64,000 bases of DNA from Ruminococcus sp. (lineage in GTDB: Bacteria > Bacillota > Clostridia > Oscillospirales > Ruminococcaceae): the NCBI GenBank assembly GCA_017525915.1, contig JAFXSC010000012.1, forward strand, positions 62,001 through 126,000, written 5' to 3'. A model generated the notes under the pieces. That model saw nothing but the letters and a program-made list of their open reading frames with translations. It had not been told where the DNA came from and made no database searches. The stretch's first letter is position 1, and each line of letters opens with the position of its first letter. This document shows, piece after piece, positions 1 through 64,000 of the stretch. Made by a program: the position numbers and the translations under genes.

Positions 1-1250
1 TCAACACCTTCGATCATAATATCATCATACAGTGCAAGGTAGCTGCTGTCGCCGATATGCTCAAGCGACGAGAGAACATAGTCGCTGCCCTCGTATATGA
101 CATCTATCTTCTTGAATTCGATCTTTTCACCGTTGAGGACATACACGCCCTTATAGGTAACGTCGGTAGAAACGGCATTCTCACCCTCGCCCTTCGTGAC
201 CTCCTCGTTGACAAAGCGTATAGCCTCACGCGGAACCTTGAGACCGCGGTAGGTGCCTCTCACAAGCTCGATGTTCTCGCATCTGTGCTGGACGAGCTCG
301 CTGTTGAACTCGCGGCAGGCAAGAATGAGAACGGCTCTTTTGGGGTCACCGTCATCGCGTATATCCTTAACCTCGGCGGAGAATATCTCCGGGCTCGATT
401 CGGGTCTTATCCTTACATAGTCGCCGACCTTGTACTCCTGACGGGAGTTGTCCACAACGCCTGCAAGATACCAGTTATAGCCGGTAATAAGCTTTCCGAC
501 GATCTTCGGATCATCGAGCCTTGTATCAGTGACAGCCTCGATCTCGTCGGCAGTAATGGACGTGAGCGAGCTTTCTGTGAGCTTCTGCTCATAACCGTCG
601 CAATAGCTGACGAAGTATGACGGCTTCGGCGAGGCAACGGTCTCTATCGGCTTTGCAGCCTCACGGCTGAGCTGATCGAGGCGGCTGCGGATATCGATTA
701 TCTGCTGGCTGAAATCGCTGACCTCGCTGGTTATTATCTGATATGTACTCATTCCGACGATGAGCTCGTCCTTCACGGATTTTACGCCCGGAAGGTCCAT
801 TTTATCGCGGGCGAAAAGGAATTCTCGGTAATTCTGGGCTATGCTCGCAGAAAGCTCAGCTGGCTGGGCAGATTCTCTGGTACCGGGATTCTGTATCTTC
901 TGGAGGATGGCAAGCTCCTTTTCGAGCCTTGCCTTCTCACGGTTGCGGCTTATCTGGGAATCGTCCGCATAAGCAACAGCTATCGTACTTCCGCTGCCGA
1001 GCTTTCCGCCGTCAGCGACGCTGTAACTGAGCACTCCCATGCCGCTGTAAGAAACAGGGGTCTCGTCCCTTATGAAAACGCCTCTGAACTCAGCTGAGGC
1101 GACCGCCTCGGAGATAAGAGCGCTTTCGGTGTCGCTGTCACGGTTTTTAAGATTATAGATAACGCTCACGAAGATAACGAGGAACAGCACAATGACTGTA
1201 TTTCTCAGTATCTTCACCAGCGCATTGCTCTCGGTTCCGGAAAAGCGCAT
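1..1250 (-). CDS. HlyD-like membrane-fusion/adaptor protein, C-terminus cut by window edge
   Basis: I translated this frame by hand from an ATG at 1250. It stays open to base 1, so the C-terminus lies outside the window. Residues about 13-30 form one membrane anchor after a short basic start (MRFSGTESNALVKILRN). A barrel-sandwich half, a coiled coil rich in E, K and Q, and a second beta-rich half follow, the last containing YRGLKVPREAIRF and GVYVLNGEKIEFKK. This pattern matches the HlyD-like adaptor common in Clostridia, which lacks a paired ABC transporter nearby; none is seen here either. It is the last gene of the miaB-mutL-miaA-hfq run, 12 bp after hfq, so co-transcription is likely. The cargo and partner cannot be told from sequence. 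Confidence 0.7.
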   Translation of the reverse strand, partial: MRFSGTESNALVKILRNTVIVLFLVIFVSVIYNLKNRDSDTESALISEAVASAEFRGVFIRDETPVSYSGMGVLSYSVADGGKLGSGSTIAVAYADDSQISRNREKARLEKELAILQKIQNPGTRESAQPAELSASIAQNYREFLFARDKMDLPGVKSVKDELIVGMSTYQIITSEVSDFSQQIIDIRSRLDQLSREAAKPIETVASPKPSYFVSYCDGYEQKLTESSLTSITADEIEAVTDTRLDDPKIVGKLITGYNWYLAGVVDNSRQEYKVGDYVRIRPESSPEIFSAEVKDIRDDGDPKRAVLILACREFNSELVQHRCENIELVRGTYRGLKVPREAIRFVNEEVTKGEGENAVSTDVTYKGVYVLNGEKIEFKKIDVIYEGSDYVLSSLEHIGDSSYLALYDDIMIEGV

Positions 1251-1262
1251 TCAGATCACACC

Positions 1263-1502
1263 TTATTCGCTTTTTTCGCTCGCGTCGAGTATAGAAACAG
1301 GTCTTACAGGGATAATTGTGGAAATAGCGTGCTTGTAAACGAGCTGCTGCTTTCCGTCGCAGTCAAAGATAGCGACATAGCTGTCGAAGCCTCTGACCAT
1401 TCCCTTGAACTGGAAACCGTTTGTGAGGATTATTGTTACCATTATCCTGTCTTTTCTGCACTGGTTGAGAAATACGTCCTGAAGATTTAACGCCTTGTTC
1501 AT
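1263..1502 (-). CDS. hfq: RNA chaperone Hfq
   Basis: This 79-residue Sm-fold protein forms a hexameric ring that binds small RNAs and mRNAs. The Sm1 region ([21 protein letters not shown]) and the Sm2 signature YKHAIST are intact, followed by a short tail. The frame is open further upstream, but the start at MNKALNLQ is preferred because AGGAGA lies about 7 bp before it; the alternative ATG two codons earlier directly abuts that site. It sits directly downstream of miaA, the classic miaA-hfq arrangement, and is probably transcribed from the miaB promoter. Confidence 0.96.
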
Positions 1503-1598
1503 ACACATTCTCCTGTCTTTGATTATTCGGCTGATGAGCCGCTGTGTATATCTCCGCACATTTCTGTCATGAAACAGAAATACACACAATACATTATA

Positions 1599-2552
1599 TC
1601 ATATATTCCAAAAATTTGCTATACATTTTTGTGATTTTTCTGAAATTTCGTTGAATTTAGTAAATTCATCCAAAATAATCCACTGGATGCGGTCATTTTT
1701 TCTAAACCATGTAAGCTGACGCTTGGCGTAACGGCGCGTTTCCTGCTGAATTTTCGCTATACACTCCGCGAGCGGCTGCTCACCGCGGAAACAGGGAATG
1801 AGTTCCTTGTAGCCTATCGCATTGGCGGAGGTACGCATTCCGCCACTCTCCCAGAGTGACCTTGCCTCCTCGACGAGCCCGTTTTCAGCCATTATCTCCA
1901 CGCGGCGGTCAATCCTGCGGTAAAGCGCAGCACGGTCGGCGTAATTCAGACCTATTATCAGCGAATCGTAGGGGCTTTCCTCCAGCCTGCTCTCAGCCTT
2001 CAGCTCACTGAAAAGCCTTCCGGTGACATGGCAGACCTCAAGTGCCCTTATCACGCGGATAAGATTGTTCGGATGTATAGCGGCAGCGGCTTCGGGGTCA
2101 AGCTCCGCGAGCCTTGCATGAAGGGCTTCATTGCCGTTTTCAGCCGCAAACGCAGCGAGTTCCGCGCGGTAAGCCTCATCGCTCCCGCCCTCTGAGAATT
2201 TCACGTTCCCGAGCAGACTGTCCACATACAGCCCCGTTCCGCCCACTATCACCGGGAGCTTTCCCCTGCCGAGGACCTCCCTTATCTTCTCATTCGCAAG
2301 CCTTACATAGTCCGCAGCGCTGAACGGCTCGTCCATATCGAGTATGCCGATGAGGTGGTGCGGTATCCCCTGCATCTCCTCCGCGGAAGGCTTGGCGGAG
2401 GCAATATCCATGCCCTTGTATATCTGCATGGAATCGGCAGATATGACCTCGCCGCCATATATCTTTGCAAGCTCCACACCGAGCGCGGTCTTGCCCGAGG
2501 CTGTCGGTCCGACTATCGCAAGGACTTTAGGCTTATTCACGGTCATCGTCAT
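1599..2552 (-). CDS. miaA: tRNA dimethylallyltransferase MiaA
   Basis: MiaA transfers a dimethylallyl group to A37 of tRNAs that read UNN codons; MiaB, encoded upstream, then methylthiolates the product. The 317-residue protein has the P-loop GPTASGKT near residue 15, SADSMQIYKGMDIASAKP, the GGTGLY motif and NAIGYKEL, all family hallmarks, and normal length. The start at 2552 has AGGAGG nine bases upstream; a second ATG two codons later cannot be excluded. Its 5' end overlaps the small membrane-protein gene by 20 bp, which implies translational coupling. Confidence 0.96.
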   Translation of the reverse strand: MTMTVNKPKVLAIVGPTASGKTALGVELAKIYGGEVISADSMQIYKGMDIASAKPSAEEMQGIPHHLIGILDMDEPFSAADYVRLANEKIREVLGRGKLPVIVGGTGLYVDSLLGNVKFSEGGSDEAYRAELAAFAAENGNEALHARLAELDPEAAAAIHPNNLIRVIRALEVCHVTGRLFSELKAESRLEESPYDSLIIGLNYADRAALYRRIDRRVEIMAENGLVEEARSLWESGGMRTSANAIGYKELIPCFRGEQPLAECIAKIQQETRRYAKRQLTWFRKNDRIQWIILDEFTKFNEISEKSQKCIANFWNI

Positions 2553-2718
2553 CTTTAATGTCCTCCTCATCACGAAGCCTGTCCTCCAGACGTTCCGAAA
2601 AACGCTTCACGCCGACAGTCAGGATAATGGCAAGCACCACCGCAGCTATCAGTATCAGCAGCGCATTGGAGAAGAACCAATTGAGCACGGATTTCGGTAT
2701 AAGTGCAGAAATATCCAT
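2533..2718 (-). CDS. Small single-span membrane protein
   Basis: This 61-residue protein has one clear hydrophobic span (about residues 17-37, ALLILIAAVVLAIILTVGV) followed by a charged, very acidic tail ending in DDDDRE. It starts 9 bp after mutL, preceded by a GGAGG-type site, and its end overlaps the start of miaA by 20 bp, so it is a genuine operon member and not a shadow frame. I do not recognise a family. The position between a repair gene and a tRNA-modification gene does not reveal a job. Confidence 0.75.
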   Translation of the reverse strand: MDISALIPKSVLNWFFSNALLILIAAVVLAIILTVGVKRFSERLEDRLRDEEDIKDDDDRE

Positions 2719-2727
2719 TTTTCCTCC

Positions 2728-4692
2728 TTACGTCCTTCCGAACTGGTGCTCGATATTGGACTTGCTGAGTGTGAACATCACCGGTCTGCCGTGCGGACAG
2801 TGGCGGATATTTTCATCGGAATAGACCCTCTCCGCAAGCGCCTGCAATTCCTCGTGACTGTTCCTGTCATTGCCGCGTATCGCCGATTTACAGGCGACCG
2901 TATGCAGAAGGTCGTCGAGGGTGTGGGACTGCGGGTCATGGCTGTACATACGCAGATTTCCGGCTATCTCGGTGATTATCTCCTCCATGTCAAGCTCCAT
3001 TATGAAGGTCGGAACTGCCGTTGCGACCACGCAGGGCTTCTGCGAAAAATCGAACGTGAACCCGAGGTCCTCAAGCAGTGCGGTATTCTCCTCAAGCGCA
3101 GTTATATCGTCACCGGCAAGCAGCAGCTTCACGCCTGTTATGAGCCCCTGACTGTACTGCCGGCAGTTGCGGCTTTTGAGGTCCTCGAAGATTATCCTCT
3201 CATGGGCGGCGTGCTTGTCTATCATTATCATGGTCTTGTCCTCAGCCTCGGCGATGATGTATACTCCGAACATCTCCCCTACCACGCGGATCTTAGGCTT
3301 TTCCGCCCACACCGAGGGCTTTTCTTCCGGGGGCTGTACGGCAGGCTTCGCCTTTTCAAGGCTCCTGCTGCTGATATAGCTGAAGCCCTCGACCTTATCG
3401 GGCACAGACTGTACTTCCGGGACTTTCTCCGCTTTTTCAGCCGTGACAGGTACTTCCGGCACGGGCTTATCCTCAGCCTTTTCGGCAGGAACAGAAACGG
3501 TCACGCTTTCAGGAGCGGTATTGGTATTATATGCTTCAAACACTGGTATATCCGCAGCCTCCGGCTTTTCCTCCATAGCTTTCTCGGTATCGGCTATCTT
3601 GTTCACCGGAGTGAAAATGAACTCCTGCTGCTTCATTTCGGGCTGCTCCACCGGCTTTGCGGTCCAGTCAACCTTCTTTTTCAACTCGAAATCATAGATA
3701 AGACCGTTCTCCATGAAGGCGTTCCTGACCGCGTAATACAGCGCATCGGAGACCTTTTTCTCGTCGGTGAACCTCACCTCTGCCTTTGCAGGGTGGATAT
3801 TTACGTCCATTGCCGACGGCGCAAGGTCGATGAACAACACGCAAGCCGGGAACTTTCCGGTCATTATCATATTCGTGTAGGCATTTTCAAGAGCCGCGGT
3901 ACATAGCCTTGAACGGACATATCTGCCGTTCACGAAGAAGTTCTGGAAGCTCCTGTTTGCCCGGGAATAAAGGGGCTTGACCGTGAAGCCGCTGACCCTT
4001 ATGCCCTCGTATTCATGCTCCACCGGAAGGAGGTCACGCGCAAGGTCTCGGCCGTATACCGCATATACCGCAGAATAGAGCTCACCGTCGCCTGCGGAGT
4101 TGAATTCCACTCTGTTGTCGCGTATGAACTTGAAAGCCACGGCAGGGTGCGACATGGTTATCTTCTGCAATATCTGGCTGACCGCATTTCCCTCTGCTAC
4201 GTCCTTTTTGAGGAATTTCCGCCGCGCGGGGACGTTGTAGAAAAGGTCACGGATTATCATGGTCGTACCGTCGGGACAGCCGGTCTGCTCATGGGATATC
4301 TCCTCGCTGCCGGATATCCTGTAAAGTGTGCCGTATTCCGCACCGCGAAGCTTGGTCATCACCTCTACCTCAGCGACAGCCGCCACGGAAGCAAGAGCCT
4401 CGCCGCGGAATCCCAGCGTAGTTATATTGTCAAGGTCAGCCTTCCCGCTTATCTTGCTGGTCGCATGGCGCAGGAAAGCCTTCGGCACCTCGCTGTGCTC
4501 TATACCGCAGCCGTCATCGGTCACGCGCATATAGGTCGTGCCGCCGTTCTTTATCTCAACGGTAATATGTCTCGCTCCGGAGTCAATAGAGTTCTCCACG
4601 AGTTCCTTTATGACCGATGCCGGGCGCTCTATGACCTCTCCGGCAGCGATAAGCTCTGCCAATTCCTTATCAAGGACGTTGATAACTGACAT
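2728..4692 (-). CDS. mutL: DNA mismatch repair protein MutL (endonuclease type)
   Basis: MutL links MutS mismatch recognition to strand removal. The N-terminal GHKL ATPase is complete (ELVENSIDSGA, DDGCGI, GFRGEAL, GTT-type region). A proline/glutamate-rich linker spans about residues 340-455. The C-terminal domain keeps the zinc/nuclease motifs: IDKHAAHERIIFE fits D-x-H-A-x2-E-x4-E, plus ACKSAIRGND and CPHGRP. So this MutL should nick DNA itself, as in bacteria without MutH. At 654 residues the length is normal. mutS is in a separate operon at 17.2-19.8 kb. Confidence 0.97.
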   Translation of the reverse strand: MSVINVLDKELAELIAAGEVIERPASVIKELVENSIDSGARHITVEIKNGGTTYMRVTDDGCGIEHSEVPKAFLRHATSKISGKADLDNITTLGFRGEALASVAAVAEVEVMTKLRGAEYGTLYRISGSEEISHEQTGCPDGTTMIIRDLFYNVPARRKFLKKDVAEGNAVSQILQKITMSHPAVAFKFIRDNRVEFNSAGDGELYSAVYAVYGRDLARDLLPVEHEYEGIRVSGFTVKPLYSRANRSFQNFFVNGRYVRSRLCTAALENAYTNMIMTGKFPACVLFIDLAPSAMDVNIHPAKAEVRFTDEKKVSDALYYAVRNAFMENGLIYDFELKKKVDWTAKPVEQPEMKQQEFIFTPVNKIADTEKAMEEKPEAADIPVFEAYNTNTAPESVTVSVPAEKAEDKPVPEVPVTAEKAEKVPEVQSVPDKVEGFSYISSRSLEKAKPAVQPPEEKPSVWAEKPKIRVVGEMFGVYIIAEAEDKTMIMIDKHAAHERIIFEDLKSRNCRQYSQGLITGVKLLLAGDDITALEENTALLEDLGFTFDFSQKPCVVATAVPTFIMELDMEEIITEIAGNLRMYSHDPQSHTLDDLLHTVACKSAIRGNDRNSHEELQALAERVYSDENIRHCPHGRPVMFTLSKSNIEHQFGRT

Positions 4693-4722
4693 CTTTTTAC
4701 CTCCAAACGTGCCGGCGGAATG

Positions 4723-6096
4723 TCATCTGCCGACTATCCTTCCTGTTACCGCCCAGTTCATAGCGCCGGTTATCTCAACATCGACGAACTGTCCGATGAG
4801 GGACTCGTCCCCTTCGAATTCAACGATTATGAACTCATTGCTCTTGCCGGTCAGGAAGCCTTTTTTCTTCTTGGATACGTCATCTGCGAGCACTCGCATG
4901 GTCCTTCCGATGAAGCGCTTGTAGTGCTCTGAGGATATCTCTCTCTGCACTTCAAGTAGCTCGCGCATACGGCAGCTCTTTTCCTCATCGGACGTACTGT
5001 CCGGCATTTCCGCAGCCTTTGTGCCGGAGCGCTTCGAGTATATGAACGAGTAGATATTGTCGTATCTCACACGTTTTATTATATCAAGAGTTGCGCGGAA
5101 ATCCTCATCTGTTTCATCAGGGAAACCGACAATTATATCTGTCGTCAGTGAGAAATCCGGGTCGCGTTCGTATATCCTGTCAACTATAGAGAGGTACTTT
5201 TCCGCAGTATACCGCCGGTTCATTCTCCTCAGCACATCATCGCTGCCGCTCTGAACGGGAAGGTGCAGGTGCTTTGCGACCTTTTCGCAGTCAAATATCG
5301 CGTCTATCAGCTCATCGGAAGCGTCCTTCGGGTGGGAGGACATGAAGCGTATGATAAAGTCGCCCTCTATCGCATTTATCTCCCTGAGAAGCTGCGGAAA
5401 GCTCATCTCACCGCCGAGGTCATTGCCGTAGGAATTGACGTTCTGACCGAGCAGCATTATCTCATTGTAGCCCTGAGCGGCAAGTCCCCTGACCTCCGCG
5501 ATTATATCCTCCGGACGGCGGCTGCGCTCCCTTCCGCGGACATATGGCACGATGCAGTAGGTGCAGAAGTTGTTGCAGCCGAACATTATCGGAACGGAAG
5601 CCTTGAAAGCACTCTCGCGTATCTGTGGCACGGCCGCCGAAAAATCGCCGTATTCCGCAATATCTTCACCGAAGCGCACACCTCTCAGCCTGTCGAGGAG
5701 AAGTGCCGGAAGACCGCTTATCGCCGATGTTCCGAGGACGATATCCACCTGCGGATAGGACTTCTTTATCTTTTCCGCAATATGGCTCTGTGCGGTCATA
5801 CAGCCTGCGATGCCGATTATTAGCGAAGGCTTGAGCTCCTTGAGCTTCTTCATGCTGCCGACGATGCCGAATACCCTGTCCTCCGCGGATTCACGCACCG
5901 CGCAGGTATTGAGTATGATAAGGTCAGCCTTAGTCTCGTCCTCAGTGAAGCCGAAGCCCATTTCGCTGAGCAGTCCCTTTATCTTCTCGCCGTCGGAAAC
6001 ATTGAGCTGACAGCCGAAGCTACGCACATAGGCAAGTCTTTCGCGTCCGCCGTAAATACTGTTTATCTCCTCAATCACAGACCTGTTATCGTTCAT
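4723..6096 (-). CDS. miaB: tRNA-2-methylthio-N6-dimethylallyladenosine synthase MiaB
   Basis: This radical-SAM methylthiotransferase acts on the MiaA product in tRNA. From the chosen start (MNDNRSVIEE) it is 457 residues long, with an N-terminal UPF0004 domain (YVRSFGCQLNVSDGEK, three cluster cysteines), the radical-SAM CxxxCxxC in GCNNFCTYCIVPYVRGRE, and a C-terminal TRAM domain. An open frame extends upstream but has no ribosome site; AAGAGGT lies 6-7 bp before the start used. It is the first gene of the operon, behind a near-consensus promoter at 6130-6158. miaA lies two genes downstream, so both enzymes of the pathway are co-transcribed. Confidence 0.96.
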   Translation of the reverse strand: MNDNRSVIEEINSIYGGRERLAYVRSFGCQLNVSDGEKIKGLLSEMGFGFTEDETKADLIILNTCAVRESAEDRVFGIVGSMKKLKELKPSLIIGIAGCMTAQSHIAEKIKKSYPQVDIVLGTSAISGLPALLLDRLRGVRFGEDIAEYGDFSAAVPQIRESAFKASVPIMFGCNNFCTYCIVPYVRGRERSRRPEDIIAEVRGLAAQGYNEIMLLGQNVNSYGNDLGGEMSFPQLLREINAIEGDFIIRFMSSHPKDASDELIDAIFDCEKVAKHLHLPVQSGSDDVLRRMNRRYTAEKYLSIVDRIYERDPDFSLTTDIIVGFPDETDEDFRATLDIIKRVRYDNIYSFIYSKRSGTKAAEMPDSTSDEEKSCRMRELLEVQREISSEHYKRFIGRTMRVLADDVSKKKKGFLTGKSNEFIIVEFEGDESLIGQFVDVEITGAMNWAVTGRIVGR

Positions 6097-6129
6097 TGAC
6101 CGCACCTCTTTCAAAAAGCATACACAGTT

Positions 6130-6158
6130 ATTATAACACATCTGCACCGGTATTTCAA
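6130..6158 (-). promoter_or_regulatory. Promoter of the miaB-mutL-miaA-hfq operon
   Basis: On the minus strand, TTGAAA (6153-6158) and a perfect TATAAT (6130-6135) are separated by 17 bp. The -10 box ends 34 bp before the miaB start. No comparably strong promoter was seen inside the operon. Confidence 0.8.
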
Positions 6159-6209
6159 GTGGCTGCCGTAACGCCTGCCGTGTGCGGAGCGGCGTCTCCT
6201 GCAAGGCAC

Positions 6210-6245
6210 AAAAAAAGTGCACACCTGTCCGGAGACCGGTATGCA
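6210..6245 (-). terminator. Terminator of the LRR-dockerin gene
   Basis: On the minus strand a long interrupted stem (GTGCA, ACC and GTC pairing with GAC, GGT and TGCAC around a TCCG loop) is followed by seven T residues, 10 bp after the stop codon at 6256. Confidence 0.85.
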
Positions 6246-6255
6246 CCGCGTTAGT

Positions 6256-9200
6256 TTATTTGTCAGTTTTCTTGCTCTCCCTTGCGAGAAGGAATTCTTC
6301 AAGTGTAAGGTTCTCATTTTCTGCGAGGTTAGCGCAGTATGTGAGGAGGAGCGAAGCATCAACGGCTGTAACAAGTCCGTCGCCGCTGATATCGTACTTC
6401 ACGATAACGTCCGTTGACGGAAGTGGTGCATCGGGAGCGGATAGCTCTGCACACTTCACAAGTATCTTTGATGCGTCAACAGCGTTAATCACGCCGTTTC
6501 CGTCGATATCGCCGAATTTTCCGGCAGTGACTTCCTTCTTTTCAAGGAAGAAAACAGAATTTGATTTAGTGTCAGCGATAGTCATTGTTACAAGGTCAAA
6601 TACTGCCGGTTCGGTATTATCGCCGTAGATAAGCACCTTGTCCTTGCCGCCGGCAGCAGTCTCGTCCGCTGTCCATGAGAAGGTATTCATTACCGGGTTC
6701 TGACCGCCCTCACTCATGAATGAATCCATCGTGAAGTCATCATTGAAGGTGAGCTCAAAGGTTATATCGTCACTAAACAGGAGCTCGGCTCCGTTCTCAT
6801 TGTTTACGCGCTTGTAGATGCTCCATGTGCCGAGGGCCTTCTCGTTCATGACCTGCTCATATCCCGTAACTGTGGAAGTAGTGGTCGATGTGGTAACTGT
6901 TGTTGTGGTAGTTGTTGTTGTTGTAGTGCTTGTGGTGGAAGTAGTTGTATTCAGCACCTCTATCTTGGAGATATCAACGATTACTCTTGCGAATGAGTCG
7001 ATAGTCGTGCAGGTGAGCTCAACATCATCGCCTTTCTTGAGTGCGGCAAGCTTGGCGTTTGCTTCATCTGAAAGATCAGCTCTGCTGTAAAGGTACTTTG
7101 AACCGGTCTCCATGTAGATATAGCTGCCGTCGATATGGTCGAACACACCTGTAATAATGAGCTGCTGCTGATTGTGATAGCCGGTAGTTATGGTCGTAGT
7201 AGTTGTTGTAGTAGTTGTTGTTGTAGTGGTGCTTGTGTTCTTCTTTGTAGTTGTGGTGGAAGTTGTAGTAGGCTTCTTTGTGGTGGTGGTGGAAGTAGTT
7301 GTAGGCTTCTTTGTGGTAGTAGTCGAAGTTGTTGTAGGCTTCTTGGTAGTAGTTGTGGTAGTTGTGCTTGTGGTGGAAGTCGTAGCGGGCTTCTTAGTTG
7401 TTGTGGTCGTTGTAGTAGTTGTTGTAGTAGTAGATGTTGTGGTAGTAGTTGAACCGATGACGTTTACCTTGAACTCGAAGTCAGGGAAATCGCTGCCCTT
7501 GTAGAAGCTGTAATTTGAAGCGTCATAGAGAATGTTTCCGAGCTGGATATTGCGCAGAGCAACAGTAGCATCGCCGAGCTTCGCATTGTCAGAAACATAG
7601 CAGTCTAAAAGTATGCGGCTGATGCCGTAAGGCGATGCGATGAGGCAGTAGGTCTGACCGTCACCCATGGTACATACACTTTGATTGCCTTCATAATCAT
7701 AATAATTCACAGTTGAGATGCTTACACCGTCAGTATCCTCCGGCATGAAGTAGAAATAATTGATATCACTTTCTGCGTCGATATCGACAGCAAGTGTTAC
7801 AGAAGTACCAGGGGCGGCATCGTGGTCGAAGCCGTTTTCCACTTCTCTGTCAGCGAGCTGGGGAAGCTTAGTGAAAGCTCCTGCCTTTTCAGCCTCGCCG
7901 TCAACTACACTGGCAGACAGGTTGTACAGCATGATACCGTAGAAATCGCGGACTGAGCTCTCGCCGTCGCAGTTTACGTCAAATGAAAGGTCAACATACT
8001 CAGTAGTCATGGGCATTGTGAGGCTGTTGAGAAGAATGCCGACATCCAGTGCATTGAGTTTGCCGTCCTTGTTGACGTCGCCGGCATCCCAGTTCCATGT
8101 GGAGGGCTTCTTCGGGTCAAAAGCCGATGTGGTGGTGTAATAAGGGAGCTTCGATATCACACCGCTGAGGTATTTGGTGAGCGCATCGCTGTCGGCAGCA
8201 GTAATACCGTCACCGGGGTCACACACATCAGCGTTTGCCAGACCCTGAGGGCTGAGCGGATTGGACTTGCTGTCGTGTAAGTATTCCATGAGCGCAGTAG
8301 CGTCCTTGGTATCGACCTTGCCGTCGCAGTTGACATCACCGTAGAGTGAGACCTGAACAGCGGTCGTAACTGTTGTTGTGGCAGTCGAAGTTGTGGTCGT
8401 TGTAGTTGTAGTTGAAGTCGTAGGAACCTCGCCGAGGGAAACGAACTCAAATCCGTTGTCCATAGCGTATATCTGGGCTGTTGAATACTCATAGCCGTAA
8501 ACCGTGGGGAGGGGCTCCTCGCCGTCATAACAGAATACCCATTTGCTGTTGTCGATATCGCAGTCAGGGTTGAGGATAGTCACCTTTGTGAGATGATTGC
8601 CCTTGAAGGCGTGATAGTCGAGGCTGTGAGTGGTCGCCGGAAGCGTTATCTCAGTGAACTGGCAGTCCTCAAATGCGGACATACCTACATTATAGAGATT
8701 TATATCGAACGATTCAAGTCCCGAGAATTCAAAGGCTGAATCTCCTATGTTCACATAGCTGCCGGGCAGACTGATAGAGGTGAGCGCGGTGCAGTTCGTG
8801 AACGCCTTTTCACCGACATAATAGATTTCACCCGATGAAGTGACAGAAGTAAGGGCGCTGTCTGCCGCAAAGCAGAGCATGGGTATTTCGGTCACGCCGC
8901 TGCCGATAGTAACGGCGGTAAGCTGTTCGCAGCCCTCGAAGGCGCCGCTCTTTAAAGTTGTAACGCTGTCAGGGATGACCAATTCCGTGATAGATGTCCC
9001 TGCAAAGGCGTCTGAATAGATCCCCTCAAGGGAATCAGGCAGAGTTATCTTAGTCAGCTTTTTGCAGTCGTGAAAGGCATAGCCGCCTATCCTTTTAATG
9101 CTGCTGCCAAACCTGACATCTGCGAGTTCAGCGCAGTCGGCAAAGGCGTAATTGTCGATATAGGTCACGCTGTCGGGAATGTTTATCTTTGTGAGATGCT

Positions 9201-9540
9201 GACAGTGTGTAAATGCACTGTCGCCGATCTTCTCGATAGTATCCGGGAGATTTATCGTCATGAGATAGTTATGATTGCTGAATGCCGCCTCGCCTATCTC
9301 AGTTACCGGGACCCCCTCTACCTCAGCAGGAACGATGATACGGGTCTTTGCAGAGCCCACAGCGAGTACAGCGTGATCGGAATAAATTTCATAGGTGCTG
9401 TCATCGACCGTGAATAATCCGTTCAGATCCGCCGAGTTTGCAGTAAGGAAGAAGTCCGGCGAATTGCGGAAAACTGCCGGAGCGCTGCCGCCGACGATGC
9501 ACAGGGACATAGCCGCGGCGATGATTTTCTTCAGGTTCAT
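6256..9540 (-). CDS. Secreted BspA-type leucine-rich-repeat protein with three dockerin-like regions
   Basis: This is a 1094-residue exported protein. Order seen: signal peptide (about 1-35); BspA/LRR_5 repeats (about 50-370, units such as IGDSAFTHCQHLTKI); Thr linker; dockerin 1 (GDVNCDGKVDTKDAT..., about 405-470); a second dockerin-like pair (GDVNKDGKLNALDV, DVNCDGESSVRDF); a beta-rich region resembling a divergent cohesin (about 560-690); a long Thr/Lys/Pro linker; two small unknown domains; and a C-terminal dockerin (GDIDGNGVINAVDAS and SGDGLVTAVDAS). The start at 9540 is preferred over 9546 because GGAGG lies 7 bp before it. LRR_5 proteins usually mediate adhesion; attachment to a cellulosome through the dockerins is inference. 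The protein has no catalytic domain that I recognise. Confidence 0.88.
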   Translation of the reverse strand: MNLKKIIAAAMSLCIVGGSAPAVFRNSPDFFLTANSADLNGLFTVDDSTYEIYSDHAVLAVGSAKTRIIVPAEVEGVPVTEIGEAAFSNHNYLMTINLPDTIEKIGDSAFTHCQHLTKINIPDSVTYIDNYAFADCAELADVRFGSSIKRIGGYAFHDCKKLTKITLPDSLEGIYSDAFAGTSITELVIPDSVTTLKSGAFEGCEQLTAVTIGSGVTEIPMLCFAADSALTSVTSSGEIYYVGEKAFTNCTALTSISLPGSYVNIGDSAFEFSGLESFDINLYNVGMSAFEDCQFTEITLPATTHSLDYHAFKGNHLTKVTILNPDCDIDNSKWVFCYDGEEPLPTVYGYEYSTAQIYAMDNGFEFVSLGEVPTTSTTTTTTTTSTATTTVTTAVQVSLYGDVNCDGKVDTKDATALMEYLHDSKSNPLSPQGLANADVCDPGDGITAADSDALTKYLSGVISKLPYYTTTSAFDPKKPSTWNWDAGDVNKDGKLNALDVGILLNSLTMPMTTEYVDLSFDVNCDGESSVRDFYGIMLYNLSASVVDGEAEKAGAFTKLPQLADREVENGFDHDAAPGTSVTLAVDIDAESDINYFYFMPEDTDGVSISTVNYYDYEGNQSVCTMGDGQTYCLIASPYGISRILLDCYVSDNAKLGDATVALRNIQLGNILYDASNYSFYKGSDFPDFEFKVNVIGSTTTTTSTTTTTTTTTTTTKKPATTSTTSTTTTTTTKKPTTTSTTTTKKPTTTSTTTTKKPTTTSTTTTKKNTSTTTTTTTTTTTTTITTGYHNQQQLIITGVFDHIDGSYIYMETGSKYLYSRADLSDEANAKLAALKKGDDVELTCTTIDSFARVIVDISKIEVLNTTTSTTSTTTTTTTTTTVTTSTTTSTVTGYEQVMNEKALGTWSIYKRVNNENGAELLFSDDITFELTFNDDFTMDSFMSEGGQNPVMNTFSWTADETAAGGKDKVLIYGDNTEPAVFDLVTMTIADTKSNSVFFLEKKEVTAGKFGDIDGNGVINAVDASKILVKCAELSAPDAPLPSTDVIVKYDISGDGLVTAVDASLLLTYCANLAENENLTLEEFLLARESKKTDK
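7185..7455 (-). repeat. Thr-codon low-complexity linker repeat
   Basis: About 270 bp of near-repetitive threonine codons inside the LRR-dockerin gene encode runs of T broken by repeated K-K-P-T-T-T-S units (at least four). The opposite strand reads as valine-rich open frames, which are artefacts. Such tracts are prone to length variation between strains. Shorter Thr tracts lie near 6890-6950 and 8360-8420. Confidence 0.9.
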
Positions 9541-9574
9541 TTCCATTCCTCCATATAATAAAATTTATATACAC

Positions 9575-9602
9575 ATTATACCACTTCTATGCTAAATGTC
9601 AA
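9575..9602 (-). promoter_or_regulatory. Promoter of the LRR-dockerin gene
   Basis: Consensus TTGACA (9597-9602) and TATAAT (9575-9580) on the minus strand with 16 bp between. The gene starts about 35 bp downstream, and the promoter begins just after the upstream gene's terminator. Confidence 0.85.
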
Positions 9603-9608
9603 GGAAAA

Positions 9609-9640
9609 CAAAAAAAGCTACGCAAAAATGCGTAGCTTTA
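9609..9640 (-). terminator. Terminator of the AT-rich orphan gene
   Basis: The perfect stem AGCTACGCA/TGCGTAGCT with a short A/T loop is followed on the minus strand by seven T residues. It lies about 50 bp after the stop of the gene at 9693. Confidence 0.85.
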
Positions 9641-9692
9641 AATCTGTCTGGGCATGACTTAATTGATGACATAGGATAATACCATTTTTAGC

Positions 9693-10331
9693 TTATTTAA
9701 GCCACCAGATGTTTTCTAATGATTTATCTTCTCCCACTTGTTTTATAATTGAGCCAATATCCGGAAAATCAGACATATCTATTCCGCTTGCATCTATCTT
9801 ATCTCTTACTAATGCAGACATAACGCTTCTATCAATGCAATTGATTACTTTTCCATTCTTGAACTCTAATTCTATTAATGTTTTATATGTATAAAATCTC
9901 TGGAAACCGCAATGAATATAATAATTTCTAAGGAAGCCTTTCCCAATCACAAGACTACCTGAATAATTTATCGGATACATCAAGCCTTTATACTGCCTGT
10001 GTCCTCTATATTTTTCATACTTATAAGGGAAGCTTACTTTTTTTCCATTATCGTTCCTCGTAGCCATACATTCAATGTATTCAATATCCGAAACCTTAAC
10101 ATTCAAAATATCCGGATATTCATCATCATCTGTATGTATATATAGTTCATTCAAATAAAAACCGCTATCGGAGATATCATATGTACACCAAAAGCCTCTC
10201 CAACAAGACGTTAAAATACTTGATGGTGTCAGATCAAATACTTGTGGGGTAAAATCCAGTTTTGGTTGATAAGCGACAAATAGATACTCTTCACCATTAT
10301 AATAATACTTATCTGCAATCTGTCCTGTCAT
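9693..10331 (-). CDS. Hypothetical protein, AT-rich orphan; possible immunity-type protein
   Basis: The 212-residue protein shows no signal peptide or membrane span and is rich in Tyr, Asp, Ile and Trp. A conserved-looking stretch SCWRGFWCTYDISDSGFYLNELYI resembles uncharacterised proteins that I associate with immunity genes of polymorphic toxin loci, but I cannot name the family. AGGAGG lies 8 bp before the start. Its base composition is clearly more AT-rich than the flanking genes and its codon choice differs, a sign of horizontal acquisition. It sits between the tRNA-Gln gene and the LRR-dockerin gene as a single gene with its own terminator. No toxin gene is adjacent. Confidence 0.7.
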   Translation of the reverse strand: MTGQIADKYYYNGEEYLFVAYQPKLDFTPQVFDLTPSSILTSCWRGFWCTYDISDSGFYLNELYIHTDDDEYPDILNVKVSDIEYIECMATRNDNGKKVSFPYKYEKYRGHRQYKGLMYPINYSGSLVIGKGFLRNYYIHCGFQRFYTYKTLIELEFKNGKVINCIDRSVMSALVRDKIDASGIDMSDFPDIGSIIKQVGEDKSLENIWWLK

Positions 10332-10394
10332 TCTTTAGACCTCCTCTCAGATTTACTATTCTTATACCAAAATGCATTAAAATGTCAAGATAAA

Positions 10395-10424
10395 ACAAAA
10401 AAGCTCACGCAATTGCGTGAGCTT
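10395..10424 (-). terminator. Terminator after tRNA-Gln
   Basis: The perfect palindromic stem AAGCTCACGC/GCGTGAGCTT around AATT is followed on the minus strand by a T run. It starts 3 bp after the tRNA CCA end. Confidence 0.88.
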
Positions 10425-10426
10425 AC

Positions 10427-10502
10427 TGGTTGGGGTGGAAGGATTTGAACCCTCGAAATAACGGAGTCAGAGTCCGCTGCCTTACCGCTTGGCGACACCC
10501 CA
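10427..10502 (-). tRNA. tRNA-Gln (anticodon CTG)
   Basis: On the minus strand, acceptor arms TGGGGTG/CACCCCA enclose a D-arm GCCAAGCGGTAAGGC, an anticodon stem GCGGA/TCCGT with loop CTCTGAC (anticodon CTG, reading CAG), and a T-loop GTTCAAATC. The discriminator A and the CCA end are encoded. Length is 76 nt. It has its own promoter and terminator. Confidence 0.96.
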
Positions 10503-10531
10503 ATATATCAGCTGAAGTATTCAGCTTTATT

Positions 10532-10560
10532 ATTATATCACTGAAACGGAGATATGTCAA
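10532..10560 (-). promoter_or_regulatory. Promoter of tRNA-Gln
   Basis: Perfect TTGACA (10555-10560) and TATAAT (10532-10537) with a 17-bp spacer, about 30 bp before the tRNA 5' end. Confidence 0.9.
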
Positions 10561-10604
10561 TAGCAAAAGATATATTTTTATATTTTAATTATATACTGCC
10601 GGTA

Positions 10605-10633
10605 TTGAAAAAAACTGCCGGAAAGTATATAAT
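10605..10633 (+). promoter_or_regulatory. Promoter of the lipid kinase gene
   Basis: TTGAAA (10605-10610), 17 bp, TATAAT (10628-10633); the coding start is 40 bp downstream behind GGGAGGG. Confidence 0.82.
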
Positions 10634-10673
10634 GTTATTATATGGATAAAATCGACATAACGGGAGGGATCTG

Positions 10674-11627
10674 ATGAAAAAAGCCTACTTTATCGTCAAT
10701 CTTATCGCCGGAAAGGCCATGATCGCCGATAAGCTTGGTAAGATCGTTGATGAACTCACAAAAGCAAGCTTCGAGGTCACTGTTCATACCACCCAGAGCA
10801 GCACCGACGCTGCCGAAGCCGCGGAATACGCCTGCGCCAATGATTTCGACCTCATCATCTGTGCCGGAGGAGACGGTACTCTCAGCCAGTGCATACAGGG
10901 CATAATGAAAAGCGAGAACAGGATACCGGTCGGCTATATCCCGGCAGGTTCAACCAACGATTTTGCAAAGACCCTTGGCATACCCAAGGACATTATGTCT
11001 GCGGTCAGGCTGATAATAAACGGCAGACCTGTTGCCTGTGATGTCGGCGGCTTCAATAAGGAGTTCTTCTCATATATCGTTGCATTCGGAGTTTTCACGA
11101 ATATTTCCTACGAAACTCCGCAGAATATCAAGAACGTTCTCGGCCACGCAGCGTACTTCCTGAACGGTCTCATGCAGATAACGAATATACGCTCAAAGCG
11201 GATGCGTGTTGAGTACGACGGCAATGTCATTGAGGACGACTTCATCTTCGGAATGGTCTCCAATACCGCTTCCGTAGCCGGAATGCTCTCGATGAAGGAG
11301 TTTGTGCTCGATGACGGACTTTTCGAGGTAATGCTGATAAAGAAGCCCTCCAACCCGATACAGCTCCGTAACCTCGTAAGGTCTGTGATGAAGCTTGAAG
11401 GCTGCATCGACAAGTCGTACATAAAGTTCTTCAAGACCAACAGGATACGCTTCACCTCGATAGGCGGAGAGCCTGTGACATGGACGCGCGACGGCGAATA
11501 CGGCGGCAACTGCATAAGCAATACAATAGTCAACAACAACAGGGCGATATCTTTTATCGTCAACCACAGGATAGTCAAGATATCACCGGAAAGCGTCCGG
11601 GCGCTTGTCAGTATGTCCGACTATTAA
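10674..11627 (+). CDS. Diacylglycerol/lipid kinase family protein (YegS/DgkB type)
   Basis: The 317-residue protein has the diacylglycerol-kinase catalytic fold: an N-terminal Rossmann-like half with CAGGDGTLSQCIQGIM (GGDGT nucleotide motif near residue 65), GYIPAGSTNDFAKTL, and a beta-rich C-terminal half ending with RDGEYGG. Members phosphorylate diacylglycerol or related lipids with ATP at the membrane. In Bacillota, DgkB recycles the diacylglycerol left by lipoteichoic acid synthesis; the exact substrate here is unknown. It is a single gene with its own promoter and a terminator at 11638-11668. Confidence 0.9.
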   Translation: MKKAYFIVNLIAGKAMIADKLGKIVDELTKASFEVTVHTTQSSTDAAEAAEYACANDFDLIICAGGDGTLSQCIQGIMKSENRIPVGYIPAGSTNDFAKTLGIPKDIMSAVRLIINGRPVACDVGGFNKEFFSYIVAFGVFTNISYETPQNIKNVLGHAAYFLNGLMQITNIRSKRMRVEYDGNVIEDDFIFGMVSNTASVAGMLSMKEFVLDDGLFEVMLIKKPSNPIQLRNLVRSVMKLEGCIDKSYIKFFKTNRIRFTSIGGEPVTWTRDGEYGGNCISNTIVNNNRAISFIVNHRIVKISPESVRALVSMSDY

Positions 11628-11637
11628 CAGATCATCA

Positions 11638-11668
11638 GGGCGGACACAGCTTCCGCCCTTTTAATTTT
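11638..11668 (+). terminator. Terminator after the lipid kinase
   Basis: Stem GGGCGGA/TCCGCCC followed by TTTTAATTTT, 10 bp after the stop codon. Confidence 0.85.
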
Positions 11669-11695
11669 CCGCAGGGATACTTTTAAGGAGAGTAT

Positions 11696-12052
11696 ATGGA
11701 TATAGAATATGTGCATGAGCCTGACGACCTCCGGTGCGGACAGGCGGTGCTTGCAATGCTCACGGGCATACCGGTGGACGAGGTCAGCTGGGAACTGGAC
11801 AACTTCCGCGAGACTGTGCTAAAGGAGATGAAGCAGTACCTCCGCGGCCACGGCATTGGGATATCCGATGTCCGGGTGCAGGTCAGCAGCCGTGAGGAAC
11901 TGCCGGAGATATGTCTGCTGAGCCTTGAAACTCCGCGCTGCTGGCACTGGTCGCTTTACTGCCGGGGAGTTTTCTACGACCCCGAGCACGGCGTTATGGA
12001 CGATTTTCCGGTCTCCGTAAGAAGATACTGCTGGGAGATAACTGCCGGCTGA
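11696..12052 (+). CDS. Small C39/papain-fold protein
   Basis: This 118-residue protein has the layout of a minimal C39-like cysteine peptidase: HEPDDLRCGQAVLAML near the N-terminus supplies the nucleophile-type Cys-Gly-Gln at about residue 14, and CWHWSLYCRGVFYDPEHG near residue 85 supplies the His and Asp. The Gln usually found five or six residues before the cysteine is replaced (HEPDD), so catalysis is uncertain. There is no signal peptide. AAGGAG lies 5-6 bp before the start. It stands between the lipid-kinase terminator and the RNA candidate, without a clear promoter of its own. A second, larger protein of this fold occurs in the 37-45 kb cassette. Confidence 0.72.
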   Translation: MDIEYVHEPDDLRCGQAVLAMLTGIPVDEVSWELDNFRETVLKEMKQYLRGHGIGISDVRVQVSSREELPEICLLSLETPRCWHWSLYCRGVFYDPEHGVMDDFPVSVRRYCWEITAG

Positions 12053-12105
12053 AACTTATTAACAAATTGTTTACAATTTCTGCCGCACATTCTTATCCTC
12101 CCGTC

Positions 12106-12318
12106 CGTTAATGTTTATAGAAACGCTGTTACACTTACCGTGTGATGCGTGGGCAAGACATGAGCGCCAGACTTGTCCGCCCGGTCATTTTAAAGGAGGG
12201 ACGCTGAACCAAAGCCACACTTACATCTGTTGAATGACCGCTCCTGCACGGCGGTGATCATAAATTCTATGGGGACAAATCAGAAAGAAAGCGCACTGCA
12301 TAAACAGTGCGCTTTTTA
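12106..12318 (+). ncRNA. Candidate structured non-coding RNA (family not recognised)
   Basis: No coding frame fills this interval, yet it has RNA-gene structure. A closing helix pairs 12114-12122 with 12265-12273. An inner helix pairs CCGTG at 12138 with CACGG at 12247. Two branch hairpins pair 12151-12157 with 12172-12178 and 12183-12189 with 12233-12239. A strong terminator stem follows at 12288-12317. A weak promoter (TTTACA at 12070, TATCCT at 12094, spacer 18) would start it near 12106. The downstream gene runs the other way, so this is not a leader. The size would suit a 6S-like RNA, but I could not match conserved 6S, SRP, tmRNA or RNase P signatures. Confidence 0.5.
12288..12317. terminator. 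Bidirectional terminator
   Basis: The perfect stem AAAGCGCACTG/CAGTGCGCTTT is followed by T-rich sequence on both strands. It ends the RNA candidate on the plus strand and htpG on the minus strand (stop codon at 12324). Confidence 0.88.
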
Positions 12319-12323
12319 CTTTA

Positions 12324-14219
12324 TTACATAAGCTCGCAGATGAGATTGGAGAATTCTACCGGGTCTTCAACGCTCAGACCTTCGATGAGGAGTGCCTGAT
12401 CGTAGAGGAGCTTGGCGTACTTGCCGAGCTTGTTCTTGTCGTCGCTGATAGCCTTGAGCTTTGTGAATATATCGTGCTCCGGGTTGATCTCGAGCACTCT
12501 CTGTGCCTGTATCTTCTCGGTATTCGGCAGAGAATTGAGCACCTTCTCCATTTCGAGGGAGATGTCGCCTTCGCTGGTAAGGCATACCGGGTGCGAACGG
12601 AGTCTCTGCGAGAGGACTACCTTGGCTACCTTGCCGCTGAGAGCTTCGGAAAGAGCTGTGAGAAGTCCGGAATTCTCCTCCTCCTTGGCTTTGAGCTCCT
12701 CCTTCTTGTCCTCAGTCTCGATGCCAAGGTCGTCTGCGGAAACTGAACGGAACTCCTTGTCCTTGTACTGGTGGAGAGCCTTTACTGCGAACTCATCCAC
12801 GCTGTCGGTGAGGTAGAGTATCTCGTAGCCCTTGTCGCGGATAAGCTCGGTCTGCGGAAGCTGCTCGATACGGGCAATGCTCTCGCCTGTTGCGTAGTAG
12901 ATGTACTTCTGCTCCTCGCCCATACCGGTGACGTACTCATCAAGAGTAACGAGCTTCTTCTCCTTGGAGGAAGTGAACATGATAAGCTCCTGGAGCTTGT
13001 CCTTGTGCATACCGTAATCGCTGTAAACGCCATATTTGAGCTGTAAACCGAAAGCCTCCCAGAACTTTTCGTAGTTCTCGCGGTCGTTCTTCATCATCTT
13101 TTTGAGTTCGCTGCTGACGGTCTTTTCTATGCTCTTGGCAATGGCTTTGAGCTGACGGTCATGCTGGAGCATCTCACGCGAGATGTTGAGGGAGAGGTCC
13201 TCAGAGTCAACAAGTCCCTTCACGAAGCTGAAATAGTCCGGAAGAAGGTCGGCGCACTTGTCCATGATGAGGACGCCGTTAGAGTAGAGCTGCAAACCCT
13301 TCTCGTACTCCCTTGAATAGTAATCGAATGGAGCTTTTGACGGTATATAGAGCAATGCGTTATACGCAGGCATCTCATTGCTGATGTGGGAATACTTCAG
13401 AGGCTCGTTGTAGTCGTAGAACTTCTCGGTGTAGAAGTGCTTGTAGTCCTCATCCTTCAGCTCGGAACGGTTCTTTTTCCAGAGCGGCACCATGCTGTTG
13501 AGGGTCTCTATCTCGATGTAGTCCTCGTATTCGAGGGGCTTGTCGGCTGACTTGTCCTCCTCGGACTGCTCCTTCGGACGACTGTGGGACATCTCCATTT
13601 TAACGGGGAAGCGGATATAGTCGGAATACTTCTTCACGAGTGCCTTTATCCTGTACTGGTCGAGGAACTCGGAGTAGCTCTCGTCCTCGGTATCGTCGAG
13701 CATTTCGAGGATTATCTCCGTACCGGCAGAGTTCTTTTCAGCCTCGGTAATGGTGTAGCCGTCAACGCCCTCACTCTCCCACTTGTAAGCCTTGTCGCTG
13801 CCGTAAGCCTTTGAGATGACGGTTACCTTCTTGGCGACCATGAACGCGGAGTAGAAGCCAACGCCGAACTGACCGATTATCTGGCTGTCCTCCTCGAGCT
13901 TGTTCTCGTTCTTGAACTTGAAGGAGCCGCTGTTTGCGATAGTACCGAGGTTGTTCTCGAGTTCCTCCTCGGTCATACCGATGCCGTTGTCAGTAATGGT
14001 GAGGGTCTTTGCATCGGGGTCTGACTTTATCCAGATAGCAAAATCGTCCTTGTTCAGACCGACCTTGTCGTCGGTGAGGGACTTGAAGTAGAGCTTGTCG
14101 ATAGCGTCGCTGGCGTTTGATATGAGCTCTCTCAGGAATATTTCCTTATGAGTGTAGATAGAGTGGATCATCATTTCGAGGAGTCGTCTGGACTCCGCCT
14201 TGAACTGCTTAGTTTCCAT
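12324..14219 (-). CDS. htpG: Molecular chaperone HtpG (bacterial Hsp90)
   Basis: HtpG is an ATP-dependent dimeric chaperone in the cytoplasm. The 631-residue sequence has the Hsp90 GHKL domain ([43 protein letters not shown]), the middle domain and a C-terminal dimerisation region; length is normal. GGAG lies nine bases upstream of the ATG. The promoter carries a perfect CIRCE inverted repeat downstream of the -10 box, so HrcA repression and heat induction are expected. Confidence 0.97.
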
Positions 14220-14242
14220 TTAAAACATCTCCGTGTTAATTT

Positions 14243-14269
14243 TTAGCACTCACTATATTTGAGTGCTAA
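14243..14269 (-). promoter_or_regulatory. CIRCE operator (HrcA site)
   Basis: TTAGCACTC, nine bases, GAGTGCTAA: an exact match to the CIRCE consensus, placed between the htpG -10 box and the htpG start codon. Confidence 0.97.
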
Positions 14270-14273
14270 ATAT

Positions 14274-14302
14274 AGTATATACCTTCCGGGAGAAAAAATC
14301 AA
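14274..14302 (-). promoter_or_regulatory. htpG promoter
   Basis: Minus strand TTGATT (14297-14302), 17 bp, TATACT (14274-14279), directly upstream of CIRCE. Confidence 0.82.
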
Positions 14303-14329
14303 GACCCCGGAGGAAATTTTTTTATTGAA

Positions 14330-14434
14330 CCGTCCGGACTTGCAGTGCAAGCCGTTTGTATTTACTACGGCGGAGCGGCATAGCCACGCTGCTCCGCCAA
14401 ACCAGAGGTCGGCTGGCGTCGTAAGTCCGGACGG
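14330..14434. repeat. Inverted-repeat element between ilvE and htpG
   Basis: A perfect 12-bp inverted repeat (CCGTCCGGACTT at 14330-14341 and its complement at 14423-14434) encloses about 80 bp. Inside it lies a second perfect 8-bp pair, GGCGGAGC at 14369 and GCTCCGCC at 14391. It lies after the ilvE terminator and before the htpG promoter. No coding frame fits. It may be a folded RNA or a small non-autonomous mobile element; no target duplication is clear. Confidence 0.6.
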
Positions 14435-14467
14435 AATGTGCACCAAAACGGCGTCCCACAACACATT

Positions 14468-14490
14468 AAAAAAGCACCCCGAAGGGTGCC
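14468..14490 (-). terminator. ilvE terminator
   Basis: Stem GCACCC/GGGTGC around CGAA, followed by six T residues on the minus strand, 6 bp after the ilvE stop. Confidence 0.9.
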
Positions 14491-14495
14491 TTTAA

Positions 14496-15563
14496 TTATT
14501 CAACCGGTACGACCCAGTTGAAAGTATCCTCGATCTTGCCCCACTGGATACCTGTCATGGTATCATAGAGCATCTGGGAGATCTTGCCGATCTTGTTGCC
14601 GTTGATCTCCATTACCTTGTCGTTCCACTTGAGATGACCAACAGGCGAGATTACTGCTGCAGTACCTGTACCGAATACCTCATCGAGCTTGCCTGCATCG
14701 TAAGCATCAGCGATCTCCTGGATGTCGATGCGTCTCTCCTCAACGGTAAGGCCCTTGGACTTGCAGACCTCGATAGCGGACTTTCTTGTGATGCCGGGGA
14801 GGATAGAGCCCTGGAGCATAGGAGTAACTACCTTGCCGTCGATAACGAAGAAGATGTTCATAGCGCCTACTTCCTCGATATACTTCTGCTCAACACCGTC
14901 GAGCCAGAGGACCTGTGAGTAGTTCTGCTTGTGTGCCTCGTCCTGACCGATAAGGGAAGCAGCATAGTTTCCGCCGGTCTTTGCAAAGCCCATACCGCCT
15001 CTTACAGCGCGTACGTACTTGCTCTCAACGTAGATATTTACAGGGTTGAGACCGCTCTCATAGTAAGCACCGGAGGGTGAAAGGATTATCATGAAGAGAT
15101 AGTGTGCACCGGGCTTAACGCCGAGGAACGGGTCAACTGCGATGATGAACGGACGGATATAGAGGGACTCGCCTTCCTTTGCAGGCACCCAGTCCTTCTC
15201 GATCTTGATGAGTTCCATAAGGCACTTCATAGCGAGGTCTTCGGGGAGCTCCGGGATAACAAGTCTCTCGTTGGACTTGTTGAGTCTCTTGAAGTTCTCC
15301 TGCGGACGGAAGAGCTGAACCTTGCCCTCAGCAGTTCTGTAAGCCTTCAGGCCCTCGAAAACTTCCTGACCGTAGTGGAAGCACATAGCAGCAGGTGAGA
15401 GATCAATATTGCCGTAAGGTCTGATCTCCGGATCATGCCAGCCCTGACCCTCGTCATAAGGCATAACGAGCATATAGTCAGTGAAGATGTGACCAAAGCC
15501 GAGCTTGTCGCCGGGCTTGGGCTTAGCCTTGAGCTGATCTGCTTTTACGAATTTGATTTCCAT
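14496..15563 (-). CDS. ilvE: Branched-chain amino acid aminotransferase
   Basis: This PLP enzyme interconverts Leu, Ile or Val and their 2-oxo acids with 2-oxoglutarate, the last step of branched-chain synthesis. At 355 residues it fits the fold-IV family: [16 protein letters not shown], the segment [20 protein letters not shown], and the phosphate-binding [12 protein letters not shown]. The start at 15563 (MEIKFVKA) is an ATG with AAGAAGG nine bases upstream; three more codons would require a TTG start. A 46-residue membrane-protein gene lies 24 bp upstream and shares its promoter. Confidence 0.96.
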
Positions 15564-15587
15564 TTCATTCAACCTTCTTTTCTGATA

Positions 15588-15728
15588 TTAAGCGTTGCCG
15601 CCGAGATCGCTGACGGGGATATAATGCTTTTCAAAGAGCCTTCTGCATATGATAATGCAGGCTGTTGTCAGTCCTGCCGCGCAGACGGTAGCAGCGGCTG
15701 CGGCAAATATCACCTTACCGTGGTTCAT
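15588..15728 (-). CDS. 46-residue single-span membrane protein
   Basis: The short gene reads MNHGKVIFAAAAATVCAAGL and continues through a hydrophobic alanine-rich span to a basic CRRLFEKH segment and a short tail. GGAGGAG lies 5 bp before the ATG, and a near-consensus promoter stands 54 bp upstream. The gene precedes ilvE by 24 bp. I do not recognise a family. The strong initiation signals are the main support for it being real. Confidence 0.65.
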   Translation of the reverse strand: MNHGKVIFAAAAATVCAAGLTTACIIICRRLFEKHYIPVSDLGGNA

Positions 15729-15781
15729 AATATCTCCTCCAGTCAGTATTCTGTCTCGCCATTGAGACGAACTACAATATA

Positions 15782-15810
15782 ATTATAGCACAGTCCTCCG
15801 CGTAATGCAA
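15782..15810 (-). promoter_or_regulatory. Promoter of the small membrane protein and ilvE
   Basis: TTGCAT (15805-15810), 17 bp, TATAAT (15782-15787) on the minus strand. Confidence 0.78.
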
Positions 15811-15897
15811 GAGGAAAAGTGAAAATAGTTCTCAAAGAGCAGCGTACTCTTGTACACTTGTTTTTCATCACAAAGCAACCGTACAGCGGCGTTCCCG

Positions 15898-16515
15898 TCA
15901 GTCGTCGAATTTGCGGACGCGCAGGGTCGCTCCGAGGCGCTCCGCTATCTCACGCGCGGCTTCTATCTGCTCCTGAGGTATAACGTCCACCACGGACATA
16001 ATGACCTCTGCCCTGCCGGTCTTCACGCAGTCGGCAGTGAACTTCTGCATCGCCTCAAAGGCGTTCTCAAAGCGCGGACGCGTCACCTTCATATACTCGT
16101 CCTCAGTGCCGGCGTTGAGGCTTACCGAAATGGTATCGAGGACTTCGCAGAGCAGTCTTGCCACAGCTCCGGAAGTATCATTGACCAGCTCGCCCAGACC
16201 GTTCGTGTTGATGCGGAGCTTTTTGCAGCCCTTCTCCCTCAGCCACATGGCAGTGTCAACGACCGTTACAAGGCGCTCGGTAGGCTCACCGTAGCCGCAG
16301 AACACTATCTCGTCATACTTTGTGAGGTCACGCTTTTCAAGGTCAGCCCTTATCTCCGCCATTGAAGGCTCATGCTCGAGCCAGAGGGGGTCAGAGCCGT
16401 AAGCACCGTCGGCGTGGCTGCGTATGCAGAAAGTGCAGGCGCAGGGACATTTATTCGTAAAATTGAGGTAGAGGTTGTTCCCCACCTCATAGGATATGGT
16501 CATTGCCTTCTTCAT
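15898..16515 (-). CDS. Radical SAM protein, TatD-associated type
   Basis: At 205 residues this is a compact radical-SAM protein. CPCACTFCIR near residue 24 gives the CxxxCxxC cluster motif. FCGYGEPTE corresponds to the SAM-binding GGE region and LRINTNG to a later strand motif. The small size and FCIR/GYGEPTER pattern match the family often encoded beside tatD; here tatD is 7 kb away on the other strand. It is the last gene of ylbF-mutS-unknown-radical SAM. AAGGAGA lies 7 bp before the start. Substrate unknown. Confidence 0.85.
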   Translation of the reverse strand: MKKAMTISYEVGNNLYLNFTNKCPCACTFCIRSHADGAYGSDPLWLEHEPSMAEIRADLEKRDLTKYDEIVFCGYGEPTERLVTVVDTAMWLREKGCKKLRINTNGLGELVNDTSGAVARLLCEVLDTISVSLNAGTEDEYMKVTRPRFENAFEAMQKFTADCVKTGRAEVIMSVVDVIPQEQIEAAREIAERLGATLRVRKFDD

Positions 16516-16533
16516 GGTATCTTCTCCTTGTGG

Positions 16534-17148
16534 CTACATTATTATATAGTTGAGGTTAGTGAGGATTATTCCCCCTACATGGAACTTCTGCGCGTCAAAA
16601 TACCCCTCCGGCAGCTTCCTGAGCTGTATCTCAGACACAAGCGCATAGGGATTTGCGGCAGGCAGCTTCCACTTGCCGAATTCGGAAGCCGGAACGAGCT
16701 CGCCCTTCATTTCCGTTGCAGTCTGAATGGTCTGCACCGAGGGCATATGCCATACCCCCATGAGGAAGCGGAGAAGGCGTTCTGCCGGTCCGCGCATGAC
16801 TATGCCCTTTTCGTTTATTATCTCGTCCTCCGGTATCAGCAGTTCATAGGCAAAGCTGCCGTTTTTCGGGTAATTATTCAGGAAGAAACCGCGCACCGAG
16901 GTAAATCCGTCAAGGTCATAGACAGATTGGAAGTAGTCGTCCTCCTGCTCCGGGTCGGGCTCGAAATCAACATCGAGGAGGAGCTGATTGCGGCTTATTA
17001 TCTCATTTTCCGTCATTCCGGCAGCAGCAAGCAGACCGTCCCGGAAACTGAGTCCTGCGTGTCTGAGATAGAATGCAAGTTCGCCGACGGTCTTCTGTGT
17101 TAGGGATCTGCGCTCAAATTCTATGAATATACTGAAATATGCAGGCAT
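16534..17148 (-). CDS. Conserved-looking hypothetical protein between mutS and the radical SAM gene
   Basis: The 204-residue soluble protein has no signal peptide, membrane span or motif that I know. It is rich in Glu, Asp, Phe and Tyr, and a clearly acidic stretch DFEPDPEQEDDYFQ sits near residue 62. GGAGG lies 7 bp before the start. It begins 12 bp after mutS and ends 18 bp before the radical-SAM gene, so it belongs to their operon. Function not assigned. Confidence 0.7.
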   Translation of the reverse strand: MPAYFSIFIEFERRSLTQKTVGELAFYLRHAGLSFRDGLLAAAGMTENEIISRNQLLLDVDFEPDPEQEDDYFQSVYDLDGFTSVRGFFLNNYPKNGSFAYELLIPEDEIINEKGIVMRGPAERLLRFLMGVWHMPSVQTIQTATEMKGELVPASEFGKWKLPAANPYALVSEIQLRKLPEGYFDAQKFHVGGIILTNLNYIIM

Positions 17149-17160
17149 ATATTCCCTCCT

Positions 17161-19782
17161 TTATACTCTGACAGCTTCGAGCATATCTTTCAGGAGCTCA
17201 CGGCATTCCGCATCGGTAAGCTCGTCGATATTTGTCTTTTTAAGCATGGAAATGGCGTTTTCACTGCCGACAGTCCCGAAGCTCATCTGTCCGCTCCCGG
17301 CTGCTGCCGGAGCTGTCTGACCGGAAGCATGGCTCCTTTCCATTTCCTCGAGGAGTTCCCTCGCCCTGCCGACTACCTTCGCGGGAAGTCCGGCAAGCTT
17401 TGCTACGTCAACGCCGTAGCTCTCGTCAACGCCTCCGCGCACTATCTTCCTCAGAAAGCGTATCGTGCCGCCGTGTTTGTTCACGGCAATGCTGTAATTC
17501 TTCACGCCCTCAAGCTCGTTCTCGAGCCCGATGAGCTCATGGTAATGCGTTGCGAAAAGGGTCTTGCAGCCAAGCTTCTTCGAGGTGCAGATGTGCTCTG
17601 CGACCGCACGCGCTATGCTCACGCCGTCAAATGTGGACGTTCCCCTTCCGACCTCGTCGAGAATGACAAGGCTGTCCGGAGTGGCATTTTTAAGTATATC
17701 CGAGACCTCGCTCATCTCCACCATGAAGGTGGACTGTCCTGCGGTGAGGTCGTCCGAAGCGCCCACACGGGTGAATATCTTATCGACCACCGATATCCTT
17801 GCGCTGTCAGCAGGCACGAAGCTGCCGATCTGAGCCATGAGCACGATAAGGGCAGTCTGGCGCATATATGTGGATTTACCGGACATATTGGGTCCCGTGA
17901 TTATGGACATCCGGTCGTCCTTCTTGTCGATATGCACGTCGTTCGGAACGAACACCTCATCGCTGAGCATGAGCTCGACAACAGGGTGTCTGCCGGCTTT
18001 TATGTCAATGGCACCGTCAAGCACGATATCCGGCTTGACGTACTGGTTGCGGAGAGCTACCTCCGCGAAGGAGCGCAGAACATCGACCGCTGCAACTGCC
18101 GCAGCTGTTTTTTGTACCGGAACGAGCTTGGTCGCAAGGAAATCGCGCACCTCGGCAAAAATATCAGCTTCAAGCGAGAGTGCCTTGTCCTTTGCTCCGA
18201 GAATGGTATTCTCCGCGTTTTTGAGCTCCTCGGTAACGAAACGTTCGGCGTTTGCGAGGGTCTGCTTTCTTATCCAGCCCTCCGGCACGAGGTCGTAGTA
18301 GGAGCGTGTGACCTCGAGGTAGTATCCAAACACGCGGTTGAAGCCTATTTTCAGGCTCTTGATGCCGGTGGCGTCCTTTTCCTTCTGCTCTATCTCGTCA
18401 ATGATGCCGCGTCCGTTGTTCATGATATGTCTCAGGCTGTCAAGCTCCTCGCTGAAGCCTTCCCTGATGACGCCGCCGTCCTTGACGGATACGGGAGGTT
18501 CGTCCATTATCGCGTTCTCGACCAGGTTCACAAGCTCACCAAGGTCGTCTATCTCACCGCTCAGCCTTGCAAGCAGTCTGGACTCCCCCAGCTTTGCAAG
18601 CTCTGCCTTTATCAGCGGAAGCTGCTGTGCCGTTGCGGAAAGAGCCTTCAGGTCGCGCGGATTGGCGGTCTTGTACATCACCTTCGTCATGAGCCTTTCA
18701 AGGTCGTAGACCCTTTCAAGAAGCTCCGCGATATCCGCTGCCGCAACGCTTTTCTTATAGAATGCCTCAACTGCATCGAGCCTTTCGATTATACGCGCAG
18801 GGCTTTTGAGCGGCTGCTCTATCCAGTTTTTCAGCATACGCCTGCCCATCGAAGTTCTTGTGGAGTCGAGCACCCACAGCAGCGAACCCTTCTTCTCCTT
18901 GTTTCTCAGCGTCTCGGTAAGCTCAAGGTTACGCCTTGCATTGAGGTCAAGTCCCATGAACTGCTCCTCGCCGAGCACGTCTATCTGCGTAAATCTCGCC
19001 ACCGACGACTTCTGGGTATCGTTTATGTAGCCGAACAGTCCGCACACGGCTGCACGGTCCGCTCCGTCAGGGCTGAGTTTCAGCCCTGACGCCGCCGCAT
19101 CACCTATCAGGGCTCTGAGTTCATCTTCCGACTGCGGCGGCGTGAAGCGTTCCGCTTCACGGAGCGTGACAGCGCAGCCGAGCCTGAGCTTGACGAAATC
19201 GGCAACGCCTTTCAGGCTGAGAAAGCTCTCGGTAAAAATTATCTCCGCAGGCTGTATACGGCTGAGGTCGTTTATCACTCCGGCTTCGAGGTCCTTTCCT
19301 TCGTGAAGGGTAACGGAAGCCTCTCCGGTCGAAATATCGGCAGAAGCCACTCCGCAGGACTTGTTCTTCTCATCGTAGAATATGCTGCAGATGTAGTTAT
19401 TCCTGCTGTCGTCGAGCATACTCGATTCGGTAAGAGTACCCGGAGTCACGACCCTTATGACATCGCGGACGACTATGCCCTTTGTCTCAGCCGGGTCGGT
19501 GAGCTGCTCGCAGACCGCGACCTTCCAGCCGAGGTCGATCAGCTTCTTGATATATATGTCAGCGGCATGATAAGGCACACCGCACATCGGAGCGCGTTCC
19601 TCGAGACCGCAGTCTCTTCCCGTCAGGGTAAGTTCAAGCGCCTTCGATACCCTTAAAGCGTCGTCAAAAAACATCTCATAGAAGTCCCCGAGACGGAAGA
19701 ACAGCACACAGTCCTGATACTTGTCCTTGACCTCGAGGTACTGCTGCATCATCGGGGAGATCCTGCTTCTGTCGATATCCAT
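17161..19782 (-). CDS. mutS: DNA mismatch repair protein MutS
   Basis: MutS recognises mismatches and small loops as a dimer. The 873-residue protein starts with MMQQYLEVKDKYQDCVLFFRLGDFYEMF reduced to its key: the mismatch-reading F-Y-E motif is intact (FYEMF, about residue 31). Connector, core and clamp domains follow, then the ABC-type ATPase with GPNMSGKST (near 620), DEVGRGTST and ATHYHEL. The C-terminal tail ends with a dimerisation-type helix. AAGGAG lies before the start. It follows ylbF by 32 bp. Confidence 0.98.
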   Translation of the reverse strand: MDIDRSRISPMMQQYLEVKDKYQDCVLFFRLGDFYEMFFDDALRVSKALELTLTGRDCGLEERAPMCGVPYHAADIYIKKLIDLGWKVAVCEQLTDPAETKGIVVRDVIRVVTPGTLTESSMLDDSRNNYICSIFYDEKNKSCGVASADISTGEASVTLHEGKDLEAGVINDLSRIQPAEIIFTESFLSLKGVADFVKLRLGCAVTLREAERFTPPQSEDELRALIGDAAASGLKLSPDGADRAAVCGLFGYINDTQKSSVARFTQIDVLGEEQFMGLDLNARRNLELTETLRNKEKKGSLLWVLDSTRTSMGRRMLKNWIEQPLKSPARIIERLDAVEAFYKKSVAAADIAELLERVYDLERLMTKVMYKTANPRDLKALSATAQQLPLIKAELAKLGESRLLARLSGEIDDLGELVNLVENAIMDEPPVSVKDGGVIREGFSEELDSLRHIMNNGRGIIDEIEQKEKDATGIKSLKIGFNRVFGYYLEVTRSYYDLVPEGWIRKQTLANAERFVTEELKNAENTILGAKDKALSLEADIFAEVRDFLATKLVPVQKTAAAVAAVDVLRSFAEVALRNQYVKPDIVLDGAIDIKAGRHPVVELMLSDEVFVPNDVHIDKKDDRMSIITGPNMSGKSTYMRQTALIVLMAQIGSFVPADSARISVVDKIFTRVGASDDLTAGQSTFMVEMSEVSDILKNATPDSLVILDEVGRGTSTFDGVSIARAVAEHICTSKKLGCKTLFATHYHELIGLENELEGVKNYSIAVNKHGGTIRFLRKIVRGGVDESYGVDVAKLAGLPAKVVGRARELLEEMERSHASGQTAPAAAGSGQMSFGTVGSENAISMLKKTNIDELTDAECRELLKDMLEAVRV

Positions 19783-19814
19783 TTAATGCTCCTTCAGTAA
19801 AAGAATGTACGGCA

Positions 19815-20219
19815 TCAGCCGCAGCCGCCGCAGGTTGCGCAGCTTCCCGAACAGCCGGAAGAAGGCTGGCAGGTCTCGGGGTCTTCGCCGTTGGCGCACA
19901 TCGAGATGATCTGGTTTATGTTGTTCACGAGGTCCTCAAGTCCCTTCTGGGCAGCCTGAAAGACTATCATGTTCTTGTTGCTCATTATCTTCTTGTAGGC
20001 GGACTTGATGTCCTCATCGAGCTTCTGGAGGAGGTCTCCGTCCTTTTCCTCACAGCTCATGGCGTTGGTGAGTTCAAGGCGGAGCTGGGTGAATTTATCA
20101 ATGTCCTCGTTGAGCTCCTTGTCCTCGTCATTCACCTGCTTTGCAAGTGTGTAAGCGATGTATCTGTCGTCCTGCTGGAGAGCCTTTCCGAGCTCCCTTG
20201 TAAGTTCGATAACGTCCAT
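19815..20219 (-). CDS. YlbF/YmcA family protein with Cys-rich tail
   Basis: This 134-residue mostly helical protein matches the Com_YlbF family. In Bacillus, YlbF, YmcA and YaaT form an iron-sulfur complex that directs RNase Y to mRNA maturation. The C-terminal tail holds six cysteines in CQPSSGCSGSCATCGGCG (the first just before), a plausible cluster ligand set. No ymcA or yaaT is nearby. It starts the mutS operon; the pairing with mutS is common in Clostridia as I recall. A GTCCGC-GTAA-GCGGAC hairpin at 20257-20272 lies in its leader. Confidence 0.82.
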   Translation of the reverse strand: MDVIELTRELGKALQQDDRYIAYTLAKQVNDEDKELNEDIDKFTQLRLELTNAMSCEEKDGDLLQKLDEDIKSAYKKIMSNKNMIVFQAAQKGLEDLVNNINQIISMCANGEDPETCQPSSGCSGSCATCGGCG

Positions 20220-20278
20220 TTTTTATACTCCTTCTGGTTTTATTAACAATAGTTCAGTCCGCGTAAGCGGACACCACA

Positions 20279-20308
20279 ATTATACATTATGCATTACTGA
20301 TCAATCAA
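20279..20308 (-). promoter_or_regulatory. Promoter of ylbF-mutS operon
   Basis: TTGATT (20303-20308), 18 bp, TATAAT (20279-20284) on the minus strand, overlapping the end of alr. Confidence 0.6.
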
Positions 20309-21437
20309 AGTAGATGCGCGGTACACGCTTGGATATGCCGCAGACTACCTCGTAGCCGATAGTGCCGTAGACCGATGCGAGCTCGTCGGCAGTTATACGG
20401 TCATCGCCGTCCCTTCCGATAAGCGTCACTATATCCCCGGAAGCCGCCTCGGGTACGTCCGTCACGTCTATCATGAGCTGGTCCATGCAGACCCTTCCCA
20501 CTATCCGGCAGCGCTTTCCGCGGACAAGTATCTCGCCCTTTGAGCTGAGAAGCCTCGAATAGCCGTCCGCATAGCCGATAGTCACCGTCGCTATACGCAT
20601 CTCGCGGTCGGTGGTAAAAGTCCTGCCGTAGCTGATACATACCCCTGCCGGCACGGTCTTGACCTGAGAAATGACCGCTTTCAGCTCCATGACCGGTTCA
20701 AGTCCCTCCGGGATATCAAGGCTGATGTCCGGGTGAAGTCCGTAGATGATTATGCCTGCACGGGCAAGAGTGCTCCTGCTGTTGTTGCGGTAGCAGGTCG
20801 CGGCACTGTTCATGAAGTGCATATGCGGAAGCTTTATCCCAAGCTTCACCAGCTCATCGTAGGTATCGGTGATGAATTTCTCCTGACGGTCAGTGTACTC
20901 GATATTGTCCGGGTCATCGCTGTCCGCGACTGCAAAATGAGTGTATATGCCCTCGGCGGAAAGTCCCTCTATGCCGCAGATACGCGCAGCCTCAGCGGCG
21001 CACTCAGCCGGTGAGGCGTACCTCAGACCTATCCTTCCCATGCCGGTGTCTATCTTGATATGGCAGCGCACCTTATCGGGACTGTTTTTGCACAGCGCCT
21101 CGGCGTATTCCATAGAGACTACGCCCTGGATTATGTTGTTCTCCGATATCTCATGAGCGTACTCAGGCGGAGTATAGCCAAGAATGAGTATCTCAGCCCC
21201 CGGACAGAGCTTCCTCACCGCGATCGCCTCGTCAAGATTTGAAACTGCAAAATACTTTATGCCGCATTCATGTGCAAGGCACTCGCATACCCTGTCGTAG
21301 CCGTGACCGTAGGCATCAGCCTTAACAACAGCCATTATCTCGGTCGCAGGGTCGCACAGACCGCGTATCACAGCGATATTCTTTCTCAGCTGCCGCAGGG
21401 ATACCTCAGCCCACGCTCTTTTAAGATACGGTTTCAT
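20301..21437 (-). CDS. alr: Alanine racemase
   Basis: This PLP enzyme converts L- to D-alanine for peptidoglycan. The 378-residue protein has the PLP-lysine motif VVKADAYGHGYD near residue 37, HIKIDTGMGRIG, the beta-domain start with SYGRTF (catalytic Tyr region), and a cysteine-containing VCMDQLMID close to the end. Length is normal. The start is the ATG at 21437, with AAGGA about 12 bp upstream. It appears as a single gene and I found no clear promoter; the next gene upstream is divergent. Confidence 0.97.
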   Translation of the reverse strand: MKPYLKRAWAEVSLRQLRKNIAVIRGLCDPATEIMAVVKADAYGHGYDRVCECLAHECGIKYFAVSNLDEAIAVRKLCPGAEILILGYTPPEYAHEISENNIIQGVVSMEYAEALCKNSPDKVRCHIKIDTGMGRIGLRYASPAECAAEAARICGIEGLSAEGIYTHFAVADSDDPDNIEYTDRQEKFITDTYDELVKLGIKLPHMHFMNSAATCYRNNSRSTLARAGIIIYGLHPDISLDIPEGLEPVMELKAVISQVKTVPAGVCISYGRTFTTDREMRIATVTIGYADGYSRLLSSKGEILVRGKRCRIVGRVCMDQLMIDVTDVPEAASGDIVTLIGRDGDDRITADELASVYGTIGYEVVCGISKRVPRIYFD

Positions 21438-21525
21438 TCTGTTATCAGTTCCTTTCAGTCATCGTCTGCCGCACCGCCGCCGCGGTCACAGAACAATAAA
21501 AAATTATTACATATCAAAAAACGCC

Positions 21526-21554
21526 TTGAAATATTATATTTATTATGATATAAT
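21526..21554 (+). promoter_or_regulatory. Promoter of the SLOG-family gene
   Basis: TTGAAA (21526-21531), 17 bp, TATAAT (21549-21554), 59 bp before the start codon. Confidence 0.82.
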
Positions 21555-21613
21555 TTTATAGGCGCGTTCAGAACAGCCTGTTCAGCGCACACATCAGTAT
21601 GCGGAGGTGCTTT

Positions 21614-22324
21614 ATGCTGAGATCACTCAGCTCCGGGAGAACTATCACTGCGCCGGAGCAGTTCGTTCCTGTTCCGGAGAAGACAGTCTGCATCACCGGA
21701 CACCGCGAAAAGTATATCCAGCCGTATGCAGGAGACCCGGATATGTTCGGGCAGACCGTGTGCTGTGTGCGTATGCTCCTCGGAAGATATATCGACCTCG
21801 CCTATGAAGCCGGCTGCACCTTTTTCATGGACGGTCTTGCGCTCGGCACTGACCTGTGGGCTGCAAGCCATATCCTCCGCCGGAAGAAGGAGGGCTGGGA
21901 CATACATCTCATAGGGGTGATGCCTTTTCTGCACCACGCGGACTATTTCCCGGAACGGGAGAAGGCTTTCCTTGCGGAAGCCGAACGCTTCTGCGATTCA
22001 CTGATATGCACCGAGAGCGATCCAGGCACTGTTTACACCAGACAAGGCAGCGGCAGCACGCTTTACCGCCGCCGGAACTGCTTCATGGCGGACTGTTCTT
22101 CAACAGGCATCGCATTTCTCAACAGTGATGCAAGACGCTCCGGCACCGGTCAGACGGTCGCCTATCTCCGCTCACAGGGGAAGCCTGCGGCGGTATTCGG
22201 CTGTGACGAAGTTCACCGGCTGATGAAGCTCTCAGGAGGGGGTAAAGCGGAGTTTTCGCGGTATATTGCGGATATCCCCGACCCGTTCAGCCCGGCTCAG
22301 CCGTTTCTGCCGGGATTTGCATAA
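21614..22324 (+). CDS. SLOG-family protein (DUF1273/YpsA-like)
   Basis: The 236-residue protein has the Rossmann-like SLOG signature: VCITGHREKYI near the N-terminus, CTFFMDGLALGTDLWAAS, and a later GTGQTVAYL glycine motif. SLOG proteins bind nucleotides or nucleotide-derived ligands; some sense NAD-type signals in defence systems, while YpsA affects cell division in Bacillus. The start at 21614 is used because GGAGG lies 5 bp before it; an ATG five codons earlier would overlap that site. It is a single gene. Ligand unknown. Confidence 0.8.
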   Translation: MLRSLSSGRTITAPEQFVPVPEKTVCITGHREKYIQPYAGDPDMFGQTVCCVRMLLGRYIDLAYEAGCTFFMDGLALGTDLWAASHILRRKKEGWDIHLIGVMPFLHHADYFPEREKAFLAEAERFCDSLICTESDPGTVYTRQGSGSTLYRRRNCFMADCSSTGIAFLNSDARRSGTGQTVAYLRSQGKPAAVFGCDEVHRLMKLSGGGKAEFSRYIADIPDPFSPAQPFLPGFA

Positions 22325-22408
22325 TTTTATTATACCACATTTGCAGGATTTTGCAAGTAATTATACAAAATTCCTTGCGAGGATTTTGACTGACCATAAT
22401 TGAACATT

Positions 22409-22431
22409 CAATTCAACAGACTGTTGAATTG
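22409..22431. promoter_or_regulatory. Perfect 11-bp palindrome, candidate operator
   Basis: CAATTCAACAG, one base, CTGTTGAATTG. It lies in an AT-rich 282-bp intergenic stretch, 33 bp before a possible -35 box. No T run follows, so an operator fits better than a terminator. The binding protein is unknown. Confidence 0.45.
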
Positions 22432-22463
22432 TCTGTTTAAACATTCATCCTGTGGAATAAACG

Positions 22464-22492
22464 TTGAAAATGTTGAAAACCCTGTTGATAAT
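22464..22492 (+). promoter_or_regulatory. Possible promoter of the LCP-tatD-PP2C operon
   Basis: TTGAAA (22464-22469), 17 bp, GATAAT (22487-22492). It would leave a leader of about 105 nt. The -10 box differs from consensus by one base. Confidence 0.5.
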
Positions 22493-22606
22493 CGGTAATG
22501 TGCGGACAGGTTTTTAACACCGGCTTTGGAAAAATCATTTATATTCATTCTAAAATGAATAATCCGTGTAAAAATATACCATCGGTAAAAAAGGAGAGTA
22601 CACACA

Positions 22607-23524
22607 ATGTCAGAGCATAAGAAAAAGAAGACCGGAAGTATTGCCATCCCCTTCCTCGTGACCATTTTCATAGGCCTCATTCTCGTCGGAAGCGCCGCTT
22701 TCTTCATCTATCAGAAGGTACGCGTAAAGGAGAAAACGCCCTCGAAGCCAAGTCCCCGTTCCGTCGATATTTCGGTATCTCCCGAGGACAGCCACACCGT
22801 CCTCTTCATCTATGACGACCCCGAGACCGGCAAGGCTTCGACCACCTTCCTCCTCATGCGCTCAGTCCCCTACAAGAAGGAGATACTCTTTATCGGCATC
22901 CCCTCGAACGCTATCTGCTACTCCGAGACCGAAAAGGCTCAGGTAGTCCTCAAGGAAGCCTATGAGCGCGGCGGTGCTCCGGCTGCCGTTTCATTCGTCG
23001 AGCAGATACTCGACTTCAAGTTCGAGCACTATATGGTCCTCAACAAGAGCAGCTTCATGAGCATCTGCGATTTCTTCGGCGGAAGCGTTGACTACCCCGT
23101 TGACATCGACTTCAACACCTTCACGGGTGACGGCTCTATCCAGAAGCTCGGCTCAGCCGACATCATAAAGTACCTCACTTACAGCAAGTTCAGCGGCGGT
23201 GAGGCTGACCGCGCATTCAAGACCGCTTCCCTCATGTGCGAAATGGTCAACGGCACCAGCGGCGCATATATAGCCGAAAACATCGACACTAAATTCTCGC
23301 AGATAAGCAGCTCCGTCTCGATAAGCAATATCACCGACAAGCTCTACAACAAATACAGCGGTGCCGTCAAGTATATGTTCACCTTCGGCATCGACCCCGA
23401 GCTTGGAAAGAGCATTGCCTTCCCATGGAAAATGGACGGTACGAACGACGGAAAATACTTCATCCCGAGCACGAACGTAAGGGAGAATATCCCCGAGGAA
23501 TACTTCGGAGAGCCTAAAGAATGA
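22607..23524 (+). CDS. LytR-CpsA-Psr (LCP)-like membrane protein, probably non-canonical
   Basis: The 305-residue protein has a basic N-terminus, one membrane span (about residues 11-34, IAIPFLVTIFIGLILVGSAA) and an outside LCP-like domain: VLFIYDDPETG, LRSVP-like TFLLMRSV, then FIGIPSNAICY, the KEAYERGGA helix, VEQILDFKFEHYMVLN and FFGGSVDYPVDI. Active LCP enzymes, which join teichoic acids or polysaccharides to peptidoglycan, carry an Arg-Asp pair in IPRDT; here it is IPSNA, so ligase activity is doubtful. The stop overlaps the tatD start by 4 bp. Confidence 0.78.
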   Translation: MSEHKKKKTGSIAIPFLVTIFIGLILVGSAAFFIYQKVRVKEKTPSKPSPRSVDISVSPEDSHTVLFIYDDPETGKASTTFLLMRSVPYKKEILFIGIPSNAICYSETEKAQVVLKEAYERGGAPAAVSFVEQILDFKFEHYMVLNKSSFMSICDFFGGSVDYPVDIDFNTFTGDGSIQKLGSADIIKYLTYSKFSGGEADRAFKTASLMCEMVNGTSGAYIAENIDTKFSQISSSVSISNITDKLYNKYSGAVKYMFTFGIDPELGKSIAFPWKMDGTNDGKYFIPSTNVRENIPEEYFGEPKE

Positions 23525-24297
23525 ACGGATATACTGACATTTTCGACACCCACGCCCACTATGCCGACCATGCCTTTGACGAGGACAGGACTGAGGTGCT
23601 CGCATCGCTCCCGGAAAAGGGCGTGAAGTACGTCATGCTCGCCGCCTCGAACCTTGAAGACACAAGTGAAAACGCTGCTCTCGCTTCTGAATACGGCTAT
23701 ATCTACGCGGCGGCAGGCGTTCACCCGGAATTCGCTGGGGAGGTTCCCTCCGGATACATTGATACCGTCAGGGAGACCGTCCTCAATAACGAGAAGGTCA
23801 TGGCAGTCGGCGAAATAGGGCTCGATTACCACTATGAAGGCTATGACCGTGAAAGGCAGCTCGTTCTTTTCCGTGAACAGCTCGCGCTTGCGAAAGAGCT
23901 TGACGTACCGGTCATTGTTCACAGCCGCGATGCCTGCGAGGACACTCTCGCCGTTCTCAGGGAGTTCCGTCCGCGCGGCGTAGTCCACTGTTTCAGCGGC
24001 TCGGCTGAGACTGCCGCCGAGATAGTAAAGCTCGGTATGTACATAGGTTTCACGGGAGTGATAACCTTCAAAAATGCAAAGAAAGCCATCCGCGCACTGG
24101 AAGCAGTACCCCAGGGCAGGCTCGTCCTCGAGACCGACTGCCCGTACATGGCACCCGTCCCCTTCCGGGGAAAGCGCTGCGACAGCTCGATGATAGCCTA
24201 TACAGCCGAAAAAGCAGCTGAGATAAAGGGTATGCCGGTGCAGGAGCTCATCAGCCGGACCTGCCGCAACGGTCTTGAGCTGTTCAATATCCGATAA
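23521..24297 (+). CDS. tatD: TatD-family metal-dependent DNase
   Basis: The 258-residue TIM-barrel hydrolase shows the TatD motifs: FDTHAHYADHAF for metal binding, AAGVHPEFAG, VGEIGLDYHYEG, PVIVHSRDA, VHCFSGSAE and LVLETDCPYMAPV. Family members are Mg-dependent 3'-5' exonucleases acting on single-stranded DNA or RNA. It overlaps the LCP-like gene (ATGA) and is followed 11 bp later by the PP2C gene, so the three are co-translated from one mRNA. Confidence 0.95.
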   Translation: MNGYTDIFDTHAHYADHAFDEDRTEVLASLPEKGVKYVMLAASNLEDTSENAALASEYGYIYAAAGVHPEFAGEVPSGYIDTVRETVLNNEKVMAVGEIGLDYHYEGYDRERQLVLFREQLALAKELDVPVIVHSRDACEDTLAVLREFRPRGVVHCFSGSAETAAEIVKLGMYIGFTGVITFKNAKKAIRALEAVPQGRLVLETDCPYMAPVPFRGKRCDSSMIAYTAEKAAEIKGMPVQELISRTCRNGLELFNIR

Positions 24298-24308
24298 GAG
24301 GTCATGAT

Positions 24309-25061
24309 ATGTATTATTGCTGCGGTATAACCGATAAGGGCATCATGCCCCACAATGAGGACGCGCTGCTCATCGGCAGGAGCGTTCTGGACGAGGGTAC
24401 TTCCGAGCAGACGCTCGAAGCCCCGTTCATTATTGCCGTCTCTGACGGCGTTTCCGGCGAGAACTCAGGAGAGGTCGCCTCAAAAATGTGCCTTCAGATG
24501 CTCGGCGAGCTGCACTTCAACAGCCGTACCGATATCCGTCAGGAGCTTCTCGGCATACACACAAAGCTCACCCAGCACGGTGCCGAGAACCCCGAGCACC
24601 GCAATATGCAGGCAACCCTCTGCGGAGTTGCCTTTGACGAGCGCGGTAACGCAGTCTCGTTCAACGTTGGCGATTCAAGACTCTACCGCTTCCGCGGCGG
24701 AAGAATGACCCAGCTCTCGCGTGACCAGTCGCTCGTTCAGCTCCTCTATGAGGAGGGTACGATAACTCTTGCCCAGCGCCGCACCCACGTCCACAGAAAC
24801 ATCATCTTCCCGGCGTTCGGCAATATCAACACTCCCCCGAAAATTGACACCTTGCCTATCGAAGGCGGTCTCTGCTACGGCGACGTCCTGCTGATGTGCA
24901 GCGACGGTCTTTCGGATTATGTCTCACCGATAGATATGGAGGAGATAATGGAGCTTCCGGCAAGTCTTCCGGAAAGGCTTTCCCTTCTGGTGAAAAAGGC
25001 TTCTGAGAATAAGAGCTCCGACAATATCACAGCGGTCGCGGTGGTGTATGTGGATAACTGA
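24309..25061 (+). CDS. PP2C-family serine/threonine phosphatase
   Basis: The 250-residue protein fits the stand-alone PP2C/PrpC type: GITDKGIMPHNEDA, AVSDGVSGENSGEVAS, QATLCGVAF, NVGDSRLYRF, QDQSL-type RDQSLVQLLY, MCSDGLSDYV and SSDNITAVAVV, giving all metal-binding aspartates. No partner kinase is adjacent, unlike the usual prpC-prkC pair. AGAGGTC lies before the ATG. Third gene of the LCP-tatD-PP2C operon. Confidence 0.92.
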   Translation: MYYCCGITDKGIMPHNEDALLIGRSVLDEGTSEQTLEAPFIIAVSDGVSGENSGEVASKMCLQMLGELHFNSRTDIRQELLGIHTKLTQHGAENPEHRNMQATLCGVAFDERGNAVSFNVGDSRLYRFRGGRMTQLSRDQSLVQLLYEEGTITLAQRRTHVHRNIIFPAFGNINTPPKIDTLPIEGGLCYGDVLLMCSDGLSDYVSPIDMEEIMELPASLPERLSLLVKKASENKSSDNITAVAVVYVDN

Positions 25062-25106
25062 CAGAAAGCAAAATAGCTGAGGCTGTCAAAAAAACCAGAA
25101 TGAGGC

Positions 25107-25150
25107 GGGGCGATGCGGACATCGCCCCATATACGGCAAATACGTTGCCG
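25107..25150. other. Two hairpins in the 228-bp gap after the PP2C gene
   Basis: GGGGCGATG, loop CGGA, CATCGCCCC (25107-25128) is a perfect 9-bp hairpin, followed by CGGCAA/TTGCCG (25134-25150). Neither is followed by a T run, so they may be processing or attenuation structures and not terminators. Confidence 0.4.
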
Positions 25151-25223
25151 GTACGATCATTCACTGTTCATTATTCTTTATCCATTCAGCGTCAGCGCTA
25201 AGTTCTTATCCACGGTTTTCCGC

Positions 25224-25252
25224 TTGACATATCATCAGAATTGTTATATAAT
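25224..25252 (+). promoter_or_regulatory. Promoter of the SGNH-dockerin gene
   Basis: Perfect TTGACA (25224-25229), 17 bp, TATAAT (25247-25252). Confidence 0.9.
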
Positions 25253-25289
25253 TGTATCAGGGAAGTGATTCCCGGAAGGAGTGATATTT

Positions 25290-26648
25290 ATGAAGAGATT
25301 CGTCTCATTTATAGTCGCTGCTGCCATGACTGCCGCTTCTGTCGGCAACTTTGCCGTTTCTTCCGCAGGTTCAAAGGATACGGACAAGGACATGGTGCTC
25401 TTCGGCGACAGCATCTCTGCCGGCTATTCAGTCGATAACTCGCTCGAATACAACTACGGTGAGATTTGTGCTGACTACCTCGGCGGCAACCTCAATAACT
25501 ACGCAGTTTCAGGCGCTACAAGCGATGACCTCATCAAGGTGATAGACTCACTCAGTGCCGAGAAAAAGGAAAATGTCAAAAACGCTGAATATATCGTTAT
25601 CTCTGTCGGCGGCAATGACCTCATGCACTATGCTGCAAAGTTTATCCTGAACTTTGGCGCTGAGAACAACCTCCTGAAAGAGGGCTTTACCGCAGCTGAT
25701 ATCCCCGACGAGCCGGGTATCTCCACCCTGCTCACTATGCTGGATACCGATAAGCTCCGCGCTTACGCTTCTGATGTCACCAGAGCTTCCGAGCTCATCG
25801 CTGTGCTCAAGAACCTCTGCAACAATCTCATGGTCAAGACCAGCAAGTACGAGGGCGTTATCCCCGAGAAGATAATCCCCAACATCAAGACAGCCGCAGC
25901 CAAGCTCAAGGCTATCAACCCCAACGCCCGCATTATCGTCCAGACCATCTATCAGCCGGTTGAGTTTGAAAAGTCATACCTCACCAAGAACTACGGCTCC
26001 TCCGCTTCTATCTATACCACACTGTTCGGCCACGTCCGCACCAACTTCGGCGATGTGCTCAACAAGTTCAGAAAAGACCTCAAAGCTGTTGACGGCATCG
26101 AGGTCGCTGACGTTCTCTACAACTTCGATTCACTGAAGGACGACGAGATACAGAACAATGACAATCCCGGACACTCCGCTTATTTCACCAACCTCCAGAT
26201 GTCCGGAAGCGCAAGGGATTTCCACCCCAACCAGAAGGGCCACCTCACCATTGCTTCCACAGTCCTTGAGACTATCGGTGATCTCCACGACGATACCGGT
26301 CTCCTTTCCAAGATATACAAGGGACTTCTGGACAGCTCATCGTTCCCGCTCATCGCTCTCGATACATACAAGAAGGTAGCAGGAAACCTCAAACTCGGCG
26401 ATGTAAATTTCGATGAGAAAATAGACGCGCGTGACGCGAGCCTCATTCTCAAGAGCAGCGCTTATCTTGCATCAGACCCGCCCGTGTTCATAATCTCCGA
26501 GTATCAGAAGAAGGTCGTTAACGTAAATCAGGACGAAACCCTTTGCGATGCCAAGGACGCAAGCTCTGTGCTCCGCTATGCTGCATTCCTTGCGATAAAT
26601 GAAGACGTATCCATCGAGGATTTCCTTGCAGGAAAAACCGGCAAATAA
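25290..26648 (+). CDS. Secreted SGNH/GDSL hydrolase with C-terminal dockerin
   Basis: The 452-residue protein has a signal peptide (MKRFVSFIVAAAMTAASVG...), then a GDSL-esterase domain: VLFGDSISAGYS (catalytic Ser), VSVGGND-type SVGGNDLMHY, and a C-terminal DFHPNQKGH supplying the Asp and His. Residues about 372-450 are a dockerin (LGDVNFDEKIDARDAS and NVNQDETLCDAKDAS, the second calcium loop imperfect). A plant-polysaccharide deacetylase or lipid esterase attached to a cellulosome is likely; substrate unproven. The ATG at 25290 follows AGGAG by 8-9 bp; an in-frame GTG three codons upstream lies too close. Confidence 0.9.
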   Translation: MKRFVSFIVAAAMTAASVGNFAVSSAGSKDTDKDMVLFGDSISAGYSVDNSLEYNYGEICADYLGGNLNNYAVSGATSDDLIKVIDSLSAEKKENVKNAEYIVISVGGNDLMHYAAKFILNFGAENNLLKEGFTAADIPDEPGISTLLTMLDTDKLRAYASDVTRASELIAVLKNLCNNLMVKTSKYEGVIPEKIIPNIKTAAAKLKAINPNARIIVQTIYQPVEFEKSYLTKNYGSSASIYTTLFGHVRTNFGDVLNKFRKDLKAVDGIEVADVLYNFDSLKDDEIQNNDNPGHSAYFTNLQMSGSARDFHPNQKGHLTIASTVLETIGDLHDDTGLLSKIYKGLLDSSSFPLIALDTYKKVAGNLKLGDVNFDEKIDARDASLILKSSAYLASDPPVFIISEYQKKVVNVNQDETLCDAKDASSVLRYAAFLAINEDVSIEDFLAGKTGK

Positions 26649-26652
26649 CAAT

Positions 26653-26690
26653 TAAAGCCTCCGGTAATGCCGGAGGCTTTCTGTTTTTAA
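26653..26690. terminator. Terminator shared by convergent genes
   Basis: Stem AAAGCCTCCGG/CCGGAGGCTTT followed by CTGTTTTT on the plus strand, just after the SGNH stop. It can also end the convergent gene at 26687. Confidence 0.85.
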
Positions 26691-27460
26691 CTTACTATTT
26701 CAAATTCGTCCGGACCTTCACCGCAGACAGGGCATTGATAGTCCGCCGGGAGTTTCTCTCCCTCATACTCATAGCCGCATACCTTGCACCGCCATACCTT
26801 CTTGCCGGCGGCAGGCTTTTCCGGCGCAGGTGTACTGCCGTTCACTGCCTTCTCAAAATCAGATGCAGGGTGCTTGCAGATGGGACAGATAAAGTCCTCC
26901 GGAAGCTCCTCCCCTACATATTCATATCCGCATATAACGCAGCGCCAGACCGTCTGACCGTTTGGAGTTGTGCCGACCGCCTGAGGCTTCGGCTTGATAT
27001 TACTGAGGTAGTATTCATAGGTACACGAGGGCTCGCTGCTCAGGACCTCCATATCCGTAACATCGGCTATGAACATGGTATGGGTACCGAGGTCAACGCT
27101 CATTGCGACCTTTGCCTCCAGCCACGCGTTTGTGCCCTCCGTAACATAAGCCCTGCTGTCCCCGGAACGTCCGAAGGCGGTATAGTCCGCGAATTTATCG
27201 GTATCCCTTCCGGACTGGAAGCCGAAGCGCCTGAACAGAGCGAACTCCGCCGCACGGCTGATGACTGAAACGTTGAATTTGCCGGTATTCTGTATCATTT
27301 CGTGTGTGAAATTGCCCTTGTTGACCGTCACGCTTATGCGGTTGGGCTTTGAAGTCACCTGTCCTACGGTATTTGTGATGCAGCCGCTGTCCTGACCATC
27401 CATAAAAGCGGTCACGACATACAGTCCGTAGCTTATTCTGTGCATTGCTTTCGTGTCCAT
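26687..27460 (-). CDS. Flavin reductase domain fused to two rubredoxins
   Basis: The 257-residue protein starts with an FMN-binding flavin-reductase-like domain (MHRISYGLYVVTA, GCITNTVGQVTSKP, about 1-160) followed by two rubredoxin domains (WRCVICGYEYVGEELPEDFICPICK and WRCKVCGYEYEGEKLPADYQCPVC cut to motifs: each has CxxCG and CPxC). It resembles high-molecular-weight rubredoxins that pass NAD(P)H electrons to flavodiiron proteins for oxygen or NO reduction in anaerobes. Tandem rubredoxins are less usual. The start at 27460 has AAGAGGT 7 bp upstream; the longer open frame has no site. No flavodiiron gene is adjacent. Confidence 0.9.
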   Translation of the reverse strand: MDTKAMHRISYGLYVVTAFMDGQDSGCITNTVGQVTSKPNRISVTVNKGNFTHEMIQNTGKFNVSVISRAAEFALFRRFGFQSGRDTDKFADYTAFGRSGDSRAYVTEGTNAWLEAKVAMSVDLGTHTMFIADVTDMEVLSSEPSCTYEYYLSNIKPKPQAVGTTPNGQTVWRCVICGYEYVGEELPEDFICPICKHPASDFEKAVNGSTPAPEKPAAGKKVWRCKVCGYEYEGEKLPADYQCPVCGEGPDEFEIVS

Positions 27461-27496
27461 AAGATACCTCTTTTCTGTACAAAAGTTTGTAACACC

Positions 27497-27525
27497 ATTA
27501 TATCTCATTTATACAGAATTGTCAA
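27497..27525 (-). promoter_or_regulatory. Promoter of the flavin reductase-rubredoxin gene
   Basis: Perfect TTGACA (27520-27525), 17 bp, TATAAT (27497-27502) on the minus strand. Confidence 0.9.
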
Positions 27526-27601
27526 GTGGAAGGTCATACACGGACGGCAGAACGCTCCCCCCCTGCAATCTCAACTCCGTCCGACACCGCAATCACACAT
27601 T

Positions 27602-27628
27602 AAAAAAGGGACTGCCGAAGCAGCCCCT
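27602..27628 (-). terminator. fba terminator
   Basis: Stem GGGGCTGC/GCAGTCCC with a TTCG loop followed by six T residues on the minus strand, 20 bp after the fba stop. Confidence 0.88.
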
Positions 27629-27648
27629 TATCATTATGTACGGATAAC

Positions 27649-28512
27649 TCAAGCCTTGTTTACGCTTCCGAAGAGTTCCATCTTTTCCTTTACCTTAGCC
27701 TTGATAGCCTCGAAGCCGGGTGCGAGGAGCTTTCTGGGATCGAAGCCCTTGCCCTGCTGATCCTTGCCAGCCTCGATGTACTTTCTTGTAGCCTCTGCGA
27801 ATACGAGCTGGCACTCTGTATTAACGTTGATCTTTGCAACGCCGAGAGAGATAGCCTTTGTGATCATATCGTCCGGGATACCTGTACCGCCGTGGAGAAC
27901 GAGGGGCATATCGCCTACTGTCTTGTTGATAGCCTCGAGAGTCTCAAAGCTGAGGCCTTCCCAGTTTGCGGGATATACACCGTGGATATTGCCGATACCT
28001 GCTGCAAGGAAGTCAACGCCGAGATCAGCGATCATCTTGCACTCTGCGGGATCAGCACACTCGCCCTTGCCGATAACGCCGTCTTCTTCACCGCCGATAG
28101 CGCCTACCTCAGCCTCGATAGAAAGGCCGAGACCGTGAGCAACGTTTACGAGCTCTGTTGTCTTTGCAACGTTCTCGTCGATCGGGAAGTGTGAGCCGTC
28201 GAACATGATAGATGTGAAGCCAGCCTTGATGCACTTGTAGCAGCCCTCATATGAGCCGTGGTCGAGGTGAAGTGCGACCGGTACAGTAATGCCGAGAGAC
28301 TTGTCCATAGCTGCAACCATAGCTGCAACTGTGCCGAAGCCTGTCATATACTTTCCTGCGCCCTCGGAAACGCCGAGGATTACGGGAGAATTGAGCTCCT
28401 GAGCGGTGAGGAGTATAGCCTTTGTCCATTCAAGGTTGTTGATGTTGAACTGACCAACTGCATACTTGCCTTCTCTTGCTTTCTTGAGCATTTCGGTAGC
28501 TGAAGTTAACAT
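27649..28512 (-). CDS. fba: Class II fructose-1,6-bisphosphate aldolase
   Basis: This zinc aldolase of glycolysis splits fructose-1,6-bisphosphate to dihydroxyacetone phosphate and glyceraldehyde 3-phosphate. The 287-residue sequence has VALHLDHGSYEGC (zinc His and catalytic Asp), SIEAEVGAIGGEEDG, and LVLHGGTGIPDD with NVNTE near the end. Length is normal for the class. AGGAGG lies 8 bp before the ATG. Monocistronic, with a strong promoter, in keeping with high expression. Confidence 0.97.
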   Translation of the reverse strand: MLTSATEMLKKAREGKYAVGQFNINNLEWTKAILLTAQELNSPVILGVSEGAGKYMTGFGTVAAMVAAMDKSLGITVPVALHLDHGSYEGCYKCIKAGFTSIMFDGSHFPIDENVAKTTELVNVAHGLGLSIEAEVGAIGGEEDGVIGKGECADPAECKMIADLGVDFLAAGIGNIHGVYPANWEGLSFETLEAINKTVGDMPLVLHGGTGIPDDMITKAISLGVAKINVNTECQLVFAEATRKYIEAGKDQQGKGFDPRKLLAPGFEAIKAKVKEKMELFGSVNKA

Positions 28513-28566
28513 AGATAAATTCCTCCTGAGAATTTCATTTAAGGGTAACGTGACCCCATCGTTATT

Positions 28567-28595
28567 ATTATATCACACTCCGGCGACAATTGCAA
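28567..28595 (-). promoter_or_regulatory. fba promoter
   Basis: TTGCAA (28590-28595), 17 bp, TATAAT with a TGA extension (28567-28572) on the minus strand. Confidence 0.8.
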
Positions 28596-28690
28596 GGGGG
28601 AACGGGAAATTTTTTGTGTACGGTTCATCGTATGCTCCGACGGCGTCCCGCGCCGTCCGCAAGCACAATGCACTAATGAACGACTGCCTA

Positions 28691-28719
28691 TTGACGTTTC
28701 CGGAGTTATGCTATATAAT
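28691..28719 (+). promoter_or_regulatory. Promoter of the methionine synthase operon
   Basis: TTGACG (28691-28696), 17 bp, TATAAT (28714-28719). No cobalamin or SAM riboswitch fits in the 28 bp before the start codon. Confidence 0.85.
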
Positions 28720-28746
28720 AGTAGTATATCGCGGAAGGGAGCACTT

Positions 28747-29454
28747 ATGGAAGAAAATACGGTTTTTGTAAAGATATATCACGGCAGCGAGCCTGCGCTC
28801 GCGCTCAACAGCCGGGAGCTCCGCCGCTACTCCGGCTATATGCAGTCCGGCGAAATGGATGACGCCCTCCGCGAGCTGTACGCTCAGGTCGTGGACGAGC
28901 TCCTGCCCTCGGTCGAATACAAGGTCTGCTACCGGCGCATGAAGCTGGAACGAAGCGAGGGAAAGCTCCTTCTGCCCTTTGACTGCACTTCCGCCGACCT
29001 CGAAAAGCTGCTTGCCTTCTCGCAGGAGGTCGTGATTTTCGCTGCGACCGCAGGACTTGCCATAGACCGATATATCGCAAAATACCAGCTCATCTCCCCG
29101 GCTAAGGCTCTCGTTGCACAGGCTCTCGGCGCCGAAAGGATAGAGACCCTCTGCAATGTCTTCTGTGACGATATACAGAAAGCTGCCGCCGGCGAAGGGC
29201 TTTCCGCAACTCCACGTTACTCCCCCGGCTACGGCGATATGCCGCTCGCCACCCAGACAGATCTGTTCAGACTTCTCGACTGTAACCGTCAGATAGGGCT
29301 CTCGCTCAATTCAAGCCTTCTCATGATGCCCTCAAAATCCGTTACAGCCCTTTTTGGTCTTGCGCCTTCAGAGCGTTGCAGGACCGTACATAACAACAAA
29401 TGCAGCTCATGCAGCAATACCGGCTGTGCTTTCAGAGATACCAGCCGCAGTTAA
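28747..29454 (+). CDS. Stand-alone methionine synthase reactivation-domain protein
   Basis: The 235-residue protein corresponds to the C-terminal activation domain of cobalamin-dependent MetH, which binds SAM and restores oxidised cob(II)alamin. The signature RYSPGYGDMPLATQ and IGLSLNSSLLMMPSKSVTALFG is clear. It ends with four cysteines in NKCSSCSNTGC, possibly a metal site. GGGAG lies 6 bp before the ATG at 28747. The catalytic metH gene, which lacks this domain, begins 18 bp downstream. Confidence 0.88.
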   Translation: MEENTVFVKIYHGSEPALALNSRELRRYSGYMQSGEMDDALRELYAQVVDELLPSVEYKVCYRRMKLERSEGKLLLPFDCTSADLEKLLAFSQEVVIFAATAGLAIDRYIAKYQLISPAKALVAQALGAERIETLCNVFCDDIQKAAAGEGLSATPRYSPGYGDMPLATQTDLFRLLDCNRQIGLSLNSSLLMMPSKSVTALFGLAPSERCRTVHNNKCSSCSNTGCAFRDTSRS

Positions 29455-29472
29455 GAACGGAACGGTGATAAA

Positions 29473-31893
29473 ATGGATATAAGAGAATTTATGAAAAACA
29501 GCTTCGTCTTTCTTGACGGCGGAATGGGTACTATTCTCCAGAAGCGCGGCCTGAAGCCCGGAGAGTTTCCCGAAAGGTGGAACCTCAGCCGTCCGGACGA
29601 TATTACCGCTATACACAGGAACTACTACGAAGCCGGCTCGAACGTTGTGCTCTCCAATACATTCGGCGCAAACTGTCTCAAATTCAGCGATGACGAGCTC
29701 GATGCGATAATAAGGGCCGCCGTCCGCAACGCTCAGAGGGCAAGGGACGAAAGCTCCGGCAGTCACGAAAAATACGTTGCCCTTGACATCGGTCCGCTCG
29801 GCAAGCTCCTCAAGCCCTACGGCGACTTTGAATTTGACGACGCTTACAATGCTTACGCCCAGATAGTGCGTATAGGCACTGACGCCGGTGCTGACCTCAT
29901 CTTCATCGAGACCATGAACGACAGCTACGACACAAAGGCAGCTCTGCTCGCGGCAAAGGAGAACTCCGACCTTCCGGTATTCGTTTCCAATGCCTACGGT
30001 GAGGACGGCAAGCTCATGACAGGCGCTTCCCCTGCGGCTATGGTCGCTATGCTCGAAGGCATGGGGGCTGACGCCGTCGGTGCGAACTGCTCGCTAGGTC
30101 CGAAGCAGCTCCGCGGAGTTGTTGAGGAATACCTTGAATACGCCTCCGTGCCTGTTCTGCTGAAGCCTAATGCGGGACTTCCCAAGAGCGTTGACGGCGT
30201 CACGGTGTATGATGTGTACCCGGAGGAATTCTCAGAGGATATGAAGGAATTCGCCTCTATGGGCGTGAGGATAATGGGCGGCTGCTGCGGTACCACCCCG
30301 GACTATATCTCCGCGACAGTCGGAAAAACTACCGGTCTCTCACCTGTTCCCGTGACCGATAAGGACAGGACGCTCATAAGCTCCTACACCCACGCGGTCG
30401 AGTTCGCACAGTCCCCCATACTCATCGGCGAAAGGATAAACCCGACCGGCAAGAAGCTCTTCAAGGAGGCTCTCAGGAACAACGATATCGGCTATATACT
30501 CGGCGTGGGTCTTACCCAGCAGGAGAAGGGCGCTCATGTGCTCGACGTGAACGTCGGACTTCCCGAGATAGACGAGCCCGAAATGCTGCAAAGGGTCGCT
30601 TTTGAATTACAGGCGATAATCGACCTTCCGCTCCAGATAGATACCACTGATGTAACTGCTATGGAAGCCGCTCTCCGCCATTACAACGGCAAGGCAATGA
30701 TAAATTCCGTCAACGGCAAGGAGGAGGTAATGCGCGAGATATTCCCCCTCGTCAAGAAATACGGCGGACTTGTGGTATGTCTCACCCTCGATGAGGACGG
30801 TATCCCCGACAGCGCCGGAAAGCGCGTGGAGATAGCAAAGAAGATAATAGCGACCGCGGAGAGCTATGGCATCAGCCGCAAGGACCTTATCTTCGACACT
30901 CTTGCTATGACCGTCAGTGCGGACAACCGTGCCGCTCTCGCAACGCTCAGCGCCCTGCGTACTATCAGGCATGAGCTCGGCTGCCACACCTCCCTCGGAG
31001 TTTCCAACGTCAGCTTCGGTCTTCCCGAAAGAGAAATGATAACCGCCGCATTCTTCACGCTTGCTATGGAGAACGGTCTTTCGGCTGCAATAATGAACCC
31101 CAATTCCGGCGAGATGATGAAGGCTTACTACTCCTTCCGCGCCCTGCACGGTCTGGACGAGAACTGCACCGACTACATTAACAATATCGGCAAATATATT
31201 TCCGCCGCTCCTGCCGCTCCGCAGAAAAGCACCTCTCCTGCCGCAGGAGAGGCCTCATACGCAAGTGAACTCCAGAGGGCTATCGTCAAGGGACTGAAGG
31301 AACAGGCTGCCGCTATAACATCGGATATGCTCCTCTCGGAAGATCCCCTCGTACTCGTGAACGAGCATATCATACCTGCCCTCGACATCGTGGGAAAGGG
31401 CTTCGAGAACAAGACCATGTACCTGCCTCAGCTCCTCATGAGCGCGGAGGCTTCACAGTGCGCCTTCGAGCGGATAAAGGCTAAAATGGCTGAAACTCCC
31501 GGTGTTCAGGCAAGCAAGGGCAAGTTCGTCATCGCCACCGTTCACGGCGACGTCCACGACATCGGAAAGAACATCGTCAAGCTCATTCTCGAAAACTACG
31601 GCTTCGATGTATGTGACCTCGGCAAAGACGTTCCGCCCGAAAAGGTCGTTGATGCTGCGATAGTGACCGGCACCAAGCTTGTGGGACTGAGCGCCCTCAT
31701 GACTACTACCGTTCCGGCAATGGAGGAGACTATCAGACAACTCCGCGAAAAAGCTCCCGGCGTGAAGGTCGTGGTCGGCGGTGCTGTGCTCACTCAGGAA
31801 TACGCTGACAGCATCGGCGCTGATTATTACGCAAAGGACGCTATGGCTACGGTGAGGTATTCGCTCGGCATTGTGGAAAACGCGGAGGGCTGA
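29473..31893 (+). CDS. metH: Cobalamin-dependent methionine synthase, without reactivation domain
   Basis: The enzyme moves a methyl group from methyltetrahydrofolate through cobalamin to homocysteine. The 806 residues hold the homocysteine domain (FLDGGMGTIL; zinc cysteines in NTFGANCLKF and RIMGGCCGTTPD), the folate domain (ILIGERINPTGKK), the cap helices, and the B12 domain with VHGDVHDIGKNIV, where His ligates cobalt. A full MetH of about 1200 residues also has a reactivation domain; here that is the separate upstream gene. The phosphoesterase gene follows after 4 bp. Confidence 0.95.
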   Translation: MDIREFMKNSFVFLDGGMGTILQKRGLKPGEFPERWNLSRPDDITAIHRNYYEAGSNVVLSNTFGANCLKFSDDELDAIIRAAVRNAQRARDESSGSHEKYVALDIGPLGKLLKPYGDFEFDDAYNAYAQIVRIGTDAGADLIFIETMNDSYDTKAALLAAKENSDLPVFVSNAYGEDGKLMTGASPAAMVAMLEGMGADAVGANCSLGPKQLRGVVEEYLEYASVPVLLKPNAGLPKSVDGVTVYDVYPEEFSEDMKEFASMGVRIMGGCCGTTPDYISATVGKTTGLSPVPVTDKDRTLISSYTHAVEFAQSPILIGERINPTGKKLFKEALRNNDIGYILGVGLTQQEKGAHVLDVNVGLPEIDEPEMLQRVAFELQAIIDLPLQIDTTDVTAMEAALRHYNGKAMINSVNGKEEVMREIFPLVKKYGGLVVCLTLDEDGIPDSAGKRVEIAKKIIATAESYGISRKDLIFDTLAMTVSADNRAALATLSALRTIRHELGCHTSLGVSNVSFGLPEREMITAAFFTLAMENGLSAAIMNPNSGEMMKAYYSFRALHGLDENCTDYINNIGKYISAAPAAPQKSTSPAAGEASYASELQRAIVKGLKEQAAAITSDMLLSEDPLVLVNEHIIPALDIVGKGFENKTMYLPQLLMSAEASQCAFERIKAKMAETPGVQASKGKFVIATVHGDVHDIGKNIVKLILENYGFDVCDLGKDVPPEKVVDAAIVTGTKLVGLSALMTTTVPAMEETIRQLREKAPGVKVVVGGAVLTQEYADSIGADYYAKDAMATVRYSLGIVENAEG

Positions 31894-31897
31894 GCCT

Positions 31898-33001
31898 ATG
31901 GTATGGATAATACTCCTGCTGGCAATACTCGTTCTCTTTGCCGCAGGTGTCCGCTTCATCAGCAGCAGGGCACTTCGCTCCGGCTTTGCAAAGAAGCTGT
32001 ACGCCGAACATAAACGGCTCGGCAGGCTCGTTTCGCTCTGGCCGCTGGCACTGTGTGTACCGCTTGGCATAATAGCAGGCACAGTGGGGGCGATAGTCGC
32101 CTTCCTGCACATTGTCGTTATCTGGACGCTGTGCGACCTCATCGGCTTCATTGTAAACAAGATAAAAAAGCGTGAACGCAGCAGCAGATACCTCAACGGA
32201 TATATTGCTGTCGGCATTACGGCCGTCTACCTCTGCGCAGGCTGGTACTTCGCCCACCATGTTTTCCGTACGGATTATACGCTGCACACCGGCAAGACAC
32301 TCGGGCAGGAAAGTCTCAGGATAGCCCTTATTGCGGACGCTCACCTCGTCACCACCCTTGATGAAGACGGACTTGAGGACGTCATTGACCGAATAAACGA
32401 TGACGAACCGGATATAGTTACAGTCTGCGGAGACTTCATCGATGATGATACTTCAAAATCAGAAATGCTTGCCGGATGCAGTGCTCTCGGCGGTCTCCAT
32501 GCCAAATACGGCGTGTACTTCGTCTACGGCAACCACGACAAGGGCTATTACGACAACAGGGGCTACAACTGCGATGAATTTGAAGAAGCGCTGAAAAACA
32601 GCGGCGTCCGTATTCTCTGCGACGAGACCGAGCTGATAAACGACAGCATCTACATTGTCGGAAGAAAAGACCGTTCGGACAAGAGCCGGCTCTCCGCGCA
32701 GGAGCTCACCGAGAAGCTCGACAGGTCAAAGTACATAGTCATGCTCGACCACCAGCCAAACGACTACAAGAACGAGGCTGAGTCCGGCGCTGACCTTGTG
32801 CTCTCGGGGCATACCCACGGCGGACATATCTTCCCGATCGGACCGCTGAGCCTGCTGTTCGGCGCGAACGACAAAGTCTACGGCAAGGAGAACAGGGACG
32901 GTACGGAATTTATCGTCACATCAGGCGTTTCCGGCTGGGCGATACCGTTCAAGACTTTCTCCAAATCCGAATATGTCATTATTGACGTAGTCGGTCAGTG
33001 A
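31898..33001 (+). CDS. Membrane-anchored metallophosphoesterase (YkuE-like)
   Basis: The 367-residue protein has three or four membrane spans in its first 130 residues, then a calcineurin-like phosphoesterase domain: IALIADAHLV, VCGDFIDDDT, VYGNHDKGYY, VMLDHQP and LSGHTHGGHIFP, a complete metal set. The start ATG at 31898 has GGAGG nine bases upstream. It is the last gene of the metH operon, ending at a strong terminator. Relatives act on membrane lipid or nucleotide phosphates; the substrate here is unknown, and the link to methionine synthesis may be only positional. Confidence 0.88.
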   Translation: MVWIILLLAILVLFAAGVRFISSRALRSGFAKKLYAEHKRLGRLVSLWPLALCVPLGIIAGTVGAIVAFLHIVVIWTLCDLIGFIVNKIKKRERSSRYLNGYIAVGITAVYLCAGWYFAHHVFRTDYTLHTGKTLGQESLRIALIADAHLVTTLDEDGLEDVIDRINDDEPDIVTVCGDFIDDDTSKSEMLAGCSALGGLHAKYGVYFVYGNHDKGYYDNRGYNCDEFEEALKNSGVRILCDETELINDSIYIVGRKDRSDKSRLSAQELTEKLDRSKYIVMLDHQPNDYKNEAESGADLVLSGHTHGGHIFPIGPLSLLFGANDKVYGKENRDGTEFIVTSGVSGWAIPFKTFSKSEYVIIDVVGQ

Positions 33002-33020
33002 GCAGTCAGAAACAAGATAA

Positions 33021-33049
33021 GGGACGCTTAATGCGTCCCTTTATTTTTA
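33021..33049 (+). terminator. Terminator of the metH operon
   Basis: Stem GGGACGC/GCGTCCC followed by TTTATTTTTA; the convergent dockerin gene ends 10 bp further on. Confidence 0.88.
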
Positions 33050-33058
33050 TATCCGAAT

Positions 33059-33883
33059 TCAGGAAAGATCTGCTACGGTCACAAGCACCGCAGATGCATC
33101 AGTGGCAGTTATTTTGCCGTCACCGTTGAAGTCGGCTGCAAGCTCCTCACCGGCAGAAAGTCCGGTCTCGCCGCTCTCGGCAAGGTTAGCTGCGACAATG
33201 AGTATCTTTGAAGCATCAACAGCTTCAAGCTTCCCCGAACCGTTAACATCTCCGAGGTCACGGTCTGAAACCGCTATATACAGGCTTTTCGCATGGTCGC
33301 CGGAAGGTCTTATATCCCTCAACGGCTCGCCGTATGAAGCGTTGCACCTGTTGCCCGAGTTGTCTGTTATGAACGATACCTCATACAGTCCGGCAGGTGC
33401 ATCACCGGGTATCACCGTATCAAAGCAGGCAAGCGGATAGCTGTCCGAGGAATCGCCCGTAAGTGCAAGAGGACTTGCGCTTGTAGACGCATAGCTCACG
33501 CTGAAGATATTTTCGTGCTCGGATATGTTTATGCTCTTCGCAGTTTTCCACCGCGAGTACGGACAGGCTCCGGCAGCGGTTATGGGATCGGTGTTGTTCG
33601 CAAGGCTTATGATGTCCCCGTTGGACTGCCATTTCACAAAGACCATATTCGTTGCCTTGGCTTCGTCAAGGTAGTATACCCCGGAATTCACATTCACGCC
33701 TTCCGGGTGCTTTTTTATATTCACGAAGACCCTTCCGCTCGGCTGAACGGTGATATTTTCGTCAGCGGAAGCGCGGAAGTACAGTGTAGGCTCATAGGTA
33801 TTTACATCAACGGCAGAAGCGCCGAAGCACACCGGTGAGGCTGCAAGGAGCAGTCCCAATGCGGCAGAAACAGCTTTTTTCAT
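33059..33883 (-). CDS. Secreted dockerin protein with N-terminal beta-rich domain
   Basis: The 274-residue protein has a signal peptide (1-24), a beta-rich region (about 30-195) and a C-terminal dockerin (GDVNGSGKLEAVDAS and DFNGDGKITATDAS, both calcium loops intact). The middle region ends with FDTVIPGDAPAGLYEVSFI, a pattern seen near the end of cohesin-like folds, so it may be a cohesin-like or carbohydrate-binding module; I recognise no catalytic residues. The ribosome site GAGGT overlaps the mtnN stop, which lies 10 bp upstream, so it is cotranscribed with mtnN. Confidence 0.85.
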   Translation of the reverse strand: MKKAVSAALGLLLAASPVCFGASAVDVNTYEPTLYFRASADENITVQPSGRVFVNIKKHPEGVNVNSGVYYLDEAKATNMVFVKWQSNGDIISLANNTDPITAAGACPYSRWKTAKSINISEHENIFSVSYASTSASPLALTGDSSDSYPLACFDTVIPGDAPAGLYEVSFITDNSGNRCNASYGEPLRDIRPSGDHAKSLYIAVSDRDLGDVNGSGKLEAVDASKILIVAANLAESGETGLSAGEELAADFNGDGKITATDASAVLVTVADLS

Positions 33884-33893
33884 GGTATTGACC

Positions 33894-34571
33894 TCACAGC
33901 AGTTCAGTCATTCTGAGGACTATCTCAGCGACCTTCTTTGCGGCTATCTTCTCAAATTCATCGAAGGACATAGCTCCCTCGTCGTCGGCGTTGTCGGAAA
34001 TGCAGCGGATACTTGCAAATGGCATGGAGTTGAGGTAGCAGCAGTGTCCGACCGCCGCGCTCTCCATATCAACGGCAGAGGGCTCGAATCTGCGCTGGAT
34101 ATCAGCCTTGACCTCGCTGCTCGTTATGAATGCCTCGCCCGAAACTATCCTTCCGCGGAAGCTCTTTACCGAATATTCGGCGCAGGCCTTCTCAGCAGCG
34201 TCCATGAGCTTTTCATCAGCCGGGAATACTCCGCAGTAGGGCGGATAGTCCTTGAGGAAGTGGGGGTCGAGGTCATGGGGCAGCACCTCTGTGGAGATCA
34301 CCACATCGCAGACATTTATCTCGTTTTTCATGCCTCCGGCGATACCGGCGTTGATAACGCAGTCCGGACGGAAGCTGTCAATGGCTATCTGGGCGCAGAG
34401 CGCGGCGTTTACCTTGGCTATGCCGCTGCAGGCGTTGATAATAGTCTTTCCGCCGTAGGTGTTTATGTAGTAATCAAAGCCGGAGATATGCTTTATCTCA
34501 GCCTTTCCGAGAGTCTCTCTGATGTCCTTGAGTTCAGAGGGCATTGCTCCGATAATGAATATTTTTTCCAT
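33894..34571 (-). CDS. mtnN: 5'-methylthioadenosine/S-adenosylhomocysteine nucleosidase
   Basis: The enzyme removes adenine from MTA and SAH, recycling SAM by-products. The 225-residue protein has FIIGAMPSE at the N-terminus, NAGIAGGMK, SGEAFITSS and the adenine/ribose motif VDMESAAVGHCC with a downstream SDNADD (catalytic Asp). Length is normal. It lies close to metH and metG, but on the opposite strand and with its own promoter. The next gene in its operon encodes a secreted dockerin protein, an odd pairing. Confidence 0.95.
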   Translation of the reverse strand: MEKIFIIGAMPSELKDIRETLGKAEIKHISGFDYYINTYGGKTIINACSGIAKVNAALCAQIAIDSFRPDCVINAGIAGGMKNEINVCDVVISTEVLPHDLDPHFLKDYPPYCGVFPADEKLMDAAEKACAEYSVKSFRGRIVSGEAFITSSEVKADIQRRFEPSAVDMESAAVGHCCYLNSMPFASIRCISDNADDEGAMSFDEFEKIAAKKVAEIVLRMTELL

Positions 34572-34601
34572 ATTATCACTCCTAAAACAGATGATATGTT
34601 C

Positions 34602-34630
34602 ATTATATCACACTTCTCTTTTTTTTGCAA
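34602..34630 (-). promoter_or_regulatory. mtnN promoter
   Basis: TTGCAA (34625-34630), 17 bp with an A-rich upstream half, TATAAT (34602-34607) on the minus strand. Confidence 0.8.
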
Positions 34631-34724
34631 GCCCCGAGTGGAGGAAATTGCCGGCAGCGTCCGGCGCGCTCCCTGCTTTAACAGTAAGGCAGGGAATGTC
34701 CTGTGAAAAATCTGAAAAACCCTC

Positions 34725-34753
34725 TCGACAAATCAGAAATAATGGTGTATAAT
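34725..34753 (+). promoter_or_regulatory. metG promoter
   Basis: TCGACA (34725-34730), 17 bp, TATAAT (34748-34753), 55 bp before the start; too short a leader for a T-box. Confidence 0.75.
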
Positions 34754-34808
34754 AGTATTATCCGCTTTTCATCAGGGCGGACAGCATTTTAATGATTGGA
34801 GCGATTTT

Positions 34809-36797
34809 ATGTCAAAGAAACCCTTTTACATCACTACGCCTATCTATTATCCTTCCGGCGATCCCCACATCGGTCACTGCTATACGACAGTTGCCTGTGA
34901 TTCTATCGCCCGTTACAAGCGAATGCAGGGCTATGACGTAATGTTCCTCACCGGTACAGACGAACACGGTCTTAAAATAGAACAGAAGGCTGCCGAGCAG
35001 GGCATCTCTCCCAAGGAATATGTTGACGTCATCGTCGATAAATTCAAGAAGCTCTGGAGCTACATGAACATTTCCTACGACAGATATATCCGTACCACTG
35101 ACGATTACCACGTTGAGGCGGTACAGAATATTTTCAAGGCTCTCTACGACAAGGGCTACATCTATAAGGGCGAATATTCCGGCAAATACTGCACTCCCTG
35201 CGAGAGCTTCTGGACCGAGTCACAGCTCGACGAGAACGGCTGCTGTCCCGAGTGTCACAGACCCGTGAAATTTGCCAAGGAGGAAGCTTACTTCTTCAAG
35301 ATGGCTCCCTTTGCAGAGCGCATCGAGAAGCTGCTCCTTGAGACCGACTACCTCCGTCCCAAGACAAGAGCTGTCGAGCTTGTAAACAACTTCATAAAGC
35401 CCGGTCTGGAGGACCTCTGCGTTTCAAGAACTTCGTTCACATGGGGCGTTCCGGTATCCTTCGACGAGAAGCACGTTGTGTACGTCTGGATAGACGCGCT
35501 TTCAAACTATATCACAGCCCTCGGCTACGAGAATAACGCCCACGATGACTACGCTAAATACTGGCCTGCTGACGTTCACATGGTAGCTAAGGACATCATG
35601 CGTTTCCATGCTATCATCTGGCCTGCAATGCTCATGGCTCTTGACCAGCCGCTCCCGAAGCACCTTGCCGTTCACGGCTGGATCACTATGGCAGGCAAAA
35701 ACGGCGAGAGCGAGAAGATGTCCAAGTCCCTCGGCAACGTCGTTGACCCATTTGTACTCGGTGAGAGATACGGTCAGGACGCTATAAGATACCACATTCT
35801 CCGCGAAATGGCTCTCGGTGCGGACAGTCTTTTCTCCAACGAGATAATGATAAACCGCATAAACTCCGACCTCGCAAACGGCTTCGGAAACCTCGTTTCG
35901 CGTACCGTTGCAATGGCTGACAAGTATTTCGGCGGTACCCTCCCCACTGAGCGTGAGGGCGCTGACATCGACGAGGACTTCAGGTCCGTTATACTCGGTC
36001 TCCGCTCCGCAGTTGACGGCTTCGTTGACGAAACCAAGATAAAGCAGGCTCTTGAAACTATATTCGAGGGCGTTTCACGCGCTAACAAGTACATCGACGA
36101 GACTGAGCCGTGGAAGCTCGGCAAGGACGAGGCTATGAAGCCGAGACTTGCTGCCGTACTCTATAACCTCCTTGAAGCTATCCGCATAACATCGGCTCTG
36201 CTTGCCCCCTTCATGCCTACCACGATGCCGAAGGTATGGGAGCAGATTGGCGCTTCCGCCGAGGACGTCAGTTACGATAATCTCGGCAGTTTCGGCGTTC
36301 TTCCCGCAAACGTCACCGTTCACAAGGGCGAGATACTCTTCCCGAGAATAGACGTTGACAAGGAGATAGAGGAGCTCAACGAGATACTCCGCAAGAATAT
36401 GGAAGCCGCTCAGGCAAAGCTCTCCGCTGAGGAAAAGGGCGAGGAAGCTCCGGCTGAGGAGATAGTCCTTGCACCGGAGATCACCATTGATGACTTCGCC
36501 AAGGTCGAGATAAGGGTGGCAAAGGTCGTGTCCTGTGAAAGAGTGAAGAAGTCCGACAAGCTCCTGTGCCTCCAGCTCGATGACGGCATGGGCGGACGTC
36601 AGGTAGTTTCCGGCATTGCTCAGTATTATGCTCCGGAAGACCTCATCGGCAAGAAGCTCCAGCTCATTGCCAACCTCAAGCCCGTGAAGCTCCGCGGCGT
36701 TGACAGCAATGGCATGATCTGCGCGGCTGATACTCCCGACGGCGTGAAGGTAATTTTTGTCGATGACAGCATCCCCGTCGGTTCAAAGATAAGATAA
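34809..36797 (+). CDS. metG: Methionyl-tRNA synthetase
   Basis: This class I synthetase charges tRNA-Met. In 662 residues it has the HIGH-type motif in YPSGDPHIGHCYT, the CP-domain zinc cysteines (CTPCESF and CCPECHR), KMSKSLGN, the helical anticodon-binding domain, and a C-terminal EMAP/Trbp111-type tRNA-binding domain beginning ITIDDFAKVEIRVAKV. An alanine/glutamate-rich hinge near 530-555 joins them. Normal full length. Confidence 0.98.
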   Translation: MSKKPFYITTPIYYPSGDPHIGHCYTTVACDSIARYKRMQGYDVMFLTGTDEHGLKIEQKAAEQGISPKEYVDVIVDKFKKLWSYMNISYDRYIRTTDDYHVEAVQNIFKALYDKGYIYKGEYSGKYCTPCESFWTESQLDENGCCPECHRPVKFAKEEAYFFKMAPFAERIEKLLLETDYLRPKTRAVELVNNFIKPGLEDLCVSRTSFTWGVPVSFDEKHVVYVWIDALSNYITALGYENNAHDDYAKYWPADVHMVAKDIMRFHAIIWPAMLMALDQPLPKHLAVHGWITMAGKNGESEKMSKSLGNVVDPFVLGERYGQDAIRYHILREMALGADSLFSNEIMINRINSDLANGFGNLVSRTVAMADKYFGGTLPTEREGADIDEDFRSVILGLRSAVDGFVDETKIKQALETIFEGVSRANKYIDETEPWKLGKDEAMKPRLAAVLYNLLEAIRITSALLAPFMPTTMPKVWEQIGASAEDVSYDNLGSFGVLPANVTVHKGEILFPRIDVDKEIEELNEILRKNMEAAQAKLSAEEKGEEAPAEEIVLAPEITIDDFAKVEIRVAKVVSCERVKKSDKLLCLQLDDGMGGRQVVSGIAQYYAPEDLIGKKLQLIANLKPVKLRGVDSNGMICAADTPDGVKVIFVDDSIPVGSKIR

Positions 36798-36800
36798 ATC

Positions 36801-36829
36801 AAAGGCACTCTCAGGAGTGCCTTTTTTCT
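36801..36829 (+). terminator. metG terminator
   Basis: Stem AAAGGCACTC/GAGTGCCTTT with a short loop, then a T run; 3 bp after the metG stop. A second hairpin AAGCCGTGC/GCACGGCTT followed by TTTT lies at 36862-36885. Confidence 0.9.
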
Positions 36830-36885
36830 TTCCAGACAGCGCTTATTTCTGCCGTTTCCGCAAGCCGTGCATCTGCACGGCTTTT

Positions 36886-37167
36886 CCTGTTCTGGTGCGG
36901 CATACCCAAGTGTGTTATTGTTATATATATCAAATAATTACTATATTATACAAAAATTGTCGTTATTTAACAAATCCACAAGTGCTATTTTTCTGTTTTG
37001 TCAATTGAACAGGAAGGTATTTATATGATATAATTAATTTAATTGAAAAGTCCGTCACTCTTCGTCCGGAAACAGCTGCCATCAGCGCATTTCCCCTCTG
37101 AGTTCACCGGGCTTATCACCGTAAATAAGGCATGATCTATTCAAATGCCGGATCAGGAGGTATCAAT
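36886..37167 (+). other. AT-rich intergenic stretch and leader before the five-gene cassette
   Basis: This gap holds no coding frame with a ribosome site. Up to about 37004 it is AT-rich; the promoter follows, then a 130-nt leader that is GC-richer and ends in AGGAGG before the first gene of the cassette. I see no recognised riboswitch. Confidence 0.5.
37005..37034 (+). promoter_or_regulatory. Promoter of the HerA-peptidase-Hsp70 cassette
   Basis: TTGAAC (37005-37010), 18 bp, TATAAT with TGA extension (37029-37034). Confidence 0.7.
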
Positions 37168-39882
37168 ATGGCAATCACGATCAGAAACGATGTTGATATC
37201 AATGTCTCCCCCAAGGACCTTTTCAGAAAGATCAACCTGAAAGATCAGAAGGTAGATATTGATATTGAGATCCCCGACAGTTTTTATCTGAGTCTTCTTG
37301 AAGAATTCTTTGAAAGAGAATATCTCAGCGAGGCTTCTGAGCACACCTTCAATGTATCCGGCATTAAAAAATACAAGAAGATAGAGTGGGTGCAGATCGA
37401 AAGACTTCCGATACACCCCAACCAGAACGCCAATTACGACCTTCTGACAAGATGGCAGGGAGCGCTCTCCTGCCTGCATACATGGGGCTACAAGCTGGTG
37501 TTCCTCCTTCTCAGGTCAAACGGAAAAACAAGGATATTCCTCGGCACCGTCTCCGATAAGCAGAACATCAACAGCACTCTCGCGGTCGAACAGATAAGAG
37601 AAGCCACCTTCGGCTCTATGCCCGGCGTAGGTCTGAGATCACTGACAAAGGACGAGGAACTCGAACTCTCCACGATACTCCGCGGAAGCAGCAATGATGA
37701 TGTGAACTGCCTCACGGAGATAGGTGCTATCACAGGCATCCCCTCCTTCATAAACAGCGAGAACGGTGAGCTTATCCAGACACTCGACCAGCTTGCCTTC
37801 GGCATACGCGACCATCAGGGACAGGACAGGGACTACGCTCTCATGGTCATTGCCGATCCTATCATGGATCAGGAGATATCAAGGATAATCTCAAGATACC
37901 GCTCGATAGGCAGCCAGATACATACTGCCGTCAAGACCACGGTCACTGAGGGCAGCTCTCTCAGTTCAAACAAGGGCTCTGTAATCAGCGGCGGTCTCAG
38001 CATACTCGGCTCCGTTCTCGGAACAACTATCGGCGCATCAGCCGGAAACGCCTTCATCGGCGCAAATATAGGCACTTCCCTTGCGGCAGGCATCGGCAGC
38101 ATTCTCGGCATAAGCACCGGCAAGTCTGCCGGCGGTTCAACAAATGTCAACACCGAATTCCTCGATCAGTTTGCGGAATACGCCGAACAGATGACGCAGA
38201 TGAATATAAAGAGGCTCATGGACGGAAGAAATTTCGGCTTCTGGAATACCGGCGTGTACGTTCTTGGCGCCCAGCCAAAGGATATCACAACTGTTACCGG
38301 TATGCTCAGGTCGATATACTCCGGCGACCAGACCTATCTCGAGCCGATACGCATACACCACTTCAAGAACAAGGATGCTGCAAGACAGATAGTCTGCGGA
38401 CAGTTCGACCTGCTCCCGCTCGTTGATGTTGACCTTAAAAGCGAGCCCGACAGGTTCAGGGAGTACGGCAGCAGCGGCGCGAACTGGCATATCCTCGGTG
38501 AACGCTACCAGTATGTCAGCACTCCGATAAACACAAAGGAGCTCAGTCTCACTACCTCCCTCCCGAGGCAGGATGTTCCCGGACTAAGGTTTGTTAAAAC
38601 TGCGGTTCGCTTTGCGAACAATCCCTCTGTATGCCGCACCGATTCAAGGATAAGCATCGGCAATCTCGTGGATATGGGTATTGTCCACGGCACTACCTAC
38701 GATATAGACGTCAACTCCCTCGTAAGGCACGCTCTCGTTGCAGGCAGCACGGGAAGCGGAAAGTCCACTACCTGCAAGAAGATACTCAACGAGGTGCTCC
38801 GGCGCGATGTACCGATGATGATAATTGAGCCTGCGAAGGACGATTATGTAAGGTGGGCGCTTGAAATGAACAAGGGCCTTCCCCCGGAGAAGCAGTTCAG
38901 GATATTCATGCCGGGAGTTACCGAATTTGAAGGCACAAAGGTCGAGGAGCTGAAGATAAACGGCTACCAGCCTGCCTGCATAAAGGGCGGCACTGCCGAC
39001 CTCCTCCAGCACAGCGAGATATTCGCTACCCTGCTCAATGCCTGTCTCCCCTCCGAGGACGTTATTTCCATACTCATCGAGGAGGTAGTACACGCGACCA
39101 TAACCGAGGCGATGAATGCTTCTGGAATCGACATCGAGACCGAATTCGTTTCGCCGGAGAAGATCAGAAGCTACCCGACCATAGACGATATGCTCGATAC
39201 CGCCAAAAACGTCATGGCGCGCAAGCAGTACGGCAAGGAAAACAAGGACAACCTTACCGAGATACTCACGACCCGTTTCCGTTCACTCAGCCGCGGTATG
39301 CGCGGAAAGATAATGAACGTCCCCAATTCAGTTGATTTCGACGACCTTTTCAGCTCGAACGTCATAGTCAACGTCAGCAGGCTCTCCGGCACTAAGGACA
39401 AGGCGATAATGATGTCCCTGCTGATGAATGCGCTGTATGAATACCGCATATCCAAATACACGTTCGACAACGAATACCGTGCAAGGGCTCAGCGAAACGA
39501 GCTGCTGCACATATGCCTCATCGAGGAGGCTCACAACGTTCTGCTGAAGCCGCATGATTCAGGCCGCGGAGGAAGTCCCCAGAGTGCGGCTGCCGACCTC
39601 TTCGGAAATATGCTCTCTGAGGTAAGAGGCTACGGTCAGGGCTTCATCATAGTAGATCAGGTGCCGACAAGACTTATCGACGATGTTATCAAGAACACCA
39701 ACTACAAGATCGTTCACCGTCTTACTGCACCGGACGACCAGAAGGTCATGGCTTCCTGCATGGCTTTCCGCGATGACCAGCAATACATGATACCTGCACT
39801 CGAAAAAGGAAACGCTATCATCTTCGGCGACGAGGACGATGCGGCAGTGTGGGTAAAGATACCGGCACCAAACAGATCGTAA
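37168..39882 (+). CDS. HerA/FtsK-superfamily ATP-binding protein
   Basis: The 904-residue protein carries a C-terminal HerA-type motor: Walker A GSTGSGKST at 526-534 (Lys532), EPAKDDY just after, Walker B as ICLIEEAHN with Glu786-Glu787, and VDQVPTRLIDDVIKNTNYKIVHRL cut to its key, the sensor-like Gln and a downstream Arg. The N-terminal half (about 1-230) is unknown; residues about 265-325 form a glycine-rich, weakly hydrophobic stretch that could insert in a membrane. HerA-type motors pump DNA or proteins; what this one moves is unknown. AGGAGG precedes the ATG. First gene of the five-gene cassette. Confidence 0.85.
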   Translation: MAITIRNDVDINVSPKDLFRKINLKDQKVDIDIEIPDSFYLSLLEEFFEREYLSEASEHTFNVSGIKKYKKIEWVQIERLPIHPNQNANYDLLTRWQGALSCLHTWGYKLVFLLLRSNGKTRIFLGTVSDKQNINSTLAVEQIREATFGSMPGVGLRSLTKDEELELSTILRGSSNDDVNCLTEIGAITGIPSFINSENGELIQTLDQLAFGIRDHQGQDRDYALMVIADPIMDQEISRIISRYRSIGSQIHTAVKTTVTEGSSLSSNKGSVISGGLSILGSVLGTTIGASAGNAFIGANIGTSLAAGIGSILGISTGKSAGGSTNVNTEFLDQFAEYAEQMTQMNIKRLMDGRNFGFWNTGVYVLGAQPKDITTVTGMLRSIYSGDQTYLEPIRIHHFKNKDAARQIVCGQFDLLPLVDVDLKSEPDRFREYGSSGANWHILGERYQYVSTPINTKELSLTTSLPRQDVPGLRFVKTAVRFANNPSVCRTDSRISIGNLVDMGIVHGTTYDIDVNSLVRHALVAGSTGSGKSTTCKKILNEVLRRDVPMMIIEPAKDDYVRWALEMNKGLPPEKQFRIFMPGVTEFEGTKVEELKINGYQPACIKGGTADLLQHSEIFATLLNACLPSEDVISILIEEVVHATITEAMNASGIDIETEFVSPEKIRSYPTIDDMLDTAKNVMARKQYGKENKDNLTEILTTRFRSLSRGMRGKIMNVPNSVDFDDLFSSNVIVNVSRLSGTKDKAIMMSLLMNALYEYRISKYTFDNEYRARAQRNELLHICLIEEAHNVLLKPHDSGRGGSPQSAAADLFGNMLSEVRGYGQGFIIVDQVPTRLIDDVIKNTNYKIVHRLTAPDDQKVMASCMAFRDDQQYMIPALEKGNAIIFGDEDDAAVWVKIPAPNRS

Positions 39883-39899
39883 AGAAAGAAGGTATTATT

Positions 39900-41048
39900 A
39901 TGACATTTCAGAACCCGGAATTCACATTTTATGAGTACGAGTATACTCCCGAGGAGGATATCAATGACTATTCTCAGGGCTTGTACAGCGACAACGCTTA
40001 CTGGGACACCGTTGAGATAAATATGGAAATGAAACAGATCTATGAGCTGCTCGGAATAGATACCGGCGCCGAAAGGATCACTGCCGCAGAGCTCGACAAC
40101 TTTGATCCCGAATCACAGGAAAACCTCTGCATCTACGGTAATCCCGAATACGCTACGGAAACGTGGGAATGGCAGGAAGGTCCGACCTGTGCACTCCATG
40201 CACAGAGATCGATAATCGAGGAGGTCACAGGCGCAAAAATAGATATCGAGGACATGAAGGCTGTTTCTGAAGCTTACGGCTGGTACGATGATGAAGGCGC
40301 TACTCCGCTGGAATATATGGACAAGATGCTCGATTACTGCGGCATCCCGAATGAGACCTTCTACGGCATGACCTATGAGGATCTGAAGGAAAGCCTTGCA
40401 CAGGGCGACAGGGTCATTGCAGCAGTTGATTCAGATGAATACTGGTACGGCGAATGTGACGATATATTCGGATTTAACGGTGGTGAAGCCCCCGACCACG
40501 CTGTTGAGATCATAGGCATCGACGAATCTGACCCCGAGCACCCGATGGTGATACTCAACGATTCGGGCATACCGAACGGTCAGGGTGTAAGGATACCTGC
40601 CGAGACATTCATGGAGGCATGGGAGGACAGCGAGTTCTACGGCGTAAGAGTACCGGTATACCGTGATTCTCTGCCTTCCGGCGAGCTTGACGATTACTAT
40701 GATGAAGACTTTGACGAGGGCTACGATGAGGACTTCGATGAGGACTTTGACGAGGATTTCAATGATGACATTGAAGATGCTGAGGACGGCAATGAAGGCT
40801 GTGAGGGCACCGAGGACGATGATGAAGACGATGAGGACTTCGACGAGGACGATGAAGACGGCGAAGATGATGACGAGGACGATGAAGATGATGACGACCT
40901 CGACCTTGACTTTGACTTTGATCTCGATTTCACATCAATGTTCTTCCAGAGACTTATGAGCAGCGCACTTGAAAACGGCGACAAGACTGCCTACGAAGAA
41001 GCCAAGGCAGAATGGATAAAGGCTGTTACAGAAGAATATGACTATTGA
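39900..41048 (+). CDS. C39/papain-like cysteine peptidase with a highly acidic C-terminal tail
   Basis: The 382-residue protein has a peptidase core: EWQEGPTCALHAQRS places Gln and the nucleophile Cys97, APDHAVEIIGID gives His200, and VILNDSG gives Asn220/Asp221. Residues about 260-345 are an Asp/Glu tract in near repeats of DEDFDEDF, ending DLDLDFDFDLDF, followed by a short helical tail. No signal peptide is seen, so the peptidase probably acts in the cytoplasm. AAGAAGG lies 8 bp before the ATG, 17 bp after the ATPase gene. Target unknown; the tail may bind a basic partner or inhibit the site. Confidence 0.75.
   Translation: MTFQNPEFTFYEYEYTPEEDINDYSQGLYSDNAYWDTVEINMEMKQIYELLGIDTGAERITAAELDNFDPESQENLCIYGNPEYATETWEWQEGPTCALHAQRSIIEEVTGAKIDIEDMKAVSEAYGWYDDEGATPLEYMDKMLDYCGIPNETFYGMTYEDLKESLAQGDRVIAAVDSDEYWYGECDDIFGFNGGEAPDHAVEIIGIDESDPEHPMVILNDSGIPNGQGVRIPAETFMEAWEDSEFYGVRVPVYRDSLPSGELDDYYDEDFDEGYDEDFDEDFDEDFNDDIEDAEDGNEGCEGTEDDDEDDEDFDEDDEDGEDDDEDDEDDDDLDLDFDFDLDFTSMFFQRLMSSALENGDKTAYEEAKAEWIKAVTEEYDY
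40685..40935 (+). repeat. Asp/Glu-codon low-complexity tract
   Basis: Near-repeating GAT/GAC/GAG codons encode the acidic tail of the C39-like peptidase. The opposite strand reads as a serine-rich frame, an artefact. Confidence 0.9.
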
Positions 41049-41081
41049 TTATGATATATCTATACCGAAAGGGGTTTTGTT

Positions 41082-41732
41082 ATGAGACAGGATTTTTCTA
41101 TTGAGAAGTTTCTCAGGAAGATGAAAAGCGATAAATTCATTGCAGGCATAGGTATGCCTATGGAATACGCTCCGGGACTTCCCGTTATCCGCAGGATAAA
41201 CGATACCGACTGTATCACCGTTCCGTTCCTTCGCAGAAGAAGGGCAAAGAAAACAGTCCGGGAGGACGGCAGCCGCTTCACGGTCATTGAGACCTACCCT
41301 ATCCGCTATGCCGTTACCTATGCGCTCAGACCCATAAACCTTCCCGAGCTCAAGGGCAGCGCTGCTATCGTCATGTCAGGCGACCCGGAATTCCTTGACA
41401 GCACCATAACCGAGGGCAGACCCATCGCCTTCGAGGACCTCAGCTTCCGCAGCGATTATACTGTTCCCGGAAGCGATAAGAAATTCGACCCGCGCAAGCC
41501 TGTCGGCGTATTCGCCCCCTGTGAAGATTACGAGAAAAAGCTCGGCGATTTCTACAAGCTGTTCGATGAGGCTGTAAATATCAGGCTCTATGAGAAGACT
41601 ATCGACGGTGCGCTCGAAAACAGACTTATCAACAGGCTCTCGGAACTCCTGAACTGCGACAAGGCCCTCAGGCCCTTCTACGCCCTGCTCGATAACGGTC
41701 ATCACGGAAAGAGGATAGCTGAACAGAAATAA
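41082..41732 (+). CDS. Unknown protein of the five-gene cassette
   Basis: The 216-residue soluble protein is not recognised. It starts with a basic helical stretch (FSIEKFLRKMKSDKF) followed by a conserved-looking PMEYAPGLPVIRRINDTDC region; a basic patch FLRRRRAKKTVR lies near 50 and a proline-rich segment near 140. No membrane span. AAAGGGG lies 7 bp before the ATG; it begins 33 bp after the peptidase gene. The basic patch would suit contact with the peptidase's acidic tail, which is only a guess. Confidence 0.75.
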   Translation: MRQDFSIEKFLRKMKSDKFIAGIGMPMEYAPGLPVIRRINDTDCITVPFLRRRRAKKTVREDGSRFTVIETYPIRYAVTYALRPINLPELKGSAAIVMSGDPEFLDSTITEGRPIAFEDLSFRSDYTVPGSDKKFDPRKPVGVFAPCEDYEKKLGDFYKLFDEAVNIRLYEKTIDGALENRLINRLSELLNCDKALRPFYALLDNGHHGKRIAEQK

Positions 41733-41865
41733 TACCATGACCGAACAGACATTAATTATATCTGCCGCTGAAAGTTCCGGCGGTTAATGGTCCTGCACTC
41801 TGAGCTGTACATATTGTAACAGAGCAAGTATATCAACGCACCACATCATAACAGGAGGAATAGAT

Positions 41866-44211
41866 ATGCCGGAAAAAAGAATTATAGGTATTGATTTCGG
41901 TACGAGCACATCTGTTGTCAGAGCCAAGAATTACAACGTTACCGGCGAGGGCGAAAACGAAAAATGGATGTCACAGGAACGTGACGTCACTCTTGCAAGA
42001 AGCATCACCTTCAACAACGGTGCAGTAATGGTCCCTACTCTCGTCCAGAAGGGCGAGGGCAAGGTGAATTACGGTTATGACGCTGCCATAAACAGGAAGG
42101 GTCAGACCATCTACCAGAATTTCAAGATAGACCTTGAAGGCGAGAATTCCGAGGAAGCCCGTGCGCTTACCGCCGAATTCATAAAATACCTCTACGAGCA
42201 GTACAAGGACCAGCGCGACGGCGGTCATATCGGCAATGCAGAAGCCGAAGAAAAGACTATCGTCAGCTATCCCGTAAAATGGAGCGAGGCAACAAGGCAG
42301 TTCATGATACAGGCTGCTGTTGATGCCGGTTTCAGGAACGTTGAAGGCATGGACGAGGCTAAGGCTGCGATAACCGCAGTCATCACACTCAGTCAGGGAA
42401 TGCTCGAGAAGAAGAACTATATCCAGCCCGGACAGTCCGCCAACATCATGCTCATAGACATGGGCGCCGGTACTACCGATATTGTGATAAGCCGCTATAC
42501 CCACGGCGAGGAGCCGAATAACGAGATACTCTGCACATGGCCGCAGGGCGGTGAGATACTTTTCGGCGGCAGGGAGCTCGACGAGATATTAAGCAATTAT
42601 ATAATCGAAAAGGTGCCGGACGATGTGAAGCCTGTCTTTGCAAAAAGAGTAAAGCTGAACGACTACAAGGCATGGAAGGAGAATAACGTTTCCGGCTCAC
42701 TCAGGCGCAATGAGAGCGTTACTACCTACGCAGCCGGTGACAATGTGCTTGATATCCTCGATTCGGAAATGGAGCCGTTCGAGCTCAACAGGGCTGAATT
42801 CGAGCGTATCGCAGGCGATTATCTCGCCAAGTTCGCTGCTCTTGTCAACGGAAGTCTGGACGAGTGCATAAAGACAGGTCAGATAGCTGACAAGAACGAT
42901 ATCGACCTCATAATACTCACAGGCGGTCACAGCCAGTGGTATTTCGTCCATGAGATGCTCAGCGGCGCACCGATCGGCGTTCCGGACGATAAGGCGGTCT
43001 CTCTCGGCAAGATCATGGCTGACCCGGGCAGGATAATCGACATTGCCAAGCCGCAGGAGACCGTTGCCCTCGGTCTTGCATACAGCAAGCTCCAGATAAG
43101 AGTATACAATTCCGGTCAGAACAGAGCTGCGGTGACGGCTGATGCTCCTTCGCCTGCACCTTTCCCGGTGCCTGAGACTTCCGGTGTCACTGCCGATGAG
43201 GAAGAGGAAGTCTTCTTCGCCGATGAGCCGTTCGACCCGGAGACCTATCAGCTCCCCGAATTATCGCGGTATGACAGATATATCCCGTATGATATGTACG
43301 CTGTACCAGTGAGTGAATACACAGCTGCCATCGAGAAATGCAATGTGCGGCTCGGCAAGTCAGTGGAAAAGTACAATAGCACACTTTCGGCATACAGCCT
43401 TTACAGTCCGGAACTGAAGCCTACTTCAAGGCCTGATATACTTGTGAACGTACTCGGCATCCCGAACGGCGAGACCATACTTTTCCTCGGTGATTCCTCA
43501 TGGTTCCAGAGAGGCGCGAACGGTATCGCCATAACCACATACGGCATCCGCTACAAGGAGTCCTTCGGCACACTCCACGCGCTTTCGTGGGCAGAGCTTA
43601 TTACAAGGTCGATGATAAAGCAGAAGCACCTGCTCTCCGGAGGCGAGCGCATCGCGGAGGCAAATGTTGACGGTATCGCCGACTACCTCGAAAACCTCTT
43701 CCGTGAACTCAGAAAAACACAGGCATATCAGAAAATCAACAGCATCTACAGGGATTCCTTCATCAATCAGCTCATTCTTCACGAAAAGATCGAGAAGTCT
43801 GTCACTAAGAAGTACGGAAAGTACGACGGCACGCCCTGCGTTCACCCGAAATTCTTCGCTCAGAAGGGCAATATGCAAAACTACATCTACACTCACTCAA
43901 AGGCCGACAAGAGGGAGTTCTTCGTATCCGATGCCGGTGTTTATCTCTGCGAGCTTTTCAGCGATGATACTATGAAGTTCAGATACAGTCCTCTGAGCAA
44001 GATGCGTCTGAACTATGCTACGGTAAAAGGCGCCGAGAGCGATCCTCTTACCGACCTGATGTCCTGCATAACCGACGCTTCCAAAGACCACATCATAGGC
44101 GAAGTTTCGCTGCTTTCATCGTATCTGGTGAATGAGATCATCACACGCAGAAAGCTCATCGAGCAGATAATAGCCTCCTCATACCTCAAAGGAGATGAAC
44201 GTGACAATTGA
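41866..44211 (+). CDS. Hsp70-family ATPase with a non-canonical C-terminal half
   Basis: The 781-residue protein has an actin-like Hsp70 nucleotide domain (about 1-405): IGIDFGTSTS at 7-16 (Asp10), the connect motif with EAKAAITAV, phosphate-2 IDMGAGTTDIV with Asp198, and the adenosine motif LTGGHSQW at 352-359. After an acidic/proline linker (about 420-460) comes a 320-residue C-terminal region (DRYIPYDMYAVPVSEY..., TRRKLIEQIIASSYL) that does not look like the DnaK substrate-binding domain. No dnaJ or grpE is near. AGGAGG lies 8 bp before the ATG. Confidence 0.83.
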   Translation: MPEKRIIGIDFGTSTSVVRAKNYNVTGEGENEKWMSQERDVTLARSITFNNGAVMVPTLVQKGEGKVNYGYDAAINRKGQTIYQNFKIDLEGENSEEARALTAEFIKYLYEQYKDQRDGGHIGNAEAEEKTIVSYPVKWSEATRQFMIQAAVDAGFRNVEGMDEAKAAITAVITLSQGMLEKKNYIQPGQSANIMLIDMGAGTTDIVISRYTHGEEPNNEILCTWPQGGEILFGGRELDEILSNYIIEKVPDDVKPVFAKRVKLNDYKAWKENNVSGSLRRNESVTTYAAGDNVLDILDSEMEPFELNRAEFERIAGDYLAKFAALVNGSLDECIKTGQIADKNDIDLIILTGGHSQWYFVHEMLSGAPIGVPDDKAVSLGKIMADPGRIIDIAKPQETVALGLAYSKLQIRVYNSGQNRAAVTADAPSPAPFPVPETSGVTADEEEEVFFADEPFDPETYQLPELSRYDRYIPYDMYAVPVSEYTAAIEKCNVRLGKSVEKYNSTLSAYSLYSPELKPTSRPDILVNVLGIPNGETILFLGDSSWFQRGANGIAITTYGIRYKESFGTLHALSWAELITRSMIKQKHLLSGGERIAEANVDGIADYLENLFRELRKTQAYQKINSIYRDSFINQLILHEKIEKSVTKKYGKYDGTPCVHPKFFAQKGNMQNYIYTHSKADKREFFVSDAGVYLCELFSDDTMKFRYSPLSKMRLNYATVKGAESDPLTDLMSCITDASKDHIIGEVSLLSSYLVNEIITRRKLIEQIIASSYLKGDERDN

Positions 44212-44717
44212 GCATTTTCTCTAAATTTAAAGCATTTTTCTCCGGCAGGAAGGGACTTGACAAGCCCTCTGAAAGGAAAAAATTCATCGCTCTCTGGACA
44301 AATGAATTAGCTGCTGCTCCCGAAGTATTCACGGGACTGTATAACGGTCTGCTCGACGTTTCAAACGGCAAGCTCAAGCGTCAAGCAACTCTGTTCAAGG
44401 AGTGGAGCGAGCGTGTTGACAACCGTCTTGACAGCGACGCAAAGGCGTCGTCCGTGAAGTATATCGTCCCGATGATCGGCAGCAGTGAGCCTGAAAAGGT
44501 CAGTACGCTTGCCGGTGCGCTTCTGGAAGCCGCCGCGGCTGCAGGTATCATATATGAACAGGGCAGCGAGGTAGTGATAAACGAGACTAATCTCGACCAC
44601 TATACCCCGATGAGCTCAGACGAAGCGCTGAGTGCAGGAGACGTTGTCACTGTCATAAAACCGGCATGGTATTTCAGCGGAAGGGTCATCGAGAACGGTT
44701 TTGCCGATCTGAAATAG
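44208..44717 (+). CDS. Small unknown protein, TTG start overlapping the Hsp70 stop
   Basis: The 169-residue protein begins at TTG within the TTGA overlap with the Hsp70 stop codon; the frame is closed just upstream and no nearby ATG exists, so translation depends on the Hsp70 gene (AAAGGAG lies about 13 bp before). It starts with a short amphipathic, basic segment (SIFSKFKAFFSGRKG), then helical sequence, an alanine-rich helix near 105-117, and a C-terminal beta part (DVVTVIKPAWYFSGRVIENG) that could fold like GrpE's beta domain; I would not rest on that. Last gene of the cassette. Confidence 0.7.
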   Translation: MSIFSKFKAFFSGRKGLDKPSERKKFIALWTNELAAAPEVFTGLYNGLLDVSNGKLKRQATLFKEWSERVDNRLDSDAKASSVKYIVPMIGSSEPEKVSTLAGALLEAAAAAGIIYEQGSEVVINETNLDHYTPMSSDEALSAGDVVTVIKPAWYFSGRVIENGFADLK

Positions 44718-44801
44718 CTGAACGATTTCGTGCGGAGGCAACTCCGCACGAAAAAGCTCTCTGAACAAACAAAGACTGACTCCATATACGCTTATCCCCT
44801 C

Positions 44802-44830
44802 TTGACAAACAGCGCAGATTATGTTATACT
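44802..44830 (+). promoter_or_regulatory. tRNA-Gly promoter
   Basis: TTGACA (44802-44807), 17 bp, TATACT (44825-44830), 26 bp before the tRNA. Confidence 0.88.
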
Positions 44831-44855
44831 TCATTTATCGAAACAGACCCATCAT

Positions 44856-44930
44856 GCAGATATAGTATAGCGGCTATTACTTCAGTTTCCCAAACTGAGG
44901 AGGCGGGTTCGACCCCCGTTATCTGCTCCA
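44856..44930 (+). tRNA. tRNA-Gly (anticodon CCC)
   Basis: Acceptor GCAGATA/TATCTGC, anticodon stem TCAGT/ACTGA with loop TTCCCAA (anticodon CCC, reading GGG), T-arm CGGGTTCGACCCCCG region, encoded CCA. 75 nt. Confidence 0.95.
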
Positions 44931-45057
44931 CCGGCGAGCTGCCGGGCGCTTCCACGTTGGCGCTCGCAGGCTCGCTCTGTTTTTTATGAGCGGAAGTCTG
45001 CTTTCGCTCACGGCAGTGTCAACAATTTTGTACAGCTAACACACCGGCGAGCTGCCG
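44929..45057 (+). repeat. 16-bp direct repeat at the tRNA-Gly 3' end
   Basis: CACCGGCGAGCTGCCG occurs at 44929-44944, starting on the last two bases of the tRNA, and again at 45042-45057. The sequence between is GC-rich and has an imperfect hairpin ending in TTTTTT near 44986 that may terminate the tRNA. It could mark a past duplication or integration scar; no integrase is present. Confidence 0.6.
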
Positions 45058-45092
45058 TTCACGGCGCTGTCTGAATCCGTTGCAGATCAAAC

Positions 45093-45168
45093 GCCCCGCT
45101 CTTGCGGGGCATTTCGTTTGTCTGAGATCATTACTGTATAATAAGTAAGGGCGCACAATGTGCGCCCG
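45093..45168. terminator. Two hairpins between tRNA-Gly and the EAL gene
   Basis: GCCCCGC/GCGGGGC followed by ATTTCGTTT (about 45099-45120, plus strand), and GGGCGCAC/GTGCGCCC (45149-45167), which lies just after the convergent EAL gene stop at 45174 and probably ends it although its T run is poor. Confidence 0.6.
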
Positions 45169-45173
45169 TTCGT

Positions 45174-47045
45174 TTATGCACTTTCGATGCTGTTCCTCAT
45201 GAACGTAAGAAATTCCGGAACAGGTATCGGCTTCGAGAAGTAATACCCCTGTATATAGTCAACGCCAAGCTCCGACAGTGCTTCGAGCTGGTATTTCTCC
45301 TCAACGCCCTCCGCAACTATCTTCATGCCCATCTGCTTTATCATACCGGTCACGGATTCAAGCATAACCCGTGCACGGTCGTTGTCAAAGTAAGCTATGG
45401 TCATCGTGCGGTCTATCTTAATGATATCCACAGGCATATTTACTATATAATTAAGGTTGGATTCACCGGTGCCGAAATCATCGAGAGAAAAACTGCACCC
45501 GAAATTCCTGAGATTTTCCATGTTGTCAATGAGCACCCGGTTTTGCTTTATCGAACCCGATTCCGTTATCTCAAGATTTATCGACTGCGGCGATATACCG
45601 TAGTGGTCGATGATCCCGGAATACCTCTCGGCAAGGCTCTTGTTCTCGCACTGCACAACGGACAGATTTACCTCGATATACCGCAGTCCGAAGCGCTTGA
45701 CATCATGATTGCGTATAAGGGCGCACACTATCTCAAACACCCGGTCGCCTATCGGCTCGATAAGTCCGCTGCGCTCTGCAACGGGAATGAATTTTCCGGG
45801 CATTATAAGTCCGCCGTTCCTGTCACGGAGCCTTACAAGAGCTTCCGCAGATACAAACGCGCCCTCCCGGACAGAGTATATCGGCTGGAGGAAGACCTCC
45901 ACCCTGTCCTCTGCAAGCGCATCGCGTATCTCACGCTGCATAAGGCGGAAATTCCTCAGTTCTTCAAGTGCCTTCACATCAAGCACCCTGAACTCATCAT
46001 CGGCAGAAACGCTCAGGTTTGCGTAATACCGGTAAAGCGAAAGGAACTCACCGGAATTTGCAAATACCGAAATATCCGGTACTATCATGAAATTCGGAGC
46101 TATGTACAGGTCTTCGAGCCAGTTTGAACGGAAACGCCTTGCGATCTCGGGAGCGGTCGCTTCGGCTTTTTCAGCGGAAGGGAACGCAACTATAAAATCC
46201 TTTCCGCCGCCGCGGAAGACCTTTCCGTCCGACAGCGAGATCAAATACTGTGCAACATCGCGGAGAAGCCGGTCTTCAACATCCGGATCGTCCTTAATAT
46301 CCTCACTGCCGGATATTATTATGAATGCCTGCTGTTCGCCGCTGTCATAGAGCTGATCGAGATAGTCCCTGAGGATATGCGTACGGAAAGCGCCGGTCCT
46401 GCTGTCGATACCGGCTTCCGGGTTCTCAAGTCTCGCAAAGAGCACGGTAACGCCGAGAGCCATCATGAAGCCTATGAGCAGAAGCTCACGCCTGTTCACC
46501 TGAATAAGCGCTGCGGCAGCTTCAAGAGACATCCATATACGCACAGAATTTCTGCGGTAAGGGTTCATTTTCTTGCTGAAAACAAAGGTCAGCGCCAACG
46601 CTCCCAATATGTATATCGGTGCAAGTATGAACGCGAAATTGACCGCCATACCGTCGCTGTAAACCGCTTCTTCGTTATGCAGGTTTATCGGCATGAACAG
46701 CACGGCGATGCTCCAGACAAATGTCAGACCGACAAACATCCATCTGAGCATTTTCATACGCTTCTTGCCGGATATGTCATAGCACACATAGTTGAACGAG
46801 AAAAAGCTCGTCCAGAGCACCATGAAGAGGTAAGCCTTGCAGCCCGCGACAGCGAGCCTGTGAGGTGCATAGACTATGCCGATCACCGACAGAATATCCG
46901 CCATTATACAAACGGAGGTAACTATGAGAAGATATCTGTATATAAAAGAGCTTCTGAGTACGATGCTCTGTTTTTTAAATGTAAAGAAGCATATCAGACA
47001 GATAAGTATCAGTCCGCAAGCCTGGACCGAAATATTGGGCAGCAT
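45174..47045 (-). CDS. Membrane EAL-domain c-di-GMP phosphodiesterase with degenerate GGDEF
   Basis: The 623-residue protein has about six or seven membrane spans in residues 1-215, a degenerate GGDEF-like domain (SRTGAFRTHILRDYL; active-site GGDEF replaced by GGGKDF), then an EAL domain with EALVRLRD, EVNLSV, LEITES, DDFGTG, IKIDRTM, AEGVE and QGYYFSKPI. All catalytic residues are there, so c-di-GMP hydrolysis is expected, while diguanylate synthesis is not. The start is the ATG at 47045 with GAGAGGT 7 bp upstream; a GTG three codons earlier overlaps it. A TGATATAAT extended -10 stands at 47106-47114. Confidence 0.93.
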   Translation of the reverse strand: MLPNISVQACGLILICLICFFTFKKQSIVLRSSFIYRYLLIVTSVCIMADILSVIGIVYAPHRLAVAGCKAYLFMVLWTSFFSFNYVCYDISGKKRMKMLRWMFVGLTFVWSIAVLFMPINLHNEEAVYSDGMAVNFAFILAPIYILGALALTFVFSKKMNPYRRNSVRIWMSLEAAAALIQVNRRELLLIGFMMALGVTVLFARLENPEAGIDSRTGAFRTHILRDYLDQLYDSGEQQAFIIISGSEDIKDDPDVEDRLLRDVAQYLISLSDGKVFRGGGKDFIVAFPSAEKAEATAPEIARRFRSNWLEDLYIAPNFMIVPDISVFANSGEFLSLYRYYANLSVSADDEFRVLDVKALEELRNFRLMQREIRDALAEDRVEVFLQPIYSVREGAFVSAEALVRLRDRNGGLIMPGKFIPVAERSGLIEPIGDRVFEIVCALIRNHDVKRFGLRYIEVNLSVVQCENKSLAERYSGIIDHYGISPQSINLEITESGSIKQNRVLIDNMENLRNFGCSFSLDDFGTGESNLNYIVNMPVDIIKIDRTMTIAYFDNDRARVMLESVTGMIKQMGMKIVAEGVEEKYQLEALSELGVDYIQGYYFSKPIPVPEFLTFMRNSIESA

Positions 47046-47119
47046 AGTTGTCACCTCTCTTATGCAGAATAGCCTGCGCCAAGCCTCCGGGCGCAGTCCC
47101 CTTTATATATTATATCACA

Positions 47120-47341
47120 CCAAAAAGCGATTGGTATTACAATTTAGGCGTGACAATGTAAACTTTCTGTGAATTAAAGCAGGAAATATTTTTAATGTTA
47201 GCACAAAAATGTTATAAATCCTGCATGATTATTTATTGACTTTTTGATGAGTTTTGTTTAGAATAATATTGCTGACGAAAAAATACTGTGCATTTTCTAC
47301 TCAAAATATTGATATTGTCCACCTAATCTACACAATGTGGG
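47120..47341. other. AT-rich divergent intergenic region
   Basis: Between the EAL gene and the xylanase gene there is no coding frame with a ribosome site. It is strongly AT-rich, with a CACAA/TTGTG inverted repeat (near 47332-47347) abutting the xylanase -35 box as a possible regulator site. Confidence 0.4.
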
Positions 47342-47370
47342 TTGTGAACAAAAAATGAATAGTGTATAAT
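47342..47370 (+). promoter_or_regulatory. Promoter of the GH10/GH43 gene
   Basis: TTGTGA (47342-47347), 17 bp, TATAAT (47365-47370); the -35 box overlaps the right arm of the small inverted repeat. Confidence 0.72.
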
Positions 47371-47425
47371 TAATTCAACCATACTGAATGTTTATCTATC
47401 AATCTTAAAAAAGGAGTGATCTGCA

Positions 47426-50400
47426 ATGAAGAAGACAAAAATTGGTGCAGCCATAACCGCAGCTATGTGTTTCTCAACCGTTTTCGCATCAATGCCTGCA
47501 TATTTTTCAAACACTTATGCAGCAACGATCGTAGAGAACGAGTTTGAAGCCAACTTCGACGGATGGTACAACACAAATACCGACACTGTATTTAATGCAG
47601 TAAACGGCGGCGGATTCGGCGGTTCAAGAGGTATGAAACTCTCCGGAAGAACATCTCCCGAGGACGGTGTTGCTTCCTCAAAGGGACTCTATCTCTGGGG
47701 CGGCACAAAGTACAATTACAGCTTCGACGTTTTCAGTGAGTACGATGAGACCTTCCACATTTCCCTTCTCTACATTGATGAGGAAACACAGGAGGAAACT
47801 ACTGTCGAGCTCATTAACGAAGAAGTTAAGGGCGGCGAGTGGGCTACCCTCACAAAGAGCTTCAAGGCTCCCAAGGGAAGCTGCGAGTTCCTTATTACTA
47901 TCAGAACAGACAGCACGAACGACTTCAGCTTCGATAATGTTCGCATTACCGAAAAGCGCGATGCAAACGTTACCTACGCTGCTCAGTCCCAGAAGGGTCT
48001 GAAGGACGAGTTCGGCGAATACTTCCGCGTTGGTAATATCTTCAACGGCGGTACTATCAACAATTCAGCAATTCAGGGCATTATCCTCAAGGATCACAAT
48101 GCTATCGAGTGTGAGAACGAGACAAAGCCTGACGCTACTCTCGTTCAGAGCGGCTCTTCAAATACCAATATCAAGGTAAAATCCAGCAGCTTCGCAGCTA
48201 TCGCGGACTTCTGTGTCAAGAACAACCTCAGTTTCCGCGGACATACTCTTGTATGGCACAGCCAGACTCCTCAGTGGTTCTTCAAGACCAACTTCCAGGA
48301 CGGCGGTCAGTGGTGCGACAAGGCTACGATGAATCAGCGCCTTGAGAGCTACATCAAGAATATGTTCGATCTGTACAAGACGCAGTATCCTCAGCTCGAC
48401 CTCTACGCATACGATGTATGTAACGAGTGTATCTCTGACGGCGGCAACGGAGGTCCGAGATCAGGCGGCTACGGCAACGGAGCTTCTCCCTGGGTACAGA
48501 TCTACGGCAACAACGACTTCATCGAGCAGGCATTCACCTTCGCAAGGCAGTACGCTCCTGAGACCTGTAAGCTCTTCTACAACGACTACAACGAGTACGC
48601 AGGCGGCAAGAAGAGCAGCATCATCAACTCCATCCTCAAGCCCCTCAAGGCTAAGGGAGTTCTCGACGGTATGGGTATGCAGTCACATATGGACTGCTCA
48701 GACAAAAACGCATGGGGCTCCACCGAGGAATATATCAAGGCTATGGACGAGTACCTCAGCCTCGGCATCGAGGTCCAGGTAACCGAGCTTGATCTTTCCC
48801 GCGACAACAACAAGTATACAGACGCTCAGCAGGCTACAAAGTACAAGGCTATATTCCAGCACTGCGTTGACGTAAACAAGAACAACACATACCCCGGCAA
48901 GATCACTCTTGTTCAGGTATGGGGTCCTAACGACAGCAACTCCTGGGTTCGCATAAAGGACAGAGATGAGAACAAGCCCAACTATCCGCTCCTCTACAAC
49001 GGAAGCAATCAGCCTAAGTCAGCTTATACGGCTATAACAAGCATTATCCCCACAAGCGAGTGGACTACCGGTATCCCCTACACAGGTCCCGGAAGCACAG
49101 GCTTCGTTCCCCTTCCTCCCAAACTCATTGAGCCCGATGAGAACGGCTACTACTTCCACCACACATTTGAGGGTGACACCTTCAATTGGTCAGGACGCGG
49201 CGCCGCTTCCGTAAAGGTAAGCTCAGACACAGCTTATGCAGGAACACAGTCACTCTACTGCTCAGGCAGAACAGCTTCTTGGAACGGCGCAAGCTACTCC
49301 ATCAGCACAAATCCCTTCGAGCCCGGCAAGACATTCAGCTTCTCAGCTCTCGCCTGCTCGACATCTCCTACACTTGACACTGTAAAGTTCAAGTTCACTC
49401 TCCAGTACACAGGTTCTGACAACGAGGCTCATTACAGCGAGATCGCAAGCGGCACTGCTCCGAGCGGTTCCTGGATTCAGCTTGCAAATCAGAGCTATAC
49501 AATACCGGAAGATGCTTCCAATCTTCTGATCTATGTTGAGACCGACGATGAGTCTACCGGCGACTTCTACGTTGACGAAGTTATCGGTGCTGTTGAAGGC
49601 ACAAAGATCGCTGGTCCGAAGGCTCCCGTTGTACGCACACTCAACATCGGTGATGTTACATTCGACGGCAAGATCAACGTATTCGACGTTATCGCTATCC
49701 GCAAGGGCCTCAAGAACGGTATAAGCGACGTGCTCGCAGCAAGAGCTGCCGACGTTGACCAGAACGGTTCTCTTGAAGTTGCTGACCTCGTTCTCGAGCA
49801 GAACTTCGTGATGGGCAGGATCAAGGAATTCCCCGAGCCTCCTATAACAAAGCCCAATGTTAGCGAATTCGTGACCGCATTCAGCGGTATAACTGCTGCT
49901 TCCACATGGAAGAAGGACGGCGAGAACAACCCTTGCACAACTCAGCGTTTCGGCGCTGACCCCGGCTGGCTCGTTTATGACGGAAGACTTTACCTCTACA
50001 CGACAGCTGATGAATTCGAGTATCAGAACAACGGCAATATGCAGGAGAATACCTATGCTTCAGGCTATATCAACTGCATCTCAACAGCAGATATGGTAAA
50101 CTGGACCGACCACGGTCAGATCCCTGTTGCAAAGACAAGAACTTCCGGCGCTATCGCTTCATGGGCTAATAACGCATGGGCTCCTGATGCTGCTTGGAAG
50201 AATATCGGCGGACAGGATAAGTTCTTCCTTTACTTCGCAAACAACGGTTCAGGTATCGGCGTTATCACAGCAGATGACCCGACATTCACCAAGAATGTAA
50301 AGGATCCTCTCGGTCACGAGCTCATTTCAAGAAGCACCCCCAACAGCAACGTAACATGGCTCTTCGATCCCGGCGTTTACTATGATCCTGTTACTGATAC

Positions 50401-51319
50401 AGGTATAATCGCATACGGCGGCGGTGTTCCGAACGGAAAGGCTGCCAAGACAGAGCAGGGACGTATTGCTAAGCTCGGCGATGACATGATCTCAATCGTA
50501 GGTACACCTATTGATCCCGGCACACCTTACCTCTTTGAGGACTCAAGCATGATCAAGCTCGGCGACACATGGTATTACTCATTCTGCCACAACTGGAACG
50601 TTCCCGGCGGTGCAAGCGAAAACGGCAATTCATTCAGCAACGCTGATATCGGTTACATGACATCAACAAATCCTCTCAAGGATTACAAGTATCAGGGCGT
50701 TGTATTCAAGAATACAGGCTCACAGAGAATTGATAACGGCGGTAACAACCACCACTCTATCATCTCATTCAAGGATAGACTCTATGTTGCTTACCACAGC
50801 CGCCAGCAGGCTATCCGCATGACACAGGCAAACGGCTATAAGTTCTATAATACAAAGGGCGAGCTTACTGACAGCAAGGACGGTAACTACCGTTCAACTC
50901 AGATCAATGAAGCTACCCTCAGCAACGGAAAGATCACCTGCAACGGCGACATGAAGGGCTGCACACAGATTGAAAAGCTCGATGTTTATTCAAAGGTTCA
51001 GGCTGAGACAATGTCCAACCAGTCCAAGAACATTTCAGTAAGCGGTCGCGGTGACACAACTGTAAAGGGAAAGAAGGGCGACTGGATCAAGGTTTCCGGC
51101 GCAGACCTCTCAAAGGGAGTTAAGTCCATAACAGCCAAGGGCTCAGGCGGCAAGCTCAAGTTCACCACCGGCTCAGTAGACGGCGACGTTATCGGATACA
51201 TCGACCTCTCAAGCGGCGCTGAGAGCACTCTCGGTTCTGTATCTTCTCCCTCTGGCACAAAGGACATCTACATCGAATTCAGCGACGACGTAACACTGGA
51301 TTACTGGTTCTTTTCTTAA
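47426..51319 (+). CDS. Cellulosomal xylan-degrading enzyme: CBM22-GH10-CBM22-dockerin-GH43-CBM6
   Basis: The 1297-residue secreted enzyme begins with a signal peptide (about 1-32). A CBM22 (about 35-178) precedes a GH10 xylanase (about 180-545) with HTLVWHSQTPQWF, acid/base Glu334 in DVCNE and nucleophile Glu454 in VTELDLS. A second CBM22 (about 570-735), a central dockerin (GDVTFDGKINVFDV and DVDQNGSLEVADL), a GH43 domain (about 815-1180; base Asp region FGADPGWLVYDGRLYLY, AWAPDAAW) and a C-terminal CBM6 (VQAETMSNQ...) follow. GH10 cuts the xylan backbone; GH43 would remove xylose or arabinose. A strong AAGGAG precedes the ATG. Confidence 0.96.
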   Translation: MKKTKIGAAITAAMCFSTVFASMPAYFSNTYAATIVENEFEANFDGWYNTNTDTVFNAVNGGGFGGSRGMKLSGRTSPEDGVASSKGLYLWGGTKYNYSFDVFSEYDETFHISLLYIDEETQEETTVELINEEVKGGEWATLTKSFKAPKGSCEFLITIRTDSTNDFSFDNVRITEKRDANVTYAAQSQKGLKDEFGEYFRVGNIFNGGTINNSAIQGIILKDHNAIECENETKPDATLVQSGSSNTNIKVKSSSFAAIADFCVKNNLSFRGHTLVWHSQTPQWFFKTNFQDGGQWCDKATMNQRLESYIKNMFDLYKTQYPQLDLYAYDVCNECISDGGNGGPRSGGYGNGASPWVQIYGNNDFIEQAFTFARQYAPETCKLFYNDYNEYAGGKKSSIINSILKPLKAKGVLDGMGMQSHMDCSDKNAWGSTEEYIKAMDEYLSLGIEVQVTELDLSRDNNKYTDAQQATKYKAIFQHCVDVNKNNTYPGKITLVQVWGPNDSNSWVRIKDRDENKPNYPLLYNGSNQPKSAYTAITSIIPTSEWTTGIPYTGPGSTGFVPLPPKLIEPDENGYYFHHTFEGDTFNWSGRGAASVKVSSDTAYAGTQSLYCSGRTASWNGASYSISTNPFEPGKTFSFSALACSTSPTLDTVKFKFTLQYTGSDNEAHYSEIASGTAPSGSWIQLANQSYTIPEDASNLLIYVETDDESTGDFYVDEVIGAVEGTKIAGPKAPVVRTLNIGDVTFDGKINVFDVIAIRKGLKNGISDVLAARAADVDQNGSLEVADLVLEQNFVMGRIKEFPEPPITKPNVSEFVTAFSGITAASTWKKDGENNPCTTQRFGADPGWLVYDGRLYLYTTADEFEYQNNGNMQENTYASGYINCISTADMVNWTDHGQIPVAKTRTSGAIASWANNAWAPDAAWKNIGGQDKFFLYFANNGSGIGVITADDPTFTKNVKDPLGHELISRSTPNSNVTWLFDPGVYYDPVTDTGIIAYGGGVPNGKAAKTEQGRIAKLGDDMISIVGTPIDPGTPYLFEDSSMIKLGDTWYYSFCHNWNVPGGASENGNSFSNADIGYMTSTNPLKDYKYQGVVFKNTGSQRIDNGGNNHHSIISFKDRLYVAYHSRQQAIRMTQANGYKFYNTKGELTDSKDGNYRSTQINEATLSNGKITCNGDMKGCTQIEKLDVYSKVQAETMSNQSKNISVSGRGDTTVKGKKGDWIKVSGADLSKGVKSITAKGSGGKLKFTTGSVDGDVIGYIDLSSGAESTLGSVSSPSGTKDIYIEFSDDVTLDYWFFS

Positions 51320-51411
51320 TTAGTTAAGGCCGCTGCCGTCATCTGCACAACGGCGGCAGCGCTCTTATAAACTGAATTTTCATATGTAAGGGTATGGACA
51401 AATCAGACGAT

Positions 51412-51445
51412 CAGCCGTGAAGTATTCACGGCTGTATTGTTTTTA
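51412..51445 (+). terminator. Terminator after the GH10/GH43 gene
   Basis: Perfect stem AGCCGTGAA/TTCACGGCT with loop GTA, then TATTGTTTTTA. A GC-rich hairpin CGCTGCCG/CGGCAGCG at 51331-51361 lies before it. Confidence 0.8.
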
Positions 51446-51491
51446 TGGGGGAAATCACATTTTTTCAAATACTGCAAATATATGTCAAAAA

Positions 51492-51534
51492 TGTCATGAA
51501 TTTGATATATTTCCCACCTGTAAAATGCTATAAT
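51492..51534 (+). promoter_or_regulatory. Shared regulatory element and -10 box of the GH5 gene
   Basis: The 43 bp starting TGTCATGAAT and ending TATAAT match the region before the GH9/GH16 gene at 31 of 43 positions with identical spacing, counted by eye. There is no -35 consensus at the proper distance, which suggests an activator. Another TGTCA lies 9 bp upstream at 51483. Confidence 0.6.
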
Positions 51535-51737
51535 CAATGTGACCTCAGTAACCGCCACAGGACGGTTATTGTTCCGGACTTTGTTCGGGGGCGAGTATTC
51601 TTTATATTTTTAGCACACTGATTGATGTCAGGCACATTTACCCGGAAGGGCAGACATAGTGCAAGAAAAATCTTTCATTTTATTGCATTTTAAGTTTAGC
51701 CGACATTAAATTCTAATACCAGTTGGAGGTAGATATC
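51535..51737 (+). other. Long GH5 leader
   Basis: About 190 nt of untranslated leader with a TAACCG/CGGTTA hairpin near 51549 and a CCGGAC/GTTCGG hairpin near 51575. No known riboswitch was recognised. Confidence 0.4.
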
Positions 51738-52691
51738 ATGCAGGCTATCAGCAATTTTCACAAAGGTCTGAATTTCGGCGGCTGGCTCTCACAGTGCGAT
51801 TACAGTGAGGAAAGACTCAACGGCTTTATCACAGAGGAGGACTTCCGGACTGCCGCATCATGGGGCATCGACCATGTCCGTATCCCATTTGATTACAATA
51901 TTATCGAAAACAGCGACGGCACATACATTGAGGAAGGCTTCGCAAGACTTGCAAGAGCTGTTGAACTCAGCAGAAAGTACGGTCTCAACGTTATCCTCGA
52001 CCTCCATAAAACCGCCGGTTTCTCGTTTGATTACTACGGCGAGAACGAGAGCGGCTTCTTCGACAGCGAAAAATATCAGGAACGCTTTTACAGGCTATGG
52101 GAGGAAATAGCAAAGCGCTTCGGCAGCGATCCGGAGCACATCGCCTTCGAGCTCCTCAACGAGGTTACTGACGAGCAGTATATCGGCAAATGGAACGAGA
52201 TCGTAAGCATCTGTATCCCCCGTATCAGAAAATTCGCTCCGGACACTCTCATTCTTGTGGGCAGCTACCACAACAACGCTGCCGATACGGTTTTCGCACT
52301 CGACCCTCCGTATGATGACAAGGTAGTCTACAATATGCACTGCTATGAGCCGCTGAAGTTCACTCATCAGGGTGCTTACTGGACTAACGATATCGTCCCC
52401 GAGGAAAGACTCAGCTTTGAGGAATCCGGCTGTGACGAGGCATATTTTGAAAAGCTCTTCTCCACAGCGATAGAGAAGGCTGAAAAGCACAATGCTTCCC
52501 TTTATTGCGGCGAATACGGCGTTATCGACGTTGTTGGTCCCGAGGACAGCCTCAAATGGCTGAAATGTATAAACTCTGTATTTGAAAAGCACGGCATCGG
52601 AAGAGCAATATGGAGCTATAAGGAAATGGATTTCGGTATCTCTGACAGCCGTCTCGACGGTGTAAGGGACGAGCTTTTAAAATATCTGTAA
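51738..52691 (+). CDS. GH5-family glucanase without signal peptide
   Basis: The 317-residue (beta/alpha)8 enzyme has the GH5 pattern GLNFGGWLSQ, HVRIPFDY, ILDLHKTAG, acid/base Glu142 in ELLNEV, NMHCYEPL and nucleophile Glu259 in YCGEYGV. It lacks a signal peptide, dockerin and CBM, so it should act in the cytoplasm on imported beta-glucan or mannan oligosaccharides, unlike its secreted neighbours. The ATG at 51738 has GGAGG nine bases before it; five codons more would need a TTG. Ends at a strong terminator. Confidence 0.93.
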   Translation: MQAISNFHKGLNFGGWLSQCDYSEERLNGFITEEDFRTAASWGIDHVRIPFDYNIIENSDGTYIEEGFARLARAVELSRKYGLNVILDLHKTAGFSFDYYGENESGFFDSEKYQERFYRLWEEIAKRFGSDPEHIAFELLNEVTDEQYIGKWNEIVSICIPRIRKFAPDTLILVGSYHNNAADTVFALDPPYDDKVVYNMHCYEPLKFTHQGAYWTNDIVPEERLSFEESGCDEAYFEKLFSTAIEKAEKHNASLYCGEYGVIDVVGPEDSLKWLKCINSVFEKHGIGRAIWSYKEMDFGISDSRLDGVRDELLKYL

Positions 52692-52694
52692 TGC

Positions 52695-52725
52695 AAAAGG
52701 ACGGCTTTATACCGTCCTTTTTTTG
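52695..52725 (+). terminator. GH5 terminator
   Basis: Stem AAAGGACGG/CCGTCCTTT followed by a T run, 4 bp after the stop. Confidence 0.92.
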
Positions 52726-52728
52726 TAC

Positions 52729-52757
52729 TTGAAAAATAACAGGAAATGTGGTATAAT
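52729..52757 (+). promoter_or_regulatory. Promoter of the AraC-type regulator
   Basis: TTGAAA (52729-52734), 17 bp, TATAAT (52752-52757); the -35 box overlaps the end of the GH5 terminator. Confidence 0.85.
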
Positions 52758-52784
52758 ACTATTGTCAGGAAAGGGGGACTTTCT

Positions 52785-53531
52785 ATGGACAACAACACTG
52801 AAAAAATGATAGCGCAGCACTTATTCTCTCAGCACGAGGACGACTTTGAGCACGCCTCGTTCGACCGCGAAATAGCCTTCTATGAGGCGATATGCTCCGG
52901 CAATATGGAGCTCGTCCGCCTCTTCATGAAGCCGCTCAACTCCGAGGGCTGCGGTATCCTCAGCGAGAACCATATCCGTAATCTCAAATACCACATGGTA
53001 GTGCTCGCGGCTATTATCGCCCGATACTGCATAAAGGGCGGTCTCACGCCCGAAGCCTCGTACAGTCTCAGTGACTTCTACATCATGAAGACCGACAAAT
53101 GCACCACCGAAGACGAGCTGCGTGCCGTTCACGCCGAGATGATCGAGGGGTATACCAACAAAATGCGCCAGCAGAAGCTCGCCGGTGTCTACTCAAAGCA
53201 GGTCGTCCGCGCGATAGACTATATCATCCGCCATCTCCACAGCCGCATAACCCTCGAAAGCACTGCCTCTCACCTTAAACTCAGTTCTGCTTACCTCTCG
53301 CGCCTGTTCAAAAAAGAGACCGGCTGTGCGTTCGGCGATCATGTGAACAAGCTCAAGATCGAGGAAGCTGCCGCTCTTCTCCTCTACACCGAATACACCG
53401 ATACCGAGATAAGCGCACTGCTCGGTTTCAGCTCTCAGAGCTACTTTATCAAGATATTCAGCAAGTATATCGGCACGACCCCGAAGCAGTACAAGAAGCA
53501 GTACGACATCAGGGTCATACCGCAGAAATGA
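52785..53531 (+). CDS. AraC-family transcriptional regulator
   Basis: The 248-residue protein ends with an AraC-type double helix-turn-helix (about 150-245): ITLESTASHLKLSSAYLSRLFKK cut to motifs, the first helix pair LSSAYLSRLFKKETG and the second ISALLGFSSQSYFIKIFSKYIGTTPKQY. The N-terminal half is helical and unlike the usual cupin domain; it resembles the sensor part of some YesN-type regulators. Lying between GH5 and GH9/GH16 genes, it is the obvious candidate activator of the shared 43-bp element. The ATG at 52785 follows a GGGGG-type site. Confidence 0.92.
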   Translation: MDNNTEKMIAQHLFSQHEDDFEHASFDREIAFYEAICSGNMELVRLFMKPLNSEGCGILSENHIRNLKYHMVVLAAIIARYCIKGGLTPEASYSLSDFYIMKTDKCTTEDELRAVHAEMIEGYTNKMRQQKLAGVYSKQVVRAIDYIIRHLHSRITLESTASHLKLSSAYLSRLFKKETGCAFGDHVNKLKIEEAAALLLYTEYTDTEISALLGFSSQSYFIKIFSKYIGTTPKQYKKQYDIRVIPQK

Positions 53532-53537
53532 CTTCTT

Positions 53538-53577
53538 CCCTGCCTCCGTAAGCTCACGGGGCAGGGCTTTGTTTTTA
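53538..53577 (+). terminator. Terminator of the AraC-type gene
   Basis: Stem CCCTGCC/GGCAGGG followed by CTTTGTTTTT, shortly after the stop at 53531. Confidence 0.87.
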
Positions 53578-53610
53578 TGCGCCTACTATATGTCATGATA
53601 TTACCATTTT

Positions 53611-53653
53611 TGTCATAAATCTTATATACTTTCCGGCTATGATACGTTATAAT
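53611..53653 (+). promoter_or_regulatory. Shared regulatory element and -10 box of the GH9/GH16 gene
   Basis: TGTCATAAAT through TATAAT; second copy of the 43-bp element described at 51492. TGTCAT is also present 20 bp upstream (53591), about two helical turns, as expected for an AraC-type direct-repeat site. No -35 consensus at the proper distance. Confidence 0.6.
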
Positions 53654-53724
53654 TTAAGTGCAAGTAATACGACCATCCCGGCTTTAGCACTGCCGGAGAT
53701 TTAATTTCGAGAGGGGAAATTCTT

Positions 53725-56700
53725 ATGAAGCTCAAAGGTTTGAAACGTTTCGCAGCAGCTGCGGCTGCACTGACCATCATGGCTGCTTCCATGCCTGTCA
53801 TGAACACCGTTACTTTTGCCGCAGGAAACATCATCAAAAACGGTGAATTCGCAACCGGTACATCCGGCTGGGGCACCTACAAGGAGTCCGGCGGTAAGTG
53901 TACACTTTCGACCGAAAACGGCGCGCTTGCTCTCAAGGTATCCGATGTCGGCGAAAAGAACTATTCTGTTCAGGCATTCTACGATATCATACCGCTCTAC
54001 CAGAACGGCGTTTACCGTCTGAAGTACGATATCTCATCTACTGTTGACCGCTATGTTGAAGGAATGATTCAGCAGAACGGCGGCAAGTACACCGCTTATG
54101 TATGGGACGGTCTTGAACTGACCTCAACTCCGCAGACTGTGAACCACGTTTTCACTATGAAATATGACACGGATATCATGTCCAAGCTCGTTTTCAACTG
54201 CGGTATCCAGGAAGAACATGAGGGAGTTCTTCCGGAGCACACTATCTATATCGACAATGTTTCTCTTGAACTCATCGACGACAGTGCTGTTGACTACTCG
54301 TCCACACAGACCAAGGAGAACAATATCAATATCAACCAGGTAGGCTACACTCCCGACAGCAAGAAGATCGCTGTATTCCGCGGTGTCACCAACCAGACAC
54401 AGTTCAAGGTGATCAACGCTGACACAGGCGCAGTTGCTTATACAGGCAATCTCAGCAGCTCTATCTCGAACAGCTCCGCCAACGAGACCAACTGGCAGGG
54501 CGACTTCTCGACAGTTACCGTTCCCGGCAAATACTACATCGAGTGCGAAGGTCTGGAGAAGTCCTATACTTTCGAGATCGGCAGCAACGTTTACAATAAC
54601 CTTCTCACCGACTCAATCAAGATGCTCTACCTCCAGCGCTGCGGCGTTCAGGTAAGCGATCCCGACTTCGGTCACGCTGCCTGCCACAATACTCTCGCTA
54701 CTGTTTACGGCACAGACCGCAAGATAGACGTTTCCGGCGGCTGGCACGATGCAGGCGACTACGGCAGATATGTAGTACCGGCTGCAAAGACTATCGCTGA
54801 CCTCTTCTATGCTTATCAGGAGAATCCTGCCGCTTATGGCGACAGCACAGGTATCCCCGAGAGCGGCAACGGCACTCCCGATATCCTCGACGAAGCACGC
54901 TTCGAGCTTGAGTGGATGCTCAAGATGCAGGATACCAACGGCGGCGTATTCCACAAGGTAAGCTGCAAGACCTTCCCGGGCTATGTTGCTCCTACCGCGG
55001 AAACAGGCGAGCTTTTCGTTACTCCCGTTTCTTCAACTGCAACTGCTGATTTCTGCGCTTCTATGGCGCTCGCATATGAATTCTTCAAGCAGTACGATCC
55101 TGCATTTGCAAACACCTGCAAGAGTGCTGCTGAAAAGGCTTGGGCTTGGCTCGAGTCCAACCCGAACTACGTTCTCGTTAATCCCGAGGACATCGTTACC
55201 GGTGACTACGCTGATTTCTACAAGAACGACAAGGACGAGAGAAGCTGGGCAGCTGCTCAGATGTACCGCATGACAGGCGAGACTAAGTACCTCAGCTCCA
55301 TTACCACTGTCAACTCCGAGCTCGGCTGGTCTGACATGGGCGGTTACGGCGCTGTTGCTCTCCTCACAATGCCCAATGCTGACAAATCCTCAGCAAGCTA
55401 CCAGAAAGCTTCCGATGCCGTTATCTCAGCAGCAGATACCTACCTCAAGACAGTTGACAGCTCTGCATACGGCGTTTCTATCACAAAGTATGACTGGGGC
55501 AGCAATATGAACGTTGCTGACAGAGGACTTATCCTTTCCCTCGCTTATAAGCTCACAGGTCAGGAGAAGTACCTCACAGCAGCTCAGAAGCAGCTCGACT
55601 ACCTCCTCGGCACTAATCCCCTCGGCACAAGCTTCGTTACCGGATACGGCACAGTATCTCCTCAGAATCCTCACCACCGTCCTTCTATGGCTGCCGGCAA
55701 GGCAATGAAGGGTATGCTCGTAGGCGGTGTTGACCAGAGCCTCGAGGACAGTGCTGCCAAGGCTTACTGCGCTGACGCTCCGGCTGCAAAGTGCTGGATA
55801 GACAACTCCGAGAGCTATTCCACAAACGAGATCACTATCTACTGGAATTCTCCTCTCACATACCTCATCTCCTCTACTGCTTCAAGCAACAGCAGCATTA
55901 TTGATCCTCCCATAGGTATCCTCTGGGGCGACGCTAACTGCGACGATCAGGTAAATATGGCTGACGCCGTACTCATCATGCAGAGCATAGGCAATCCTGA
56001 TAAGTACCACCTTACTGACAAGGGCGCGGCTAACGGAGACGTTAACGAGAACGGCAACGGCATCACCAACAAGGACGCTCTTGCTATCCAGAAGTATAAG
56101 CTCAATCTTATCCCCTCTCTCCCTGAGTCATACTCAACAAATCCTCCTACTACTTCCACAACAACAACTCAGACAACTACTACAACTACGCAGACCACAA
56201 CATCTACAACAACCACAACAACTACTACATCTCCCGTAAACGATGAATTCGTTGCAGGCTTCCCCGTAAAGGGTACTCCCATGAACAGCAACGCTACTAT
56301 GGTATCCAATTTCCACGCCGGTCAGGCAGGCGACTTCTTCGCTTCCGACGGCTGGACAAACGGCAGCGTTTTCGATAACTGGTGGTACAAGAAGAATACC
56401 GGCATCAAGGACGGCTATATGTACCTCACGATAGATCAGGACTGGGACAACCACAGATACGATGAAGACAAGAGACAGTATTCCGGCGGTGAGTACCGTA
56501 CAAATGAGTTCTATCACTACGGCTACTATGAGTGCTCAATGCAGGCTATCAAGAACGACGGCGTTGTTTCTTCGTTCTTCACCTACACAGGTCCGAGCGA
56601 TGTAGTTAACGGTCAGAAGAATCCCTGGGACGAGATCGACATCGAGATCCTCGGTAAGGATACTACAAAGATGCAGATCAACTACTACCGCAACGGACAG

Positions 56701-56988
56701 GGCGGTCACGAAGTAATGATCGACCTCGGATTTGATTCATCTCTCGAATTCCACACCTACGGATTTGACTGGCAGCCCGACCACATCACATGGTACGTTG
56801 ACGGCAATCCGGTACATACAATGAACGGTGATGTGCCGAAGACCCCCAGCAAGATCATGATGAACGCATGGCCCGGCGTAAGCGATTCCAGCGTAAAGGA
56901 CAATACTGTTGCATGGCTCAAGCCCTACGACGGCAAGACTCCTCTTACAGCACGTTATCTCTGGGCAACATACACTAAGAGCAACTAA
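53725..56988 (+). CDS. Cellulosomal glucanase: CBM4-Ig-GH9-dockerin-Thr linker-GH16
   Basis: The 1087-residue secreted enzyme has a signal peptide (about 1-32), a CBM4-like module (about 33-190), an Ig-like domain (about 200-290), and a GH9 domain (about 295-720) with the catalytic Asp pair Asp342/Asp345 in WHDAGDYGRY and acid Glu702 in STNEITIYW. Then come a dockerin (GDANCDDQVNMADAV and DVNENGNGITNKDAL), a Thr linker (about 806-838) and a GH16 domain with Glu970-Ile-Asp972-Ile-Glu974 in WDEIDIEILG. GH9 attacks cellulose; GH16 with this motif usually is a lichenase for mixed-linkage beta-glucan. Fusion of both around a dockerin is notable. Confidence 0.95.
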   Translation: MKLKGLKRFAAAAAALTIMAASMPVMNTVTFAAGNIIKNGEFATGTSGWGTYKESGGKCTLSTENGALALKVSDVGEKNYSVQAFYDIIPLYQNGVYRLKYDISSTVDRYVEGMIQQNGGKYTAYVWDGLELTSTPQTVNHVFTMKYDTDIMSKLVFNCGIQEEHEGVLPEHTIYIDNVSLELIDDSAVDYSSTQTKENNININQVGYTPDSKKIAVFRGVTNQTQFKVINADTGAVAYTGNLSSSISNSSANETNWQGDFSTVTVPGKYYIECEGLEKSYTFEIGSNVYNNLLTDSIKMLYLQRCGVQVSDPDFGHAACHNTLATVYGTDRKIDVSGGWHDAGDYGRYVVPAAKTIADLFYAYQENPAAYGDSTGIPESGNGTPDILDEARFELEWMLKMQDTNGGVFHKVSCKTFPGYVAPTAETGELFVTPVSSTATADFCASMALAYEFFKQYDPAFANTCKSAAEKAWAWLESNPNYVLVNPEDIVTGDYADFYKNDKDERSWAAAQMYRMTGETKYLSSITTVNSELGWSDMGGYGAVALLTMPNADKSSASYQKASDAVISAADTYLKTVDSSAYGVSITKYDWGSNMNVADRGLILSLAYKLTGQEKYLTAAQKQLDYLLGTNPLGTSFVTGYGTVSPQNPHHRPSMAAGKAMKGMLVGGVDQSLEDSAAKAYCADAPAAKCWIDNSESYSTNEITIYWNSPLTYLISSTASSNSSIIDPPIGILWGDANCDDQVNMADAVLIMQSIGNPDKYHLTDKGAANGDVNENGNGITNKDALAIQKYKLNLIPSLPESYSTNPPTTSTTTTQTTTTTTQTTTSTTTTTTTTSPVNDEFVAGFPVKGTPMNSNATMVSNFHAGQAGDFFASDGWTNGSVFDNWWYKKNTGIKDGYMYLTIDQDWDNHRYDEDKRQYSGGEYRTNEFYHYGYYECSMQAIKNDGVVSSFFTYTGPSDVVNGQKNPWDEIDIEILGKDTTKMQINYYRNGQGGHEVMIDLGFDSSLEFHTYGFDWQPDHITWYVDGNPVHTMNGDVPKTPSKIMMNAWPGVSDSSVKDNTVAWLKPYDGKTPLTARYLWATYTKSN

Positions 56989-57000
56989 GCGTATCCTTTC

Positions 57001-57024
57001 TCCGCCGTCTTATGGCGGCGGAGA
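57001..57024 (+). terminator. Hairpin after the GH9/GH16 gene
   Basis: CTCCGCCG/CGGCGGAG hairpin 10 bp after the stop but without a T run; a real terminator is at 57175-57210. Confidence 0.5.
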
Positions 57025-57174
57025 TCTCACTTTCCTGTTCGCAGCGAGCCCGTAAGCTGCGGATATTCACGAGGTCCCCGGACTTCATGACTCAGCACGA
57101 TCGGTGCTGAAGCAAGGTTAGCGGATTTATTTCGCCCGCTTTGCTCCATCACCGATTATAATGTCCCCCAAAAA
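57025..57174 (+). other. Hairpin-rich stretch between GH9/GH16 and the terminator
   Basis: No coding frame. It holds CGCAGC/GCTGCG, a TCAGCAC/GTGCTGA hairpin (near 57091-57109) and AGCGG/CCGCT. It could be a 3' untranslated region or a small RNA ending at the 57175-57210 terminator; I cannot tell. Confidence 0.35.
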
Positions 57175-57210
57175 ACGAAGCAGCTGCCAGGAATGGCAGC
57201 TGTTTTCGTT
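57175..57210 (+). terminator. Strong terminator
   Basis: Long stem with core CAGCTGCCA/TGGCAGCTG, loop GGAA, flanked by AACGAA/TTCGTT pairing and a T run. Confidence 0.85.
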
Positions 57211-57271
57211 GTACTGACATATGCGTTCCGGTATGCGTTATACTCTTATGGAAGTATTTCAGTAATTATTG

Positions 57272-57298
57272 AGGGGCTCCTTTTGAGAAAGGAGCCCC
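57272..57298 (-). terminator. Hairpin after the dockerin gene
   Basis: GGGGCTCCTTT/AAAGGAGCCCC perfect 11-bp stem about 55 bp past the stop at 57354. It lacks a good T run on the minus strand, so terminator function is likely but not certain. Confidence 0.55.
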
Positions 57299-57353
57299 CG
57301 ATATCTGCTGTAATAATTCTATAAGGATAAGACGCGTACCGGAATGCTTACTG

Positions 57354-58157
57354 TCAGTTCTTCCATGTAGCTGAGCCTTTTTCGGAAAGGTCAGCGCAGT
57401 AGACAAGTATTGCAGAGGCATCCTTGGCAGTAAGCTTGCCGTCCTTATCGACATCGGCAGCCGCGGTCTTTCTCGCATCAAGCTTGCCGACGCCTTTTTC
57501 GGAGAGTTCAGCGCACTCAACAAGGACAAGCGAAGCGTCAATGGCAGTTATCTTGCCGTCACCGTTCACATCGCCCATGAGCAGAGCATCAAAGCCTACC
57601 GCAAAGGTCGTGGGATAGTAGACATCTCCTATCTTGTCATGCTGAGGTGCATCCTCAACAACTCTGAAAGGCTCGTCATGCTTCTCGCTGTCAATAATAA
57701 ACGTATAGTCATAGACGGTATATGTTCCGGGAGCGTCAACGCCGTCCGGCACTTCAAAGCTCAGGTCAAGGGGTGAAGTAACACTGCCGCTCGCTGGGTC
57801 GGTGAAGGAGATACTGAGCATATAATGACGGTAATCCTTTGTAGTATTGTCCCTTCCCTCAATGGCAAATGAATACTCCTCGCCGCCTTCGAGTGCGCTG
57901 TTGTAGTAGGCAACGTTTCCGCTTTCCGGCGATGAAAAATAGACCTTCGCTTCTGCGGTGATGCCCTCGGGCATTCTGACTATAACAGCGCCGTTTACAT
58001 CATTGCGGTCAAAGTCAGCGAGCACAGAGGCAGGCTGTATCATTTCCTTTGCCGTTTCTTTTTCATCTTTCTTGTCAGCCGCAGCTGTGTTCATTACCGG
58101 CATTGAAGCCATCATTAGCGCTGCAAATACTGCTGTTATCCTGTTTCGTTTCATCAT
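57354..58157 (-). CDS. Secreted dockerin protein of the O-acetylation operon
   Basis: The protein of about 267 residues has a signal peptide (MMKRNRITAVFAALMMASMP), a beta-rich middle (about 45-185, with FEVPDGVDAPGTYTVYDYTF resembling cohesin-like or X-module ends) and a C-terminal dockerin with two intact calcium loops (GDVNGDGKITAIDAS and DVDKDGKLTAKDAS). ATGs at 58157 and 58154 are both possible; AAGAG precedes them, and a longer GTG form overlaps that site. It follows the AlgJ-like gene by about 14 bp. No catalytic residues were recognised. Confidence 0.85.
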   Translation of the reverse strand: MMKRNRITAVFAALMMASMPVMNTAAADKKDEKETAKEMIQPASVLADFDRNDVNGAVIVRMPEGITAEAKVYFSSPESGNVAYYNSALEGGEEYSFAIEGRDNTTKDYRHYMLSISFTDPASGSVTSPLDLSFEVPDGVDAPGTYTVYDYTFIIDSEKHDEPFRVVEDAPQHDKIGDVYYPTTFAVGFDALLMGDVNGDGKITAIDASLVLVECAELSEKGVGKLDARKTAAADVDKDGKLTAKDASAILVYCADLSEKGSATWKN

Positions 58158-58171
58158 ATTCACTCTTTTCT

Positions 58172-59557
58172 TTATTCTGTTCTGACCGCGCTGCCATTGC
58201 TGCTGACCGCGGTCACTGTGATATCATCAGGACTTATCTCCTCCTCTGAGGAGATGTACATTGAGAAGCCGTTGTCGCTGCTGCCTTCACTGAAAACGCC
58301 GTCATCGAAGCAGTTGAACGCCTCGTAGGTCTTTCCGCCAACGGTGACGTATATAACTGCGCTGTCGCTGCTGAAATAGCTGTCCGGAAGAACTCCGCAG
58401 ATATGCGTGAGCATACCGTTCTTTTCAGCCTTTATGACAACACCCTCACGCGTGCCGGCAGTCGGCTTGATGCCGCTTATATCAGCCTCGGGAGCATTCA
58501 TGAGCGGCGCGTACTTCTGAAGGTTGCCGAGATTTCTCTCGACTATCTCGATAATGACCGTCTTTCCCTTTACATCGGTAAGGCGGTAGGGTACAGCTCT
58601 TGAAAATTCAGCCGATGCAAAGCATTCAGCCATATAAGGGAGGATAGCCTCGCCGTAGGAATCGCGGAACATAAGGAGCTCCCCTTCCCCGCCGGCACAC
58701 ACCGTTTTTATTGTGATATCGTCGAGAGCCTTGAATCTTCCCTGATAATTGTAGGTATACTCATAATCGTTGTAGACGTTGGTATCCTTTGCTTCCTCAG
58801 CAGGATAGAGCATAGCCGCAAGGTCGCCGAGACGGTCATTGCGCGTGTACCAGCCGTTTCCTGCCGGGCAGCTCTCTCTGCCGAGCATATCCATAAGGCT
58901 CACATGACCGACATAAGCGCCAAGGTTGTTCCAGTGGGTATCGGTCTTGTGGTAGAGCGGAATGCTCGATGTAGTCTCGACAAGTTTCTGCTTCATATCG
59001 CAGAACCAAGTGCTGCCGCTGAGTTTTTCCGCAAGCCTTTCGTAATTGCTCCTGTTGTCACTCGGGACATAGTTGAAGGGCATATGCTCCGAGTAGACGG
59101 AGTTCTTGTTCGGAGCAACGGTGAATATGAACTCCGCACCGTTATCGCTGCAATATCTGCTTATCAGGTCAATGTTGTGGCAGATATTGTTCACACCGCG
59201 CTCGCTGAGAGTGTTTATCCTCAGGAAATCGTCAACGGTCTTGCCGTAGTAGAGCCAGCCGTCGCTCCCGACTATTACATCGGAGTTAGCAGATGTACAG
59301 AACAGCGCTGAACGCAGTCTGCCGTCCGCGGTAACGAGCTGCTGACGCAGAGCCATATGGTCCGAGAACCAGTCCTCGAACTGGCTGAAATAATCGAAAT
59401 TGAGGCTTCCGTCCTCGGTTTTTGCCTTCGGGAAGGAAGCAAGCGTGCGCTTTTCCTTGTTGGAGCTGTTCCTGAACACCGGCATGAGCGCCGAAGGTAC
59501 AAGGCATACTCCCACAAAAACCGCCGCGTAGAGGCGGTATAAAACGTTCTTGTTCAT
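58172..59557 (-). CDS. AlgJ/AlgX-like SGNH-type acetyltransferase component
   Basis: The 461-residue protein has one N-terminal membrane anchor (about 6-28) and an outside domain of the AlgJ/AlgX/DltD-like SGNH type: the Asp-His motif in KTDTHWNNLGAY, the nucleophile Ser in FRDSYGEAILPY, and SDVIVGSDGWLYYG near 95. In known systems these proteins take acetyl groups from the MBOAT partner and put them on an extracellular polysaccharide. A beta-rich extra domain of about 100 residues forms the C-terminus. It begins 9 bp after the MBOAT gene, with GGAGG 5 bp before the start. Confidence 0.87.
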   Translation of the reverse strand: MNKNVLYRLYAAVFVGVCLVPSALMPVFRNSSNKEKRTLASFPKAKTEDGSLNFDYFSQFEDWFSDHMALRQQLVTADGRLRSALFCTSANSDVIVGSDGWLYYGKTVDDFLRINTLSERGVNNICHNIDLISRYCSDNGAEFIFTVAPNKNSVYSEHMPFNYVPSDNRSNYERLAEKLSGSTWFCDMKQKLVETTSSIPLYHKTDTHWNNLGAYVGHVSLMDMLGRESCPAGNGWYTRNDRLGDLAAMLYPAEEAKDTNVYNDYEYTYNYQGRFKALDDITIKTVCAGGEGELLMFRDSYGEAILPYMAECFASAEFSRAVPYRLTDVKGKTVIIEIVERNLGNLQKYAPLMNAPEADISGIKPTAGTREGVVIKAEKNGMLTHICGVLPDSYFSSDSAVIYVTVGGKTYEAFNCFDDGVFSEGSSDNGFSMYISSEEEISPDDITVTAVSSNGSAVRTE

Positions 59558-59566
59558 GTCCGCCTC

Positions 59567-60973
59567 CTAAAATCTGAAATATATGAACGGGTTGTAGGTC
59601 GCTGATGAAAGTGCCGCAATGCAGACGAAAAGCATTGCAAGGGACAGCACATACGAGCATACCTCCCCTGCTGCGGCAGTCCGCTCTGACTCCATTCTGC
59701 CGCGGAGCTTCTGCACAACAGGCATTGAGAATATCACTGCGAACACCAGCATTATCAGGTACATCGGTGTGAGCTGGCTCAGCAGCATCGAATGCTCTGC
59801 GCTTCCGCCTGACGACGGGCTGAACATCTTTCCTATGAAGCGGCAGGCTTCCGTGAGGTTATCCGCGCGGAAGAATACGAATGCTATGAGCGTTACGAAC
59901 ACCGCATAGATATGCCGGAAGGGTCTGAGCCACTTCTTCGGTTCAAGTATGCTGTAAGATTCAAGCATCATGAATGCGCCGTTGAGAAGTCCCCACACTA
60001 TGAAGTTGAGGCTCGCACCGTGCCAGAGACCTGTGCAGAAGAAAACGATGAGCTTGTTCATCGCTGTTCTCACCTTGCCCTTGCGGTTGCCGCCGAGCGG
60101 GATATACAGATACTCCTTGAACCATGTTGACACGGAGATGTGCCATCTGCGCCAGAATTCCTGCATACTCTGCGATATATACGGGTAGTTGAAGTTCTCG
60201 CGGAAGGTGAAGCCGAACATCAGTCCGAGACCGATAGCCATGTCGCTGTAACCGCTGAAATCGAAGTATATCTGGAAAAGATAGGATACAGCGCCGAGCC
60301 ACGCAATTCCCATGGACACATTGTCAGCGCCGAGACCGTAGGCATAATCAGCCGCGACCGCCATAGTATTCGCTATGAGCAGCTTCTTGGAAAGCCCGAA
60401 GATAAATCTCCTTATGCCCTGAGCGGTCCTCTCGGGAGTACACTGCCTGTGGTCTATCTGGTCGGCAAAGTCGTAATACTTTACGATAGGTCCTGCAACG
60501 AGCTGCGGGAAGAAGGTTATGTACAGCGCAAGCTTGTAGATGTTGCGCTGGACGTATTTCGGCTCCTTATAGGCGTCGATGACGTAGGACATAGCCTGGA
60601 ACGTATAGAAGGATATGCCTATCGGGAGCGCTATTTTAGGCACCGCCACGCTCACGAACGGCAGCTTGTTGAGCATTTCCGCACCGAAGCCGGCATACTT
60701 GAATATACCGAGCATGGTGAGATTTGCCGCTATCGCCGCCGCGAGCACCGGCTTCTTCGCCTTCGACTTTCCGCCCATGACAAGTCCGAACAGGTAGTTC
60801 ATGACTATGGATATGAGCATCAGGACTACTGCCTTCGGTTCGCCGAAGGTGTAGAACAGAAGGCTGAAAACCAGCAGCAGCACGTTCTTCGCTGTAACAC
60901 CGGGTATCACCCGGTAGAGTATGTATACTGCCGTCAGGAATATGAAAAGGAATACGGGACTGCTGAAAACCAA
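59567..60973 (-). CDS. MBOAT-family membrane O-acyltransferase (AlgI/DltB-like)
   Basis: The 468-residue protein has about ten membrane spans and the MBOAT core: NYPYISQSMQEFWRRWHISVSTWF cut to WRRWHIS, YIPLGGNRKG, and the catalytic His in GLWHGASLNFIVWG. Family members pass an acyl group across the membrane. The start is a TTG: it yields the typical VFSSPVFLFIF opening and GGGGGAG lies before it. The AlgJ-like partner is next, so O-acetylation of a surface or secreted glycan is the probable task. No alginate genes are present. Confidence 0.93.
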   Translation of the reverse strand: MVFSSPVFLFIFLTAVYILYRVIPGVTAKNVLLLVFSLLFYTFGEPKAVVLMLISIVMNYLFGLVMGGKSKAKKPVLAAAIAANLTMLGIFKYAGFGAEMLNKLPFVSVAVPKIALPIGISFYTFQAMSYVIDAYKEPKYVQRNIYKLALYITFFPQLVAGPIVKYYDFADQIDHRQCTPERTAQGIRRFIFGLSKKLLIANTMAVAADYAYGLGADNVSMGIAWLGAVSYLFQIYFDFSGYSDMAIGLGLMFGFTFRENFNYPYISQSMQEFWRRWHISVSTWFKEYLYIPLGGNRKGKVRTAMNKLIVFFCTGLWHGASLNFIVWGLLNGAFMMLESYSILEPKKWLRPFRHIYAVFVTLIAFVFFRADNLTEACRFIGKMFSPSSGGSAEHSMLLSQLTPMYLIMLVFAVIFSMPVVQKLRGRMESERTAAAGEVCSYVLSLAMLFVCIAALSSATYNPFIYFRF

Positions 60974-60988
60974 TACAGCTCCCCCTTA

Positions 60989-61729
60989 TCAGTAGTTGAG
61001 TTCGTAATCTATCTGAGATACGGTATCTCCGTTCATCGTCAGATATAAGTTGTAGCTTCCCTTGTTGTAGAGTATATCTCCGTTGCCCTGAACCATGCCG
61101 GTGCCGTAAGCAGCCTCAGCAGCGCTCTTGGACGATCCGACTGTAATGCCCTCGGGAGTGGAGTAATTACTGCCTGTTATCGCAACAGTTGCGGCATAGT
61201 AAGTGCCGGACTGGCAGTAGCAGTCTACCTTCAGACCGTTGAACTCATAGACGTAGGAATTGCCGTCGTCACCGATAGGCATACAGGCTGGTGCCATATA
61301 TGTCATGCTCGGGGTTCCGAAGACGTCTGTTATCTCGCTGATCTCAGTGCCCAGGTAGTAGGAGCCGTTCACGGCTGTGCCCGAAGGTGCCTGTGTGGGA
61401 GCCTCGGTCTGACGCTCTGTGGGAGCTTCTGTCTGCTTTTCTGTGACCTCCTCAGTCTGCTTCTCAGTTGCTTCCTCTGTCTGATTTTCGGTATCAGCCT
61501 CAGTTGAGCCCTCTGATGAAGCTTCAGTGGACTTCTTTGTTGTCTTCTCCGAGGTCTTTTCCTCAGAGGAAGCTTCAGTGTTTTCTGATGAAGCCTCAGT
61601 CGAAGCCTTTGTTGACCGTGCTGTGTCAACAGTAACGGAATCACTTCCGCTTCCGACCTCTCCGCACGATACGGACGCCGCCGCAAGCATAAGCGCTGCT
61701 GCCGCGATAGCTGTTATTCTTCTTTTCAT
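60989..61729 (-). CDS. Lipoprotein with Glu/Thr/Ser-rich linker
   Basis: The 246-residue protein has a lipobox (LAAASVSC; Cys22), then a low-complexity linker (about 35-118) rich in T, E, S, K and Q with repeated TEKQTE, TEAPTE units, and a C-terminal domain (about 125-246) with STPEGITVGSSKSAAEAAYG and NLYLTMNGDTVSQIDYEL, which resembles the small BamE/SmpA-type or DUF-like fold of lipoproteins. It should be outside the membrane on a long stalk. GGAGG lies about 8 bp before the ATG. It starts 25 bp after the transglutaminase-like gene and ends 15 bp before the MBOAT gene. Confidence 0.82.
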   Translation of the reverse strand: MKRRITAIAAAALMLAAASVSCGEVGSGSDSVTVDTARSTKASTEASSENTEASSEEKTSEKTTKKSTEASSEGSTEADTENQTEEATEKQTEEVTEKQTEAPTERQTEAPTQAPSGTAVNGSYYLGTEISEITDVFGTPSMTYMAPACMPIGDDGNSYVYEFNGLKVDCYCQSGTYYAATVAITGSNYSTPEGITVGSSKSAAEAAYGTGMVQGNGDILYNKGSYNLYLTMNGDTVSQIDYELNY

Positions 61730-61754
61730 ATTTTCTTTCCTCCGTTATCCTGTC

Positions 61755-64000
61755 TCATGAAAAATCAGGATAAATATAATCTGAGAATGTGTAGCCGCTT
61801 CCGGTAGCCCAGCCGCCGCAGGACGGTACACGGTTGGGGGTCTCAAGCTCCCAGTCCTCAATGCCGTAATAGCCGTTGCAGGTATCGTAATTGAGCCATT
61901 TGCCGTCGATCTTTACCTGATTCCAGTAATGCTCGCCCGAACCTCTGCCTGTACCGTAAACTATGCGGCATTCAAGTCCGCACTGCTGGAAAAGAAGGGC
62001 AGTCTCAGCTGCGTAGTAATAGCAGGTGATGTAGTAATTGTCGAGGGCATAGTTTGCGAAATAAGTCCAGCCTGTTGCTGCTATCTGTGCGCGAGACCTT
62101 GTAGCCTCTATCTCCTTGTACTTATTGTGGGTGATGATATAGTTCCATGCAGTAGTAAGTGTCTTTCCGCCGTTTGCTTCGAGAATGTCGTTAGCCCTCT
62201 GCTGGATAGCGCTGAGTTTCTTGCCGACACCGTTCTCATCGAAGAAGTAGCCCTCATATGACTGATTCTTTGCCATAGCGCCGCTGCCCTCGATGAAGTA
62301 ATAGATTTTGCCGTCTATCTCCTGTAAGCCGAACTGCATCACGCCGCCCTCGCCGAAGAGGTAAGTGCCGTCCGCGAGCTCTATAAGTCCCTCCTGAACG
62401 ATTCCTTCCTCGTTCATGTAATACTTCTTGCCGTCAACGAGAACTCTTCCTGTGAGCATCTTGCCGCTGTCATCGAAGAAGTATTTGTTTTCATCAATTA
62501 CCTGCCAACCAGTAACAAGTGCAAAATCTTCGGGACTGAAATAGTATGTACCGTCATCGAGCTTGACAAAGCCGGACATGATAACGCCGTCCTCGCCGAC
62601 ATAATACTTCTTGTCGCCGTACTTGCGGCGTCCGACGAGCATCTCGCCCTTGTCCGAGAAGAGGTAATTCTTTCCGTCTATCTCGGTAACTCCGGAAGGA
62701 GTTGCAAGTGTGTCAGCATAGTAGTAGTGCATGGTATTCTGGACCATCTGCCAGCCGGTCTGGATAACGCCGTTCGCATCGGCAGTGTAGTAAGTGCCGC
62801 CGACCTGGAACTCTCCGGAATATCTTCCGTTTTCAGCGTCGGAATAGTACCAGTCAGTGCCGAACTTCATGAAGCCTACCTGTCTGGTATAGTCTTCCGG
62901 ATAATAGTAGTAGAACTTTTCTCCGACTTTTGCCCATCCCTTTGCAAGAGCACCGTTTTCATCCGCGAAATAGAAGCTTCCGTCAAGCTCGAACTCTCCG
63001 GTCTTTCTTCCTCTCTCGGAATCCGTATAGCAGAGGTTTTCACCGTCTGCGATGAAACCGGTTATCGTATAGTAATTAACAGGGTCAAAATAGAACCACA
63101 CGCCCTTGACCTGTTCCCAGCCTGTAACGAGAGCGCCTTTATCATCGGCAAAATAATGCTTGCCGTCAAGGGTGAGTATGCCAATGTGCCTGCCGTTCTC
63201 GCCATCTGCATAGCACATCTTTTCGCCGTCCGGGAAGAAACCGGTCTGAGCGGTATGATCCTCGGGGCTGAAATAGTAATACTTGTCGCCGCTGAGCGTC
63301 CAGCCGGAAGCAAGAACGCCGTCCTTATCGGCAAAGTAGCTCTTTTCGTCAACAGTGAACGCTCCTGTGAGCATTCCTTCCTTCGGGTCGATATAGTAGT
63401 CCTTGTCGTCAACGGTAAGGAAGCCCTTCACGAAAGCGCCGTCCTCTCTGTAATAGAAGCGCTTTCCGTCAACCTCCTGCCAGCCGGTAGCAAGGGTATA
63501 GTCCTCGCTGCTGAAAACAAAGGGAGTGCCGTTGATATCTACTGCTCCGGAAGCAAGAGTGCCGTCCGCATTCACGAAGTAGGTCTTGCCGCCGCTTTTG
63601 ACAACGCTCTCCTCACGCAGGAGAGAGCCGTAAGACTCATCGAGATAATAGCCCTTGCCTTCGCCGTCGATGAATACGCCCTTGAGCTTGCCCTCCTCGC
63701 GGTCCAAGTAGTATTTGTCACCGTTATAGTCGAGCCAGCCGTATACTGCCTTGCCGGTCTCGGGCGAGAAATAATATCTTGTGCCGAGGACTGTTCTCCA
63801 GCCGGTCCTGAGCACTCCCGATTCCGAGAAAAGGTATTCCTGACCGCCTATGGTCTGCTCACCGGTAAAGAGATCACCGTTTGCATCTGTGCAGTATATC
63901 CTGCCGCTTTCGTCCTTCGACCATGTGTAGGCAGGCTTTTTGCCGTTCTTTGCCGCAGCATCTTCTGCTGCAGAGGAAGTCATCGGTACTGCTGCAAGAG
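61755..64000 (-). CDS. Secreted protein with wall-binding-type repeats and a transglutaminase-like domain; 5' end outside window
   Basis: The frame is open to the window edge. The first residues visible (LAAVPMTSSAAEDAAA) look like the end of a signal peptide, so an inner Met is not the true start. About 540 residues are choline/glucan-binding-like repeats (GWQEVDGKRFYYREDGAFVKG type, roughly 24-25 residues each with Gly, Trp and Tyr). The last 170 residues are transglutaminase-like: Cys in YYITCYYYAAETALLF, His in GSGEHYWNQVKID and Asp in WLNYDTCN. Cross-linking or peptidase activity on surface protein is possible. First visible gene of the surface operon. Confidence 0.88.
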   Translation of the reverse strand, partial: LAAVPMTSSAAEDAAAKNGKKPAYTWSKDESGRIYCTDANGDLFTGEQTIGGQEYLFSESGVLRTGWRTVLGTRYYFSPETGKAVYGWLDYNGDKYYLDREEGKLKGVFIDGEGKGYYLDESYGSLLREESVVKSGGKTYFVNADGTLASGAVDINGTPFVFSSEDYTLATGWQEVDGKRFYYREDGAFVKGFLTVDDKDYYIDPKEGMLTGAFTVDEKSYFADKDGVLASGWTLSGDKYYYFSPEDHTAQTGFFPDGEKMCYADGENGRHIGILTLDGKHYFADDKGALVTGWEQVKGVWFYFDPVNYYTITGFIADGENLCYTDSERGRKTGEFELDGSFYFADENGALAKGWAKVGEKFYYYYPEDYTRQVGFMKFGTDWYYSDAENGRYSGEFQVGGTYYTADANGVIQTGWQMVQNTMHYYYADTLATPSGVTEIDGKNYLFSDKGEMLVGRRKYGDKKYYVGEDGVIMSGFVKLDDGTYYFSPEDFALVTGWQVIDENKYFFDDSGKMLTGRVLVDGKKYYMNEEGIVQEGLIELADGTYLFGEGGVMQFGLQEIDGKIYYFIEGSGAMAKNQSYEGYFFDENGVGKKLSAIQQRANDILEANGGKTLTTAWNYIITHNKYKEIEATRSRAQIAATGWTYFANYALDNYYITCYYYAAETALLFQQCGLECRIVYGTGRGSGEHYWNQVKIDGKWLNYDTCNGYYGIEDWELETPNRVPSCGGWATGSGYTFSDYIYPDFS
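62270..63960 (-). repeat. Tandem cell-wall-binding-type repeats (coding)
   Basis: More than twenty degenerate repeats with Y/F-Y, G-W and D-G spacing fill this part of the transglutaminase-like gene. They resemble the CW_binding_1 and glucan-binding repeat families. Confidence 0.85.

What the first reader, a model, noticed from the sequence alone, without database searches (positions are those of the whole stretch)
37168..44717. Five-gene HerA ATPase, acidic-tailed cysteine peptidase and Hsp70-fold cassette of unknown function
Seen: five plus-strand genes (37168, 39900, 41082, 41866, 44208) with gaps of 17, 33 and 133 bp and one 4-bp overlap, behind one promoter and ending before a tRNA. Known: HerA/FtsK motors move DNA or protein, C39/papain folds cut peptide bonds, Hsp70s remodel proteins. 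Inference: a machine that unfolds or moves a substrate, cleaves it, and is regulated by a dedicated Hsp70. I know of no described defence, secretion or stress system with this composition. The absence of a toxin, nuclease, DnaJ, GrpE or pilus gene argues against the usual explanations.
Basis: partly seen in the sequence, partly recalled or inferred. Interest (0 to 1): 0.82.

Follow-up and report, generated by a model that had tools for sequence, protein, structure and literature searches.

The report
HerA-Hsp70 operon with swappable peptidase cargo
Five neighbouring genes in a gut-type clostridium encode a conserved but apparently undescribed bacterial system, a HerA-type motor paired with an Hsp70-like ATPase, that seems built to handle interchangeable protein-cutting effectors, much as bacterial toxin weapons swap their warheads.

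Summary
In detail: five plus-strand genes lie where stated, behind a promoter-like site, before a tRNA-Gly. They are a real, recurrent system. Among 82 loci with the ATPase (A), in five phyla and mostly metagenome-assembled, all 54 with enough flank carry an Hsp70-like gene on the same strand within 5 kb. The other window genes are conserved families too: B (C39-like cysteine peptidase), C, D (Hsp70-like), E. B is followed by C in 39 of 40 cases. Elsewhere B-C is replaced by a zinc peptidase with its own unrelated small partner (18 of 18). The module kinds B, f6, f20 and f8 never mix (0 of 82). In related branches, including a second locus in this genome, the next gene after the ATPase carries a known toxin domain in 9 of 12 tested; SUKH immunity was found in both neighbours tested. 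One such locus also carries the zinc peptidase pair. So the peptidase is better read as swappable effector than as part of a degradation machine. Best model: a membrane-linked HerA/Hsp70 motor that loads or exports effector B, with C as its dedicated partner (immunity or chaperone). Export is not shown. Nine searches of an open-licence paper library gave no description.

The parts
37005..37034 (+). Promoter-like site (TTGAAC-18-TATAAT with TG before the -10)
   Evidence: consensus match only
37168..39882 (+). A: HerA/VirB4-like motor-type ATPase (904 aa; alternative start 37132)
   Evidence: HerA structures found by profile; it was the search bait, so its presence in 82 of 82 loci is by construction
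37970..38110 (+). Hydrophobic, glycine-rich hairpin-like segment inside A (approximate limits)
   Evidence: 47 of 84 A ORFs have a segment at hydropathy 1.6 or more; the window copy does not reach it (peaks 1.54 and 1.48)
38743..38769 (+). Walker A of A (GSTGSGKST)
   Evidence: four sequences: G526, G529-S533 invariant
39508..39534 (+). Walker B region of A (HICLIEEAH)
   Evidence: E786, E787, A788, H789 invariant
39900..41048 (+). B: C39/papain-like cysteine peptidase with acidic stretch; predicted effector/cargo
40188..40190 (+). Predicted nucleophile Cys97 of B (His200 at 40497-40499, Asn220 at 40557-40559)
   Evidence: columns at least 90% conserved in 30 sequences
40644..40934 (+). Acidic stretch of B (60% D/E over 97 residues)
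40935..41048 (+). C-terminal hairpin-like tail of B, alike a separate small protein (f27) in 9 other loci, where it follows C in 7
   Evidence: window B also matches the f27 profile
41082..41732 (+). C: dedicated partner of B (immunity protein/inhibitor or loading chaperone, inferred)
   Evidence: B followed by C in 39 of 40 cases; model with pLDDT 86, pTM 0.82; no Pfam family in more than 2 of 38 members
41866..44211 (+). D: Hsp70/actin-like ATPase, Hsp70 nucleotide-binding half plus variable C-terminal part
44208..44717 (+). E: conserved accessory protein; 30 of 40 family members have an N-terminal hydrophobic segment, the window copy has none at the cut-off

Best explanation
The cassette is one of a family of HerA-centred effector systems. 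Shown: genes for a HerA-type motor (A) and an Hsp70-like ATPase (D) form a constant neighbourhood, often with E, coupled to one exchangeable module kind at a time, each with its own small partner gene (here peptidase B with C). Inferred: A forms a hexameric ring held at the membrane by its glycine-rich segment and by E; D, an Hsp70-type ATP switch with a variable C-terminal domain, gates or delivers cargo to A; B is a proteolytic effector (toxin) recognised through its tail and pushed through or released by A; C is made with B to neutralise it or keep it export-ready. The likeliest purpose is conflict with other bacteria, as suggested by related branches where the same motor type stands beside toxin domains and, twice as tested, SUKH immunity genes.
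For: Constant neighbourhood: Hsp70-like gene within 5 kb on the same strand in 54 of 54 loci with full flanks and 74 of 82 overall, the other 8 on short flanks. Dedicated pairs: B-C 39 of 40, zincin f6-f12 18 of 18, median gaps 1 and 4 bp. Exclusive module kinds: B 38, f6 16, f8 15, f20 6, none 7, two kinds 0 of 82. Small partners not alike: 28 family pairs tried, ten best printed, highest probability 2.3% (E with f15); C-f12 0.7%, f12-f28 0.4%. Cargo proteins mostly lack an N-terminal hydrophobic segment (B 0 of 40, f20 0 of 7, f6 2 of 18) while E has one in 30 of 40. Related branches: first gene after A passes the Pfam cut-off for a toxin domain in 9 of 12 tested (WHH, GH-E, LHH, Endonuclea_NS_2, Gln_amidase), is below it in 2, none in 1; SUKH in 2 of 2 tested. 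L026 bridges both: Dynamin_N GTPase and the f6-f12 pair at one HerA locus; its zincin, its neighbouring HNH-like protein (by eye; no Pfam match) and the L029 WHH nuclease share a 29-residue N-terminal motif. Cargo class needs at least 6 changes on the ATPase tree, zincin f6 at least 3.
Against: No experiment. No outer channel, needle or pilus gene was noticed. Window E lacks the N-terminal segment and window A misses the hydropathy cut-off. C resembles no known immunity family and could not be fold-searched. The B family finds no convincing solved relative by sequence (best a designed repeat protein, E 0.0028; cathepsin L, E 0.33). At least two second-copy B proteins have lost the catalytic Cys (L050, L073). 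f8 is not a recognisable peptidase; 7 loci have no recognised module. Nine of 21 related-branch loci were not scanned for a toxin, and in several of these (L147, L148, L150, L152, L154) the next gene does not look like one by eye. Those branches are not one clade, and L027, L033, L034 are long, unsure branches. A short N-terminal pattern in cargo was chosen after looking, held in 2 of 4 later sequences, and is absent from 15 of 15 related-branch candidates.
Confidence: 0.5

Rival explanations
1. An intracellular defence system: D and A sense an invader (phage or plasmid) at the membrane and release or activate the peptidase B, which damages the host cell or the invader; C keeps B off until then.
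For: Patchy, rare distribution: D in 2 of 197 family genomes including the window's; strong A matches in 5 of 387, 2 of 384 and 1 of 242 genomes of other groups, each count including the centre genome chosen for having it. HerA models of defence systems match A in part. D C-terminal domains vary like sensors. No export channel noticed.
Against: Related loci carry SUKH immunity genes (2 of 2 tested) and toxin domains. PADLOC has no model matching B, C or E. Linkage to defence islands was not tested.
Confidence: 0.27
2. A peptide maturation and export system: B (C39-like) and the zinc peptidases cut a precursor, and A pumps out the product.
For: C39 peptidases classically trim leaders in exporters (recalled family knowledge). 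In Chloroflexota the f11 proteins share an N-terminal region, while the last 150 residues of 13 long copies fall into three groups; 3 of 9 scanned match a ribosomal-peptide family below its cut-off. L022 has what I read by eye as a radical-SAM/SPASM enzyme next to the zincin.
Against: No constant precursor gene was seen in Bacillota or Bacteroidota; peptidase folds swap while the motor stays; toxin domains follow the motor in related branches.
Confidence: 0.12
3. A proteolysis machine: A unfolds clients, B degrades them, D is the chaperone.
For: Motor ATPase, peptidase and Hsp70-like protein in one gene row.
Against: B swaps with unrelated folds and, at the family level, with nucleases; window D matches only the nucleotide-binding half of Hsp70, and 2 of 84 Hsp70-like ORFs look like DnaK by motif; at least two B copies lack the catalytic Cys.
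Confidence: 0.07
4. A DNA-transfer or DNA-processing module (conjugation, CedD-like import).
For: The C-terminal part of A resembles the DNA translocase CedD (E 2.1e-22 but 79.5 bits against a cut-off of 600).
Against: No recurrent relaxase or pilus family stood out among the neighbour families (read by eye); the modules are protein-acting enzymes.
Confidence: 0.04

Closest known systems
EccE3-like/VirB4-like HerA ATPase in extended Type III-A CoCoNuT operons (PMC11090510; section 10 read whole, otherwise passages)
   Same: HerA-superfamily ATPase with a VirB4-like motor, an extra N-terminal domain and an insertion of variable length; a role in secretion or conjugation suggested there
   Different: Described beside duplicated VWA genes of a restriction system, with a small helical protein; no Hsp70 plus peptidase pair is described for it in that section. 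I did not compare sequences
Polymorphic toxin systems, including T7SS-exported ones (PMC3482391, passages read)
   Same: Swappable effector domains with dedicated partner genes; HerA/FtsK motor; related branches show toxin domains and SUKH immunity
   Different: Hsp70-like partner, no WXG/LXG match in the five proteins, peptidase effectors, unknown channel
GTPase-centred conflict systems with HSP70 (PMC7159879, passages read)
   Same: Hsp70-like proteins (some without the peptide-binding part) and GTPases coupled to variable effectors
   Different: No HerA motor in the passages read; partners there include DnaJ, GrpE and tubulin
HerA/FtsK capture and BREX-related capture systems (PMC12839542 and PMC10853773, passages read)
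   Same: HerA motor at the heart of a conflict system
   Different: DNA-directed; no Hsp70 and no peptidase effector in the passages read
Peptidase_C39_2 family
   Same: 23 of 30 B members match at E up to 0.1, with Q, C, H, N/D conserved
   Different: B is a stand-alone soluble protein with an N-terminal tail, not fused to an ABC exporter

Membership tests
HerA superfamily ATPase (for A) | Walker A/B and HerA-type C-terminal half | tested here: met
HerA superfamily ATPase (for A) | Hexameric ring, translocation | not testable with these tools
   The structure job for the N-terminal half never ran
Hsp70/DnaK chaperone (for D) | Nucleotide-binding domain with phosphate motifs | tested here: met
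   of 84 Hsp70-like ORFs a loose phosphate-2 pattern fits 77 and a stricter phosphate-1 pattern 46
Hsp70/DnaK chaperone (for D) | Substrate-binding domain | tested here: not met
   Window D matches HSP70 only over residues 129-366 (profile 134-347 of 599); no structure was made, so a diverged domain is not excluded
Peptidase_C39_2 (for B) | Family-level match and catalytic Q, C, H, N/D | tested here: met
   23 of 30 members at E up to 0.1, residues; window B alone gives no match
Polymorphic toxin system | Exchangeable effector domains beside a constant delivery part | tested here: met
   Exchange shown; that the constant part delivers is inferred
Polymorphic toxin system | Known toxin and immunity families in this very cassette | tested here: not met
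   B, C and E match no toxin or immunity family at cut-off; met only in related branches
Polymorphic toxin system | Effector leaves the cell and harms non-immune neighbours | not testable with these tools
   -
Type VII secretion system | WXG100/LXG cargo and an EssC-type multi-domain FtsK ATPase | tested here: not met
   No such match in the five proteins; A has one DUF87 stretch
CoCoNuT Type III-A extension | VWA and McrB/McrC-type genes around the HerA gene | tested here: inconclusive
   None in the five cassette proteins or the 10 other window proteins scanned; remaining neighbours not scanned
Known anti-phage system (PADLOC) | Matches for the whole set | tested here: not met
   Only partial HerA/mad8 matches for A and one weak match for D

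The most novel reading that the evidence does not exclude
A new class of protein-delivery machine: a HerA/VirB4-like ring that carries its own membrane hairpin and is paired with an NTP switch (Hsp70-like here, dynamin-like GTPase in related branches), recognises short N-terminal tags on unrelated cargo enzymes, and delivers exchangeable proteases or nucleases, in at least five phyla of one- and two-membrane bacteria.
Probability: 0.3. Interest if true: 0.93.

Novelty: new variant of a known kind. Interest (0 to 1): 0.78.

Why it matters
If the reading holds, gut and environmental bacteria carry a thinly but widely spread conflict system that PADLOC does not list as a set, with an Hsp70-type switch feeding a HerA motor and peptidases as warheads. 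It would tie HerA motors to protein cargo, and it makes a clear bench question: does C neutralise B, and does B need A and D to leave the cell?

Tried and rejected
Degradation-machine reading: not kept as main model because peptidase folds swap and toxin domains follow the motor in related branches. Ubiquitin-like E (ThiS E 0.037 for the window copy): not among the 25 families (of 59) listed for the E family. Mobile-element insertion next to the tRNA: no evidence found; metG is followed by other DNA in two same-genus genomes and one same-family genome, so no clean empty site was seen. Plasmid or phage carriage: one weak Nocardia plasmid match for D, two unannotated 'bacteriophage' contigs for A (one opened, no annotation), two viral-collection loci. 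A common origin of C, f12 and f28: no profile likeness. Shared N-terminal cargo pattern: suggestive in the Hsp70 branch, post hoc, absent in related branches. The L029 N-terminus (62 aa) has no match in plasmids. Fold comparison of C and structures of A and E: not obtained.
Full report
What is there. Searches confirm the five genes, their spacing and the tRNA-Gly. A is a HerA-type ATPase (DUF87 E 4.5e-10; HerA structures by profile), D has the Hsp70 nucleotide-binding half, and B, C and E match no Pfam family at cut-off. A promoter-like site precedes A and a terminator-like hairpin follows the upstream gene, both of a kind also found by chance. GC content of the cassette region (0.48-0.53) lies within that of its surroundings (0.43-0.56). 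Other large genes of the window (mutS, mutL, Hsp90, GH9, GH10, dockerin/LRR, EAL among the 10 scanned) look chromosomal and fit a cellulose-degrading clostridium; that last step is inference.

It is a conserved system. D was searched in 197 genomes of the same family: 2 have it at E 1e-10, the window genome and G021, and in G021 it sits next to A (48% identical) and an E relative (26% over 126 residues). A scan of GTDB contigs with four A proteins found 157 relatives, of which the tool kept the best 80. I added the window, L005, L021 and L022 and dropped L046 and L049, the same contigs as L021 and L005, leaving 82 loci. Many records are metagenome-assembled genomes, so single odd placements may be binning errors. 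Phyla: Bacillota, Bacteroidota, Cyanobacteriota, Chloroflexota and one Pseudomonadota locus, L091. Profile searches of all ORFs and counts: Hsp70-like gene on the same strand within 5 kb in 74 of 82; in 54 of 54 with at least 3 kb upstream and 6 kb downstream; the 8 misses lie on short flanks. B in 38 loci, C in 38, E in 40. B is followed by C in 39 of 40 cases (exception L048); 2 of 41 C genes have no B (L041 second copy, L053 at a contig end). Against 30 whole genomes, C matched 22 places in 20 genomes; by coordinates compared by hand, 21 are the cassettes and 1 is a weak extra. So C is not scattered. I did not run that test for A, B, D or E.

The peptidase is exchangeable. Loci without B-C carry a zinc peptidase f6 (HExxH invariant in 17 of 17 aligned) followed by f12 in 18 of 18 cases, or f20, in Cyanobacteriota with f28, or f8 and the f11 proteins in Chloroflexota. 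No locus of 82 has two of B, f6, f20 and f8; 7 have none. f8 is not a recognisable peptidase and may be something else. C, f12 and f28 show no profile likeness. On the ATPase tree cargo class needs at least 6 changes and zincin f6 at least 3, in a quick tree of 103 rows and a careful one of 87 rows from which 16 long-branch or near-duplicate rows were dropped. Loci without a recognised module were left out of the cargo-class count.

Related branches suggest what the slot is for. 21 loci with more distant A proteins were fetched (13 of them 23-28% identical to window A). They are not one clade, and L027, L033 and L034 sit on long, unsure branches. The window genome has one, L028: a dynamin-like GTPase, HerA and a WHH nuclease. 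Of 12 first-downstream proteins scanned, 9 pass the Pfam cut-off for a toxin domain: WHH/Colicin-DNase in L024, L028, L029, L151; GH-E in L030; Endonuclea_NS_2 in L031; Gln_amidase in L034; LHH in L035, L155. Two are below cut-off (TNT in L032, ART-PolyVal in L033) and one has none (L026). The other 9 loci were not scanned for this, and in L147, L148, L150, L152 and L154 the next gene does not look like a toxin by eye. SUKH immunity was found in both neighbours tested (L024, L035). Dynamin_N was found in 3 of 4 upstream proteins scanned; the fourth has Sel1 repeats. L032 has a DnaK-like and a weak DnaJ-like neighbour instead. L026 is the bridge: GTPase, HerA, an HNH-like gene (by eye) and the f6-f12 pair, with a 29-residue N-terminal motif common to its zincin, its HNH-like protein and the L029 nuclease and found in no other ORF of the set searched.

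How it may work. Inference: A is a ring motor at the membrane. Its hydrophobic segment passes the cut-off in 47 of 84 ORFs, and GxxxG spacing is 2.8 per segment against 1.9 shuffled in 78 proteins; the window copy is weaker. E has an N-terminal hydrophobic segment in 30 of 40, not in the window copy. D is an ATP switch with a changing C-terminal part: RCC1 and FHA in 4 of 53 each, LRR_5 and Sel1 in 3 each, zinc ribbons in single members, and no named domain in many. Of 84 Hsp70-like ORFs only L044 and L106 look like true DnaK by motif, and the L106 one is on the other strand, outside the cassette. B would be the effector and C its dedicated partner. C folds into an N-terminal helix, an antiparallel sheet and a C-terminal helical bundle (pLDDT 86, pTM 0.82), but no fold search could be run. 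Window B ends in a hairpin-like tail that in 9 other loci is a separate small protein, directly after C in 7, a fusion that hints at a loading or targeting piece. Catalytic motifs by a simple pattern are present in 34 of 40 B ORFs; some misses come from the pattern or a cut-off end, but L050 and L073 second copies have lost the Cys in the alignment.

A possible cargo tag. Many B, f19 and f20 proteins begin with a short pattern (hydrophobic, E, any, hydrophobic, acidic or polar) in residues 2-18: B 17 of 31 (2.5 in shuffles), f19 4 of 4, f20 3 of 6, f6 4 of 17, f11 2 of 19, f27 0 of 6; A 2 of 60, C 1 of 29, D 0 of 34, E 1 of 36, f12 0 of 16, f5 0 of 18, f8 0 of 18; other neighbours 16 of 498 (9.0 in shuffles, so slightly raised too) (near-identical starts removed). 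I chose the pattern after seeing the sequences, and moved four B starts to an internal Met. In four later zincins it held in 2, one of them from a locus close to L113 and so not independent. It is absent from 15 of 15 related-branch candidates. This is a lead, not a result.

What is known. Nine searches of the open-licence PMC library listed no paper that I recognised as describing a HerA-Hsp70-peptidase cassette; subscription papers and preprints are not covered. Six papers were looked into: passages of PMC3482391, PMC12839542, PMC7159879, PMC4158269 and PMC10853773, and passages plus one section of PMC11090510. The nearest text is on an EccE3-like/VirB4-like HerA ATPase in extended CoCoNuT operons, where a secretion or conjugation role was suggested, with no Hsp70 or peptidase partner in the section read.

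Noticed in passing
L028 (own genome, contig C40, about 75978-83102): Second HerA system in the same genome: dynamin-like GTPase, HerA, WHH/Colicin-DNase nuclease and a 147-aa neighbour that by eye resembles the one beside the L029 nuclease.
   Followed up: partly
L089-L111 (Chloroflexota loci): f11: up to five proteins per locus with a shared N-terminal region and differing C-termini; 3 of 9 scanned match a ribosomal-peptide family below its cut-off.
   Followed up: partly
L036, L037, L039, L043, L045, L051, L052, L057, L075 and others: A protein that by eye is a degenerate response regulator with a LytTR-like end (f5) is the next recognised gene after C in 17 cases, 12 of them within 200 bp, suggesting signal-controlled expression.
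   Followed up: no
L039, L040, L042, L044, L072, L074-L076, L092, L103: A family that by eye is ADP-ribosylglycohydrolase-like (f14) lies near the cassette in 10 loci.
   Followed up: no
L050:12321-13106, L073:2779-3435: Second B-C pairs whose B has lost the catalytic Cys, possible pseudo-enzymes kept beside other copies.
   Followed up: no
window 6259-9546 (-), 47426-51316 (+), 53725-56985 (+): Dockerin/BspA-LRR protein and GH10 and GH9-GH16 glycosidases: a cellulosome-type gut or rumen host (inferred).
   Followed up: no
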